The position numbers were made by a program, and so were the translations under genes. The notes beneath the pieces were generated by a model. That model was not told the origin of the DNA, did no database searches, and saw only the letters and a program-made list of their open reading frames with translations. From assembly GCA_937872615.1 (NCBI GenBank), contig CALMTT010000618.1, positions 1 to 44,539 of the forward strand: 44,539 bases of DNA, given 5' to 3'. This DNA is from an uncultured Verrucomicrobiaceae bacterium (lineage in GTDB: Bacteria; Verrucomicrobiota; Verrucomicrobiia; Verrucomicrobiales; Verrucomicrobiaceae). Positions 1 through 44,539 of the stretch are shown here, one piece after another (position 1 is the first letter of the stretch; each line of letters starts with the position of its first letter).

Positions 1-280
1 GATTAAATTGAGCGAGCAATTCTCGAAAGCGGGCATCCACTTGGACATGACGATACCGATCCCGTGTTCTGGGTAGATTCACCAAATGTAGCGTTACATC
101 CGGAGCGGCTGGATCACGCTCAACACGAACAGCGTAATCGGGCGAAAACGAATCCTCTTCGCGACTGAACACATTGACCTCGTGTTCAGCGGCCAGGACT
201 CGGCTCAGAACGCTGGTGTAAATCTCCGATCCAGCGTTGAAACGCATCGGGTAGCCGTGGATGACTTGCAGAATCTTCAT
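1..280 (-). CDS. Glycosyltransferase family 4-like protein, N-terminal part (runs off the left edge)
   Basis: Read on the minus strand from an ATG at 280, the frame stays open to the window edge (93 residues seen). The product begins MKILQVIHGYPMRFNAGSE, the classic start of GT-B fold glycosyltransferases of family 4: a beta strand (KILQVI), a glycine/proline loop, and the N-G-S-E-x-Y segment that lines the acceptor side. It continues with the helix VLSRVLAAEHEV and the strand NVFSRE, as expected for the first Rossmann half. Such enzymes move a sugar from a nucleotide-sugar onto a lipid or polysaccharide acceptor. The C-terminal donor-binding half lies outside, so substrate cannot be guessed. 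No clear Shine-Dalgarno precedes the ATG. It is unrelated in function to the rest of the window and may mark the flank of the accessory region. Confidence 0.75.
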   Translation of the reverse strand, partial: MKILQVIHGYPMRFNAGSEIYTSVLSRVLAAEHEVNVFSREEDSFSPDYAVRVERDPAAPDVTLHLVNLPRTRDRYRHVQVDARFRELLAQFN

Positions 281-294
281 GATCGAAAAGCGTG

Positions 295-322
295 GGCATG
301 GGAGGATTGCGCCTCCCATGCC
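295..322 (-). terminator. Hairpin, probable terminator of the small minus-strand gene
   Basis: A perfect 11-bp inverted repeat (arms 295-305 and 312-322, 6-nt loop) sits 33 bases past the stop of the minus-strand gene at 356-550 and just before the glycosyltransferase start. Read on the minus strand the stem is followed by a short CTTTTC run, so it could be a weak Rho-independent terminator. The T-run is short; it could also be an attenuating or mRNA-protecting hairpin. Confidence 0.5.
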
Positions 323-355
323 TGTCAGAATTTAACTGGTCAACGCCACGGCCAG

Positions 356-550
356 CTATTTGCCGCCAGTTGAGCTGGTTTGGCTGCCTTGGCTCTGGCC
401 AGACGCATTTTGTGCGGCGGAACTCTGCGCGCGCGGACCAAATCCGCTCCTCGCAGTAGAACTGCCGGGATTACGTGCACCTGCGCTTTGAATTCGGGAA
501 GCCGCTTGTTGATTCATCGCTCCCCGACCACTGTTGTTGCCTTTTGACAT
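356..550 (-). CDS. Small SMP-like Ser/Gly/Gln-rich protein
   Basis: A 64-residue protein, MSKGNNSGRGAMNQQAAS at the start, with a good ribosome-binding site (AGGAGA, at 557-562 on the plus strand read in reverse) about eight bases before the ATG. It contains two related segments, AASRIQSAGARNPG and GFGPRAQSSAAQNASG, which match the pattern (A-x-R-[IA]-Q-S-x-A-x-x-N) I know from short seed-maturation-protein-like (SMP) proteins. These are common on conjugative plasmids and integrative elements of Gram-negative bacteria. The protein is hydrophilic, low in complexity and probably disordered; its function is unknown. The strong RBS and the family pattern support it despite its size. The hairpin at 295-322 follows it. 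Confidence 0.6.
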   Translation of the reverse strand: MSKGNNSGRGAMNQQAASRIQSAGARNPGSSTARSGFGPRAQSSAAQNASGQSQGSQTSSTGGK

Positions 551-976
551 AGGTATTCTCCTAATCGTGCAACCTTAGCTCTCTGTGGTTGGCTCATGAG
601 GCTGAACAACTGAGAATAACCGCCTTCGTGGATTCGCAGCGCACGGTGACGCGGATCATCTCCACATCGGTCACGCGCGGGACGCCCGCATTGGGGCATG
701 GAAGAAGTATTCAATTGCTGCTCGTTCTCAAGGTCCGTGAACCATGCGCCAGCAGACTTGCTGTCCAAACGAGCACTTTGAACCGAAACCTCAACGTAAG
801 GCGTCAGTCGCGTGGTTTACGAACATCTCTCAGGTAGTTCACTCCCAACCAAACGTCAAGGCCAGGGTTAGGCTTTTGGATCAGCCAAGTCCACGCTGCG
901 GACGCCATCGGGACTATGCGCGCATCTTGTGTAGCAGCTACACCCTCACGCGGACGGGCTGTGCTCAACTACAACC
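551..976. other. Gap with no convincing gene
   Basis: This stretch of about 425 bases has no reading frame with clear coding character. A minus-strand frame (514-768, TTG start) is open and not absurd in composition, but it overlaps the better supported 356-550 gene out of phase and has no ribosome-binding site. The stretch should hold the promoter of the 356-550 gene and of the plus-strand gene at 977. A palindrome near its right end is listed separately. Confidence 0.4.
929..943. promoter_or_regulatory. Short palindrome upstream of the 977 gene, possible operator
   Basis: A perfect 6-bp inverted repeat with a 3-base spacer (GTGTAG-cag-CTACAC) lies 33 bases before the ATG at 977, where a promoter or operator would be expected. 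No matching regulator is identified; size and position are the only support. Confidence 0.3.
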
Positions 977-1255
977 ATGAGCACGACCGCGACTCTGAAA
1001 TCGGGCTGCCAACTGTGGGGCATTTACCACACCGACCGTGAGTATGCCCGCTTGATGGGCGATCCACTCCGCACTGTCGTCGAAGCCCCGTCCAAGTTTG
1101 CCGCCGAACAAGCCGCCGCGCGATTCGGCTTCAGCGAACCCTGGGCACATCCCGTGACTCCCGAAGAAGCACAACGCGCCGGAATGCTTCCTCAAGACAG
1201 CAAGAGCCGCCGCCAGCAATCCAACCGCAGGCACTCACACGGCATCCACATCTGA
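977..1255 (+). CDS. Hypothetical protein, 92 residues
   Basis: I do not recognise this family. The frame from ATG 977 encodes MSTTATLKSGCQLWGIYH and a soluble, mixed alpha/beta-looking segment (DREYARLMGDPLRTVVEAPSK) followed by an Ala-rich helix (AAEQAAARFGF) and a basic, Gln/Arg/His-rich tail. Composition is protein-like over the first 70 residues (spaced Trp, Tyr, Pro, charged residues), which is why I prefer it to the overlapping minus-strand frames. The next gene starts two bases after its stop, so the two probably form a small operon leading towards the transfer genes. It has no membrane segment or Cys motif. Confidence 0.5.
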   Translation: MSTTATLKSGCQLWGIYHTDREYARLMGDPLRTVVEAPSKFAAEQAAARFGFSEPWAHPVTPEEAQRAGMLPQDSKSRRQQSNRRHSHGIHI

Positions 1256-1257
1256 TT

Positions 1258-1512
1258 ATGCAAACACCCACGTCCGCTGAAATCCGAACCGCCATCCAGG
1301 TGTTGAAACGGTTTGGCGAACACATCAACCACAACGCCGCGAATGTCATCATTGATCTGCCGGAAACTCGATTCGGCGAGCATGTCGCAGCACGCGCCAA
1401 AGTGGTGAGCATCGAACAAGTCACTCGAATTCAGGCCGTCGCGGAGCAGTTGGAGAAGTGGCGCGACGATTTGCTCCAACAGAGGAGGCAGTGTGTTGCT
1501 CATCATGTTTAA
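1258..1512 (+). CDS. Hypothetical helical protein, 84 residues
   Basis: This starts with ATG two bases after the previous stop. It is predicted to be mostly helical: SAEIRTAIQVLKRFGEHIN, then an acidic/hydrophobic stretch, then VEQVTRIQAVAEQLEKWRDDLLQQRR, which looks like a coiled coil with an Arg-rich end. I do not recognise the family. Its place between an unknown small protein and the traK/L/M-like genes suggests an accessory gene of the same element. It could bind DNA or a partner through the C-terminal helix, but that is speculation. Confidence 0.5.
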   Translation: MQTPTSAEIRTAIQVLKRFGEHINHNAANVIIDLPETRFGEHVAARAKVVSIEQVTRIQAVAEQLEKWRDDLLQQRRQCVAHHV

Positions 1513-1966
1513 GACAAGGCACGCGTTACCCCTTCGTTCCGAAGGACTCTGCGTCCGCGAAGCAGTCGCGGTGAATCCTCAAAACATCTGCGCGATATGA
1601 ATCACGCACGAACACAATCGCGGCAAGTCCGCGAGCATGGACAGGCAAAGAGCAGGCCGCAGTTGCGGCTGATCCGTGTTCACAAACAGTCCGCAGCCGT
1701 GTCCAGTCCGGGCCAACAATCGAGAGCGCGAACAGTCCACGTCCGTGGCAACGACGCGGCTTCAACTGGCCGCGAGTGCGGCGCAGCAGCGGACGTGGAT
1801 ATTTCGCAGGCAGGCGGCATCCGCGAACCTGACGTGGTTGCCGTCCAGCCACAGACAGGCATGGGCCGCGAACCAGTTCAGGCAGGGAGCTATCCAATCC
1901 ACCGCATCGCCGTGGACATTCTGCCGCCAACCAGTTTCCCGGTTTGCATCTGCCACAATCCAGCCT
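1513..1966. other. Intergenic region, candidate transfer origin
   Basis: About 450 bases precede the traK-like gene without a convincing reading frame; frames on both strands are open but Arg/Gln/Cys-rich and unlike real proteins. Two short inverted repeats are visible: 1619-1633 (CGCGG-caagt-CCGCG) and 1656-1669 (GCCGCA-gt-TGCGGC). In IncP plasmids oriT lies directly upstream of traK, so this is where an oriT would be expected if the downstream trio is traKLM-like. I did not find a canonical IncP nic hexamer, so the assignment is positional only. Confidence 0.25.
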
Positions 1967-2398
1967 ATGTCCTCCTTTGATCCAGCCGCAGTCCGCAAGG
2001 CGGTCGAGGAATTCACGCCACGCCGTCCGCAGAAGTTCCAGGATTTGCTCCCGGCGAAGGAAGTCATCGTCGAGTTGCGTCAGAAACGCGCGTCGTATCG
2101 CTCCATCGCAGACCTCCTTACGCAGCATTGTCTGCCGACGAGCAAAACGGCTATCGCGCAATTCTGTCATCAGGTGCTCGGTGAAAACGTCCGGCCACGA
2201 AAACGGCTAGGACGGAAACGTCCAATCATGTCCGTGTCAGTAAACGGAGAGGGGGCAGCGCCTGAACCGGCATCGGCCACTGAAGTCGCGATGGCTACCG
2301 ACCCGCCCACGAATCCCGATGGCGGCGACTCGACTCCTGGCCGCGCTCGCGGACCGCGTATTGCCCAAGTGCGGATGCTTAAACCTCAAACCACATGA
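1967..2398 (+). CDS. TraK-like HTH DNA-binding protein of a transfer module
   Basis: A 143-residue protein starting MSSFDPAAVRKAVEEFTPRR. Residues about 25-70 hold a helix-turn-helix-like stretch (ELRQKRASYRSIADLL, then TSKTAIAQFCHQVL), the arrangement seen in small plasmid proteins that bind oriT or centromere-like sites. The rest is a basic linker and a Pro/Ser/Thr-rich disordered tail. The start at 1967 is preferred over in-frame upstream starts because the upstream translation is not protein-like. Its TGA overlaps the ATG of the ParA-like gene (ATGA at 2395-2398). Length (IncP TraK is about 134 residues) and order before a ParA-like and a small membrane protein mirror traK-traL-traM. I saw no direct sequence proof of TraK. 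Confidence 0.5.
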   Translation: MSSFDPAAVRKAVEEFTPRRPQKFQDLLPAKEVIVELRQKRASYRSIADLLTQHCLPTSKTAIAQFCHQVLGENVRPRKRLGRKRPIMSVSVNGEGAAPEPASATEVAMATDPPTNPDGGDSTPGRARGPRIAQVRMLKPQTT

Positions 2399-3087
2399 AA
2401 CGACTCGATTTGATCCTCAACGGCAAAGGTGGCGTCGGCAAAAGCTTCTTTGCAGTGAACTTCGTCCAATTCCTCAAGGACAAGGGCATTGCTCATGTCG
2501 CGATTGATTCCGACAACGAGAACTCAACATTGAAGCGGTTTCACCCGGACACGCGATTCCTCGACCTGGACACTCGCCGGGAACTCGACGGGATATTCAC
2601 GGCACTCGAAAAGGCCAATCTCATGGTCATGGATTGCCGCGCCGCGTCCACCGACCTGTTTATTGATTACTTCACGGAGATTGACCTGTCCGCCGTGCTA
2701 TCCGCGATGGGCGCGGCGCTCACGCTCATCATGCCGGTGAACCACGAGGCGGACAGCGTGGACCAGATCCAGCGGCTCACCGACCAGTTCGGAAAGCAAT
2801 GCAGCTATGTGGTGGTTCGCAATGCCGCGCACAGCGACAGCTTTGCCCTGTTCGAGTCGTCGGAGGTGCGCGCTCAACTCAAGGACAAGCTCGGTGGACG
2901 GGAAATTGCCATGAGCCGATTGCAGGATTGGCTGGTTGAAGCACTTAACGCCGAGAATCTGACGATTACGGCTGCGACTAAGCACCCGGCGTTCAGCCTT
3001 CTTGATCGGCAACGTCTTCAAACATGGCAGCGGAAGCTCTATTCCGAGATCGAATCCGTAGCTGGCCTTTTGTTGCCCGCTAAATAG
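2395..3087 (+). CDS. ParA/MinD-superfamily ATPase, TraL-like
   Basis: A 230-residue P-loop ATPase. The deviant Walker A motif GKGGVGKS is at residues 10-17, with the signature lysine at position 11 that marks the MinD/ParA/SIMIBI class. It is followed by the switch strand (HVAIDSDNENST) and a third strand with MVMDCRAAS. Proteins of this size next to coupling proteins are usually TraL-type (IncP) or StbC-type partners of conjugation. A true ParA of a segregation pair would normally have a ParB neighbour, and none is seen here. It is translationally coupled to the gene before it (ATGA), and the next gene starts four bases after its stop. The role is inferred from this context: positioning or stabilising the transfer complex at the inner membrane. 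Confidence 0.75.
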   Translation: MKRLDLILNGKGGVGKSFFAVNFVQFLKDKGIAHVAIDSDNENSTLKRFHPDTRFLDLDTRRELDGIFTALEKANLMVMDCRAASTDLFIDYFTEIDLSAVLSAMGAALTLIMPVNHEADSVDQIQRLTDQFGKQCSYVVVRNAAHSDSFALFESSEVRAQLKDKLGGREIAMSRLQDWLVEALNAENLTITAATKHPAFSLLDRQRLQTWQRKLYSEIESVAGLLLPAK

Positions 3088-3091
3088 TCCC

Positions 3092-3457
3092 ATGTCGAGC
3101 AACGACCAGCCCAACTTCGACGAAGAGTTCGACGCGGCCGTCGCCGAGTGGCGCGATAAACATCGGCTGCGAGAAGACGACGCGGTGATGCTCCTCGTCG
3201 AGTTGTTCCGAATCCACCAGCGGCATTGGGATGAAGTCCGACGCCGGGAGTTTCCGTCGTTTGAACAATTCCGGGCGGACATCACAAAGCTGGCGGAAGC
3301 TGCGCGGACATTTCAGGGACAATCGGCGGCATTGCTCGAAATCTTGCGAACTCAAGCGCCTGCTCACCGCGCAGCCAGAGTCACTCGTGCCGCTGCTGTC
3401 TGTGCGACCATCGCGGGGCTGCTCGCGGGTTATCTGATTGGGAGGGCATGGCCATGA
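3092..3457 (+). CDS. TraM-like small tail-anchored membrane protein
   Basis: A 121-residue protein with a long acidic, helical cytoplasmic part (NFDEEFDAAVAEWRDKHR, then FRADITKLAEAARTFQ) and one C-terminal transmembrane segment (about residues 97-117, AAAVCATIAGLLAGYLIG) ending in RAWP. A ParA-like gene four bases upstream and a coupling ATPase overlapping its end match the place of TraM in IncP-type traKLM operons. The family link rests on topology, size and order rather than recognised motifs. The next gene overlaps its last bases. Confidence 0.5.
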   Translation: MSSNDQPNFDEEFDAAVAEWRDKHRLREDDAVMLLVELFRIHQRHWDEVRRREFPSFEQFRADITKLAEAARTFQGQSAALLEILRTQAPAHRAARVTRAAAVCATIAGLLAGYLIGRAWP

Positions 3458-4944
3458 AACTCGACCTCATCCCCTTTGGTCCGATAATGCCGTCTCCAAA
3501 CCTCATCTTTGCGTTGAGGAATCCCCAACATATTATGGTCGCTGGCGGCATCCTGCTGGCGATCATCGCCGCATGGGTGTTGTTCAAGCCGAAGAAGGGT
3601 GGATACGTGGCGCGGCTCGGTGGACTGATGTGGAAGCGAACGCAGTTCTGCCGAGGATGGCTCATCACAGGGGACACGGGCTCAGGCAAAACGAGTTCCG
3701 GCATCAATCAACTGGCGCACCAGGTTTTTCAGAATGAGCCGACGTGGGGCGGGTTGTGCATTGATGAGAAAGGCGTCTATTGGGAAACGCTCACAGCGAT
3801 GGCGAAGCACTACGGGCGTGAGGGAGATCTGATTCAGTTGCGAATACGCACCGGCAGCGAGGACGCCCAATGGACACCGCAGCATCGCTTCAACCTGACG
3901 GGCGACCGGAGCATCCCTTTCACGACCTACGCGAAGTTCATTGTGGATACCGCCACCAGTCTCGGCCAAGGCGGGGATAAAGGGTTCTTCAAGAGCCAGG
4001 CGCAGACCCACATCGCCCACGCGCTCGAAATGCTCTACGAATTGAAACGTCCCGTCACGTTGCTCGGCGCGTTCGAGTTGCTGTCCGACCGCGAGTTGCT
4101 CGAAGAAGAAATGGAGAACCTGGAATCGCTGCTTGAAACGCCGCGTCGCGAGGCCGTTTACGCCCACTTTGCGAATCGCTTCCTGAACCAGCCGGACGAG
4201 CAATCCGGCGGCGTCCGCGAAACCATCGGCAACTACCTGCAATACTTTCTGACACCCGAAGTCGCCGAGGTGTTCTGTGCAGAGGAAAGCACGTTCGACT
4301 TCGCCGCGATTGACCAGGGCAAGATCATCCTAACCACGATGCCGCAGAAGTTCCAAACTGAGCGCCGCTATGTGAACACGTTTCTCAAGCTGCTGTATTA
4401 CAGCCACGCGCTGCGTCGTTTCGACCAGACCAAAGCTGACCGTGCGAAAGACAATCTGCTCATCCTGTGGGCCGACGAAGCGCAACGCTTCATGACCGCC
4501 AGCGAAGACGGCACGAGCGACTACAATTGCGTGGACGTGATCCGCGAAGCTGGGGCGACCGTCGTAGCCGCCGCCCAAAGCACGACTTCCTTTGTTCCGC
4601 CCCTCGGCAACGATAAATCAAAAGTGCTCACGTTGAATCTCCGCAACCGAATGATCTTCCGTGCCGCCGACGAAGCCGATGCCGTCCAAGCTGCCGACTT
4701 CCTCGGCAAGAAGCTCGTCGTGAAGCGCTCGTGGGGATTCAGTGCCGGCAAGCGCAACGTGAACTATTCCGAGACCGAGGAACACAAAATCAAGCCGCAC
4801 AAGCTCCGCAATCTCCGCGACCACGAGTGCGTCCTCGTCCATTGCGAACGGGGCTTCCGGCGGGTGACACTGCCCCCGCTTGAGTCGGACGGTACAATTG
4901 CTAAATGGTTCAGTAGCTGGAAGCGGCTATTCGCTGGAGGGTGA
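3454..4944 (+). CDS. Type IV coupling protein, VirD4/TraG/TraD family
   Basis: A 496-residue membrane ATPase that would bring the relaxase-DNA complex to a type IV secretion channel. There is one transmembrane segment near the N-terminus (about 27-44, HIMVAGGILLAIIAAWVL), then a Walker A motif GDTGSGKT (73-80) and a Walker B strand LLILWADEAQ (D341, E342). A later AAQSTTSF stretch resembles the sensor region of FtsK/VirD4 ATPases. It is shorter than most VirD4 proteins (about 550-700), mainly because it has one rather than two membrane segments. I chose ATG 3454 rather than 3448 because the GGGAGGG at 3440-3446 is correctly spaced from it. It overlaps the end of the TraM-like gene. No relaxase or mating-pair genes are in view, so the element may be mobilisable only or may continue elsewhere. 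Confidence 0.8.
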   Translation: MKLDLIPFGPIMPSPNLIFALRNPQHIMVAGGILLAIIAAWVLFKPKKGGYVARLGGLMWKRTQFCRGWLITGDTGSGKTSSGINQLAHQVFQNEPTWGGLCIDEKGVYWETLTAMAKHYGREGDLIQLRIRTGSEDAQWTPQHRFNLTGDRSIPFTTYAKFIVDTATSLGQGGDKGFFKSQAQTHIAHALEMLYELKRPVTLLGAFELLSDRELLEEEMENLESLLETPRREAVYAHFANRFLNQPDEQSGGVRETIGNYLQYFLTPEVAEVFCAEESTFDFAAIDQGKIILTTMPQKFQTERRYVNTFLKLLYYSHALRRFDQTKADRAKDNLLILWADEAQRFMTASEDGTSDYNCVDVIREAGATVVAAAQSTTSFVPPLGNDKSKVLTLNLRNRMIFRAADEADAVQAADFLGKKLVVKRSWGFSAGKRNVNYSETEEHKIKPHKLRNLRDHECVLVHCERGFRRVTLPPLESDGTIAKWFSSWKRLFAGG

Positions 4945-5214
4945 TGGCACAGCAGATCAAGTGTCAGTTCAGTTGGAATCCAGATTAGTTGGCAGGGGTG
5001 GATTTGATGGATTCAGCTTCCGCCGCTCTAGCCTCAGCTCTTTCCAATCAGCCAATGCCTTGCCGTGGATGATTCCGGGGTAAATGACGTGCATTATGTC
5101 CGCCTTATCTCATGGGGATGTCAGCGGATGGCATACCCCGTCGGTTAAGGTGGTCACCAAATTGCCGTGGAGTGCCGTTACAGTAGCGGCTGCGGGCGGC
5201 AACCGGATGCCAAT
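4945..5214. other. Short gap between coupling protein and ClpP-like gene
   Basis: About 270 bases without a convincing gene. I see no strong hairpin or promoter; it probably carries the promoter of the ClpP-like gene. Confidence 0.3.
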
Positions 5215-5817
5215 ATGATTACCATCAATCTCCCGATTACGGGCGCGTTCGACGCGCGAGCCATCGAAGTGGCCGACCGCTTGCAAGAAGCCAAGCCAGG
5301 CGATGAGTTCAAGTTTTGCCTTTATGACACGGGCAACGTGCTGGTGGATGCGGCACTCGCGTTTTACGAGATAGTGCGAACACGTCCGCGAGGAATCAGA
5401 GTTCATATCCACAGCCATGTGTGCCTGGCCGGGGCTGAAGTGCTGATCTGGCTGGCGGGAGACACGCGCACACTGCGATCGAACGCCTGGATTCACTTCC
5501 GCGAGTATCCTCGGCAATGGTTGGACCGTTCGGACATGCAGCAATTTCTCGACAGTCTGGAAGGGCGCGAAGTGCCGGCGGGCAAAACGGCGTTTCAGGA
5601 GAATTATCTGACGGCGGAGCGACTGGTGAAGAAACAACTGCCGCCGCACCTGCTGAATCGGCGCGTGTGGGCCGGCGAGCTGGCGGAGTGGAAGATCATA
5701 GAACCAGCGATGCGGACAGCGAAAGGGGTGATGACAGCCGGTCCGGGCAAAGCGAAACCAGTTGCGCCCACGCCGACGAAGGTCACCGGCAATCAAACGC
5801 AGATGGCGTTGTTTTGA
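5215..5817 (+). CDS. ClpP/crotonase-fold protein lacking an obvious catalytic serine
   Basis: A 200-residue protein. The N-terminal part (MITINLPITGAFDARAIEVA, strand-helix), VHIHSHVCLAGAEVLIWLAG (63-82) and the strand ending WIHF (H94) follow the ClpP/SppA layout. In ClpP the nucleophile lies nine residues before the glycine ending the helix, in a G-x-A-S-M-G context. The matching position here is glycine (LAGAE) with no serine nearby, while a histidine is kept where ClpP has its catalytic H. The protein may therefore be an inactive scaffold or use another residue. I prefer ATG 5215 over an in-frame GTG at 5167 because the fold begins right after it. It ends 12 bases from the convergent minus-strand operon. 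Similar ClpP-like genes occur on mobile elements; its role here is unknown. Confidence 0.65.
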   Translation: MITINLPITGAFDARAIEVADRLQEAKPGDEFKFCLYDTGNVLVDAALAFYEIVRTRPRGIRVHIHSHVCLAGAEVLIWLAGDTRTLRSNAWIHFREYPRQWLDRSDMQQFLDSLEGREVPAGKTAFQENYLTAERLVKKQLPPHLLNRRVWAGELAEWKIIEPAMRTAKGVMTAGPGKAKPVAPTPTKVTGNQTQMALF

Positions 5818-5829
5818 CCGGCGCTCCGG

Positions 5830-6432
5830 CTAATTGAGCGGGTGAATCCGCGCGTGCATGGCTTTGGCGATATGCGGAGAAGTCGTTTGCAACTCGGTGG
5901 CGAGTCTCAACAGTGCCGGATATTCATCTAAGCCGCCGCCAAGTCGCCAGACCAAGCTTTCGACCAATGAGCAATCTTTGCTGGCAACCGCCATGTCAGC
6001 GGCCTTGGTAAACCACGCTTGGCGAATTTCCGAGGTTGTGGCCAACGGCAACAAATAGAAAATCACTACGTCCACAAACCGGGAATTATCCGGACAAGAT
6101 TCCAGCCAGCGGTGCAAAAGTTGGTTTGGCAAGTCGCTGCCCCTGAGCATGGTGAAGGCAACGGTAAGATGCCCATCCCAATGGTCGAGGTGCAGAAGCT
6201 CTGACAGCGAAAGATTTTCGAGTTCTTCGGCGAGATGGGATTTTACTCCGGGCAACTCCATTATTTCGTGGCACCACATCCCGCTGGGAAATCCACCGTC
6301 GGGGAATGTTCCGTGCGCTTTTTCAATCGGCTCGATGAAATCGCCAACGAAGCGGATGTAACATTTGGCGCAATAGGGGCGGCAGTAGCTGAAGTCACGC
6401 GCGCGGGCGAAATCGAGAAATCCTTGGTTCAT
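5830..6432 (-). CDS. Hypothetical protein with an N-terminal Cys motif
   Basis: A 200-residue soluble protein at the promoter-distal end of the minus-strand operon; its ATG overlaps the stop of the WYL regulator gene (6429-6432). Residues 15-30 hold CRPYCAKCYIRF (C-x3-C-x2-C), which could bind a metal together with a later Cys. The rest is predicted helical with repeated helix pairs (LSLSELLHLDHWDGHL, FYLLPLATTSEIRQAW), reminiscent of HEAT-like adaptors. I do not recognise the family. Close coupling to the regulator suggests a partner or adaptor of the GHKL/SNF2/WYL set. Confidence 0.6.
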   Translation of the reverse strand: MNQGFLDFARARDFSYCRPYCAKCYIRFVGDFIEPIEKAHGTFPDGGFPSGMWCHEIMELPGVKSHLAEELENLSLSELLHLDHWDGHLTVAFTMLRGSDLPNQLLHRWLESCPDNSRFVDVVIFYLLPLATTSEIRQAWFTKAADMAVASKDCSLVESLVWRLGGGLDEYPALLRLATELQTTSPHIAKAMHARIHPLN

Positions 6433-7427
6433 GGTTTGGGCTTGTAGCGTTCATCAAGGGTGCGGCCAATTTCGCGGAGGCGGGTGGCGAGGGCCTGTGG
6501 GCGGACGACGGTGGCGTGCGTGCCCCAACTCAAAACCCAGCGCTCGGCTTCCTCGATGTTGTTGAGACGGAGACGGAGGCGGAGCTGTCGGCGGGGGAGT
6601 TCCGTGATTTCCTGGCTGGCGTGCCATTTGCGTCCGCGGATCAGGTCCGCGCCCCACGAATCGAAATCCACCACGATCTCGTAATCCGCATCGCCCTTGA
6701 ACACGGTGAGACTGCCTTTCAAGTATTCACTGAGGTTGAACTTCTTGGGGATGGTGAAGCGTTCGGACGTAATCTCCGGGGATTTGAGGCGCGGCAGGGC
6801 GAAGGTGCGCATGGCCTGCCGCTTCACGTCGAAGGCGAACAGATACCAGTGGTTGTCCACGCAGCCGAGATGATAGGGATGCACCAGCCGGGGCTGATGC
6901 TTATCGGCGTCGAGATTGCGGTATTGGAATTTCAGGACGCGCCGTTCCTTCAAGGCGCGCGTGAGGATTTCAAATGATTCGAGGTCGGTGTCCTCCGGCG
7001 CGAAGGGACGGAAGGAGAGCGCCTCGTCGAGATTGCCGAGGGAATACTTGGTGGACGAATCCAACTGGCCGGTGAGTTTGCGAAATGCGATAGCGAGCGG
7101 ATGCTCGAACGGCGTGCCACGGTATTGAGCGATGGCCTTGTGGGCGACCAGCATGGCGAACACTTCAGATTCGGTGAAGGGCATCTGCGGGAACTGGTCT
7201 ACCGCCTTGGTGTAGTAATAGCCGTTTTGCTGGACATCAAACTCCAGAGGCAGTTTCAGCCGGCACTTCATGAAATCCACATCGCGCATGATGGTGCGCC
7301 AAGAAACTTCAAACTCCTTAGCGAGCACGTTGCAGTTGGGAAATGACTCTTCCTGAACGAGCTGATGGAAGCGCATCATGCGCTCCCATGGCGGGCGTGT
7401 GACGGCTTGGGGTTTGGTCTTGGCCAT
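6429..7427 (-). CDS. WYL-domain transcriptional regulator (YafY/PafBC type)
   Basis: A 332-residue protein with an N-terminal winged helix (about 15-75; WERMMRFHQLVQEE, then LAKEFEVSWRTIMRDVDFMK as the recognition region), a central WYL domain with HPYHLGCVDNHWYLFAFD (about 180-200), and a C-terminal WCX-like extension (VVDFDSWGADLI...). This is the standard architecture of WYL regulators, which sense nucleic acid or nucleotide ligands and often control defence genes. Here the gene lies downstream of the SNF2 gene (8-base gap), not at the operon head, and its stop overlaps the next gene. It may sense damage or phage-derived ligand and act on the operon promoter, or act as a component of the system; which of these holds cannot be told. 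Confidence 0.85.
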   Translation of the reverse strand: MAKTKPQAVTRPPWERMMRFHQLVQEESFPNCNVLAKEFEVSWRTIMRDVDFMKCRLKLPLEFDVQQNGYYYTKAVDQFPQMPFTESEVFAMLVAHKAIAQYRGTPFEHPLAIAFRKLTGQLDSSTKYSLGNLDEALSFRPFAPEDTDLESFEILTRALKERRVLKFQYRNLDADKHQPRLVHPYHLGCVDNHWYLFAFDVKRQAMRTFALPRLKSPEITSERFTIPKKFNLSEYLKGSLTVFKGDADYEIVVDFDSWGADLIRGRKWHASQEITELPRRQLRLRLRLNNIEEAERWVLSWGTHATVVRPQALATRLREIGRTLDERYKPKP

Positions 7428-7435
7428 AAATCAGT

Positions 7436-10198
7436 TCAGGCTGAGGTGGCAGCTTTTGCGAGGCGAACAGCGCAAAGGAGCGTGATACCCGCCGCGCCCC
7501 GGGCGAAATTGTCGCGGTTCATCGCACATTCCTTAAGCACTTGTTGCGCTATTTTGCGGGCGGGAAGACTCTCCGCCTCGGTGAGACTGGAGCCGGAAAA
7601 CGGCACAGCGGCGGCGTTGGCAATCACCGCAATGGCATCGAGGGGAGTAATCTGCTTGGTTTCGCCAGCGTCGCTCAGGTGGCAAACGACCAGCGAATCT
7701 GGAGACGGGATGCGACGGCTTTTACCCATCCAGCGAAGCGCATATACAAGCAGCCAACCCGGCGGCAAAGGACATGTCTGCTCCGGTGCCAGTGAAAAGG
7801 CATTGGGTCCCGGAGCGGCGTGAAGCGCGGTTTGGAACAACCAATCGGTGAATGGCTCACCAAAGCCGGCCAGAACCGGCCGAATCGGCTGACCCCGCAC
7901 GGTGCCGAGGTCCTGGCCACGAACGGCGGAATAAGTTTCCCGGTCAAACACAACATGCATGGTGCGGGACGGGCGGAAAATCGGATCGCGGAACGCGGCG
8001 GGCAAATCGAAGTTGAACACCTCCGGAACGAACTGGTTCTCGCTATTGCGGGTTTCACGCAAGCGGATGCCCTGTGCTTCACAAGCCAGACGGAACGCCA
8101 GTTTGAACTGCGCGCTGCCAAGCGAGGGCTTCAATCTGGCCCCGTTGTCTGCCATGCCTAAATCGGAGCCGAACAGGTCGCGCCACCGCGACATGGATTC
8201 CAACGCCGACCTGATCCACGAGTCCATCTGTTCATCCGTTACGCGGTGTCCGGCCTGTGACGCCGCGAACAACTTGGCGGCATCAACCTGCTCCGCAACC
8301 TGGCCGAGGATCATCTCGCGGTAGTCTTCGAGATTGCCCGGCCCGGCCGCTGACATCGTTTGCTGGATTACATCGAGGCGCTCCAGAAGACGGGTGGAGA
8401 TATGGTGATCCCAAGAATCGGGGACGCGGAGATTGAAGACATGCACCACCTGCTTTTGACCGTAGCGGTCAAGGCGGCCAATACGTTGCTGCAAACGCAT
8501 CGGATTCCACGGCAAATCATAATTGATCATCAAATGACACGCCTTTTGCAGATTGATGCCCTCGCCGCCGGCTTCGGTGGAAACCATGAAACGCGAACCG
8601 TGCTCAAATCGAATGCGCGCGGCCCGGCGACCCTCCATCTCGACGTCGCCGTGAATCACCTCCACCTTTGACCCCGGAAAGAGGGTCGCAATCCGGTTCG
8701 TGAGCATGTCCTGGGTGGTGCGATATTGCGTAAAAAGGAGAACTTTCGCGTCCGGTTCGGTTCGTCCGAGTTCGGCGAGAAGGTCAGAACAGGAATGCCA
8801 CTTGGAATCCGATGGCAAGCTACGCAAACGGGTCAATAATGTATCGAGCAGGATGCGTTCATTCTCGAAGAAAACCTTGGTCGGCAAAGCGAAGTCGCGA
8901 ACTTCTTCGTTTGGCTCGTCATCATCGCCCTCCAGGAGTTCGGAAAGCCGTTCAACGCGGCCCTGTAGGGAATCGAGTCGCCGTTGCAAGGCCCGTTCCA
9001 ACGCAGGCCAACTACTCGCGGCCAGTTTGTGAAACGTGTGCATCACCAACTGAACCACCAGTTGAGTGCCTCGGTCGGAGTCACGGACGAAGTCGAGGCT
9101 CTTCAAGATGTATTCCGTCAACAAGCGCGACACCTCGGTTTCTTCCACAGTCCAGCGCACGTCGATGGTGGTGGCCGTGTGGCCCTTGAAAAGAGGTTTG
9201 CCATCCCAATCCACCGCACGCGATTTCGGTGTGCGCGTGAGCGTTTCAACCAGCGCAGGCGTCTGTAGTTGCGCGGCCACAGGCCGCTCGCCGGGTTTGA
9301 ACAAATCCGGTCGGGCCAGGTGCAGCAAGTAAAGGAAGCGCTCGTCGTCACCCTGATGGGGCGTTGCGGACAAAAGCAGCAGCCGGGGTGAGCGTGGGGT
9401 GTTGTCCGCATTGGCCACGTGCCGAATGAGGCGACCGGCGACGAGGAATTCCAGCAACCGGTAGTTCGAGGTTTTTTCGAGCTTCTGGCTGAGGAATCGG
9501 CGCTGGGCCGTGAGCCGGTGGGCCTCGTCGCAGACAACAAGATCGAACATCCCGACCCGAGCGAGGAGTTCGCGGTATTCGTCCCGCTTCAAGCGGTCAA
9601 TCGGGGCGATCACCAGAGGCTGGGTGCGCCAGTTTGATTCCAGCTTGCCCTGAAAGTCCGTGCCGAGAATCGTGAAGTTCAAATTAAAGTGTTCGTCCAT
9701 CTCGTCCTTCCACTGGAGGGCAAGTCCGGCCGGGCAGACGACCATGATCCGCTGGGGCGGCTCCCGGCGCATCAGGCAGGTAATCAGCAAGCCCGCCTCG
9801 ATGGTTTTGCCTAAGCCGACATCGTCGGCGAGCAAATGGCCGAAGCGGTCCGCGGCCAGCACCTTGTCGAGCAGGAAGGCCTGATGCGGCAGCGGCTGAA
9901 CGGCGGCCTTGGTGAAGCCGCCGGTCAGATTGTTTTCGCCGATGATCAGGCCGGCGGCCAACTTGCGTTTGAAGACCTCAAGTTCACCCCACGCATGCGC
10001 TGTGGCATCCGCCAACGCATCTTGCACCTGAGCGACCTCGTTCGGAGCGACGATTACGAGCTGGTCCAGGTGATCAAAAGACACCTGCAAGCGGGTATCG
10101 CCGAAGGCGTCTTCCTCGACATAGCGCACAAGGCCGAAGCCATATTCCGGATGCTGCCGATGAATGACGCGGTCGCCTGGCTTGAGTGAAAGAGTCAT
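7436..10198 (-). CDS. RapA-like SNF2 ATPase
   Basis: A 920-residue SNF2-family translocase. Residues 1-60 (LKPGDRVIHRQHPEYGFGLV) form a small beta-barrel like the N-terminal domains of RapA and CarD-type proteins. Motif I DDVGLGKT is at 125-132, motif II DEAH at 224-227, motif III is SATPHQGD, and the second RecA domain ends with RIGRLDRYGQ. The C-terminal 300 residues are not recognised. Such enzymes use ATP to move along duplex DNA, usually displacing or remodelling protein without unwinding strands. It starts 5 bases after the stop of the giant GHKL gene and ends 8 bases before the WYL gene, so it is almost certainly co-expressed with them. It is distinct from the SNF2 gene at 24867 on the other strand, which lacks the RapA-type N-terminus. 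Confidence 0.85.
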   Translation of the reverse strand: MTLSLKPGDRVIHRQHPEYGFGLVRYVEEDAFGDTRLQVSFDHLDQLVIVAPNEVAQVQDALADATAHAWGELEVFKRKLAAGLIIGENNLTGGFTKAAVQPLPHQAFLLDKVLAADRFGHLLADDVGLGKTIEAGLLITCLMRREPPQRIMVVCPAGLALQWKDEMDEHFNLNFTILGTDFQGKLESNWRTQPLVIAPIDRLKRDEYRELLARVGMFDLVVCDEAHRLTAQRRFLSQKLEKTSNYRLLEFLVAGRLIRHVANADNTPRSPRLLLLSATPHQGDDERFLYLLHLARPDLFKPGERPVAAQLQTPALVETLTRTPKSRAVDWDGKPLFKGHTATTIDVRWTVEETEVSRLLTEYILKSLDFVRDSDRGTQLVVQLVMHTFHKLAASSWPALERALQRRLDSLQGRVERLSELLEGDDDEPNEEVRDFALPTKVFFENERILLDTLLTRLRSLPSDSKWHSCSDLLAELGRTEPDAKVLLFTQYRTTQDMLTNRIATLFPGSKVEVIHGDVEMEGRRAARIRFEHGSRFMVSTEAGGEGINLQKACHLMINYDLPWNPMRLQQRIGRLDRYGQKQVVHVFNLRVPDSWDHHISTRLLERLDVIQQTMSAAGPGNLEDYREMILGQVAEQVDAAKLFAASQAGHRVTDEQMDSWIRSALESMSRWRDLFGSDLGMADNGARLKPSLGSAQFKLAFRLACEAQGIRLRETRNSENQFVPEVFNFDLPAAFRDPIFRPSRTMHVVFDRETYSAVRGQDLGTVRGQPIRPVLAGFGEPFTDWLFQTALHAAPGPNAFSLAPEQTCPLPPGWLLVYALRWMGKSRRIPSPDSLVVCHLSDAGETKQITPLDAIAVIANAAAVPFSGSSLTEAESLPARKIAQQVLKECAMNRDNFARGAAGITLLCAVRLAKAATSA

Positions 10199-10203
10199 AT
10201 CGT

Positions 10204-13200
10204 TCAGTTTGTCAGACCATAATGCAGAAGCGGGATATCATAGTCCTTTAGCAACTCACTACCGGCCTCGCCGTCATTGGCGATGCGTTCGTAAAGACGC
10301 TCGCTGGTTTCAGCCAGGGAAAGGAAATCCGCACGACTAGAAAGCTCAGCCTCAATCCAACCAATTTGTTGGGCGGCGTGCCGAACGGGTGTGCAGACGA
10401 AAAACGACAGACGATCCAGGCTGGGACTCTTAAAGACTCCAATGCGCCGGAGTTCCCGCACGAGAAAGAACAACGGTGATCCGGCGCTCTGGCCGAATAC
10501 TCCGACCCAAGGCGCTTGTCCGGCTAGTTGGCCGCTCCGCAGGAAGTTGATCAATTCGCCGTTCCGAGAGGGATTTGATGCCAATTCCAACAACACGGAA
10601 GGGAACTCGTTCTCCCAGACCATTTGATGGATTTTGCGCAGGTCATAGAAAACTCGTCGCCAGAAATAGGCGTTCTCACCAGAGGCTGTGGCGTTGCTAA
10701 ATGGCCGCCGAATCAGGTCTTCAAATAGGGAATCTGCGCCATCGGCAAACTTCGGGCCACTGGTGCGCTCCCAGAAATCGCGTCCGTCGAGTTCTTCCGC
10801 CCAATACTTGCGCACTTCCGTCACCCTTCGGCCTGCTGACATGAGACAAGCCAGGCCGAAGATTCGATACCAAACTGACTTTCCCTCTGGCTGGTCGGCC
10901 TTGAGCAAATCAGCTTCCAATTTCCCAGCGCGCGAAATGTCAGGTGTCACATCTGATGGGTAAATCAGTGCCCAGTTTGCGCCATCAAGTGTGTATTCAT
11001 GGAGGGGCTTTTCTTTGCGTGTCCACCAAGCGAGCAAATCAGAAACACTCCACTCCTCAATGACAGGCGGTGGGATAACACCGCCGTCTGGCGGGGCAAC
11101 CGGGCGGAGCTTCTCTTCAATAATCCGACGTGCCCGCTCCAGTTCTGCAGCTTGCTGCGCCGGTAGCCGAGTAGCCAGCTGCTGAAATTCCGCCGTAGCC
11201 ATGTCTGCGTTGATTTGCCGCAGTAATTGCGATGCCGGTGCGAGCCGCCCAACAATCGCATCAAAGCTTTGTTGCACTTGTGCATCCCGAAGAGCCTTTG
11301 GCAGGAGCCCGTCAATGTGAAGGTCGATCCAGTCGTCTGTCCCAAACCGCCATTTTTTGATAAAGGCTTCGATACGCCTCAAAAAGGTGGTCGGGAATTT
11401 GAGAGAGGCTAAGCTCGCAAGACCACCCTTGTGCGGTATGCGGGAGCAAAGGATTTTTGTGAAACGCGCATGCTCTTTGATGAGGGATTCACAATGACCT
11501 TCAAAACGCTGGCGCAGCACCGAGTCTCCATCGTGCAGGTTCAGAGCTTCAGCCCAAGCAATCCATCGGTCTTTTGCGGTGTGGGCAGCCAAGTCGCTTT
11601 CACAAAGGTCAATTGCGAGTTTGAGGCAGGCGGCAAACACTTCTTCGTTTGCAGAATTGTTGCGAATACCCAATCGGCCGGGCTCGGCTTCAAAATCACC
11701 GTTCACCAGGATGTGCAGCGGAAATTCCTCTTCTGTCTCAAAGGTCAGCCGCACCTTACGCCAGTCGTCCTCCAGCTTGAGGGGCAATCCGTTCGCATCC
11801 ACCCGCAAAGCCACGGAGAAACGTTTGTTATTGGGATGTTGAACCTCGCGAGTATGACCGTGATGCACCAAGAAACGCTCCAGTCTTGCCGGGTGCGCCT
11901 GTCTGACCAATAGTTTCAACCAGTTGCCGACTGTTCCATCTGCCGAGCGTTCCCACTCCCAAACCCAATGATCAAATTGCAACCGAACTAAGTTTGTCTT
12001 GGACAAGAAGACGAACGATGACGGATTGAACAAGGTCAGTGGCGACTGGTCGCCATCGGTTCGCGAAAGCTTCAACAGTGACTTGGCATCGGTTGCAGAG
12101 CACCGGAATGTGAAGCTGGTCGTCTGACTGAATTCAGCCTGCAATCTCGGCGGATTCGCAGGGTTTAGCAGAAGCATGTCCTGGATCGTAAAACGATATG
12201 CACCGCTGACGACTTCAACAGCATCCGCCACCGTAAAAATGGATTTGAATCCACGATTGAAGCGGCCAACCCAGCCCTCTGTTGGTGGAGCTTCCGCACT
12301 AGGAGTCCGGACAATCAAACTAATGTCATTGCGTTCTTCCCCGGTTTTTAGCGTTTCGTTGAATGGCCGACCGCGATGTCTTGCGATCGCCTGCCACACC
12401 CGTCCCTGCACTGGCGGCCGAATGACCAACTCGAAGCCGCACGTCTTGGGCAACTCATCCGCCATGCTATCATAAGCGCTTTCCGCGTTTTGAAGTAATT
12501 CGCGGATGACATGGTATTTCCGGTAGCCGAGATCTGTAACCTCGGTTTTCAGCAACGTGGCTTTGACTTCATCACGGAACTGACCGTAAACATCCGCGTG
12601 CGACTCGTTTCCCGCCTGCCAAATCTGTTGGAATCGTTGAAATGCTTCATCAGGCCGGGCGCGCTGGCTGTAAAGAGCCAAGACTTCAGTGAATTGGCGG
12701 TCTTCCGCTTGGATGACCGCACGGTTTGTGTAGAGGTTGCCGTCCTTAATGGCAAATGGCGCGTCACGCAGCTCCGCCACGACGTCTTCACCTCGCATCC
12801 AGCGGGCCAAAATATCACTGCGGCATCTCAAAATATTTCCGCCAGCAGATTGCAGCAGAGTTTTGAATAATGGATCGGCTTGGGCTTCGGCATCCACCTG
12901 CTCTTGGGTAATCGGCAAGGGATGTCCGGGAATATCAACTTGGACTGTGAACTGGCTGGCTTGCAGGCTGGCTTCCGCAATTGCGGGAATCTTTAGCAAT
13001 GGTGCTGGAAGTTCCTGGACGCGAAGCCATTTGCGTTTGGGGTGTTGAAGCAATGGCAGATTTGCCAGATCATCCCCCGCCAACACCTTCGCCGGATCGG
13101 CGGCTTGGTGATTCAGCAAATCCTTTAGTAAAACAGTGGTTTTGCTGGTTAACCCCACGCTCCAGTTGCCTCGCAAAGTTGTCGGAGTCGCAATGCAAAG

Positions 13201-15954
13201 TTCGTTAAACGCGTTGATCTCATCCGGAGCGAGGTGGCGATCTGCCCATTTATGATACGCCGCCAGTAACATTGAAGCCGCTTCCCGTTTTTTGGATGTA
13301 TCCAATTCGCGTGGGCCGATGATGGTAAGCCTTTGTGGATCGAATTCGCCTGCCTCGCGAATGCATTCGTCTGCAAATGAGGTCAGCCAGAACGGGGCGG
13401 ATGCGTAGTGGCCGGAAAGCGCCAATACCGTTCGCGTATCCTTCGGAAGTTCCGGCGAAAGCAGTCGTCCCTCTCCCAGCTCACTGGCCCGCTCACGAAG
13501 CACAGACTTGATGGCCTGTTTTTCGGAGTGCTGAACAATCGCCTCCCAGCGGGTTGGGAGATTTCCCCGGGTGTTTCTGTGGGCATCGCTGAAAACCTCT
13601 TCGAAGGGCTTCGTGACGGCGATGTGCCCTGGCGGCAGGTTCATTCCCTTTAGGATTTGTTCAGTGAGCGCTTTCGAAAGCTTCTCCCTTAGCCGTTTTT
13701 CCACGGCGTCCTCCCAAGCTTCCCATAAACCCCACTTGCGCAGCTTTTCTTCAGCCTGGCGCAGGGCGTTGTAATGGGGCACGCCACCTCGATTCCATGA
13801 GCGCACTACTCCGTGGAAACACTGGGGCGCAGTCGTGTCCGCCAACCAAATCTCGTCGAGCCTGACCCATCCCGGACCACCATCTTTGATGCGGAGGAAC
13901 TCGAAAACCGTTTTTCGAATTGAAGTTGTGCAGGCATCACGTTCCAGCCCCCAGAATTGCTCGCCGTGCTTTGCCCATTGCTGCTCTGTCGAGAGGATTT
14001 CCGGAATCCGCTGCCACTTGGGATTGAAAACCGGCGAAGACAGGCCTTTGAGGACAAACCGCAATTGTCCCCAGAAAAACGACGTCAACCCGTGCGGATT
14101 CTGATCGGTCTGATTCAGCCAGCTGCGCAGCGTATCGAACGTTCGATGCCACGCCTCCGAAAGTTCACAGCCTCCCCTTTGCTGACAAATGGAGGCCAAC
14201 GTAGCCGGGCCATCAGCAGTCTGGATCGTGATGTGCTCGGCTATCTCCTCCAGCGTCTCGGGGTCAATATCCTCAATCGTTAGCAGCGCGGTGACCAATT
14301 TCTGCTGAGAGTCATCGCTGTGGCACTGCTGAGCAGCTTTTAAGAAAAAATCTCGCAGGAGCGCATCCCCCATCGGTTGGAGTTTGAAATCCATCGCGCC
14401 GGTTGCATTCACAATGGGAAACTCGGCACTTAACCCGGTCAGGCACGCGCACAATTCGACCCAATTCTTTCGCACCTGGTCTTTTGGAAAAAGCCGAACC
14501 GTCACGGCCTTGTCAGCACGACATAATGTTCCCCAAACCGTTTTAAGAAGTGGGCGGCTTCTGACTTCCGCCAGCAGGGCTTCCCAGGCGATTTTCGCCC
14601 ATCGGTCTCCTGAACCGACGCCGTCTCGAACCAAATCTTCGATTCGCCAATTCTCATGTCGCCGGTCGGCATGCTGTTCAAGCCAATCCGCGAAAGCTTT
14701 CACCGCTCTTGTGATTTGCCCCTCGACAGACGGTGCAAGATTCGGATTCCAGTCGTCCCGCGCCAAATTGGGTTGGAGTTCGATGTGCAGGTGCAACCGG
14801 AACGGCCAGTTGACCTTGTTGAGAGGAAAGAATGCATAGGCAGCGCCCTCTTTGAGGCCGAGACCTTGCTCGTCACCCGCCCGCTCCACGCGCAACTTGA
14901 AATCCGAATCCGCATGAAGGGCCAGTTGCCAGCGGTCTCCTTCGCAAATACCCCTGAGTCGCCAGAATCGTGAATTGGATTTCCGGCCGTCCGGCAAGGT
15001 CGTGGCCAGTGTGACCTTCACGGCTTCCACTGACCCGGGAATGCCGTCCTCCTCCGCAACCCTCGACTCACTCATCTTGAGCACGTTTGGTCCAACCTGA
15101 ACCGTCCTCAGCCACGGCAAGAAGATGGGGTTCAGCTCATACAACTCGTGCGACTGCCCTTGGATTCGGGAAGCAACTTCTCGGCGTCCTTCATCGTGCA
15201 AATGGAATGCGAAGAATGTGCCGCGATTGCCCGTGCCCAGCCGGGAGGCAAGCGGCTGCAATTCTGATGGCAAATGTGCGATCGCCTCGGGTGTGCAAAA
15301 TCCACTGAACTCCGGGCGCATCAAGTTCGGATGAAGGCGCTCTCCCACTTGCTCAAGCTGGCGGAGAATCCTTTGCCTCGTTGCCTCGTTCGGAAATGAC
15401 TGTTCTCGTGACGGCGCGGTGATGGGCAATCGGAAGGAAAACTTCGATTCTCCAGCCCAAGACTGAACAAACACCTCGTCCGCAATTCTGAAACTGGACT
15501 TAAAGCCGACGCCAAACTGGCCGATCACTTGCATGAGCGGCAGGCCTGGATCAAAATGTCGGAAGAACCGGCAGAGACCGATTTGATTGAGCGGCGTCAC
15601 TTTGCGGCCGTTGTTGGCAAATACGAGCCAGTTGCCATGAAGCATGACGCGAATTTCCGCCTCTTTCATGTCGGCGGCGTCATTCGCATTTTGCGCCAGC
15701 TCGGCCAGATAGTTGGCCGCGAGTGCGCCACTGCCGATCAGAAGGCTCTTAATCGCCAGGCGCTCCGTGCCACCGGGATTGTTGAGTTGAAGCAACCAAT
15801 CCCCGTAGATGGCATCACTGCGCTGCTCATCTGTCGGCAGCCACAGCAAGGCTTCTTCGAGCTTCTCCCAGGACTCAAAATGCTCTTCAGCTAGTGCATC
15901 TGGCACTTGGCCGCGACACGCTGCTTTATACGCATTGGGGTGGAAGATGGGCAT
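10204..15954 (-). CDS. Giant protein with two GHKL (HSP90/sacsin-type) ATPase modules
   Basis: At 1916 residues this is the largest protein of the minus-strand operon. The first GHKL module has an N-box ELAQNANDA (85-93), a nucleotide-loop segment FANNGRKVT (about 112-120) and a G2 glycine loop IGQFGVGFKSS (144-154), as in HSP90/sacsin-type ATPases. A second, diverged copy has ELLQNAESA (1152-1160) and GRFNRGFKS (1230-1238). The 500-residue regions after each module are unrecognised, as is the C-terminal 300 residues (GLACLMSAGRRVTEV, FEDLIRRPFSNA). GHKL ATPases dimerise on ATP and clamp or remodel their clients; MORC/MutL-type members are known in restriction-linked operons. The linked SNF2 gene suggests an ATP-gated clamp on DNA. 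The gene begins 29 bases after the CBASS membrane-protein gene. It has no visible nuclease motif. Confidence 0.8.
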   Translation of the reverse strand: MPIFHPNAYKAACRGQVPDALAEEHFESWEKLEEALLWLPTDEQRSDAIYGDWLLQLNNPGGTERLAIKSLLIGSGALAANYLAELAQNANDAADMKEAEIRVMLHGNWLVFANNGRKVTPLNQIGLCRFFRHFDPGLPLMQVIGQFGVGFKSSFRIADEVFVQSWAGESKFSFRLPITAPSREQSFPNEATRQRILRQLEQVGERLHPNLMRPEFSGFCTPEAIAHLPSELQPLASRLGTGNRGTFFAFHLHDEGRREVASRIQGQSHELYELNPIFLPWLRTVQVGPNVLKMSESRVAEEDGIPGSVEAVKVTLATTLPDGRKSNSRFWRLRGICEGDRWQLALHADSDFKLRVERAGDEQGLGLKEGAAYAFFPLNKVNWPFRLHLHIELQPNLARDDWNPNLAPSVEGQITRAVKAFADWLEQHADRRHENWRIEDLVRDGVGSGDRWAKIAWEALLAEVRSRPLLKTVWGTLCRADKAVTVRLFPKDQVRKNWVELCACLTGLSAEFPIVNATGAMDFKLQPMGDALLRDFFLKAAQQCHSDDSQQKLVTALLTIEDIDPETLEEIAEHITIQTADGPATLASICQQRGGCELSEAWHRTFDTLRSWLNQTDQNPHGLTSFFWGQLRFVLKGLSSPVFNPKWQRIPEILSTEQQWAKHGEQFWGLERDACTTSIRKTVFEFLRIKDGGPGWVRLDEIWLADTTAPQCFHGVVRSWNRGGVPHYNALRQAEEKLRKWGLWEAWEDAVEKRLREKLSKALTEQILKGMNLPPGHIAVTKPFEEVFSDAHRNTRGNLPTRWEAIVQHSEKQAIKSVLRERASELGEGRLLSPELPKDTRTVLALSGHYASAPFWLTSFADECIREAGEFDPQRLTIIGPRELDTSKKREAASMLLAAYHKWADRHLAPDEINAFNELCIATPTTLRGNWSVGLTSKTTVLLKDLLNHQAADPAKVLAGDDLANLPLLQHPKRKWLRVQELPAPLLKIPAIAEASLQASQFTVQVDIPGHPLPITQEQVDAEAQADPLFKTLLQSAGGNILRCRSDILARWMRGEDVVAELRDAPFAIKDGNLYTNRAVIQAEDRQFTEVLALYSQRARPDEAFQRFQQIWQAGNESHADVYGQFRDEVKATLLKTEVTDLGYRKYHVIRELLQNAESAYDSMADELPKTCGFELVIRPPVQGRVWQAIARHRGRPFNETLKTGEERNDISLIVRTPSAEAPPTEGWVGRFNRGFKSIFTVADAVEVVSGAYRFTIQDMLLLNPANPPRLQAEFSQTTSFTFRCSATDAKSLLKLSRTDGDQSPLTLFNPSSFVFLSKTNLVRLQFDHWVWEWERSADGTVGNWLKLLVRQAHPARLERFLVHHGHTREVQHPNNKRFSVALRVDANGLPLKLEDDWRKVRLTFETEEEFPLHILVNGDFEAEPGRLGIRNNSANEEVFAACLKLAIDLCESDLAAHTAKDRWIAWAEALNLHDGDSVLRQRFEGHCESLIKEHARFTKILCSRIPHKGGLASLASLKFPTTFLRRIEAFIKKWRFGTDDWIDLHIDGLLPKALRDAQVQQSFDAIVGRLAPASQLLRQINADMATAEFQQLATRLPAQQAAELERARRIIEEKLRPVAPPDGGVIPPPVIEEWSVSDLLAWWTRKEKPLHEYTLDGANWALIYPSDVTPDISRAGKLEADLLKADQPEGKSVWYRIFGLACLMSAGRRVTEVRKYWAEELDGRDFWERTSGPKFADGADSLFEDLIRRPFSNATASGENAYFWRRVFYDLRKIHQMVWENEFPSVLLELASNPSRNGELINFLRSGQLAGQAPWVGVFGQSAGSPLFFLVRELRRIGVFKSPSLDRLSFFVCTPVRHAAQQIGWIEAELSSRADFLSLAETSERLYERIANDGEAGSELLKDYDIPLLHYGLTN

Positions 15955-15983
15955 GGAAGGTGGGATTTATGTATGGCGGTAAT

Positions 15984-16934
15984 TCATGACACGCTTGATG
16001 ATACTTTGTTTCCGTGCTGCTCAAGGGAGCGCAGGGCTTCCTTCACCATCTCTTCAGCCTTAAACTCCATCTGCTGCTGCTTGCGCTTACGCAGAAGATG
16101 ATAAACCCAATCGAAAACCAAGGGACTGCGCGAGCGGTTATCGAAGAGGGCGTCTTGCACTAGCTGGCTTTGATTCAATGCCTCGGCATCGTCGAGCCGC
16201 CGTTCCATCGCCTGTCTCCAAAGCGCCTCGACCGCCGCGAGACCGCGCTCGTCGGCCTGGATAGCGTCGCGCTGGGAAATAATTTCGCGCAGTATCCACA
16301 CGATGGCGGGTGCGAGCGGGACATACACCGTGAGAATCATCTGTTGCACTGTGTCGCCGCGCACAAGCGCAATCAGAAAAATGGCAATCGCGAGGACGCT
16401 CAAGATTGCAGTGAGAGCGCCGCGCACGCGGTCGCGCTGGCGCAAATCCCACCAAAGGCTTGCGCGTTGACAGATAAGCCGAGCAAGCGACAGAGGCAGT
16501 GCCTTCACTGACGGTGGATACCAGTCGGGGAGTCCGTTCCGTGCTTTAGGGCTGCGAAGCTGATCCTGGGCGTCGGCCAAGATGTCTTCCGAGTCAACAC
16601 GAGGACCGCAACGCAACGCGCGCCACGGCAGCTCAAAGACTGCGCAATCAAACATCTGCTGGACCACTGCACCGCGCTTTTTGAACCGAGCAAGCGCACG
16701 TGTGAGGCAAAGGACGTCAAACAACGTGACTGTGATAGAAAAAAACGTGAGCCAAACTTTCCACGTCGGCTGCCATGCCATCAGCAGGGCGCTGGCAAGT
16801 GCCGCAGGAACAGTGAGCGCAAACTGGACGGCCATAAGGCGCTTGGCGCGGCCATAAATGCGACTAGCGGCAGCGAGCAAATTGATTTGCTCATCTTCGT
16901 TTTGCTTTACGGCAATGTTGCACCCAGTTACCAC
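15984..16934 (-). CDS. S-4TM family membrane effector of CBASS
   Basis: A 316-residue protein with four hydrophobic segments in two pairs: about 33-54 and 58-79, then 172-191 and 197-216, separated by a soluble loop with a conserved-looking LPDWYPPSVKALPL stretch. This is the layout of S-4TM family putative pore-forming effectors (Pfam S_4TM), which accompany CD-NTases and are thought to open the inner membrane when they bind the cyclic oligonucleotide. A basic, helical C-terminal tail (HLLRKRKQQQMEFKAEEM) follows. The GTG start at 16934 overlaps the CD-NTase stop by seven bases, consistent with translational coupling. Loss of membrane integrity would stop phage growth by cell suicide. The immediate neighbour makes this assignment strong; the ligand specificity is unknown. 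Confidence 0.8.
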   Translation of the reverse strand: MVTGCNIAVKQNEDEQINLLAAASRIYGRAKRLMAVQFALTVPAALASALLMAWQPTWKVWLTFFSITVTLFDVLCLTRALARFKKRGAVVQQMFDCAVFELPWRALRCGPRVDSEDILADAQDQLRSPKARNGLPDWYPPSVKALPLSLARLICQRASLWWDLRQRDRVRGALTAILSVLAIAIFLIALVRGDTVQQMILTVYVPLAPAIVWILREIISQRDAIQADERGLAAVEALWRQAMERRLDDAEALNQSQLVQDALFDNRSRSPLVFDWVYHLLRKRKQQQMEFKAEEMVKEALRSLEQHGNKVSSSVS

Positions 16935-17803
16935 GGGAATTTGGTGTTAAAGACGATGTCCCACTGACGGCGAGCCTCGGCCAGGTCGTTACGCAGGTCA
17001 GCGGAAACTGCGCTCTCTGCGTGATCGCGTGAGTTGATCACCGAGGCGAGCGCCCGCTCACGCTGACTAGCAGTTTTGACGGCGGGAATGTTGCCGGCGA
17101 TACCGTAAGGATCACGCATGGCGCGGCACTCGCGCCGAGCGAGGCTGCGCAAAATGTCCAACATGCAGTCCGCATAAGATTTCACCCCTTTGCAGACTTC
17201 CTCGTAGGCGAGCACCATCTCAATGTGAAACGATGAAAGCGGAATACGCGGCTCGCGACACTCACGCCAGAATTTCATAAGTTGGGCGACATAAATCATT
17301 TTGCTGCCACTCGCTGTGTTGGCTTCAGATAGATATGCGTCATAGAGACTGGGACTGGTTTGCATCCAAGCGCCAGAACCATCGGGAATCAGATAAACCG
17401 GCCACTTCTCCTTATACATGGAGTCAAAGACACCAGGCACAACATCCACGTGACGACCATCTGAAAAGGAAACGGCAATCGCGATACCGTCCTTGTAAAC
17501 GTTGCTGTTGGGATAGCGCTCCGCCAATGCCACTCGGACCTTTTCCAGGGCCGTGTCGGAATTGATGAGATTGTCGCCCCACGTAAAGACTGCCTTTCGG
17601 AAGACCGCCAGCAGGTCCGTATCGCTGAAGCCACGAATGGATGTGCCGCGGGCGAAGCTGCCGATGGCGAAACACTTGGAAACCTCGAACTCTGTTTCTA
17701 GTCGGGCGCGGATTGTGGCAAGATGCTGGCGCGCTGCTTGATTTTCTGATTCGAGTGGCTGAATCCGGCTGATGAGCAACTGGAATGATTCACTGATGTT
17801 CAT
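16928..17803 (-). CDS. CD-NTase (CBASS cyclic-oligonucleotide synthase)
   Basis: A 291-residue nucleotidyltransferase. The catalytic core shows the G-S motif FAIGSFARGT (45-54), the paired aspartates SDTDLL (D61, D63) and a third aspartate in RHVDVVPG (D120), which together bind the two metal ions. A helical C-terminal half (YVAQLMKFWRECREP, DILRSLARRECRAM) follows, as in the nucleotidyltransferase plus OAS1-C-like layout. Such enzymes sense phage infection and make cyclic di- or trinucleotides that trigger an effector, here the S-4TM protein in the overlapping next gene. No Cap2/Cap3 (E1/E2/JAB) or HORMA genes are nearby, so this is a minimal, type I-like CBASS. The SD GAGGTG (complement of 17809-17814) is well placed, and a promoter candidate lies about 40-65 bases upstream. 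Confidence 0.9.
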   Translation of the reverse strand: MNISESFQLLISRIQPLESENQAARQHLATIRARLETEFEVSKCFAIGSFARGTSIRGFSDTDLLAVFRKAVFTWGDNLINSDTALEKVRVALAERYPNSNVYKDGIAIAVSFSDGRHVDVVPGVFDSMYKEKWPVYLIPDGSGAWMQTSPSLYDAYLSEANTASGSKMIYVAQLMKFWRECREPRIPLSSFHIEMVLAYEEVCKGVKSYADCMLDILRSLARRECRAMRDPYGIAGNIPAVKTASQRERALASVINSRDHAESAVSADLRNDLAEARRQWDIVFNTKFPW

Positions 17804-17839
17804 TTGGACACCTCAGAATTGGCTGATTTTGTCTTCATG

Positions 17840-17868
17840 CACATAGTGTGTGCGGGATGGTATGACAA
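17840..17868 (-). promoter_or_regulatory. Candidate promoter of the CBASS-GHKL-SNF2-WYL operon
   Basis: On the minus strand, TTGTCA (complement of 17863-17868, five of six consensus bases) is followed after 17 bases by TATGTG (complement of 17840-17845, a weak -10). Transcription would start about 30 bases before the CD-NTase ATG. It is the only opening in front of the six-gene operon, which supports it by position. The remaining stretch to 18102 shows no convincing gene. Confidence 0.4.
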
Positions 17869-18102
17869 CCGCTGACAGGGGGCGACAGGAAAATGCAGAG
17901 AGTCTGCTCCAATTCCGCCGCCGCCGTGACCAACGCGCGGCTTCCGCATCAGACCGCAAGAGCGGCACGCTTCCGTCTGGCGGTTGTCGTCTTCGCTCCG
18001 GCTTCGAGGCTTCACTCAATTCGTTTCGCCCGCTACGCCATCCGCTCAAGCCTCCGCCTCCAGACCGAAGCGATTCTTGTCTTTCGCATCGGGCGCAGCA
18101 AA

Positions 18103-18693
18103 ATGTTGCCAGTGCAACCGAGCAAACTTGAAACTCTCGATGACCTCCTCGCGCAGGCGGAGCACTACGCCAATTATTCCATGCGTAACATGGGGCGGAT
18201 GCCGCCCACGGTTTTTCTGGTCGGTCCAGACGGGCCGCTCATGTTCATGCCGGAATCACTTCCCGACGATGGCGCAAAGGACGACTTCGCGACCAATGCC
18301 CGCCTCATGTGCATTGCGCACGCAGCGACATCCGTCGTCATGGCACTTGAAGCATGGGCCAAGTTCGCCACGCCCGGCGAAAAATGTGACGAAACGGAAG
18401 CACCGTCCGAGGCCCTGGATCGGCGTGAGATGATCGTGCTCATGGGCGAGTCCCACAGCGGCCAGAAACAGAAGTTCCTGCCCATCATCCGCAGCGGCAA
18501 CGGCAAGTTCTTCGGCTTTGGCGAATCCGAAGCGCCCACTATGGACGAAATGAAGGGCCGCTTCGCGCAATTGCTTCCGACGAAAGTTCCTGACGCCGCT
18601 ATGCGCGAACTCGCTCTGACTATGCTGAAAGTCAAAGGCGTTGGCCGTGCCACACCCGGCGCGATCCCACGCCTCCATCGGAGTCGCCGCTAG
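18103..18693 (+). CDS. Hypothetical protein, 196 residues, between the two divergent operons
   Basis: I do not recognise this family. From ATG 18103 (MLPVQPSKLETLDDLLAQAE) it encodes a soluble protein with a mixed strand/helix start (PTVFLVGPDGPLMFMPE), a helical middle (MCIAHAATSVVMALEAWAKF) and a strand-rich segment (REMIVLMGESHSGQKQKFL). The tail is basic (PRLHRSRR). The frame is open further upstream to 17893, but that extension is Arg/Ala/Ser-rich and not protein-like, so I use the inner start. It stands alone between the divergent CBASS operon and the HTH gene and could be a leftover of the mobile element or a regulator. The repeated pattern of hydrophobic strands near MGESHSG suggests an alpha/beta fold; no catalytic motif was found. 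Confidence 0.55.
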   Translation: MLPVQPSKLETLDDLLAQAEHYANYSMRNMGRMPPTVFLVGPDGPLMFMPESLPDDGAKDDFATNARLMCIAHAATSVVMALEAWAKFATPGEKCDETEAPSEALDRREMIVLMGESHSGQKQKFLPIIRSGNGKFFGFGESEAPTMDEMKGRFAQLLPTKVPDAAMRELALTMLKVKGVGRATPGAIPRLHRSRR

Positions 18694-18802
18694 TTTCCGG
18701 CTCTTAAACGACTCGCCACCCGGTTCTGCCAGTTCGGGGCGACATACACCGCTTTTCTCTGGTTCAATTGGACAGATCCCGTTAACTTTCGGCCGTCCTC
18801 GG

Positions 18803-18822
18803 ATTAGGCGAATTCGGTTAAT
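18803..18822. promoter_or_regulatory. 20-bp imperfect palindrome, candidate operator
   Basis: ATTA-NN-CGAATTCG-NN-TAAT (16 of 20 bases symmetric, including a perfect 8-bp core) ends 13 bases before the ATG of the HTH gene at 18836. The spacing and symmetry suit a dimeric DNA-binding protein, most simply the HTH protein itself repressing the large plus-strand operon. Another 6-bp palindrome (GTTAAC, 18781-18786) lies just upstream. The link to the HTH protein is inferred. Confidence 0.45.
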
Positions 18823-18835
18823 CGGAGCACAGCAC

Positions 18836-19027
18836 ATGAAAGAACGCTGGTTGTCGGTAGCGGAGATTGCCGCGCACTTGGGCGTCAATCCTGACACGAT
18901 CTACAAGTGGATAGCACGAAAGCAGTTGCCGGCACACAAAGTTGGGCGGCTGTGGAAATTCACGGCGAGCGAAGTGGACGCTTGGGTTCGGGCCGGTAAA
19001 GCTGCAGGAGACGATCACAATGATTAG
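18836..19027 (+). CDS. Excisionase/MerR-type HTH DNA-binding protein
   Basis: A 63-residue protein made almost entirely of a winged-helix HTH_17-type domain: WLSVAEIAAHLGVNPDTIYK, then WIARKQLPAHKVGRLWKF and a helix SEVDAWVRAG. This is the domain of phage excisionases and of small helix-turn-helix genes often placed at the head of restriction-modification and defence operons. ATG 18836 is chosen over upstream starts because the domain begins there and a GGAG precedes it. It lies directly behind a 20-bp palindrome and 134 bases before the giant helicase, so autoregulation of the operon is the simplest guess; a role in excision of a mobile element is the alternative. Confidence 0.8.
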   Translation: MKERWLSVAEIAAHLGVNPDTIYKWIARKQLPAHKVGRLWKFTASEVDAWVRAGKAAGDDHND

Positions 19028-19142
19028 GTCAATTGCACCAGGCAGCCTCCGCCGCCATCACACGAACAGGCAAGATGAACGCATCCTGCGAATGTTGGCT
19101 CCGCTACCGCCCAGGATTGCCGTGACGGATGTGAAGGAATAA
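19020..19142 (+). CDS. Possible 40-residue Arg-rich peptide
   Basis: ATG 19020 overlaps the HTH stop by eight bases and is preceded at good distance by AGGAG (19006-19010), better than the signal of the giant helicase itself. The product, [20 protein letters not shown] followed by [20 protein letters not shown], is basic and short. It could be a genuine small protein or only a coupling peptide that carries ribosomes towards the helicase start 19 bases further on. It has no recognised domain; a chance reading frame remains possible. Confidence 0.35.
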
Positions 19143-19161
19143 TCAGCACGCCCAAACTCAC

Positions 19162-22100
19162 ATGAACGTATTCAACTTTCGCAATCAGATCATTGAGGAC
19201 TACAGCGGCTACGTTTCGAGCTTCATCTCCATTGCCCAGCCCCGACTTCGTGAGTTCGTTGACCGCTGCTTTCGGTCCGGTTCTCTTTGGCCCGATCCCC
19301 TGATTCAACTAAACCCGACCTTCAAGCCGGGCAAGACCGTGGCCGAGTTGGTGCAGGAAGGTGTGCTCGATTCCAGCTGCACTCAGGTTTTCCGCCGCGA
19401 GAAAACATCGGCGGTTGGCAGCGGAGAGGACCTGCTTTTTCACCAGCATCAGGAAGACGCGATTCGGAAAGCGAAGGAGGGACGGAACTATGTGCTGACG
19501 ACTGGCACAGGTTCCGGCAAGAGCCTCTCCTACATCGTCCCGATTGTAGATCACGTTCTGCGCAACGGCTCGGGGCGCGGCATCCAGGCAATCATCATCT
19601 ACCCGATGAATGCCCTGGCCAACAGCCAGTATGGGGAACTGGAAAAGTTTCTGAAGTTGGGATTTGCCGGCGGCAAAGGTCCGGTCACCTTCGAGCGCTA
19701 CACCGGACAGGAAGACGAAGAAACGCGCACGCGAATCATCGCCACGCCTCCTGACATCTTGCTGACGAATTACGTCATGCTGGAATTGATTCTTACCCGG
19801 CCGCGCGAGAAGAAACTCATCGCTTCCGCGAAAGGTTTGAAATTCCTGGTGCTTGACGAACTTCACACCTACCGCGGTCGCCAAGGAGCTGATGTGGCAT
19901 TGCTATTGCGCCGGGTGCGGGAATTACTCAATGCCGACGCGATGCAGTGCATTGGCACTTCCGCAACGTTGGCAGGGCGAGGTTCGTGGGAAGAGCAGTG
20001 CGCCGACGTCGCCCGGTTGGCCACCCGCCTGTTCGGGGATACCGTCGAAGCATCCGACATTATTGGTGAAACGCTGGAACGCGCTACCGCTCCCATTGAC
20101 GAGACCAGCGCCGCCGATGTCGCCGCCCTCAGCGCGGTGCTCGCGCCAGACGCCAGACATCTGCCGGAGACCTTTGAGCAACTCGCGGCTGATCCAGTTG
20201 CCCGCTGGGTTGAAGGAACTTTTGGCATCGTCCCGCGTGCTGGCCGGCTCGTCCGTTCGCCTTCCATCCCCCTGACCGGAAAGAATGGCGCCGCCGAGCG
20301 TCTTGCCAAACTTACTGGCGCGTCTCCCGATCGCTGCAAGGACGTGGTTGCAGAAACACTGCTCGCCGGAGCCACCCGCATCCGCCACCCGCGAACGGGA
20401 TTTCCTGTCTTCGCATTCCGTCTCCATCAATTCATCAGCCGTGGCGACACGCTCTACGCGACCGTTGAGTCGCCGGAACAGCGATACCTCACCATTCACG
20501 GCCAGATTTATTCGCCCGAGGACCGCAACAAAGTTTTGCTTCCGCTTTGCTTCTGCCGCGAGTGCGGGCAGGAATATTACTCGGTGTATCTCGCCAAAGA
20601 CCCACAGACCGGCGAGCAGAGATTTCTCAGTCGCGAGGCTCACGAACGCACTGAAGTCGTAGGCCAGCAGCAGGGCCTGCTTTATATCAATCCGCAGAAG
20701 CCGTGGCCGCGCGATACTGAAATGGAGACGCAGCTTGCCTGGCTGCCCACGGACTGGGTTGAAGAGCGCAACGGCAAACGGCAGGTCATCGCCTCTCGCC
20801 GCGAACGGATGCCGCGACACTACATGGTGAAATCGGACGGCTCAATCGGAGCGGACGGCTTGGATGTCGCGTTCATCCCGGTGCCCTTCATGTTCTGCCT
20901 GGGCTGCGGTGTGTCGCACACGGCGCGTCAGCGTTCTGACTTCTCCAAGCTCGGCACGCTCGGCTCGGAAGGCCGGAGCACCGCGACCACCATTCTCACC
21001 ACTTCGGCTGTGGCTGGCCTTCAACGCGAGGAGACGATCAAGCCCGAAGCGCGCAAGCTGCTCAGTTTCACCGACAATCGTCAGGATGCTTCACTGCAAT
21101 CCGGGCACCTCAACGATTTCATTGAGGTCGGACTTCTCCGGGGCGCGATTTACAAAGCTGCCGTGGCCGCTGGTGCCGACGGCCTGCGGGACGACACGAT
21201 CAGCCAGAAAGTCACGGCGGCTCTCGGCCTGCGGTTCGAGGATTACGCCAAAGACCCAACCATCAAATACGGCCGGGACAAGGTGGAAAACGTCCTGCGG
21301 GATGTCGTGGGTTACCGCGTCTATCGCGATCTGCGTCGTGGTTGGCGCGTCAACGCGCCGAACCTGGAGCAATGCGGCCTCATTGAAATTGACTACGCTG
21401 AACTCGATGCCGTTTCCGGCGACGCCGCTTTGTGGACCGCGCTGCATCCATTGCTTGGCAATGCGAGCGCCGAGACGCGCAAGGTCATCTGCCGAACCCT
21501 CCTCGATTTCATCCGGCGCGATCTCTGCACCGAGGTGGACTACCTCGATCGTGACACTCAGGATCGCATCAAGCGCAACAGCTTTAATGAGCTTCGCGAT
21601 CCGTGGGCGTTCGATCCAGTCGAGAAACTCGACCAGCGGAAACTGGCGTTTCCATGCTCGAAATTGGAGGACACTTCGGAGCTTGAGGCTTCGTATATTT
21701 CCGCTCTCGGCGGGTTCGGCCTGTTTCTGCGTTCCGCGAATACTTTTCCCGGCCAGTCCAAGCCCGATGTGGCCACCACCAAAGACCTCATCTGTGCGCT
21801 GTTCGAGGGACTGCGGCAGGCGAACATCGTCCGCGAGTGTGTTCCGAAAGGCGAACGTGCGCCAGTGCCCGGCTATCGTATCAACTCCGGCGCCCTCATC
21901 TGGCGCGCGGGCGATGGCACCAAGGCTTACCACGACCGCATTCGCATGCCCACCGCTTCGGCCACTGGCAACACGCCCAACCGATTCTTCGTCGAATTAT
22001 TTCGCTCACGCATTCAGCAATTGCGCGGTGTCTCTTCGCGTGAGCATACGGCGCAGGTGCCGAGTCAGCTTCGGGTCCAACGTGAGAACGACTTTCGCGC

Positions 22101-24870
22101 AGCCAAGTTGCCCATTCTGTTCTGTTCGCCGACGATGGAACTTGGCATCGACATCAAGGATTTGAACGCAGTCAATCTGCGCAACGTCCCGCCCACGCCG
22201 GCCAATTACGCGCAGCGCAGCGGTCGCGCCGGTCGCAGCGGGCAACCCGCCTTGGTGTTCACCTACTGCTCATTCGGCAGCCCTCACGACCAATACTTTT
22301 TCAAGCATCCGGAGTTGATGGTTTCCGGTCAGGTGCAAACGCCGCGCCTTGATGTAGCAAACGAAGACCTCATCCGGTCCCACATCCACGCCGTCTGGCT
22401 GCGCGAAGCCGATCTCGATCTCGGTAATACACCCGGCGACCTCATCACACTCGGCGGTGAACCGCCCTCGCTGGAGTTACTCCCGGACGTGAAGGACAAA
22501 GTCCGCAGCCACGCTGCCGCCGCGCAGGCGCGTGTTCGCGCCAAGGAACTCCTTGATGCGCTCAGCCCGTATCTTGCCAGCGCCCCGTGGTATTCCGAAG
22601 GTTGGCTCGACGAAGTGTTGCGTGGCGTCCCGCACGCCTTTGAGGCTGCGCTCGAACGCTGGCGCTTTCTCTACCGCACGGCGCGCAATCAAGCTGACGA
22701 ACAAAATCGCATCATTCTGGATCATTCCCGTCCGCAGGATCACGAAAACGCGAAGCGCCTCCGCCAGGAGGCGGAAGCCCAGCTCAAGCTCCTCACCGAC
22801 AAACAGAGCGTCGTTCAGTCGGATTTCTACAGCTATCGCTACTTTGCCAGCGAAGGCTTCCTGCCCGGCTACAACTTCCCGCGCCTTCCACTGTCCGCCT
22901 TCATTCCCGGACGGCGCACCGCGCAGGAGGCCGAAGAGTTTATCTCCCGCCCGCGCTTCCTCGCCATTTCCGAGTTTGGTCCGGGCGCGCTGATCTACCA
23001 CGAGGGCGCACGTTACCAGGTCACTCGCGTGATGATGCCGATTCAGGAAGGTGCCACCGGCGACCTGCCAACCTCGAAACTCATCGTGTGCAGCGCCTGT
23101 GGCTACCTCCACCCCGTGCTGACCGAGCCCGGTCCATCCAACTGTGAGCGGTGCAAGCAGGCGTTCGAGGCAAAGGACATTTGGAGCAACATGTTCCGGC
23201 AACAAAACGTTGTCACCCGGCGGCGCGAACGCATCAACTGCGACGAGGAAGAGCGCCTGCGTCTCGGTTACGAAGTCAAAACCGGCGTGCGCTTCGCCGA
23301 GCGCGATGGCCGCCCGCTTTTTCGCACGGCCCGCCTGCTCATCGGCGGCAAACAATTTGCCGAATTACAATATGGCGACGCCGCCGAATTGTGGCGCGTG
23401 AATCTTGGTTGGTCCCGCCGGGAGAACAAGGAAGACCGCGGGTTCTGGCTTGATGTCGAGCAGCGGCGCTGGACTAAACGCGCCATCGACCCGGACGACG
23501 AGGACGAAAACGGCGGCAAAGCGCCCGCCCGCGTCCAGAAAGTCATTCCCTATGTCAAAGACCGTCGCAACAGCTTGGTTGTTGCGCTGGCTGACGAGTG
23601 GGATTTGAACGTGATGGCTTCGCTGGAAGCTTCGCTCAAACGCGCCATTCAGATCGAATATCAGCTCGAAGATGCCGAACTCGCGACCGAGGCGCTTCCG
23701 ACGCGGCAGAAACGCCGCCATCTACTCTTCTTTGAAGCGTCCGAAGGCGGCGCGGGTGTGTTGCGGCAGTTGGTGGAAGACCCCGGAGCCTGGGTGCGCG
23801 TAGCCCGCACTGCACTCGCGCTTTGTCACTTTGATCCCGACACCGGTGCCGACCTCGGCAAGGCGGAACACGCAGCGGAGAAATGTCAGGCTGCCTGTTA
23901 CGACTGTCTGCTCAGTTACTTCAATCAGCCCGATCACGAGTCGTTGGACCGACACTGCGTTAAAGACCTGCTGCAACAAATCATGGCGGGCACGATGGAG
24001 CCGTCTCCGGTCGAAATTCCCCGCGCCGAGCATCTCGCGCAATTGAAGCGTCTCTGCGACTCCGGCCTCGAAAAGCAGTTCCTCGACTTTCTGGATCAGC
24101 ACAACCTGCGGCTGCCCGAACGCGCCCAGCACTATTACGAGCAGTTCGGCACGCGCCCCGATTTCAGTTACACGGGCGAGAACCCGGCATTCATCTATGT
24201 GGATGGACCGCCGCACGACTTCCCGGAGCGCCAGACCCGTGACACCACACAGAACGCCACGCTCAAGGCAGAAGGCATCACCGTCATTCGATTCCATCAC
24301 GCCACAGATTGGGCATCGGTTGTTGCCCAGTATCCGAGCGTCTTCGGGAAACCTGTTACCCAACACCGGCTGGATTTCGAAGCGGCGGTTTTCTTGCTCC
24401 GGTTCGACAAGCCCGGACACGCAGCATTTACCGATGCCGACAAAGCCACCTGCCGCGCAGAGGCAGAAGCGGCCTTGGGCAAGTTGTTGAAGGACCACTG
24501 CGCGATTTCCGATGCGGTCCTTTCCCTCCGTTTTGCCGGCGACGGCCATTCTTCATACTGGGTCGAGTTTACGGTCATCGCTGGTGTGATTGCGGCGACC
24601 CCCTATGTTCTCCATCTGCTCGGTAACTGTTTGAATGCGGCGGGAAACATTGCAGCCCATCTTTCCGTGGGGATGTCCTTGGCCGGCGGTTGGCTCAAAA
24701 CCGCCGCGTGGCGACTCACGCCCCAGCCCCAACCAGCCAATGCCCCAGCTATGCCGAAGCCGGGTTGTTTCGGCAATCCAGATGTGCTCGACCGGCGCAC
24801 CAAGCTTTGCCGGGATTGCTGGGTGCGTCCGGACTGCGAGAAAGCTATCGCGGCAGGAGGCAGCCAATGA
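19162..24870 (+). CDS. Giant YprA/DruE-like DEAD helicase with DUF1998
   Basis: A 1902-residue protein. An SF2 helicase core has motif I GTGSGKS (115-121), motif II DELH (232-235), motif [10 protein letters not shown], and motif [12 protein letters not shown] (1018-1027). Zinc-binding Cys pairs follow at CRECG and CSACG/CERC. The DUF1998 domain shows EASEGGAG (1525 on) and the Cys cluster C1575, C1579, C1582 (CQAACYDC). Next is a Vsr/DUF559-like nuclease fold with RPDF (D1667) and IYVDG (D1681) plus [13 protein letters not shown], in which the usual glutamate (IEVDG) is replaced by Tyr. Length and order match DruE (Druantia) and other YprA-family giants more than DISARM DrmA. It would act as an ATP-driven helicase/translocase and motor of the system. 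Its stop overlaps the next ATG. Confidence 0.85.
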
Positions 24871-27692
24871 GCTACGCTCCGGGCACTCTCGTCAAGGCGC
24901 GCGGGCGAGAATGGGTTGTCTTGCCGGAATCAGAGGACGATTTCCTCGTCGTTCGCCCGCTCGGCGGCACGATTCAAGAAACCGCCGGCATCCATTCCGT
25001 GCTGGAGTCCGTCACCCCGGCCACGTTTGCTCCACCGGCTCAAAACGATCTCGGTGATTTCGTCTCGTGCCGTCTGTTGCGTGATGCGGTGCGTTTCGGT
25101 TTCCGCTCCAGTGCCGGACCATTTCGATCTTTCGGTCGGCTCGCGGTGCAGCCACGACCGTATCAGCTCGTGCCGCTGCTCATGGCGCTCAAACTCGATC
25201 CCATCCGGCTGCTCATCGCGGACGATGTCGGCATCGGCAAGACCATCGAGGCGTGTCTGGTTGCGCGCGAAATGCTCGACCGTGGCGAGATCACCCGGCT
25301 CTGCGTGCTCTGTCCACCCCATCTTGCCGAACAGTGGCAAAAGGAACTCGCGACCAAATTCAACATCGCGGTTGAACTGGTGCTTTCAAGCACGGCACGC
25401 CGTCTCGAAAAAAATCTTCGTTCCGATCAATCCATCTTCGACGCGCATCCGTTCGTGGTCGTCTCGATGGACTTCATCAAGGCCGACCGACGACGCCATG
25501 ATTTTCTCCGCACCTGCCCGGATTTCGTCATCGTGGATGAAGCCCACACGTGCGCGTCGTCGGCTGAGGGACGTGGCGCTGCTCATCAGCGGCACGAACT
25601 GCTGGCGAAGCTCGCTGAAAAACCGGAGCGCCATCTTGTGCTCGTCACCGCCACGCCGCACAGTGGCAACGAAGGCGCGTTTCGTTCCTTGCTCGCACTG
25701 CTCACGCCCGACTTCAACAATTTGCCGGATGACCTGAGCGGCCCGGACAAGGCGGTCCACCGCCGCCGGCTCGCCGCACATCTGGTCCAGCGCCGCCGGG
25801 CCGATCTGCGCCACTTTCTTCAACGCGACACGCCGTTTCCCGAGCGCAAGGACACCGAAGCGCACTACGAACTCAGCCCCGCTTACAAGGCGCTCTTCGA
25901 GAAGGTGCTCGACTACGCGCGCGAGACTGTCACCGACGCTTCCGGCGGCGCGCTTCATCAACGCGTTCGGTGGTGGTCTGCGTTATCACTCCTTCGCGCG
26001 ATGGCCAGCAGCCCCGCTGCGGCTGCTGCAACACTGACGGAACGTTCCAACGTGCTTGAAGCGAGCGATGCAACGTCCGCCGACGAACTCGGACGCAAGT
26101 CTGTCCTCGATGTTACCGAAGACCTGGGCGACGAAGCCTCGGATGTAGTGCCGGGAGCTGACCCCGAAGCCGAGGGCGACAATCCCGTTCGCCGCCGTCT
26201 GCTCGCCTTCGCCAGAGACGCGAAAAAACTGTATGGCGATGAAGACCATAAACTCACCAAGCTGCTGCCCCGCCTTCAGTCACTCCTGAACGATGGCTTC
26301 AAGCCGATCATCTTCTGCCGCTTCATCCAGACGGCGGAATACGTCGCGGCGGAGTTGCGCGCCCGGCTGAAAAAGGTGGAGGTCACTTGCATCACCAGCC
26401 AGCTCCCGCCGGAGGAGCGCGCCGCCCGGATCGAGACTCTGGGCAGCGACGGCAGCAGCGCCCGCATTCTTGTCTGCACCGACTGCCTCAGTGAAGGCAT
26501 CAACCTTCAGGAAAAGTTCGACGCCGTGGTTCACTACGATCTCTCGTGGAATCCGACCCGTCACGAGCAACGCGATGGCCGCGTGGACCGCTTCGGCCAG
26601 ACCAACGAGAAAAAGGAAGTCCGCGTCCTGACCTACTACGGCACGGACAATCAGATTGACGGAATCGTCCTCGATGTCCTGCTGCGCAAACATCAGAAGA
26701 TTCGCAATGCACTTGGTGTCTCCGTGCCGATGCCCGTGGACAGTGAGCAGGTTGTCAAAGCCGTGTTCGAGGGTCTGCTGCTGCGCGGCCAGACGGGCAA
26801 ACAATCCGACGCCATTCTGCCGGGATTCGATGAATACTTCCGCCCGCAGAAACAGCAACTCCACGAGCAATGGCAAGCCGTAGCGGATCGCGAAGAGAGA
26901 TCGCGCAAATCAATGTTTAGGCAGGAGACGATCAAGTTTGAAGAAGTCGGCGCGGAGTTGGCTGCCGCCGAGCACGCGATCGGTTCGCCGGCGGAAATCT
27001 CCAATTTCTTCCGCTCGACGCTCACACTCTCCGGCGCAGTGGTGAATGAGGAAGCCATCCTCAAGACCGACCTTGCGGGCCTCAAGCCCGCCGTCCGCGA
27101 AGCTCTCGGCGGGGTCACGCGTCTCGAAGTAGCGTTCGAGCCGGTCGCCGTCAAGCATGTGGCTGTGCTTCATCGCACGCATCCACTCGTCGAAGGACTT
27201 GCCACCTATGTGTTGAACTCGGCGCTCGATCCGCTGCTCGGCGGACTCGCGCGGCGCGCGGGCGTCATGCGTTCGAAAGCCGTGACCACGCGCACCGTGC
27301 TGATGCTCCTGAGGCTTCGCTTTCACATCGTCACCACGACCCGCGAAGGCGAGCGTCACTTGCTCGCTGAAGATGCTCTGCTCACGGCCTTCACCGACGA
27401 TCCCGCCTCGCCGCAATGGTTGCCCGAAGCGGACGCGGAAAAGCTCATCGGCTTGAAGCCGGACGCCAACGTCCCGCCGGACATCGCCGTTCATCAGCTT
27501 GTTTCGGTTACGGACCATTTACCCGGCATGATTCCGAAGCTCGACGAGTTCGCCCGCCTCCGGGGACAGCAACTCCTCGAAGCCCACCGCCGCGTCCGCA
27601 GTGCCGCTGGCGCGAAGGGAAGCTACCGCATTGATCACAGCCCGCCGGACGTGCTCGGCATCTACATCTTCCTTCCGGTTGCCAAGCTATGA
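24867..27692 (+). CDS. DrmD-like SNF2 helicase
   Basis: A 941-residue SNF2-family ATPase: motif I DDVGIGKT (119-126), DEAH (224-227), ATPHSG (motif III region), and second RecA domain with [12 protein letters not shown] and [10 protein letters not shown] (569-578). It resembles DrmD of class 1 DISARM in size, motifs and its place directly before an adenine methylase gene. The start at 24867 is set by an AGGAGG about seven bases before it and by the ATGA overlap with the giant helicase. An upstream in-frame start at 24690 would lie inside the helicase gene and its translation is Pro/Ala-rich. In the DISARM model this protein and the helicase act on DNA lacking host methylation; that role is inferred here. 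Confidence 0.8.
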
Positions 27693-30600
27693 AGTCGCCA
27701 TCCTCCTTCATCGCCATCACGTCCGAGGGTGGACTTCTTCCCGCAGATTTCCTGCACGAACTGCCCGACCCCAAGACCAGCATCGAAGGCGTCACACCGG
27801 TTGCGTATCATCTGGCGGAGGGTGAACGGCTCAACGAGCAGATCAACCGGAGTTGGAATCGTCTCAAAGGCTGCTGGGAAAATTTCAAAAAAGCCATCGC
27901 TCAAAAGCCAGCCGGTGAACCCACCACAACGGACACACGCGAGCGTTGGCTGTTTCCACTCTTTCAGGAACTCGGTTTCGGCCGCCTGACCGCCGCCAAG
28001 CCCATTGAAGTGGATGGCCGCAGCTACCCGGTTTCCCATGGCTGGAATCAAGTCCCCATCCATCTGGTTGGTTCTCATGCGGACCTCGACTGCCGCACGC
28101 CCGGCGCTATCGGCGCGGCGAAGGCCAGTCCGCACTCGCTCGTTCAATCGGCGCTCAACGCCAGCGAAGCTCACCTGTGGGGCATTGTATCCAATGGCCT
28201 CAACCTGCGTTTGCTCCGCGACAATGTAGCCCTCACCCGTCTGGCCTACGTCGAGTTCGACCTGCAAGCCATGTTCGACGGCGACCTCTATTCCGAGTTC
28301 TTCGTGCTGTGGCTCGTTTGCCACCAGTCGCGGTTCGAGGGCGAAAAGCCCGCGCAGTTCTGGCTCGAACGCTGGAAGAAAACCGCCGAGGACAAAACCC
28401 TTCGCGCGCTCGATGACCTTTATCCCGGAGTCAAAAAGGCCATCGCCGTGCTGGGGGCGGGGCTCGTCTCCAATCGCGGCAACGTAGTGCTGCTCGAAAA
28501 ACTGCGCACCGGACGGCTGACCACGCAGGAGTTTTACAAACAGGTCTTGCGCGTCATCTACCGCATGCTCTTCCTGTTGGTCGCTGAAGACCGGGCGCTT
28601 CTCCATGTGGAAGACGACAGCGAGGCTGCGCTCAAGGCCCGCCGCCGCTACCGCGATTTCTACTCTCTCGCCCGCCTGCGTGCGCTCACTCTCTACCGCG
28701 CGGGCACGCCTCATCCTGATCTCTGGCAGGTCTTTCAACTCGTCACCGCCAAACTCGGCAGCGACACCGGCTGCCCGGAACTCGCGCTCCCGCCCTTGGG
28801 CAGCTTCCTGTGGACGGCGGGCCAGTCCACACCCGACCTGCTCGATAGCCTCATCTCCAATCGTCACTTCCTCGAAGCCGTTCACGCGCTGACTTTCGTT
28901 CAGGACGGCAACGTCCGCCGGGCGGTGGACTACAAGAATCTCGGCTCAGAAGAACTTGGCAGCGTCTATCAGGGATTGCTGGAAATGCACCCGCGCATCA
29001 ACGCCGATGCCGGCAGCTTCGAACTCGACATTGCCGCCGGCAACGAGCGCAAAACCAGCGGCAGCTATTACACGCCCGATTCTCTCGTTCAATGCCTGCT
29101 CGACTCCGCGCTCGAACCCGTCATCGCCGAGCGGTTGGCCAAGGCGAAGACGCCGAAGGAAAAGGAAGCCGCGCTGTTGAGCCTCAAGGTCTGCGACAAG
29201 GCCGCTGGATCAGGCCACTTCATCATTCGCGCCGGACACCGGATCGCACGCCATCTCGCTCGCGTGCGGAGCGGCGAGGAAGAACCCAGCCCGGCGGTTT
29301 ACCGCACCGCCCTGCGCGATGTCATCGGCCACTGTCTTTACGGTGTGGACATCAACCCCATGGCCGTCGAGTTGTGCAAAGTTACCCTCTGGCTTGAAGC
29401 CCTTGAACCCGGCAAACCGCTCTCCTTCCTCGATCACCACATCCGCTGCGGCAACAGCCTCCTTGGCACGACGCCGGAACTCATCTCCGCTGGCCTCCCC
29501 GACGACGCGTTCAAACCGATTGAAGGCGATAATCCTGATGCTTGTTCCAGTTTGAAGAAATTGAACAAGGCGCAACGCGAAGGGCTGCGTCATTTGTTCA
29601 TTGCCGAGGACAATGCGATTCGTGAACGCATGCACCAGGCGGCGGCAGCGATTGACGAAATCAGCGATAGCCGACCCGAAGACATCCACCGCAAGGAAGC
29701 CACCTTCCGCAATGCCCAGCAGAACTACGATTTTCAGAAAGCTTGGGACTTGGCTAACCTCTGGTGCGCAGCTTTCGTCATCCAGAAACGATTCGCCGAT
29801 GGGGTGAGTGTCCCTGCGAGCCTCGAACCATCAACAATCAACTCTGCACCCTCAACTGTTCAGACCGGCTTGTTTGGCGGCACGGAGGAATTGCCCAAGG
29901 CGAAAGCCAAGAAGACAAAAGCACCGAGTCACGCGGGTTCAGAAACTCCCATCGGCATCACGACGCAGCATCTCCGCGATTTTGTGGCGGGCGGAGAACT
30001 GCCCGACGGCCTGCTCGCGGAAGCCAAACGACTGGCTGACCAATACCAGTTCTTTCACTACCACCTTGCGTTTCCTGAAGTGTTCGCACGGGGCGGGTTC
30101 GATCTGAACCTCGGCAATCCACCTTGGGTTCGGCAGGAGATGCTCAAGCCGATAAAGCCGCTGCTTCCTAAGTTCAAGTCTTTCGCCAGCACAGCCGACT
30201 CCTCGGTATATTTTATGGAGCTGAACGTGCAGACCTGTCGGCCGCAGGGACGGGTGGCACTGCTCACGCCAAACAAATGGTTTCGCGCGAGCTACGCAGA
30301 CAATTTGCGTCGGTTTCTCCGCGAGCGGTGTCGCATCGATTTACTCATCGACTTTGGCCATTCACGGAACTTGTTTCCTAACGTGGACACCTTCCCTGCC
30401 GCCGTGGTTTTCGAGCCCGTCGCGTTGCCAATGCAGGACTCGGACATTGCCCGATTCGTTCAAGCACATGACTCCGACCGCGAACGCTACGCGTTGCCAG
30501 AACTCATCCGCACACACGCGACACCTGTGCCTCACAGCAATCTGCGTCCGGAGAGGTGGCAACTTGAGCCTTCAGGCGCAAGCGGATTGCTTGACCGTCT

Positions 30601-32002
30601 CTTAGCAACTGGACGTCCGCTTGGAACTATCCTCACCTCGCCCATAATCCGGGGAATTCTCTCCGGTCTCAATGAGGCGTTTTATGTAACCACCAGTCTT
30701 CGCAACTCAATTGTCGCGTCGGACTCTGATTCAGAACCCCTCTTGAAAAAGTTTCTTCGGGGTCGTGACGTTAAGCGTTGGGTAACTTCATGGGACGACC
30801 AATGGCACATCGTAATTCCTTCCAGTCAGAACCGGACTTGGCCGTGGTCGAATGCGGCGGATGAGTCTGAGGCAGAGACCATTTTTGCCGCGACACATCC
30901 GTCCGTCCACGCACATCTGAAGCAATTTGAGCAGCCGTTGCGTGCCCGACAGGACAAAGGCAAGTATTGGTGGGAGCTGCGCGCTTGTGACTACTACGAA
31001 GACTTTGCGAAACCGAAGATCATCGTCCAGTGCATCGCCTATTACTCCCAGTTTGCCTTCGATGAACACGGTCACTACGCGAACAACAAGGCCATTGTCA
31101 TCCCAACCGACGACCTTTACTTGCTGGCTGTCCTGAATTCCCGAATCACCTGGTGGATCGTCAACCGCACCTTCCAGCACATGAAGGACGAGGGCCTCAG
31201 TGTGGACGTGCAGTTCTTGAAACGCCTGCCCGTTCCAGAGGTCGGAGAATCACTCCATTCAGAAATCGCGGCACTTGCCGGTGAGATTGTCGCTGCGTCC
31301 AGATCACCGAATGGCTCGGAACAAATTCCATCGCTTGAAATGCGGCTGAACACTCTGGTCACGAGTGCGTTTGCTCTGACCACTCCGGAGCAAGACGTCC
31401 TGATTTCGAGCCTACCTCCGAGAGACCCTATCGCAGAACTTGAAAGTGCATTCCCGACTGCGGCTGCGGCTCAGAGCCAATCCGTATCCGATCAAGTGCC
31501 CAAGCAGACAATCATCCCCGCTCCAACTTGGATGGACCGGGCTTTGGAGTTGCCGTCAGGCCGCCGCGTCTCGCTCACGCCAGACCGTTACCGTGCAACG
31601 CTTGTGCCGCATCTGCTTTATCAGTCCGGCGGCAGTCTGCCATTCGATCGTTTTCGCAAAGCATATTGGCTGCTCACCGAACCAAAGACCCTGGAACGCT
31701 ACGCGACCGGCGCAGTGGGCGGCGTGGCCCATGCCTGGGGCAAAACCTTCCGTGACAAGTTAGAGAAAGACCGTTTCATCGAGCACCTCAAAGGCGCGGT
31801 TGGAAGGCAACTGCATTTCATCACCAAGAACGGTGAACGCCATCTGGAGTTGCGCGACCCGAAAGTCGCAGACGATGAGCATATCATTTTCGACGCCCGC
31901 CTCTCGTTGCTCGTCGCGGACTTGTGGCCGGTGGCCGAACCGATTGCGCCGCTGACGCCTGCCGAGGAAATCGAAATCAAACAACTCGAAGCCGTCTTAT
32001 GA
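27689..32002 (+). CDS. Eco57I/DrmMI-like adenine-specific DNA methyltransferase
   Basis: A 1437-residue N6-adenine methylase. The N-terminal 400 residues show the usual Eco57I-type lead (HLWGIVSNGLNLRLLRDN). The SAM motif I is CDKAAGSGHF (502-511; lysine where DPACGSG usually has proline), and motif IV is NPPW (810-813), the adenine-N6 type. YGVDINPMAVELCKV is the helix after motif II. The C-terminal half, with RFLRERCRIDLLIDFG and LNSRITWWIVNRTFQ, fits a target-recognition domain of a single-chain type IIG/PglX-like enzyme. A linker at about 710-755 is Ser/Thr/Lys-rich with a short repeat. I see no fused nuclease motif. The gene is overlapped by ATGA on both sides, so its product should be made with the SNF2 protein. 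It should mark host DNA; the sequence recognised is unknown. Confidence 0.85.
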   Translation: MKSPSSFIAITSEGGLLPADFLHELPDPKTSIEGVTPVAYHLAEGERLNEQINRSWNRLKGCWENFKKAIAQKPAGEPTTTDTRERWLFPLFQELGFGRLTAAKPIEVDGRSYPVSHGWNQVPIHLVGSHADLDCRTPGAIGAAKASPHSLVQSALNASEAHLWGIVSNGLNLRLLRDNVALTRLAYVEFDLQAMFDGDLYSEFFVLWLVCHQSRFEGEKPAQFWLERWKKTAEDKTLRALDDLYPGVKKAIAVLGAGLVSNRGNVVLLEKLRTGRLTTQEFYKQVLRVIYRMLFLLVAEDRALLHVEDDSEAALKARRRYRDFYSLARLRALTLYRAGTPHPDLWQVFQLVTAKLGSDTGCPELALPPLGSFLWTAGQSTPDLLDSLISNRHFLEAVHALTFVQDGNVRRAVDYKNLGSEELGSVYQGLLEMHPRINADAGSFELDIAAGNERKTSGSYYTPDSLVQCLLDSALEPVIAERLAKAKTPKEKEAALLSLKVCDKAAGSGHFIIRAGHRIARHLARVRSGEEEPSPAVYRTALRDVIGHCLYGVDINPMAVELCKVTLWLEALEPGKPLSFLDHHIRCGNSLLGTTPELISAGLPDDAFKPIEGDNPDACSSLKKLNKAQREGLRHLFIAEDNAIRERMHQAAAAIDEISDSRPEDIHRKEATFRNAQQNYDFQKAWDLANLWCAAFVIQKRFADGVSVPASLEPSTINSAPSTVQTGLFGGTEELPKAKAKKTKAPSHAGSETPIGITTQHLRDFVAGGELPDGLLAEAKRLADQYQFFHYHLAFPEVFARGGFDLNLGNPPWVRQEMLKPIKPLLPKFKSFASTADSSVYFMELNVQTCRPQGRVALLTPNKWFRASYADNLRRFLRERCRIDLLIDFGHSRNLFPNVDTFPAAVVFEPVALPMQDSDIARFVQAHDSDRERYALPELIRTHATPVPHSNLRPERWQLEPSGASGLLDRLLATGRPLGTILTSPIIRGILSGLNEAFYVTTSLRNSIVASDSDSEPLLKKFLRGRDVKRWVTSWDDQWHIVIPSSQNRTWPWSNAADESEAETIFAATHPSVHAHLKQFEQPLRARQDKGKYWWELRACDYYEDFAKPKIIVQCIAYYSQFAFDEHGHYANNKAIVIPTDDLYLLAVLNSRITWWIVNRTFQHMKDEGLSVDVQFLKRLPVPEVGESLHSEIAALAGEIVAASRSPNGSEQIPSLEMRLNTLVTSAFALTTPEQDVLISSLPPRDPIAELESAFPTAAAAQSQSVSDQVPKQTIIPAPTWMDRALELPSGRRVSLTPDRYRATLVPHLLYQSGGSLPFDRFRKAYWLLTEPKTLERYATGAVGGVAHAWGKTFRDKLEKDRFIEHLKGAVGRQLHFITKNGERHLELRDPKVADDEHIIFDARLSLLVADLWPVAEPIAPLTPAEEIEIKQLEAVL

Positions 32003-33414
32003 GCAAACACGACCAGACCCATTTCCTCGACAAGTTGCGACGCACGGTCCAGCCGTCGCCGCAACGAACCGAGCCGCTGGTCTGGTTTCGGGAGGTGAGA
32101 ATTGTGGAGGAGCTTTCGACCAAGAAAGAACCTCGCCGGCGCATCGTGCTGCATCGGGGTTTGAACATATTGTGGGCCGCGCCGGAAGATCCGGACACAG
32201 AACAAGGTCTTTACCGTGATGGACTGGCAGGACACGCGAGCGGCAAGACGCTTTTTTGCCGATTGCTTCGTCATTTACTCGGCGAACAGCCTTTCGGGAC
32301 GAGAGCGCAACGGGACGGGATCGCCAGCAATTTTGCGAAGCTGTGGGTCGTGGCTTCGGTAAGAGTCAACGGCGTGAGTTGGGTGGTTGGCCGTCCGCTG
32401 GCTTCTGCCGGAACTGACTTCGCGGTGAAGGCGGAGGCAATTGACGAAGTCCTGGCCGGTGATCCGCCAACGGGTGGTTTCCGAGACTACATGGACGCAG
32501 TTGTTTCCATTGCACAGAGAGCCGACGAACTTCATCCCGGAGAAGGTTGGCGGCATCTGCTGCCGTGGCTTTCAAGAGATCAGGAGGCTCGGTTCGGCAA
32601 TCTGGCACAATGGCGGGACTCTGCCGCCAGTGAAGGCGATAATCCTCAAACCAAAGCCGTGGAACGGCATCTTTTGATGCGAGCGATTCTCGGCCTGTTG
32701 GATTTGAAAGAGCCGCAATTGCGCCTCGCCATTGAACGGGCGCAGGGAAATCTGGAAGGCGGAATCGCGCGGCTGGGTCGGTTGGAGAGCGAGTTAAAAG
32801 GGAAAACCGAACTGGCAAATGAAGGTGCGCTGGAAGTCCTCGGCAAAGATGCGCCAAAGGAAGTGGAGGCGCTACAATCGCGGTTGGATTCCATGATCGA
32901 AGTCTTGCGGGAAGGACTTGAGGAGCTTGAGAAGCGCCCCGAAAAGCCAGCGGTCACTGCCGCCCGCGAAAAGTGGAATCTCGCACATGACAAACTCCGT
33001 GATGCACAGCAAGAACTGGCGCAACTCCCAGGGCAGATTTCAGAAAAGGAACGGCGGCGCGATACCGACCTGCACATCATCCGGGATTTGAAAACCGGAA
33101 ATGTCGAAGACCCAGCGCGGGAAGCGAAAGGCTGGTGTCCTCACACCATCCAGACAGCCATCAAGCGCGAATGCGTGAATCAGCCTCACGTTTCCAAGGA
33201 GTCAGCCACGAATATCGCCGAGTTGGAAAAACAGGCAAAGGCCGCACAAGACGAGATCGCCGCATTGAAGAAGCGGCAGAGTGAATTACAGAAGCAGCTT
33301 CCCTCCCTGCAAACCGCGCAACTGAACGCAAAAACCGCCTATGATGCTGCGTTCAAGGAAGCGAGAAGGATGCGACGGCTCTTGCACGACGAACCGAGCG
33401 GTCGGAATCAGTGA
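31999..33414 (+). CDS. SMC/RecN-like ATPase, N-terminal half of a split protein
   Basis: A 471-residue protein that has the N-terminal half of an SMC-type ABC ATPase: a strand LNILWAAPE, a variant Walker A AGHASGKT (77-84), then a coiled coil (about 240-465, e.g. LRLAIERAQGNLEGGIARLG, KEVEALQSRLDSMIEVLREG). It lacks the ABC signature, Walker B and second head half, which appear in the next gene. The ATG at 31999 overlaps the methylase stop. The next gene begins at a GTG inside this one's stop codon (33411-33414). It is similar in concept to ABC-three-component/DUF2326 ATPases of defence operons. The split could be a natural two-chain clamp or a frameshifted single gene; the clean overlap favours a genuine split. 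Confidence 0.65.
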   Translation: MSKHDQTHFLDKLRRTVQPSPQRTEPLVWFREVRIVEELSTKKEPRRRIVLHRGLNILWAAPEDPDTEQGLYRDGLAGHASGKTLFCRLLRHLLGEQPFGTRAQRDGIASNFAKLWVVASVRVNGVSWVVGRPLASAGTDFAVKAEAIDEVLAGDPPTGGFRDYMDAVVSIAQRADELHPGEGWRHLLPWLSRDQEARFGNLAQWRDSAASEGDNPQTKAVERHLLMRAILGLLDLKEPQLRLAIERAQGNLEGGIARLGRLESELKGKTELANEGALEVLGKDAPKEVEALQSRLDSMIEVLREGLEELEKRPEKPAVTAAREKWNLAHDKLRDAQQELAQLPGQISEKERRRDTDLHIIRDLKTGNVEDPAREAKGWCPHTIQTAIKRECVNQPHVSKESATNIAELEKQAKAAQDEIAALKKRQSELQKQLPSLQTAQLNAKTAYDAAFKEARRMRRLLHDEPSGRNQ

Positions 33415-34001
33415 AACGCCTATTTCAGCAATCCGCCCGCACGAGCAAGGAACTGGACGATCAAAAAAAGGCCAACGCGGATTACGCGAAAGAGATTGAT
33501 AAGAACAAAAAGGACGCGGCGAATTTGCGGAGTGATTTTGACGACCGGCTGAAATTGTTCTCCAAAGATTTCGCCGACATCATTCAGGCGGTGATGGGGG
33601 CAATCGTTGAGGCGACCATCGCGATTACCGCCGACGGCTTCGTGCCTCACGTAACCCGCAAGGGTGAACTCTCCGGCGCTGCGCTCGATACGATCAAAAC
33701 ATTGGCCTTCGACCTGGCTGCGGTGGTTTCCAGCATCGAAGGTCGCGGCGATCATCCGCGATTTTTGATACACGACGGCCCGCGCGAAGGTGACATGGCG
33801 CGTGTCATCTACGGACGATTCTTTCGGTATGCCGTCGAGTTGGAGGCGGCCTTCAAATCGCCGGACTATGCGAGTTTCCAATACCTCATCACAACCACCA
33901 CGCCACCACCGAAGGACATGCTTCAGGGCAGCCGGTGGATGCTTGATCCAGTGCTGGATTCCCGACACAAGGATAAACGGCTGCTCAAGGAGGATTTTTG
34001 A
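33411..34001 (+). CDS. SMC-like ATPase, C-terminal half (DUF2326-like)
   Basis: A 196-residue protein. It starts with a coiled coil (KELDDQKKANADYAKEID...) and then has the C-terminal ABC head: a strand with FLIHDGPREGDM (118-129, the Walker B-like place of DUF2326 proteins, with D122 and E126), and a QYLITTTTPP stretch like the H-loop strand. The start is GTG 33411, whose second and third bases begin the TGA stop of the previous gene. I see no RBS other than coupling. Together the two genes would give one dimerising ATPase head on a coiled coil. The FLIHD strand is why I assign the family; the canonical ABC signature was not seen clearly. Confidence 0.6.
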   Translation: MKRLFQQSARTSKELDDQKKANADYAKEIDKNKKDAANLRSDFDDRLKLFSKDFADIIQAVMGAIVEATIAITADGFVPHVTRKGELSGAALDTIKTLAFDLAAVVSSIEGRGDHPRFLIHDGPREGDMARVIYGRFFRYAVELEAAFKSPDYASFQYLITTTTPPPKDMLQGSRWMLDPVLDSRHKDKRLLKEDF

Positions 34002-34003
34002 TT

Positions 34004-34423
34004 ATGTCTTTCTACCGTTTCATCGCTGAAGAGGAGCTTGCCGCCATCCGACGCAATGGGGCTTTGTTGCCGCAGGGGCACTATCCTCCCTACAAACCGA
34101 ATGAGATCATTTGCGTTTTTGAGTCAGACGACTTGGCCGCTCTTTTCAGGAAGTATGGCACGGCACTAGCCGAGCAGCGGGAAATGGGAATTGGGAAGAG
34201 GCTCGTTGCTATCGAAGTCGTTGCCTTTTCAGGGCGGATGGAACTCGACAAGTCCCACAGCGGTGGTTGGCCCGAATCAAGGGCGATCTTCGATCCAATC
34301 CCACTGGAACAGATCAGAATTGTTGCTCAGGCGGTCGTTGAGGACGTTCGCGGTGGGCAAGTAATCCTCGGCCGGCTTCAGTTTGACCCTCAACACCTGC
34401 CTCGCCTATCGACCCACAATTGA
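34004..34423 (+). CDS. Hypothetical protein, 139 residues, possible ART-like fold
   Basis: This protein starts at ATG 34004 with a good AAGGAGGA (33987-33994) nine bases ahead, two bases after the previous stop. Its beginning, MSFYRFIAEEELAAIRRNGA, follows the pattern Y-x-(F/H)-x(6)-L-x-x-I-x-x-x-G of ADP-ribosyltransferase-like toxins and RES/DUF4433-type proteins, followed by NEIICVFESDDLAALF and GKRLVAIEVVAF. I did not find the Glu or Arg/His residues needed to claim an active ART. The remaining strands and the acidic tail fit a compact alpha/beta protein. It is placed between the SMC-like pair and the OLD gene. It could be a toxin effector, an adaptor or a substrate receptor. Confidence 0.55.
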   Translation: MSFYRFIAEEELAAIRRNGALLPQGHYPPYKPNEIICVFESDDLAALFRKYGTALAEQREMGIGKRLVAIEVVAFSGRMELDKSHSGGWPESRAIFDPIPLEQIRIVAQAVVEDVRGGQVILGRLQFDPQHLPRLSTHN

Positions 34424-34427
34424 GACT

Positions 34428-34478
34428 ATGAAATCCAAGACATTTGAAGACCCGAAGGTCACTGGAGGCAAACCGTGA
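34428..34478 (+). CDS. Possible 16-residue leader peptide
   Basis: MKSKTFEDPKVTGGKP begins five bases after the previous stop, and its TGA overlaps the GTG start of the OLD gene (GTGA 34475-34478). The GGAGG that serves the OLD start lies inside it. It may couple translation of the OLD gene or may be a chance frame. Confidence 0.25.
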   Translation: MKSKTFEDPKVTGGKP

Positions 34479-36448
34479 AATTGACACAACTACGCATCCA
34501 AAACTTCCGCTCCTGTCGGAACGTTTCGTTGGAGATCGGAGACATGCATGCCTTGGTCGGAGGGAACAATGCCGGCAAGTCGTCAGTTCTGCGTGCGTTG
34601 GATTTCCTATTTAACCCGAGCACGAAGTCGCTTAACGAAGAAACGTTTTGGAACAAAGACGTCTCGCTTGAGATTCGCGTCGAGGCCCTGTTCACAGGTT
34701 TAAGTGATAAAGAAAAGGAAGCTCTAGCTGGTTGTTTGAAAGCCGATGGAACGTTTCACATGGCACGATCGGCAAAGATGGTGGCTAAGGGCGAGAATGC
34801 AGCTGCCGACGAGGGCGAGGAGAAAATTGCGATTGGTCAGCACTATAAACAACCGATACCGGCGCCGGAATGGCTTCAGGATTCCAAGATCAACGGGAAG
34901 AACATCACAGAGTGGTGGAAGGAGAAGGGGCAACTCGTTATTGATGGTGTGTCGTTTGCCAATTCTTGGCCAGCAGAGTCCAAGAAGCCCGGCGTTGAGG
35001 ATTGGAAAGAGAAAGCCAAGCAGTTCGTAGTGGCGAACGCCGCCAAGATTCCAATGGAGGATGCTTGGATAGACAATCCGAAAGGTTATGCAAACGTCCT
35101 GAAAGCTACGCTGCCATTTTTCATTCTGGTTCCCGCCGTGCGAGATGTAGCCGAAGAGTCCAAAGGCACGAAATCCAGTCCGTTCGGAAAGCTTCTATTT
35201 GCGATCCTCGACACGGTCGCCGACGCGAAGAAAAAGAAGATCGAACTGATTCTCTCAGAACTCTCCAAACAGATGAACCGTCAGGGTGGTGCCAAGCGTG
35301 TGCCGCTGATTGCGGACACCGAGACTCAGTTGAACAAATTGCTAGGAGATTTTTTCGCTGGCTGTGATTTGGAAATTGAATTCCAAACGCCGACTTTGGA
35401 GGTGCTTCTGAGCGCGCCGAAGCTCTTTATTGACGACGGTTTCAGAAACTCTGTCGAGAACAAGGGACACGGGCTGCAACGGGCGGTCATTTTCACGATT
35501 CTCAGGCGCTATGCGGAGTTTATGACGTCCACGCCTGAAGGCAAAAAGCGAAGTCTCATTCTCGGGGTCGAAGAACCGGAGCTTTACATGCATCCCCAGG
35601 CGCAGCGGACGATTCGGCGCGTCTTCCGCAAAATTGTCGAAGGGAATGACCAGATCGTCTTCTCCACGCATTCATCGTTGCTGGTGGATGTGGCATATTT
35701 CGATGAAATTATCCGCTTGGAAAGCCGAGTTGAAATGGCTGGGGCAAAGAAGGTCACGCAAAGCGAGGCTTGGCAGTTGCCGATGGCCAAAATGATCGGA
35801 GACATTGAAGCGCGAATTCCGAAGCTCAAAGGCAAGGTGACGCCAGAATCCATGCGGGACCTCTATTCCCATGCCTACAACCCACGGCGCAACGAAGGGT
35901 TTTTTGCATCAAAGATTATTTTAGTCGAAGGACTCACCGAGGAATACAGCCTCCCTATTTACGCTGATGTAATCGCAGATTGCGCATTTGACCCGCAGAA
36001 TATCAGTGTCGTTGAGTGTGGTGGTAAAGGGGCAATGGATCGTCTCTACCGAGTTTTTAACGAGCTACACATTCCCTGCTATTTGCTTCTCGATTATGAT
36101 ACCGGCAACGCCGATAAAGACATCATTGCGAAGTCGAAGGAGTTGCTGGTATTTGGCGGCGAATCGCCAGACGAACCAAAAGGATTACTGGTCGCAGATC
36201 GCGTGGCATGCTTCAGACAGACTTGGGAAAAGGATCTGCGGAATGAGACCCCTGATGTCGAGGCGCTTACGGCAGCAGCCAGAAAAGACCTTGGTCTAAA
36301 CAGCGACAGTGGAAAACCCCTCATTGCTCGGCATATCGCTCGGAAACTCACGTCCCAGAAAGTGCCGATTGTTCCACCGAGTGTGGAAAAAATCATCAAG
36401 CAGGCAGTGGCAGTGAAGTGGGAGAAATCTTGCCTTCAAATCTCATGA
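34475..36448 (+). CDS. OLD-family ATPase with TOPRIM nuclease domain
   Basis: A 657-residue protein from GTG 34475 (GGAGG at 34464-34468). The ABC-type head has Walker A GNNAGKSS (30-37), and VEEPELYMHP (Walker B, E366/E367) followed by FSTHSSLLVD. The C-terminal part carries a TOPRIM domain: KIILVEGLTEE (E485) and LLDYDTGN (D540, D542), the metal-binding set of OLD nucleases. These proteins bind and nick or degrade DNA, and the same fold is found in P2 OLD and Gabija GajA. It ends with an ATGA overlap onto the SbcD-like gene, so here it joins a set of DNA-end nucleases. No GajB-type UvrD helicase is adjacent, so it is not a Gabija system. It may act on DNA ends produced by the upstream helicases; that is inferred. 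Confidence 0.85.
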   Translation: MKLTQLRIQNFRSCRNVSLEIGDMHALVGGNNAGKSSVLRALDFLFNPSTKSLNEETFWNKDVSLEIRVEALFTGLSDKEKEALAGCLKADGTFHMARSAKMVAKGENAAADEGEEKIAIGQHYKQPIPAPEWLQDSKINGKNITEWWKEKGQLVIDGVSFANSWPAESKKPGVEDWKEKAKQFVVANAAKIPMEDAWIDNPKGYANVLKATLPFFILVPAVRDVAEESKGTKSSPFGKLLFAILDTVADAKKKKIELILSELSKQMNRQGGAKRVPLIADTETQLNKLLGDFFAGCDLEIEFQTPTLEVLLSAPKLFIDDGFRNSVENKGHGLQRAVIFTILRRYAEFMTSTPEGKKRSLILGVEEPELYMHPQAQRTIRRVFRKIVEGNDQIVFSTHSSLLVDVAYFDEIIRLESRVEMAGAKKVTQSEAWQLPMAKMIGDIEARIPKLKGKVTPESMRDLYSHAYNPRRNEGFFASKIILVEGLTEEYSLPIYADVIADCAFDPQNISVVECGGKGAMDRLYRVFNELHIPCYLLLDYDTGNADKDIIAKSKELLVFGGESPDEPKGLLVADRVACFRQTWEKDLRNETPDVEALTAAARKDLGLNSDSGKPLIARHIARKLTSQKVPIVPPSVEKIIKQAVAVKWEKSCLQIS

Positions 36449-37818
36449 AACTGTTCCACGCAGCTGATATTCATTTGGGGCGACGCCGGCTTGACGGCCG
36501 GCTGCCGGACAATGACATCGTGGCGGCCTTTCGGTTTATTGCCGAGGAAGCCATCCGCGAGAAGGCGAATGTGTTCCTTCTCGCTGGGGATTTGTTTGAT
36601 CGCCCACAAGTGGAGCCTCCCCACTTGCGCCAAGCTCAGGACGTTCTTCGACGGCTCAAGAGCGCGGGCATCCCGGTGATCGCCATCGAGGGGAATCACG
36701 ATAAGCAATTCGTGAATACCGACGCTCCCACCTGGGTGAGATTTTTAGCGGACGACGACCTCGTGATGCTGCTTCGCCCCGAGTTTCATGCCGAGGGTGT
36801 TCGGCTGGACGAATGGAATACGGAGTCACGCACCGGCGCGTGGGTGGAAATCAATGGCGTGCGCTTCGTGGGCGCCGGGTATCTTGGCGCAGCAACCCCG
36901 AACAAGGTCCGGCAGATCATTGATCAAATGCCGACTGGAAAAACCCAAGTGCTGCTCCTGCATGCGGGGCCAGAATATTTTGTGGGCGAAGGTGGTGGAT
37001 TCAGCAAGGAAGACCTCCAGTTACTTAAAGAAAAGGTCTGCTACCTCGCGTTGGGCCACATCCACAAACCCATGCTTTATGGCGGTTGGGCCTGCAATCC
37101 TGGTTCTCCCGAGAATTGCGATCTGAGGGAGGCGGGTTATTCCCACGGGAAGGATGGCAAACCGGTCGGGCGCGGCTATGCCGTGCTGGAAATTGATCCC
37201 AGCCGCCCTGATCAGCCGCTTGCACTGGAAATCCGATCGAATCCCCGGCGGCCATGTTTGCGAGTGGAACTGGATTGCACCGCTTTCGGCAGCAAGACGA
37301 AGAATGGTGCCGATGCTTTCATGGCGGCGGCGGTCAAGGCCATCAAGCAAGTGAACCCTGACAAAACCGCCGTGATCGAACTCATGCTCACGGGAAGTTT
37401 GAACCTCAACCGCATCGCTCTGGATCTGAACAAGGCGGCGCTGGAAATCGCTGAGCAAGCCGGCGTTTTCGGGGTGGCGATTGACACGACGCGCCTGAAT
37501 ATCGGGAATGGCTTCGCTGCTGCGGGTGCGGCTGGCGCGGATTTACTACCACGCGATGAACTTGAGCGACAGGCGATTTTGCAACTGGTGGATGAACAGC
37601 CGCTTTGGGGATTGACGGAAGAACGTCAGGCATTCGCAGATTTGTTTTATGAATTGAAGGAACTCGTGCGCGGCGGGCAAACGGGCGAAACGATAGCCAG
37701 CCAGATTGGCCTTTCCCCGCTCATCGAAAAGGTTCGTGCGGCCAGCGCCACTCCCCCGCCGGCCTTGGCGCCGCAAGATTCCGCAGAATCGGTTGCGCCC
37801 ACAGAGGAAGTCCAATGA
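36445..37818 (+). CDS. SbcD/Mre11-like nuclease
   Basis: A 457-residue calcineurin-like phosphoesterase with all expected motifs: DIHLG (D8, H10), GDLFD (48-52), GNHD (83-86), LHAG (H173) and LGHIHKP (GHxH at 204-207). This is the Mn-dependent 3'-5' exonuclease/endonuclease partner of SbcC. The C-terminal 200 residues would cap or bind the SbcC coiled-coil base; its last 60 residues are Ala/Pro/Glu-rich. ATG 36445 is chosen because it overlaps the OLD stop (ATGA) and begins right at MKLFHAADIH. The gene is followed by an ATGA overlap into the SbcC-like gene. The complex would cut protein-blocked or hairpin ends of invading DNA. Confidence 0.85.
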   Translation: MKLFHAADIHLGRRRLDGRLPDNDIVAAFRFIAEEAIREKANVFLLAGDLFDRPQVEPPHLRQAQDVLRRLKSAGIPVIAIEGNHDKQFVNTDAPTWVRFLADDDLVMLLRPEFHAEGVRLDEWNTESRTGAWVEINGVRFVGAGYLGAATPNKVRQIIDQMPTGKTQVLLLHAGPEYFVGEGGGFSKEDLQLLKEKVCYLALGHIHKPMLYGGWACNPGSPENCDLREAGYSHGKDGKPVGRGYAVLEIDPSRPDQPLALEIRSNPRRPCLRVELDCTAFGSKTKNGADAFMAAAVKAIKQVNPDKTAVIELMLTGSLNLNRIALDLNKAALEIAEQAGVFGVAIDTTRLNIGNGFAAAGAAGADLLPRDELERQAILQLVDEQPLWGLTEERQAFADLFYELKELVRGGQTGETIASQIGLSPLIEKVRAASATPPPALAPQDSAESVAPTEEVQ

Positions 37819-40772
37819 TTATCCACTCCATTCGCCTAAAAAACATCAAGTCCTATGGCGAAGGCCCGAGCGGAACCGGGGTCACGATAGGCTTCGAGAA
37901 CGGCGTCAACCGCGTGGCTGGCCGCAATGGGCACGGCAAGACAACTTTGATTGAGAGCATTGGCTATGCGCTGTTCCTGACCGAACCACAGTTCGAGGAG
38001 AATTTCCAAACCGAAACATATTTTCTCAGCTACGGAGCCAAGGAAGGAGAGATCGATGTGACGTTCAGTTGCGAGGGCGACTCATATCGCATCGAACGTG
38101 CCGTCGGAAAGCAGACAAAGCGACGCTCCAAAGTGATTCAGTTAAGCGATCAAAGCATTTGTGCCGAGGGCGACCAAGAAGTGTCTGCATTTCTGTGCCG
38201 ACTATTGAAGTTTCCGGACCCAGGCCATCTATCCGAGATTTTCTGCAAATTGGTGGGGGTGAAACAAGGCCGATTGGCATGGCCTTTTGATTCCAAGCCC
38301 GCCGAAGCGAAGCGTTACTTCGAGCCCCTGCTGGAGGTGGACGTTTTTCGCGACTGTTTCGACCGTCTAAAGGGTGCCGTGGATACCTTTCAGGCACAGC
38401 GAGCGGAGCATTTGAGAAACCTGGCTGCCATAAATGAGCGCATCAAAGAACGGGCGGACAGTCCCGAGATGCTCGCGAGTGCGCAGCAGAAAGTGACTAC
38501 TACTGCAACTGCTCTTGCAGAGGCGACCAAGGTTCGCGATGCAGCGTTTGCCTTGAAAGAGCAGTTGGAGACCTGTGGCAAAGCGGTCGAGTCCGCTCGC
38601 AACACACTGAATTCAACAACTCAGAAAGCAAGCCACGCGAAGACCATTCGCGAGACCGGCGAGAAGCAGCTCGATGAATCCAAGGCTGCCGTCAAGGTCT
38701 TGGCTGAGAATGACGCGGCCCACAAAGCACATGTCGAAGCCGTTCAGTCCCTTGCTCACTTGGAGCTTTCTCGCGAGAAACGAGATGCCTTGAAGCAAAA
38801 CCGTGAAAGTGCGGAAAAGGAGCACGTCGCCCATCAAAGCAAGTCAGTAGCCGCACGCGAGCAGGCCAAAGAGTTCACCCTGCAAGTCGGGGTGAAGCAA
38901 AAAGAAGCTGATAGTCTGATGGGCAACATCGCTCCGCTGAAGAAGAAACTGGAGGAATCAGCGAACGCTTTCAAACAAGCCGCAAAAATGGCAGAGGAAG
39001 CAGAGGAGCATCGCGATACAATTAGCGGATGGATTGACGGGCTCGATAGTTTGTTCAAGTCACAGAATCGGGGCGCGGTCGCCATAGCGCGCCTAGCCAA
39101 GGCGATTTCCGGATGGGACGACACCAAGGTGAAGGCGGCCGAGAAAGCTGAATCGTCAGCCGCCAAAACGTTAAAGGACGCCGAAGCAAAACTAACCAAG
39201 GCCGAACAACGGCATTCGACACTCAAAGATCAACTCGACGAAATTGGGGGCGGCATTTGTCCGTTCCTAAAGGAAAAGTGCCGACAGTTTGATCCGACTA
39301 AAGTGCGGGCGGATTTGGAACAGCAGAAAAAGTCCATCACGGTTTTGGAAAAGGAAGCGGAGCAGAGCGGAAAGGCACATCAAAAAGCCGAACAGGCGCT
39401 CGGAGAACTCAGGATTGCACACGGGAAAATTGCCGGAATGGAAACCGAATTAGCTGAAGCCATTGAAAGCTACCGTGACGGGTTACAAGGTGTGACCTCT
39501 GACGAGTCCATGGCGGCTTATGAATGGCTGTCGGCATGGGCGCCAGAGGTGACCGCCATGCCCACAGCATCGAAACTCTCCGCCAAGAAAATTGATTCGG
39601 CCAAGGTTGTTGCTCTCCAAGAGCAAATGGCAACCTTTATTACCGAGGCAAAAGAATGGTGGGAGAAAACCAGCGGCGCGATCAAGACACGGATCAAGGA
39701 GTTCAATGACCAGGCGAAGACGCGCAACGCAGAAGAATCCACTCTGGGTCAAAGTTCTGAACAATTGATTCGGCTCAATAAGGAGATTCAGGGTTTGTCG
39801 CAAAAAGCTGCCACAAAGGAGACCGACGCCAAGCAACATGATAACGAGGTGAGGAGTTTAGCCACACAGATTGGGAAGCTGGAGAATGACCTGAAACCCT
39901 TCGTCAATTTAGATGTTGATCTCAAACGTGAGCAATCGAAACGGGATGCCAACCGCGTTGGTCATGAGCGCTATCTCGGCGCCAAGAAAATTGCCGATGA
40001 GTTGCCGGCCCGTCAAACCCGGCTGAATCAATTACTGGGCGAAGAGTCCACTGCCCATCAAGCGCTTCTGGCGGCAACGGCGGCAGTGCAGAAGGCCGAG
40101 CAGGATTTTGATCCAGAGAAACTGAAAGCCGCGCGGGCAGATCATCAAATCAAGCACGACCGTGCAACCACTTTGCAGGTGAGCCTGGCGACTGAGAAAG
40201 AAAAGCTCACGAAAGAAGAAAAGCGTTTCAAGGAATGGGAGGAAGCCTGCAAAGAGCGCGAGCGGGTTTCCACAGAAATCGGTCGCTGTGAGGCGGCAAT
40301 AGCCATCACTGAAATGGCCCGCAAAACATTGCGCGACACCGCACCGGCTGTTGCCCAGCACTTATGCAATCGGATCGCCACCAGGGCGCAAGGCGTCTTC
40401 AATCAAATCAATTCTGACCCCATCGAACTCGGTTGGGATGCGGAACGTTACAGCCTTCGGGTCACCCCCGGCGACCGCCGCTTCGCCATGTTGTCAGGTG
40501 GCGAGCAAACCAAGCTCGCCCTCGCGATGACGCTGGCCATGATTGAGGAATTCAGCGGCCTCCGATTTTGTATTTTTGACGAACCCACCTATGGCGTGGA
40601 CGCGGACAGCCGTCACAAACTCGCCGATGCAATCCTCCAGGCCCAAGAGGCCGCGGGACTCAATCAACTCCTACTGGTTTCCCACGACGACGCCTTCGAG
40701 GGCAAGATTGAGCACGCCATTCTTTTGGAAAAATCAGCGGGTTCGGGGACGGGCGTCGTTTTGGTTCAATAG
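37815..40772 (+). CDS. SbcC/Rad50-like ATPase with an unusual hook
   Basis: A 985-residue SMC-like protein: Walker A GRNGHGKTT (36-44), long coiled coils (about 190-480 and 495-870), the signature SGGEQTKLALAM (from 894), Walker B CIFDEP (D922, E923) and an H-loop VSHDD (H957). At the exact middle, where Rad50/SbcC have the zinc hook C-x2-C, there is GICPFLKEKCRQF, with Cys at 482 and 489 (C-x6-C). I believe this is a variant hook, not a loss, because both cysteines are kept and sit at the apex. Together with the SbcD-like gene it forms the clamp-nuclease pair. It ends 28 bases before the SF1 helicase gene. Confidence 0.85.
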   Translation: MIIHSIRLKNIKSYGEGPSGTGVTIGFENGVNRVAGRNGHGKTTLIESIGYALFLTEPQFEENFQTETYFLSYGAKEGEIDVTFSCEGDSYRIERAVGKQTKRRSKVIQLSDQSICAEGDQEVSAFLCRLLKFPDPGHLSEIFCKLVGVKQGRLAWPFDSKPAEAKRYFEPLLEVDVFRDCFDRLKGAVDTFQAQRAEHLRNLAAINERIKERADSPEMLASAQQKVTTTATALAEATKVRDAAFALKEQLETCGKAVESARNTLNSTTQKASHAKTIRETGEKQLDESKAAVKVLAENDAAHKAHVEAVQSLAHLELSREKRDALKQNRESAEKEHVAHQSKSVAAREQAKEFTLQVGVKQKEADSLMGNIAPLKKKLEESANAFKQAAKMAEEAEEHRDTISGWIDGLDSLFKSQNRGAVAIARLAKAISGWDDTKVKAAEKAESSAAKTLKDAEAKLTKAEQRHSTLKDQLDEIGGGICPFLKEKCRQFDPTKVRADLEQQKKSITVLEKEAEQSGKAHQKAEQALGELRIAHGKIAGMETELAEAIESYRDGLQGVTSDESMAAYEWLSAWAPEVTAMPTASKLSAKKIDSAKVVALQEQMATFITEAKEWWEKTSGAIKTRIKEFNDQAKTRNAEESTLGQSSEQLIRLNKEIQGLSQKAATKETDAKQHDNEVRSLATQIGKLENDLKPFVNLDVDLKREQSKRDANRVGHERYLGAKKIADELPARQTRLNQLLGEESTAHQALLAATAAVQKAEQDFDPEKLKAARADHQIKHDRATTLQVSLATEKEKLTKEEKRFKEWEEACKERERVSTEIGRCEAAIAITEMARKTLRDTAPAVAQHLCNRIATRAQGVFNQINSDPIELGWDAERYSLRVTPGDRRFAMLSGGEQTKLALAMTLAMIEEFSGLRFCIFDEPTYGVDADSRHKLADAILQAQEAAGLNQLLLVSHDDAFEGKIEHAILLEKSAGSGTGVVLVQ

Positions 40773-40800
40773 CATTATCATCTAGGTAACCAAAATTCAA

Positions 40801-43800
40801 ATGATCGCGGATAATGACATACTGACATTGCTTCACGCCCAACCAGGGCTCAAGGGGCGTGAGGTTGCCAGCCGCCTGAATGCCGACAAGACCGAGGTCA
40901 ATTCAACGCTTTGGAAACTTAAGAACCGGGGGCTGACCCGACAGGACAACGCTTACCGCTGGTTTCTGGTCGAAAAAGCGGCTGCGGGAAATCAACAAAC
41001 CAAAGCGGCCTCGCAACAGGTCACTCCTCTGGGGCGGTTGTGTCGGTATTACCTGGAGTGCCTGAGCCTTGATGATCAAGGGGGCGTCAGCCTTTTCGCG
41101 CAGTCCAATTTCGGGTTGGACTACGTCGAGATTCCCGAACTTCCCGGCATCACTTCCGAGCGCGGACTGACCAGCTTTGATGGCGTGGATCGGCTCTTTC
41201 AGCGATTGCGCAACGGTGCGGAACGGAAAGTCCCATATCTTGGTTATCCCGTCAGACTGCGAAAGCTCCGTTCAGCGAAAGGTTGGGAGGGTTTTCTGGT
41301 CGAGCCGGTATTCCTTTTCAGCTTCAACGACGATGCTTTGCGCCCAGGACAGATCCCGGAAGCCTCGGATGACACCCCAAGCATCAACCATGCGGTGATC
41401 AAGAGTTTTGCCATCGGCAATGATTCGCAGGTGATGGAAGAGGCGGCGCGACTGGCCGAGGAATTGGGGCTCGGCGAACCTGAGATTCCCGATTTTGATG
41501 AAGTCGTCCAGCGGTTGGTGCAAATCCGGGGAGAGTGGGACTGGCGCGAGACCATTGATCCGAATCAGATTTCAAACGGCGAGTCATTGTCCCAGATCGC
41601 CACCGAGGGAATTTACAACCGCTGCATCGTCTTTGGCTGCGAACGCTCGCCGTTCACCAAAGGGCTCGAACAGGAATTGGCGAAGTTGCAGGAAATGCCG
41701 GCGGATCGCTATCGCTCAACCGCTCTCGACATGTGGCTGGAGCGAAAGCAGTCTCCAGACGCCGTGCCGGTCGCCGCCAACCATGCGTTGCTGGAGCCAC
41801 TGCCTTTGAACACGGAGCAACGTGATGCGATTGAGCACGCCTTGACGCGCCCGTTGACCGTTATCACCGGACCGCCCGGCACAGGCAAATCACAAGTGGT
41901 GTCCTCACTGCTGATCAACGCGGCCAAGCTCGGCAAGCGAGTGTTGTTTGCCAGCAAGAACAATAAGGCCGTGGATGTGGTCGAGGCGCGGGTCAACAAC
42001 CTCGGGCCGCGTCCGATATTGCTGCGCCTCGGACGTGGCGAATATCAATCCAAGCTGACTGATTATCTGACCGCACTGTTGGCCAGCCGGGCAACCGAAG
42101 AAGACCGCTTCAATCACGACGAAGCCGAGAAGGCATTCCAAGCGACCGTCCAGCAGATTCAACGCTTGCAAGAATCGGCCGAACGCGTTGTCAAATTGCG
42201 GAATGAAGTGGACATGCTGGAGCAGCGAATCGAGCCTCTGAGAGCTGAGTTGGGAGACGAGCTGCTCCTGGCGGGTCGCACGATGGATTTGCAGCCGACA
42301 AGAGGTCATGCCGCACGTCTGCGTGCGGCAGTCAACCATGCGACCCGTAGTCGGCAGGATTTTTTCACCCGACTGCTGTGGTTTCTGCATCGAGCCGAAT
42401 GCCTTCAGAGCGTGACGACCACGGCAGATGGGATGCGCGATGCCATCGGGCCTTTTGGCCTGACGCCGCCCGCCAATCCATCCACCGACGCTCATTTGGG
42501 GACTTGGGAACAATTTCTGGAAAAATTGGACGCGCGAATTGAAGCCGTTGCCCAAGTCGCGGACTACTTTCAGAAGCTGGCTGCATTGTCGGGCGGCAAG
42601 GGAATCGAGAGCATTTGGAAATCCATCGCCGATGAGCGGGAAAAACTCGCGAAGGAATCCCTGACTCTTTGGGAATACTGGCTGCGTTTGGCCCCAGGAA
42701 GGTTATCTGCCGAGGACCGCCGCCTGCTGGGAGAATTCGCGGCAGTGCTCCGGCTGCTGGTGCAAAGCGATCAGGACAAACGAATGGCCGGCCGCCAGGT
42801 GCTTTCCCAGTATTTCAAACTCTTTCCCTCGCTGGTCAGCATGTTGTCCTGTTGGGCCGTGACCTCGCTCTCGACCCGGGGACGAGTTCCACTTGAGCCC
42901 GGCTTCTTTGACTTGGTGGTCATTGACGAGGCGAGCCAGTGTGACATTGCTTCCGCCATCCCGCTGCTATTCCGCGCCAAAGCCGCAGTCATTATCGGTG
43001 ACCCCAAACAATTGCGGCACATCAGCGCAATTCAGCCGCGCCGAGACCGGGAGTTGTTGCACAAGCACGCTTTGGCCGACGGATTCGCCAATTGGGCCTA
43101 TTCAGAGAACTCCGTGTTCGACTTGGCCAGTCCGCTGGCCGGCCAGGACGACATCATCATGCTGCGCGACCATCACCGGTCACACGCAGACATCATCGAA
43201 TTCTCGAATCAGCATTTTTATGAGGGCCGCCTGCGCATCGCGACCAAATATGATCGCCTTCGCCGTCCGGCGCTTGATGAACCCACCGTGCGCTGGGTGG
43301 ATGTGCAGGGGGCGGTGACTCGTCCGGGTTCAGGCGCATTGAACGAGACCGAAGCCCGCGCCGTGGTCAAGGAGATCGAGCGACTGGGAATTCAGCAAGG
43401 TTACCAGGGAACGGTGGGTGTGGTGACCCCATTCCGGGCGCAGGCAAATCGGATACGCGATTTAGTCAACGCCCATCCCCAAGCTGCGCTCCTGCTTGGC
43501 CGGCTCGATCTGCTCATCGACACCGTCCACAAGTTCCAAGGAGACGAACGCGATGTAATGATTTTCTCGCCGGTCGTGTCGAAGGATATTTCCGAAGGCG
43601 CTTTAGGATTTCTGAAGAAGACCGGAAATCTGTTCAATGTGGCAATCACTCGCGCCCGGGCCGCATTGGTTGTTGTGGGTGATACAGCAGCCGCGAAGGC
43701 ATCGGGCGTTAGCTATCTGGCGGGCTTCGCAGAATATGTGGATGGACTTGGGGCGGGCCGCCAAGCCGAGCAACGCGCAAACGCGTCATCTGGACCGGAG

Positions 43801-44133
43801 TTCCCAGCAGTCGCAAAGCCGGAATTGGTGTCCGATTGGGAGCGCGTGTTCTACCAGCAACTCTGGAACGCCGGCCTGCGTCCAATTCCTCAGTATGCGG
43901 AGGAGAAATTCCTCTTGGATTTTGCGCTGTTCATTGATGGCCGGAAATTGAACATCGAAGTCGATGGGGAGCGTTATCACCGAGATTGGAATGGGGAACT
44001 ACTCCGTCGTGATCAACTGCGCAACATGCGAATGATGGAGCTTGGCTGGGATGTGATGCGATTTTGGGTTTACCAACTACGCGATGACATGCCCGCCTGC
44101 ATCGAGCGGGTGAAACAATGGATTAACCACTAA
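40801..44133 (+). CDS. SF1 helicase with N-terminal wHTH and C-terminal DUF559-like nuclease
   Basis: A 1110-residue protein of three parts. The N-terminus (about 1-60, ILTLLHAQPGLKGREVAS, ADKTEVNSTLWKLKNRGL) is a winged helix. The core is an AAA_11/AAA_12 helicase of the UPF1-like SF1 class: Walker A GPPGTGKS (357-364), VIDEASQCD (D709, E710), a GDPKQL motif, HKFQGDERDVMIFSPV and ITRARAAL (R951). The C-terminal 100 residues are a Vsr/DUF559-type PD-(D/E)xK nuclease: LDFALF (D1040), IEVDGERYH (E1053, D1055) and RRDQLRNMRMMELGW. Such proteins unwind and cut DNA from an end. It lies 28 bases after the SbcC-like gene, so it is probably in the same operon. The nuclease resembles the tail of the giant helicase, where the Glu is lost. 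Confidence 0.8.
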   Translation: MIADNDILTLLHAQPGLKGREVASRLNADKTEVNSTLWKLKNRGLTRQDNAYRWFLVEKAAAGNQQTKAASQQVTPLGRLCRYYLECLSLDDQGGVSLFAQSNFGLDYVEIPELPGITSERGLTSFDGVDRLFQRLRNGAERKVPYLGYPVRLRKLRSAKGWEGFLVEPVFLFSFNDDALRPGQIPEASDDTPSINHAVIKSFAIGNDSQVMEEAARLAEELGLGEPEIPDFDEVVQRLVQIRGEWDWRETIDPNQISNGESLSQIATEGIYNRCIVFGCERSPFTKGLEQELAKLQEMPADRYRSTALDMWLERKQSPDAVPVAANHALLEPLPLNTEQRDAIEHALTRPLTVITGPPGTGKSQVVSSLLINAAKLGKRVLFASKNNKAVDVVEARVNNLGPRPILLRLGRGEYQSKLTDYLTALLASRATEEDRFNHDEAEKAFQATVQQIQRLQESAERVVKLRNEVDMLEQRIEPLRAELGDELLLAGRTMDLQPTRGHAARLRAAVNHATRSRQDFFTRLLWFLHRAECLQSVTTTADGMRDAIGPFGLTPPANPSTDAHLGTWEQFLEKLDARIEAVAQVADYFQKLAALSGGKGIESIWKSIADEREKLAKESLTLWEYWLRLAPGRLSAEDRRLLGEFAAVLRLLVQSDQDKRMAGRQVLSQYFKLFPSLVSMLSCWAVTSLSTRGRVPLEPGFFDLVVIDEASQCDIASAIPLLFRAKAAVIIGDPKQLRHISAIQPRRDRELLHKHALADGFANWAYSENSVFDLASPLAGQDDIIMLRDHHRSHADIIEFSNQHFYEGRLRIATKYDRLRRPALDEPTVRWVDVQGAVTRPGSGALNETEARAVVKEIERLGIQQGYQGTVGVVTPFRAQANRIRDLVNAHPQAALLLGRLDLLIDTVHKFQGDERDVMIFSPVVSKDISEGALGFLKKTGNLFNVAITRARAALVVVGDTAAAKASGVSYLAGFAEYVDGLGAGRQAEQRANASSGPEFPAVAKPELVSDWERVFYQQLWNAGLRPIPQYAEEKFLLDFALFIDGRKLNIEVDGERYHRDWNGELLRRDQLRNMRMMELGWDVMRFWVYQLRDDMPACIERVKQWINH

Positions 44134-44163
44134 CAATATAGCCGAGGCCGTTCTTTCGCCCTT

Positions 44164-44539
44164 ATGCGTCGCTCGCGAGAATCATTCGGAGAACTCCTGC
44201 TCAAACTGCCATGGTGGGTCAGCGTCATTTTGGGCTTGGTCGCGTTCTCAACCATGCGTTGGGGACTTCCCGCCTGGGCGGGTCAGGACAACACCAGGCA
44301 GTTGCTTGCCAAGGGCATAATGCCGCTCGCCCCACTGGCTTTGGTCCTTTTCGGGATCTTCGCTGTCGGCTCGCTCTGGTTCGCCCGCTCGCGCCGCAAC
44401 TTGGTGGACAGTCAGACCAGTTTGGAATCGCTTCGCCAAACGACATGGAAGCAGTTCGAGTTTATGGTCGCCGAAGCCTACCGACGACAGGGCTATGCGG
44501 TGGAATACTCATTAGGCCGGGGCGCTGACGGTGGTGTGG
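44164..44539 (+). CDS. Membrane-anchored Mrr-type restriction endonuclease (cut by the right edge)
   Basis: The ATG at 44164, 30 bases after the SF1 helicase stop, opens a frame to the window end (125 residues). Two hydrophobic segments come first: about 16-32 (PWWVSVILGLVAFSTM) and about 59-76 (LAPLALVLFGIFAVGSLW). They are followed by TTWKQFEFMVAEAYRRQG and VEYSLGRGADGGV. That last part is the classic entry to the Mrr/restriction-endonuclease-like PD-(D/E)xK domain (W-x2-F-E-x-M-x-x-x-x-x-x-x-x-G ... GADGGVD), in which the D of GADGGVD is the catalytic aspartate; the ExK lies beyond the edge. Mrr-like enzymes cut modified or foreign DNA. The two membrane segments would tether it to the inner membrane. 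Confidence 0.75.
   Translation, partial: MRRSRESFGELLLKLPWWVSVILGLVAFSTMRWGLPAWAGQDNTRQLLAKGIMPLAPLALVLFGIFAVGSLWFARSRRNLVDSQTSLESLRQTTWKQFEFMVAEAYRRQGYAVEYSLGRGADGGV

Follow-up and report, generated by a model that had tools for sequence, protein, structure and literature searches.

A module that resembles plasmid transfer genes stands at one end of a DNA stretch of 44,539 nucleotides (the window) from an uncultured Verrucomicrobiaceae bacterium, and defence genes follow it. Does this module tie the defence genes to conjugation, and if so, to what kind of element do they belong? A preliminary description had proposed a traK-traL-traM-like trio next to a possible oriT, with IncP plasmids as the parallel, and had placed the defence genes on or beside a mobilisable element.

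A four-gene module and its recurrence

Inspection of the sequence and its ORF list reveals four closely packed genes on the + strand, at positions 1967 to 4944. The first (1967-2398; ATG at 1967, in a frame open back to 1676) encodes a basic, helical HTH-like protein of 143 amino acids in the position of TraK or StbA. It is followed by a gene (2395-3087) for a TraL/StbB-type ParA-like ATPase of 230 residues with the P-loop NGKGGVGKS, by a gene (3092-3457) for a tail-anchored protein of 121 amino acids in the position of TraM or StbC, and by a gene (3448-4944) for a TraD-like type IV coupling protein of the TrwB/VirD4 type, 498 amino acids long, which overlaps the 3' end of the third gene. This confirms all four of the closely ordered ORFs named previously. 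Two small ORFs precede them on the same strand: orf977 (977-1255, 92 amino acids), which opens the tra operon, and orf1258 (1258-1512, 84 amino acids). Among the 24 closest loci (L068-L091), orf977 has a counterpart in 20 (44-80% identity) and orf1258 in all 24 (35-95% identity), and neither matches a family at a meaningful E-value in Pfam and NCBIfam profile searches.

The coupling protein matches the Pfam model TrwB_AAD_bind (PF10412) with 52.5 bits against a cut-off of 20.5 (E = 4.8e-14), and also exceeds the cut-off of PF02534, at 28.8 bits. Residues 1-223 of the ATPase match the NCBIfam model "TraL" (NF010461) with an E-value of 7e-17 and a score of 61.6 bits, far under the model cut-off of 360 bits. 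As a query, this protein matches 613 plasmid records, 606 of them over at least 80% of its length, and 445 of the 613 are typed as conjugative. The TraK- and TraM-position proteins match no family at a meaningful E-value in Pfam and NCBIfam. The former aligns with 30 relatives (24-80% identity); its AlphaFold model contains a helical N-terminal part with block pLDDT of 81-95 over residues 1-70, but has a pTM of 0.42, and Foldseek against the PDB gave no fold match at E ≤ 0.001. The latter aligns with 24 relatives (23-87% identity), and a C-terminal membrane helix is predicted at residues 99-119 in its model (pTM 0.32).

The four window genes are all open, and they are 78-95% identical to those on C593, another contig of the same genome, and 80-93% identical to those of locus L069. 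A scan of one genome collection found the module at 73 loci. Of the 68 loci with more than 1 kb of downstream sequence, 58 have traD no more than 1.6 kb from the start of traL, so the four-gene order is not due to chance. Viral contigs yielded 71 pattern matches, and none of these encodes a TraL relative. Starred branches of the TraL tree hold the three copies of the window's own genome apart, as expected if they were gained separately. This genome is a metagenome assembly of 744 contigs, 91% complete and 7.4% contaminated; its module copies therefore cannot be joined, and some perhaps belong to another strain.

The neighbouring relaxase and an oriT-like site

A divergently oriented MOBF (TrwC) relaxase gene starts less than 2 kb from traL in 49 of the 63 loci that can be judged (49 of all 73). 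The relaxase is farther away in 7 of the remaining loci and absent from more than 3 kb of flank in another 7, and 10 have too little sequence. Locus L076 is counted as "farther" only through 2.4 kb between orf1258 and the HTH gene, and its relaxase adjoins orf977. In L068, the relaxase is a TrwC protein with a TraI-type helicase part. The TrwC model PF08751 matches in 9 of 10 genomes examined, with 8 matches in the window's own genome, where the MOBP relaxase model PF03432 has none. These MOBF relaxases sit on other contigs, as do the virB genes of this genome, and no relaxase was found in the 44.5-kb window.

The place at which the relaxase starts in most relatives is filled, at window positions 1-890, by DNA that homology comparison shows to be unrelated to the module. 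It contains an ORF of 64 amino acids on the - strand (356-550) and, truncated by the contig end, the first part of an ORF that resembles a glycosyltransferase by eye. DNA homology to C593 breaks off at window position 911, and the C593 relaxase starts ~17 bases past this break. A blastx comparison of window positions 1-1600 with two relaxases gave a best E-value of only 0.66.

The window copy could be a remnant: a piece of an integrative conjugative element (ICE) from which the relaxase has gone and over which a chromosomal defence island has grown, so that the island is no longer transferred by conjugation. The unrelated DNA at the relaxase site, the seven loci without a relaxase start and a 3' fragment of traD on C593, which shows that fragments occur, all fit this explanation. 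However, the four genes are open and well conserved, and in C400 (also from the window's own genome), G288 and G290 the contig of the tra operon also carries, ~42, 52 and 27 kb upstream of it, a relaxase in the expected orientation. These distant relaxases are presumably part of the same element as the tra operon; a large separation does not have to mean that the relaxase was lost, and we consider a remnant rather unlikely.

The window retains an oriT-like site at 891-944, composed of the palindrome GTGTAGCAGCTACAC at 929-943 and a spacer. A profile of related sites, built from 23 rows that include the window itself and both copies of L070, L075 and L091, scores 38.2 bits there. At a fixed distance from the relaxase, 40 of 49 loci have a perfect palindrome with arms of at least 5, whose inner 5-mer takes 24 different forms; these 49 rows are the loci of the 73 with a usable relaxase start, and they are related and non-independent. 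When the alignment is scanned for such palindromes at a fixed position, the count peaks at 38 of 49, falls to 15 at the adjoining step and never exceeds 10 elsewhere. If looser loops are allowed, an adjacent region of 55 bases also yields 18 of 49 with arms of at least 6, at scattered positions. A search of 1.5 Mb with the site profile found no strong extra copy away from relaxase or tra genes. Judged by sequence, this palindromic site is the best candidate for the hairpin recognised by the relaxase, and the oriT-like site is therefore placed upstream of the gap at 1513-1966, which had been proposed to hold it.

The sequence TANTGTC was considered as the nic site and dropped. In 14 of 49 rows it begins 18-19 bases ahead of the relaxase mark, compared with a mean of 0.85 in shuffles that preserve single-base composition only (as do those for looser-loop palindromes and gap repeats). 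It is ~20 bases off the palindrome and absent from the window, and its orientation would send the relaxase gene in first, which is unusual according to an excerpt of PMC11541004.

The non-coding gap (1513-1966) does contain the two short inverted repeats reported for it. Read from the sequence, these are CCTTCG-TTC-CGAAGG (1531-1545) and CCGCGA-AGCAG-TCGCGG (1555-1571), and pairing in the former is retained in C400 through two compensatory changes. The gaps of relatives are rich in CAGTCCG and GTCCGC words. Counting both strands, 48 copies of CAGTCCG are present in the 9.84 kb of 23 gaps, or 4.9 per kb compared with 0.37 per kb in whole loci, a density driven by a few gaps (7 copies in L082 and 6 in L083). 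The window gap has just two CAGTCCG copies, and the most frequent 7-mer in it (3 copies) falls inside the range of its shuffles. StbA of plasmid R388 binds direct repeats upstream of its own gene (PMC3098194, in excerpt). By analogy, the gap may be a candidate binding region for the TraK/StbA-like protein, comparable to the R388 stbDRs.

In split elements, 0.5-52 kb separate the relaxase from the tra genes, and several keep a copy of the site on both flanks. The palindromic site might conceivably be a growth point as well, at which the MOBF relaxase captures cargo by recombining oriT-like sites. We regard this idea as quite doubtful; if true, these ICEs would have a relaxase-driven cargo slot in addition to the slot between traD and virB.

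Secretion genes and a slot for defence cargo

Five contigs were followed downstream of traD (G004, G029, G259, G288 and G290), and all carry a VirB-type operon on the same strand. A VirB2-B10 set is present in the first four; in G290, the genes extend up to VirB4, at which point the contig ends. The virB operon is headed by a Clp-like ATPase gene, whose distance from traD is ~0.6 kb in G259, 8 kb in G029, 13 kb in G004, 27 kb in G290 and 34 kb in G288. Flanks of L073, L096, L114 and L123 also contain virB genes, and for most other loci the view is limited to 10-kb flanks. Pfam models for VirB10/TrbI, P-loop_TraG (VirB4) and an integrase score above their cut-offs in relatives.

With a VirB4 protein query, 16 of 22 genomes are positive, including the window's own. 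VirB4 was not found in the other six, among them the module carrier G291, and all six hold the module or a near relative. An apparent absence of VirB4 in 10 of 10 genomes, according to PF03135, was a false negative: PF19044 matches in 11 of 15 genomes at E ≤ 0.001 (5 of 15 above its cut-off), and the protein query likewise found VirB4. In G297 and G298, VirB4 is on the contig and strand of traD, but ~64 kb off and ~149 kb beyond traD, respectively. The virB genes are not close behind traD in every relative, as G291 and G298 illustrate. Two short contigs of the own genome carry VirB3-B4 (C730) and VirB4-B10 (C577), and a tblastn search of the window with VirB proteins from G259 and G029 found no T4SS gene.

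These data bear on whether the module could belong to a mobilisable element (IME) that encodes only a relaxase and a coupling protein, and borrows its T4SS from a co-resident ICE. The window without T4SS genes, the six genomes without a VirB4 match and the confinement of the own-genome virB genes to other contigs would suit such an element. Nevertheless, an IME is improbable, given the same-strand virB genes downstream of traD on all five contigs followed, those in the flanks of four more loci, and the VirB4 genes that share contig and strand with traD, though distantly, in G297 and G298.

A tyrosine integrase scoring above its Pfam cut-off is encoded in G259, with relatives in L069, L071, L104 and G290, and it may belong to the element family. 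No integrase was found in the window. A tRNA scan of 18 stretches returned one tRNA.

From the end of traD, the window consists of a cargo slot (4945-44539) with defence genes and others, as assigned with Pfam and PADLOC, and the contig ends inside it. The defence genes include a SMODS cyclase with an S_4TM effector (15984-17803), a DruE-like helicase (19162-24870), a SNF2 helicase with an Eco57I-type methylase (24690-32002), an OLD/GajA-like gene (34475-36448) and a large helicase (40801-44133). Homology of the window to C593 and C400 breaks off at the 3' end of traD. This end was considered as an integration site and dropped, because homology stops at the gene end and the window has no second traD. 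Fragments of the traD 3' end recur in C593 (23 kb from its full traD), G004 and L075.

Different defence systems occupy the traD-virB slot in the window and two relatives, and antiviral genes fill it in some other family members as well. G288 has a DISARM set and a pAgo, and G290 has Hma, Thoeris and a pAgo; the slot proteins were hand-picked (9 and 8), and 7 and 8 of them matched PADLOC at 1e-10. The slot is nearly empty in G259, and that of G029 holds mostly transporter-like genes by eye. In a rule-based sample of the largest ORF up to 8.5 kb after traD, taken from 10 of the 16 loci whose downstream sequence reaches at least 5 kb, 7 of 10 ORFs scored as defence (one as a candidate family only, PDC-S02) versus 3 of 10 control ORFs, a bias that is not significant (Fisher two-sided ~0.18). 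Loci L071, L076 and L082 had no defence match; L068, L083, L088 and L089 were left out, and L078 and L090 were read separately. Control ORFs were drawn from contig C10 in 16 genomes; L170 was excluded because the tra module sits on its contig, L174, L176 and L177 for insufficient length, and L178 and L179 as surplus.

We think it very probable that these genes make up the DNA-processing end of an ICE from Verrucomicrobiota and, since the slot after the coupling gene takes up cargo, including phage-defence systems, that the defence island travels, or once travelled, with that element. Transfer would begin when the MOBF relaxase nicks oriT, probably near the palindrome between its own gene and the tra operon. 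The TraK/StbA-like protein would bind the gap repeats, and positioning of the element DNA would fall to the TraL/StbB ATPase and its tail-anchored partner. The TrwB-like coupling ATPase could then pass the strand to the VirB-type T4SS encoded farther downstream, with cargo, in several elements phage-defence systems, accommodated between coupling gene and virB operon. For this particular copy, mobility is an inference, as neither relaxase nor T4SS nor integrase genes were found in the window and the contig breaks off within the cargo.

At the level of the family, the proposed link to conjugation is supported: orthologous modules stand beside a MOBF relaxase, and several relatives have a VirB-type T4SS. 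The refuting condition set for it, no relaxase or T4SS genes nearby and no orthologues in conjugative elements, therefore does not hold for the family. The term "mobilisable" is too narrow, however, because several relatives carry their own T4SS. The relaxase and T4SS genes to be sought outside the window exist in relatives and on other contigs of the own genome, with none found in the window itself.

Judged from their gene content, family members appear capable of self-transfer among Verrucomicrobiota. This would provide a concrete vehicle for defence islands in this phylum; among the titles on conjugative elements in Verrucomicrobiota returned by a full-text literature search, none names such an element. 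Because the slot is defined by the coupling gene and the virB operon, and defence systems have been swapped in it in at least three elements, defence cargo could be collected by searching for the backbone.

Comparison with IncP plasmids and R388

In RP4-type IncP plasmids (record LC623896), as in the window family, TraK, TraL and TraM are encoded in this order, divergently from the relaxase and separated from it by a non-coding gap. IncP TraL and window TraL are homologous over nearly their full length (hhalign probability 98.6%). For TraK, the probability is 1% and confined to the HTH with a 55-row profile (a few rows probably mis-called), and 0.1% with 7 rows. For TraM, a weak N-terminal similarity reaches 13% with 8 rows and 1% with 60 rows (a few mis-called). 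By this test, homology to the IncP counterpart is shown for TraL alone, and the label "traKLM-like" holds for it; TraK and TraM, which lack a usable profile match, are positional analogues. Unlike IncP, the window module has the coupling gene directly after it and two extra small ORFs before it. The IncP parallel also fails for the relaxase, because IncP TraI belongs to class MOBP, whereas relatives of the window have a MOBF neighbour.

Plasmid R388 (IncW) offers a second comparison. According to the excerpt of PMC3098194, its stbABC operon adjoins oriT, its relaxase TrwC is of class MOBF, and its StbB is a relative of TraL; stbB-like genes are biased to conjugative plasmids with an MPF-T T4SS. 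Relatives of the window likewise have a MOBF relaxase with a StbB-like gene nearby, an arrangement that is not present in the window. The same source reports that StbA is required for stability of R388 and that StbB homologues include RP4 TraL, so the module might be read as a stability (partition) operon that serves plasmid maintenance rather than transfer. We consider this highly unlikely, as the coupling gene starts within the operon's third gene, a relaxase adjoins the operon in many relatives, and StbA and StbB of R388 also control conjugation (PMC3098194).

The likeness to R388 is partial. In the window family, the relaxase is divergent and the coupling gene is grouped with the stb-like genes. 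For the hairpin directly followed by a TATTGTC nic that marks R388-type sites, the picture is mixed: TANTGTC is enriched ahead of the relaxase in relatives, but stands ~20 bases from the palindrome and is absent from the window. StbB proteins of MOBF11 plasmids carry the group-2 motif SGXXGK[T/S], whereas the window has KGGVGKS, of the form KGGXXK[T/S] reported for MOBP plasmids (PMC3098194, in excerpt). A StbB with a KGG motif beside a MOBF relaxase is a pairing outside both groups described for R388-like plasmids. Among plasmid records, only those of Opitutaceae bacterium TAV5 and Termitidicoccus mucosus encode a related coupling protein (28-34% identity), and they are the only two in which at least 80% of VirB4 is covered. 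Our reading is that the family consists of integrative conjugative elements whose relaxase is of the class found in R388, and not of that found in IncP plasmids.

Conjugation genes in the window

Four genes that overlap or almost abut were read as ORFs at positions 1967-4944 of the + strand. The second (2395-3087) encodes a 230-amino-acid ParA-like ATPase that matches TraL along its length in a family profile search, and hhalign relates it to IncP TraL with a probability of 98.6%. Relatives of this protein occur in 613 plasmid records (at least 80% of the query covered in 606), 445 of which are typed as conjugative. The fourth gene (3448-4944) encodes a TrwB/VirD4-type coupling protein according to its Pfam domain match. 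The first product (1967-2398) is small and basic, and its structure model predicts a helical part; the third (3092-3457) is read, also from a structure model, as tail-anchored. Profile comparison revealed no recognisable homology of the first product to IncP TraK, or of the third to IncP TraM. Of the traK-traL-traM-like trio of the preliminary description, TraL is the member for which the resemblance is shown. Judged by sequence, the TraL-type ATPase is the anchor of the module.

The window is a whole contig (44,539 bases) of a 6.8-Mb MAG of 744 contigs. Another contig of this MAG, C593, is homologous at the DNA level over 911-4911, and homology to a further one, C400, forms two pieces between 1001 and 4926. 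Because this homology takes in the small ORFs at 977-1255 and 1258-1512, both are counted as members, and the module begins earlier than initially described. The proposed link to conjugation is correct at the level of the family: TraL and the coupling protein are in the window, a relaxase is close by in many relatives, and a VirB-type T4SS lies downstream in several.

When 288 genomes of the order were searched with the coupling protein, 37 gave matches, including the source MAG with five places. In the same search, a second coupling-protein group (~39% identity; for example, G008:C3:786546-787958) occurs once per genome in many genomes of the same genus; the only TrwC match of G008 is on another contig, and G082 has none.

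Relaxase and candidate origin of transfer

Scanning a species-genome collection with a TraL alignment gave 136 relatives, of which 80 loci were kept; the first 73 were used, and 7 cyanobacterial loci with partial matches were left out. A divergent relaxase start lies less than 2 kb from traL in 49 of the 73 and farther away in 7; none was found in more than 3 kb of flank in another 7, and 10 were too short to judge. One such relaxase (locus L068) consists of TrwC (MOBF) and a TraI-type helicase part. G029 and G259 each show, immediately upstream of their full MOBF relaxase, a second, diverged relaxase-domain match in an open frame of ~250 amino acids (G029:C6:347764-348240; G259:C4:308402-308953).

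The source MAG has eight TrwC matches, one of which, covering domain positions 1-65, is at the extreme end of C593, directly upstream of its tra module. The window has no relaxase at the corresponding place, and its homology to C593 ends ~17 bases short of the relaxase start. Nevertheless, the site profile fits the window as far down as 891.

When adjacent, relaxase and orf977 starts are 82 bases apart in the window's clade, with a palindrome between them. Among 49 loci that span several clades, 40 have a perfect palindrome (arms of 5 bases or more) centred 45.5-50 bases ahead of the relaxase mark. Its inner 5-mer takes 24 different forms; the window's palindrome is at 929-943. Fixed position, changing letters and retained pairing would be expected of either a relaxase-read hairpin or a co-evolving operator. 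TrwC-like relaxases recognise a hairpin 5' of nic (PMC4814116). The oriT likely lies near this palindrome, between relaxase and orf977. For the oriT first proposed beside the trio, this is the best candidate site; it is outside the gap at 1513-1966. A TANTGTC motif resembling R388 TATTGTCT is near the relaxase in 14 of the 49 loci; we do not call it nic, given how far off it lies, which way it points and that the window lacks it.

The non-coding gap itself contains two hairpins. Counterpart gaps of relatives carry CAGTCCG words 13 times more densely than the loci at large, and repeats in the window's own gap do not exceed those in shuffles. On the model of R388, where StbA binds repeats (PMC3098194), the gap is a likely binding region for the TraK/StbA-like protein.

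Secretion genes and the traD-virB slot

Downstream of the coupling gene and on its strand, G004, G029 and G259 encode VirB2, VirB3, VirB4, a lipoprotein, VirB5, VirB6, VirB8, VirB9 and VirB10. VirB10 (7e-18) and VirB4 (P-loop_TraG 6.5e-10) score above Pfam cut-offs, VirB9 (1e-4), VirB5 (8.5e-5) and VirB2 (0.005) score below, and VirB3, VirB6 and VirB8 were named by position and mutual similarity. G259 also has a tyrosine integrase above the cut-off. VirB4 was found in 16 of 22 genomes examined. The source MAG carries VirB3-B4 and VirB4-B10 on short contigs (C730 and C577). On C62 it has a more distant T4SS, oriented against the traD of that contig; all three are separate contigs, none joined to the window. 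Where the region is seen, a Clp-type AAA ATPase gene is divergent at the head of the virB operon (L037:7948-9069 and relatives), and a very large helicase-like protein is encoded at its far end in G029, G259 and G288.

The distance from traD to this Clp-like gene is ~0.6 kb in G259, 8 kb in G029, 13 kb in G004, 27 kb in G290 and 34 kb in G288; in G297 and G298, VirB4 shares contig and strand with traD and lies ~64 kb and ~149 kb past it. Defence systems sit in this slot in several family members. Among hand-picked proteins scanned, G288 has a DISARM set (DrmD, DrmMI, DrmA, DrmB, DrmC) and a class II pAgo, and G290 has an Hma set, Thoeris (ThsA and three ThsB) and a class I pAgo; by eye, the G029 slot holds mainly transporter-like genes. 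The window's slot, of at least 39.6 kb, contains a SMODS cyclase with an S_4TM effector, a DruE-like helicase, SNF2 helicases, an Eco57I-type methylase and an OLD/GajA-like gene, and relatives of its DruE-like, SNF2 and Eco57I genes (46-54% identity) directly follow traD on C593. In a rule-based sample, the largest ORF after traD had a PADLOC match in 7 of 10 cases (one to a candidate family only), compared with 3 of 10 control stretches; two of the three control matches, to a RecQ-type helicase and a kinase, resemble housekeeping relatives. The difference has the expected sign but does not reach significance. The first ORF past traD in the window (5167-5817) appears ClpP/SppA-like by eye; Pfam gave no meaningful match for it.

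Possible movement, rearrangement and placement

Starred branches in a tree of 69 TraL sequences require three separate gains or losses for the three source-MAG copies, as many for the three in the isolate bog_1418, and at least two such events for G288; the groups are too small for a shuffled-label control to add more. Vertical descent with many losses may also fit the tree taken alone, and multiple copies in a MAG may reflect mixed strains. Related modules, with TraL identities of 92%, 85% and 63%, occur in MAGs labelled Latescibacterota (L072), Methanoregulaceae (L080) and Planctomycetota (L096), through either binning errors or wide transfer.

In the window, C400, L070, L075, L079, L091, L096, L097 and others, extra DNA separates the relaxase from the tra operon, or the available flank contains no relaxase. 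The spacing is 0.5 kb in L097, 27 kb in G290, ~42 kb in C400 and ~52 kb in G288. Both flanks score as the site in L070, L075 and L091, whose copies were in the profile training set; by eye, C400, L096 and L097 keep the palindrome on the relaxase side, and L079 keeps little. Such copies could be duplicated operators or products of recombination between elements or of relaxase-made insertion. Pieces of the traD 3' end recur on the same strand ~4-23 kb downstream of the full gene (G000:C593:36073-36555, in L031; G004:C5:134672-134836; L075:16913-17036), left over either from a second module or from recombination. TraL residues 1-84 are fused straight to TraD 365-489 at L136:1541-2166, and at L135:7469-11820 the relaxase's second half comes after TraL 1-80, on the opposite strand; either recombination took place close to one and the same position in TraL, or the joins arose in assembly.

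We place the module in a Verrucomicrobiota ICE family in which an IncP-type TraL comes together with a MOBF relaxase and a T4SS of VirB type, and we infer that the window copy is mobile. A literature search, with thin coverage of subscription journals and preprints, found no published description of this family. Compared with IncP plasmids, the module shares the type of TraL, whereas the relaxase of its relatives is MOBF.

What the first reader, a model, noticed from the sequence alone, without database searches (positions are those of the whole stretch)
5830..15954. Candidate new system: GHKL giant + RapA-like SNF2 + WYL regulator + Cys-motif protein
Seen: four genes with gaps of 5 and 8 bases and one ATGA overlap. 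Known: WYL proteins commonly regulate defence genes, and GHKL (MORC/MutL-like) and SNF2 ATPases occur in restriction-linked operons. I do not recall a named system of exactly this composition, and no nuclease is evident, so how DNA or cells would be harmed is unclear.
Basis: partly seen in the sequence, partly recalled or inferred. Interest (0 to 1): 0.75.

Follow-up and report, generated by a model that had tools for sequence, protein, structure and literature searches.

The report
Hsp90-like giant plus helicase defence pair
In lake-dwelling Verrucomicrobia, a giant Hsp90/sacsin-like protein is always paired with a DNA-translocating helicase of the BREX family, and the giant's gene appears to be swapped between otherwise near-identical loci, which suggests a two-gene antiviral module with an exchangeable sensor rather than the four-gene system first proposed.

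Summary
The four ORFs are real and the domain calls (GHKL, RapA-like SNF2, WYL) hold, but the unit is wrong. The conserved core is two genes: a ~1900-aa double Hsp90/sacsin-type ATPase and a BrxHII/RapA-like SNF2 helicase, adjacent in all 12 checkable loci, so far only in Verrucomicrobiota (about 2% of genomes sampled in the class). The WYL gene belongs to the host conjugative element: in the nearest relative, 57-89% identical copies sit beside four unrelated defence cassettes. The Cys-motif protein has no detectable homologue. Settings vary: CBASS, inside a type-2-like BREX operon, beside methyltransferases, YprA helicases or GmrSD genes, or alone. Window and relative L019 share 94% SNF2 and 91% cyclase identity but only 40% in the giant; AU tests show the giant's gene was exchanged. 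The giant's C-terminus is all-helical with no detectable nuclease; a tentative structural match is the HhH-GPD glycosylase fold. Best reading: an antiphage module with a swappable ATP-gated sensor on a conserved dsDNA translocase. Function is inferred, untested.

The parts
10204..15954 (-). Giant double GHKL (Hsp90/sacsin-type) ATPase, 1916 aa: module 1 about aa 78-410 (E85, N89, N114xG116, G145-F-G148-x-G150), weakly conserved middle about aa 440-1100, module 2 about aa 1130-1565 (E1152, N1156, H1193xG1195, GRFNRG 1230-1235), conserved all-helical C-terminal domain about aa 1630-1916
   Evidence: NCBIfam P_loop_sacsin 2.6e-21; Pfam SACS 1.1e-5, below cut-off; motif residues invariant in relatives; model of aa 1081-1916 matches Hsp90/TRAP1 N+middle domains and sacsin SR1
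7436..10198 (-). BrxHII/RapA-like SNF2 dsDNA translocase, 920 aa, Walker A GLGKT (aa 128-132) and DEAH (224-227) intact
   Evidence: Pfam SNF2-rel_dom 2.9e-17, Helicase_C 6.5e-19; PADLOC BrxHI/BrxHII 2.1e-91; RapA in PDB; adjacent to the giant in 12 loci
10207..11127 (-). C-terminal domain of the giant: the part shared by relatives whose N-terminal parts differ; candidate coupling/DNA-binding domain
   Evidence: Alignments A4/A10; AlphaFold model pLDDT 83, all-helical; VIA-align top rows HhH-GPD glycosylases, Z 8.8; no significant Foldseek or sequence match
15984..16934 (-). S-4TM CBASS effector (SMODS-associating 4TM), same operon, 29-base gap to the giant
   Evidence: Pfam S_4TM 1.3e-84; PADLOC CBASS 4TM effector 2.7e-93
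16928..17803 (-). SMODS CD-NTase (CBASS cyclase), first gene of the operon
   Evidence: Pfam SMODS 5.8e-21; PADLOC cyclase 9.9e-59; 91% identical copy before the pair in L019
6429..7427 (-). HTH-WYL-WCX regulator; belongs to the element's defence hotspot, not to the pair
   Evidence: Pfam WYL/WCX; 89, 89, 78 and 57% copies next to other cassettes in G534
5830..6432 (-). Orphan 200-aa CxxxCxxC protein, ATGA overlap with WYL; no detectable homologue
3448..4944 (+). TraD/TrwB-like coupling protein of the carrying conjugative element, convergent with the operon
   Evidence: Pfam TrwB_AAD_bind 4.8e-14; 84-88% copies beside the WYL copies in G534

Best explanation
A two-gene antiphage module. The giant is an ATP-gated sensor/clamp: two Hsp90/sacsin-type ATPase modules joined by a fast-evolving middle, ending in a conserved helical domain. 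That domain couples it to, or presents DNA to, a BrxHII/RapA-type SNF2 motor. When the giant recognises invading DNA or a phage protein, its ATPase state changes and licenses the SNF2 translocase to act on the phage DNA, stripping bound proteins or blocking replication and transcription. Cutting, if any, is done by partners: nucleases of neighbouring BREX, ARMADA-like or methyltransferase systems, or host nucleases. Different giants can be plugged onto nearly the same SNF2 gene, so specificity probably resides in the giant. Shown here: the pair, its co-conservation, intact ATPase motifs, absence of a recognisable nuclease, defence setting in most loci, and exchange of the giant's gene against conserved neighbours. 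Inferred: antiphage function, the sensing role, physical coupling through the C-terminal domain, and the block on phage DNA. WYL regulates the cargo of the mobile element, and the CBASS pair is a separate system in the same operon.
For: GHKL-SNF2 adjacency in 12 loci: window, L018, L019, L020, L022, L023, L024, L025, L027, L033, L115 and a decayed copy in L116; ATGA overlap in L020, L024, L025, L027. In five of these no defence neighbour was recognised (L018, L023, L025, L027, L115), so the pair can stand alone. Defence settings: CBASS (window, L019), inside PglX-PDDEXK-[pair]-DUF6079-PglZ-BrxD-BrxHI (L020), methyltransferase upstream (L022; also L026/L036, where the contig ends inside the giant), DpdE-like helicase and two GmrSD (L024), DruE-like helicase and UvrD (L033). 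Exchange: mostly 79-91% DNA identity on both sides, 48-64% across the well-aligned parts of the giant's gene, breakpoints at its ends. Giant tree: window with L115 (100/99), window+L018+L019 rejected p=7e-6; SNF2 tree: window with L019/L030/L018 (100/100), window+L115 rejected p=1e-7 (also 98). In L022 and L024 the N-terminal ~2100-2280 aa differ while the C-terminal domain and SNF2 are kept. Two of the nearest plasmid relatives of the SNF2 sit in DUF499 BREX-related operons.
Against: No experiment. Hsp90-like ATPase plus RapA-like SNF2 could in principle be a chaperone/transcription-recycling pair. In five loci no defence gene was recognised next to it. All relatives found are in Verrucomicrobiota, mostly metagenome-assembled genomes; the window's own bin has 7.4% contamination. 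Several copies are broken (L019 giant lacks about aa 62-895; L115 giant split; L116 decayed), which fits costly accessory genes but reduces the number of intact examples. Physical contact of the two proteins was not modelled.
Confidence: 0.55

Rival explanations
1. The pair is an accessory (sensor-motor) part of larger restriction systems of the BREX/DISARM/ARMADA family and needs their methyltransferase, PglZ or YprA partners to work; stand-alone copies are remnants.
For: Pair inside a type-2-like BREX operon with no PglW seen on the contig (L020/L031/L032); Eco57I-type methyltransferase upstream in L022 and L026/L036; YprA-like and UvrD helicases after it in L033; SNF2 itself is of the BrxHII/ArmA kind; the window carries a YprA-BrxHII-MTase operon on the other strand.
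Against: In the window and L019 the pair is in a CBASS operon; in L025 and L027 it is intact between housekeeping genes with no MTase, PglZ or BrxC. No single partner recurs in all loci.
Confidence: 0.25
2. A six-gene composite: CBASS cyclase and S-4TM effector, giant, SNF2, WYL and Cys protein work as one pathway, the giant/SNF2 feeding or tuning cyclic-nucleotide signalling.
For: All six genes are co-directional with gaps of at most 29 bases; the same CBASS-giant-SNF2 order in L019 and a WYL remnant after SNF2 in L030, same MAG.
Against: CBASS absent from the pair in all other loci; cyclase plus S-4TM is a complete type I CBASS by itself; WYL travels with unrelated cassettes.
Confidence: 0.08
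3. Non-defence chaperone or RNA-polymerase recycling module (Hsp90-like + RapA-like).
For: Fold matches to Hsp90/TRAP1 and RapA; some copies lie among housekeeping genes.
Against: Patchy (7 of 384 class genomes), carried on a conjugative element with many defence genes, sometimes decayed, and the giant's gene exchanged between loci.
Confidence: 0.1
4. One reading: the four genes GHKL, SNF2, WYL and Cys protein form one new system.
For: Tight packing, ATGA overlap; WYL remnant directly after SNF2 in L030.
Against: Cys protein without homologue; WYL absent beside the pair in the other loci and present beside four unrelated cassettes.
Confidence: 0.03

Closest known systems
BrxHII helicase of type-3 BREX, BREX-related (DUF499) helicases, ArmA of ARMADA
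   Same: SNF2 core, RapA-like family, similar length (~920-940 aa); best PADLOC family BrxHI/BrxHII; two near plasmid relatives checked are DUF499-operon helicases.
   Different: Partner is a giant double-Hsp90 ATPase instead of BrxC/DUF499 + methyltransferase; no MTase, PglZ or BrxC in the window operon.
PglW, sensory hub of type-2 BREX
   Same: In L020 the pair stands in a PglX-BrxC-PglZ-BrxD-BrxHI cluster where no PglW is seen; both are large multidomain proteins (role of PglW from PMC12839542).
   Different: PglW has kinase/NERD/wHTH domains; the giant has two Hsp90-type ATPases. Replacement is an inference from one locus.
Tiamat (TmtA)
   Same: Large protein with a related N-terminal GHKL ATPase (PADLOC TmtA 2.6e-15, aa 85-166).
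   Different: Similarity is limited mainly to the ATPase stretch; no full-length match.
VcSduA (Shedu with N-terminal GHKL ATPase)
   Same: A GHKL ATPase used as regulator in phage defence (PMC12137116).
   Different: VcSduA carries its own PD-(D/E)XK nuclease; no nuclease found here.
BrxR/CapW-type WYL regulators
   Same: HTH-WYL-WCX protein in a defence island, with CBASS, BREX-related and CRISPR cargo (PMC9122601).
   Different: Here it is the distal gene of the operons and tied to a traD-like gene; operator not found.
Type I CBASS with S-4TM effector
   Same: SMODS cyclase and S-4TM genes head the same operon.
   Different: A separate, complete system; not homologous to the pair.

Membership tests
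Sacsin/Hsp90-type GHKL ATPases | Bergerat ATP-binding motifs (E/N box, N/D-G box, GxFGxGF box) | tested here: met
   Module 1 all motifs invariant; module 2 has E/N box and GRFNRGFKS, with H in place of N/D in the second box; NCBIfam P_loop_sacsin 2.6e-21
Sacsin/Hsp90-type GHKL ATPases | Hsp90-like N + middle domain fold | tested here: met
   Model of aa 1081-1916: TRAP1 4j0b Z 11.8, rmsd 7.1, 343 aligned; sacsin SR1 5v47 Z 11.1, rmsd 3.4, 164 aligned; Foldseek Hsp90 3.7e-6
BrxHII/RapA-type SNF2 helicase | SNF2 motor with Walker A/B and relation to RapA/BrxHII | tested here: met
BrxHII/RapA-type SNF2 helicase | N-terminal TUDOR and C-terminal degenerate REase + alpha/beta domain | tested here: inconclusive
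   C-terminal profile has no PDB sequence match; structure of this protein not predicted
BREX (any type) | PglZ, BrxC/PglY and PglX in the operon | tested here: not met
   None on the window's operon; met only around the pair in L020
DISARM/ARMADA | YprA-like helicase and methyltransferase in the same operon as the SNF2 | tested here: not met
   Absent from the minus-strand operon; a separate YprA-SNF2-MTase operon is on the plus strand
Tiamat | Full-length TmtA homology | tested here: not met
   Best PADLOC stretch is aa 85-166 against model 47-128 of 1302
CBASS | CD-NTase plus effector | tested here: met
   For 15984-17803 only: S_4TM 1.3e-84, SMODS 5.8e-21; this is a neighbour, not the pair
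WYL defence regulators (BrxR/CapW-like) | HTH + WYL + WCX next to defence systems | tested here: met
   WYL and WCX by Pfam; the N-terminal HTH rests on PADLOC WYL models covering aa 15-312; contexts
WYL defence regulators (BrxR/CapW-like) | Inverted-repeat operator at the regulated promoter | tested here: inconclusive
   No convincing repeat upstream of 17803
HhH-GPD DNA glycosylases (C-terminal domain of the giant) | EndoIII/MutY fold | tested here: inconclusive
   VIA-align top 12 rows all HhH-GPD, best 1orp Z 8.8, rmsd 3.9, 183 aligned; but Z under 13 for a helical model, no Foldseek E-value support, profile-profile not above shuffles
HhH-GPD DNA glycosylases (C-terminal domain of the giant) | Catalytic Lys/Asp of bifunctional or monofunctional enzymes | tested here: inconclusive
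   By an eye-made, non-significant alignment the positions read Q and C/S/N
Effector nuclease (PD-(D/E)XK, HNH, PLD, HEPN) in the giant or SNF2 | Recognisable domain or conserved catalytic set | tested here: inconclusive
   No Pfam, NCBIfam or PADLOC nuclease domain hit in the matched stretches; giant C-terminus all-helical with no invariant His; middle of giant and SNF2 C-terminus not modelled

The most novel reading that the evidence does not exclude
A new class of immune module with a plug-in sensor: Hsp90-type giants are exchanged as whole genes or whole N-terminal parts in front of one conserved coupling domain and SNF2 motor, and that coupling domain is a repurposed HhH-GPD (EndoIII/MutY-like) fold that flips out and inspects bases, so the module may recognise modified or damaged phage DNA.
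Probability: 0.2. Interest if true: 0.78.

Novelty: new variant of a known kind. Interest (0 to 1): 0.55.

Why it matters
Hsp90/sacsin-like giants are common in bacterial defence neighbourhoods but few have a mechanism. This pair ties one to a defined motor of the BREX/ARMADA family and gives a clean natural experiment: near-identical SNF2 and CBASS genes with different giants between them. If specificity follows the giant, it shows how an ATP-driven chaperone-like protein can serve as a swappable pathogen sensor, and it adds a part to the BREX-type toolkit. The WYL result also warns against counting a hotspot regulator as a system component.

Tried and rejected
A genome-contig scan with the giant alone found nothing; only the C-terminal profile worked. 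Scans of viral contigs for the C-terminal domain and Cys protein found nothing; a scan for the SNF2 gave only general helicase relatives, at most 34% identical. Plasmid and phage tblastn with the giant gave only generic sacsin-type ATPase matches. Hidden nuclease in the giant's C-terminus: all-helical model, no invariant His for HEPN, no sequence match in PDB. HhH-GPD by sequence: hhalign against 27 glycosylases from relatives not above block-shuffled controls, so kept as structural hint only. WYL operator: no shared inverted repeat. Promoter/terminator scan at or below shuffle expectation. L026 and L033 as one split locus rejected: the tails differ. Literature searches for sacsin/Hsp90/GHKL with SNF2 in phage defence found no described match.
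Full report
Observation. The four minus-strand ORFs are present exactly as described, with 5- and 8-base gaps and an ATGA overlap. Domain calls are right: WYL+WCX, SNF2, and two sacsin/Hsp90-type ATPase stretches in the giant. The operon is longer than reported: a CBASS cyclase (16928-17803) and S-4TM effector (15984-16934) lie directly upstream on the same strand. The window sits in a metagenome-assembled genome whose relatives are Verrucomicrobiota (G000, contig C618, contamination 7.4%).

Which genes belong together. The giant was searched in relatives, then a profile of its C-terminal domain was used in GTDB genomes, the phylum and the class. In every locus where the contig continues, the next gene is the SNF2: window, L018, L019, L020, L022, L023, L024, L025, L027, L033, L115 and a decayed copy in L116. 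The two genes overlap as ATGA in L020, L024, L025 and L027. In the class sample 7 of 384 genomes have the domain, 5 of 331 good-quality ones.

WYL. In G534, the MAG nearest to the window at this locus, WYL copies of 89, 89, 78 and 57% identity lie beside four different cassettes: a helicase operon (L044), an SF1-helicase-containing operon (L045), a DUF499 BREX-related cassette (L046) and a Cas3 cassette with WYL divergent from it (L047). L044 and L045 also carry the same traD-like gene (88 and 84%) convergent with the WYL operon, as in the window. So WYL is part of a defence hotspot of the conjugative element. In L030 (G534) the SNF2 is followed by the first 35-43 codons of WYL and then unrelated DNA, a remnant of the window's arrangement. 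WYL regulators that accompany diverse defence systems are known (PMC9122601).

Cys protein. No homologue in 143 related genomes, 11 genomes that include the pair-bearing ones, viral contigs, plasmids or family libraries.

Context of the pair. L020 is the most telling: PglX (PADLOC 1433 bits), PD-(D/E)XK protein, giant, SNF2, DUF6079 (BrxC/PglY-like), PglZ, BrxD (1.5e-193), BrxHI (2e-279). PglW, the usual hub of type-2 BREX, is not seen on this 25.7-kb contig. Other settings: Eco57I-type methyltransferase upstream (L022, L026/L036), DpdE-like helicase and two GmrSD genes (L024), a DruE-like helicase and a UvrD helicase (L033), CBASS (window, L019), a terminase-like gene nearby (L018, recognised by eye, no Pfam hit), or no defence neighbour recognised (L023, L025, L027, L115).

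Exchange of the giant. Between the window and L019, DNA identity is mostly 79-89% in the CBASS genes (one 150-base block at 70%), 48-64% along the well-aligned parts of the giant's gene and 83-91% from 150 bases into SNF2; the changes fall at the ends of the giant's gene. At protein level SNF2 is 94%, cyclase 91%, giant 40%. Trees agree: the giant of the window groups with L115 (100/99) and the clade window+L018+L019 is rejected (p=7e-6); the SNF2 of the window groups with L019, L030 and L018 (100/100) and window+L115 is rejected (p=1e-7) (an earlier six-row test agrees). L019's giant lacks about residues 62-895, so that copy is probably broken, but the comparison uses the part that remains, and L018 is full length. 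In L022 and L024 most of the N-terminal part is replaced by a different double-sacsin region while the C-terminal domain is kept.

Structure. The model of residues 1081-1916 shows an Hsp90-like N+middle unit (TRAP1 Z 11.8 with rmsd 7.1 over 343 residues; sacsin SR1 Z 11.1 with rmsd 3.4 over 164) and a separate all-helical C-terminal domain. That domain alone was modelled at pLDDT 83. Foldseek gives no significant match. VIA-align ranks HhH-GPD DNA glycosylases in all top 12 places (1orp Z 8.8, rmsd 3.9, 183 aligned; the twelfth, mouse OGG1, Z 5.9); the first unrelated row, a designed protein, is also at 5.9 over 115 residues, and rows after 1xg7 (5.1, a glycosylase-fold protein by my own knowledge) fall to 4.3. 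For a mostly helical model a Z below 13 can be chance, and profile-profile comparison with 27 glycosylases is no better than shuffles. I treat it as a lead. No nuclease domain was found in either protein; the middle of the giant (about 440-1100) and the SNF2 C-terminus were not modelled.

Interpretation. The most likely function is a two-gene antiphage module: giant as ATP-gated sensor, SNF2 as the DNA motor, with specificity in the giant. The function, the coupling and the action on phage DNA are inferred. The SNF2 is of the BrxHII/ArmA kind, known from BREX type 3, BREX-related and ARMADA systems, so the pair is filed as a new variant of a known kind, not as a member of BREX or ARMADA, whose defining partners are absent from the window's operon. 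The strongest rival is that the pair is an accessory of such systems; solitary intact copies (L025, L027) speak against strict dependence.

Limits. All relatives are Verrucomicrobiota, found by pattern-based scans and samples; wider distribution is not excluded. Many are metagenome-assembled contigs. No newer defence catalogue than PADLOC 2.0 (2023) was at hand.

Noticed in passing
window 19162-32002 (+): DruE-like YprA helicase (2.1e-103), DpdE/BrxHII-like SNF2 (DpdE 2.2e-246) and Eco57I/DrmMI-like methyltransferase in this order match the gene order described for ARMADA type I (PMC12458937).
   Followed up: partly
window 34475-40772 (+): OLD/Gabija-like ATPase-TOPRIM protein, calcineurin-like phosphoesterase and SMC/Rad50-like ATPase in a row: looks like an OLD protein plus an Mre11/Rad50-like pair.
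   Followed up: no
window 40801-44133 (+): 1110-aa SF1 helicase with C-terminal MTES_1575/Vsr-like nuclease domain; PADLOC best hits Mokosh MkoC/MkoA.
   Followed up: no
L044, L045, L046 (G534) and window 3448-7427: A conjugative element with a traD-like gene, small variable genes and a WYL regulator forms a repeated defence hotspot with unrelated cargo in one genome.
   Followed up: partly
window 5167-5817 (+): 216-aa protein without a Pfam hit; by eye it resembles a ClpP/SppA-type protease with the catalytic serine region altered.
   Followed up: no
window about 18836-19030 (+): Small helix-turn-helix (excisionase/AlpA-like) ORF just before the YprA-helicase operon, read from the printed sequence.
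   Followed up: no
L018:16159-17391: Terminase-like protein a few kb after a GHKL-SNF2 pair, recognised by eye only (no Pfam hit); the pair may also travel on phage-like elements.
   Followed up: no
L116 (G680:C1 about 2050000-2060600): Decayed GHKL and SNF2 fragments in order: a whole pair lost by frameshifts in a complete-looking genome.
   Followed up: no
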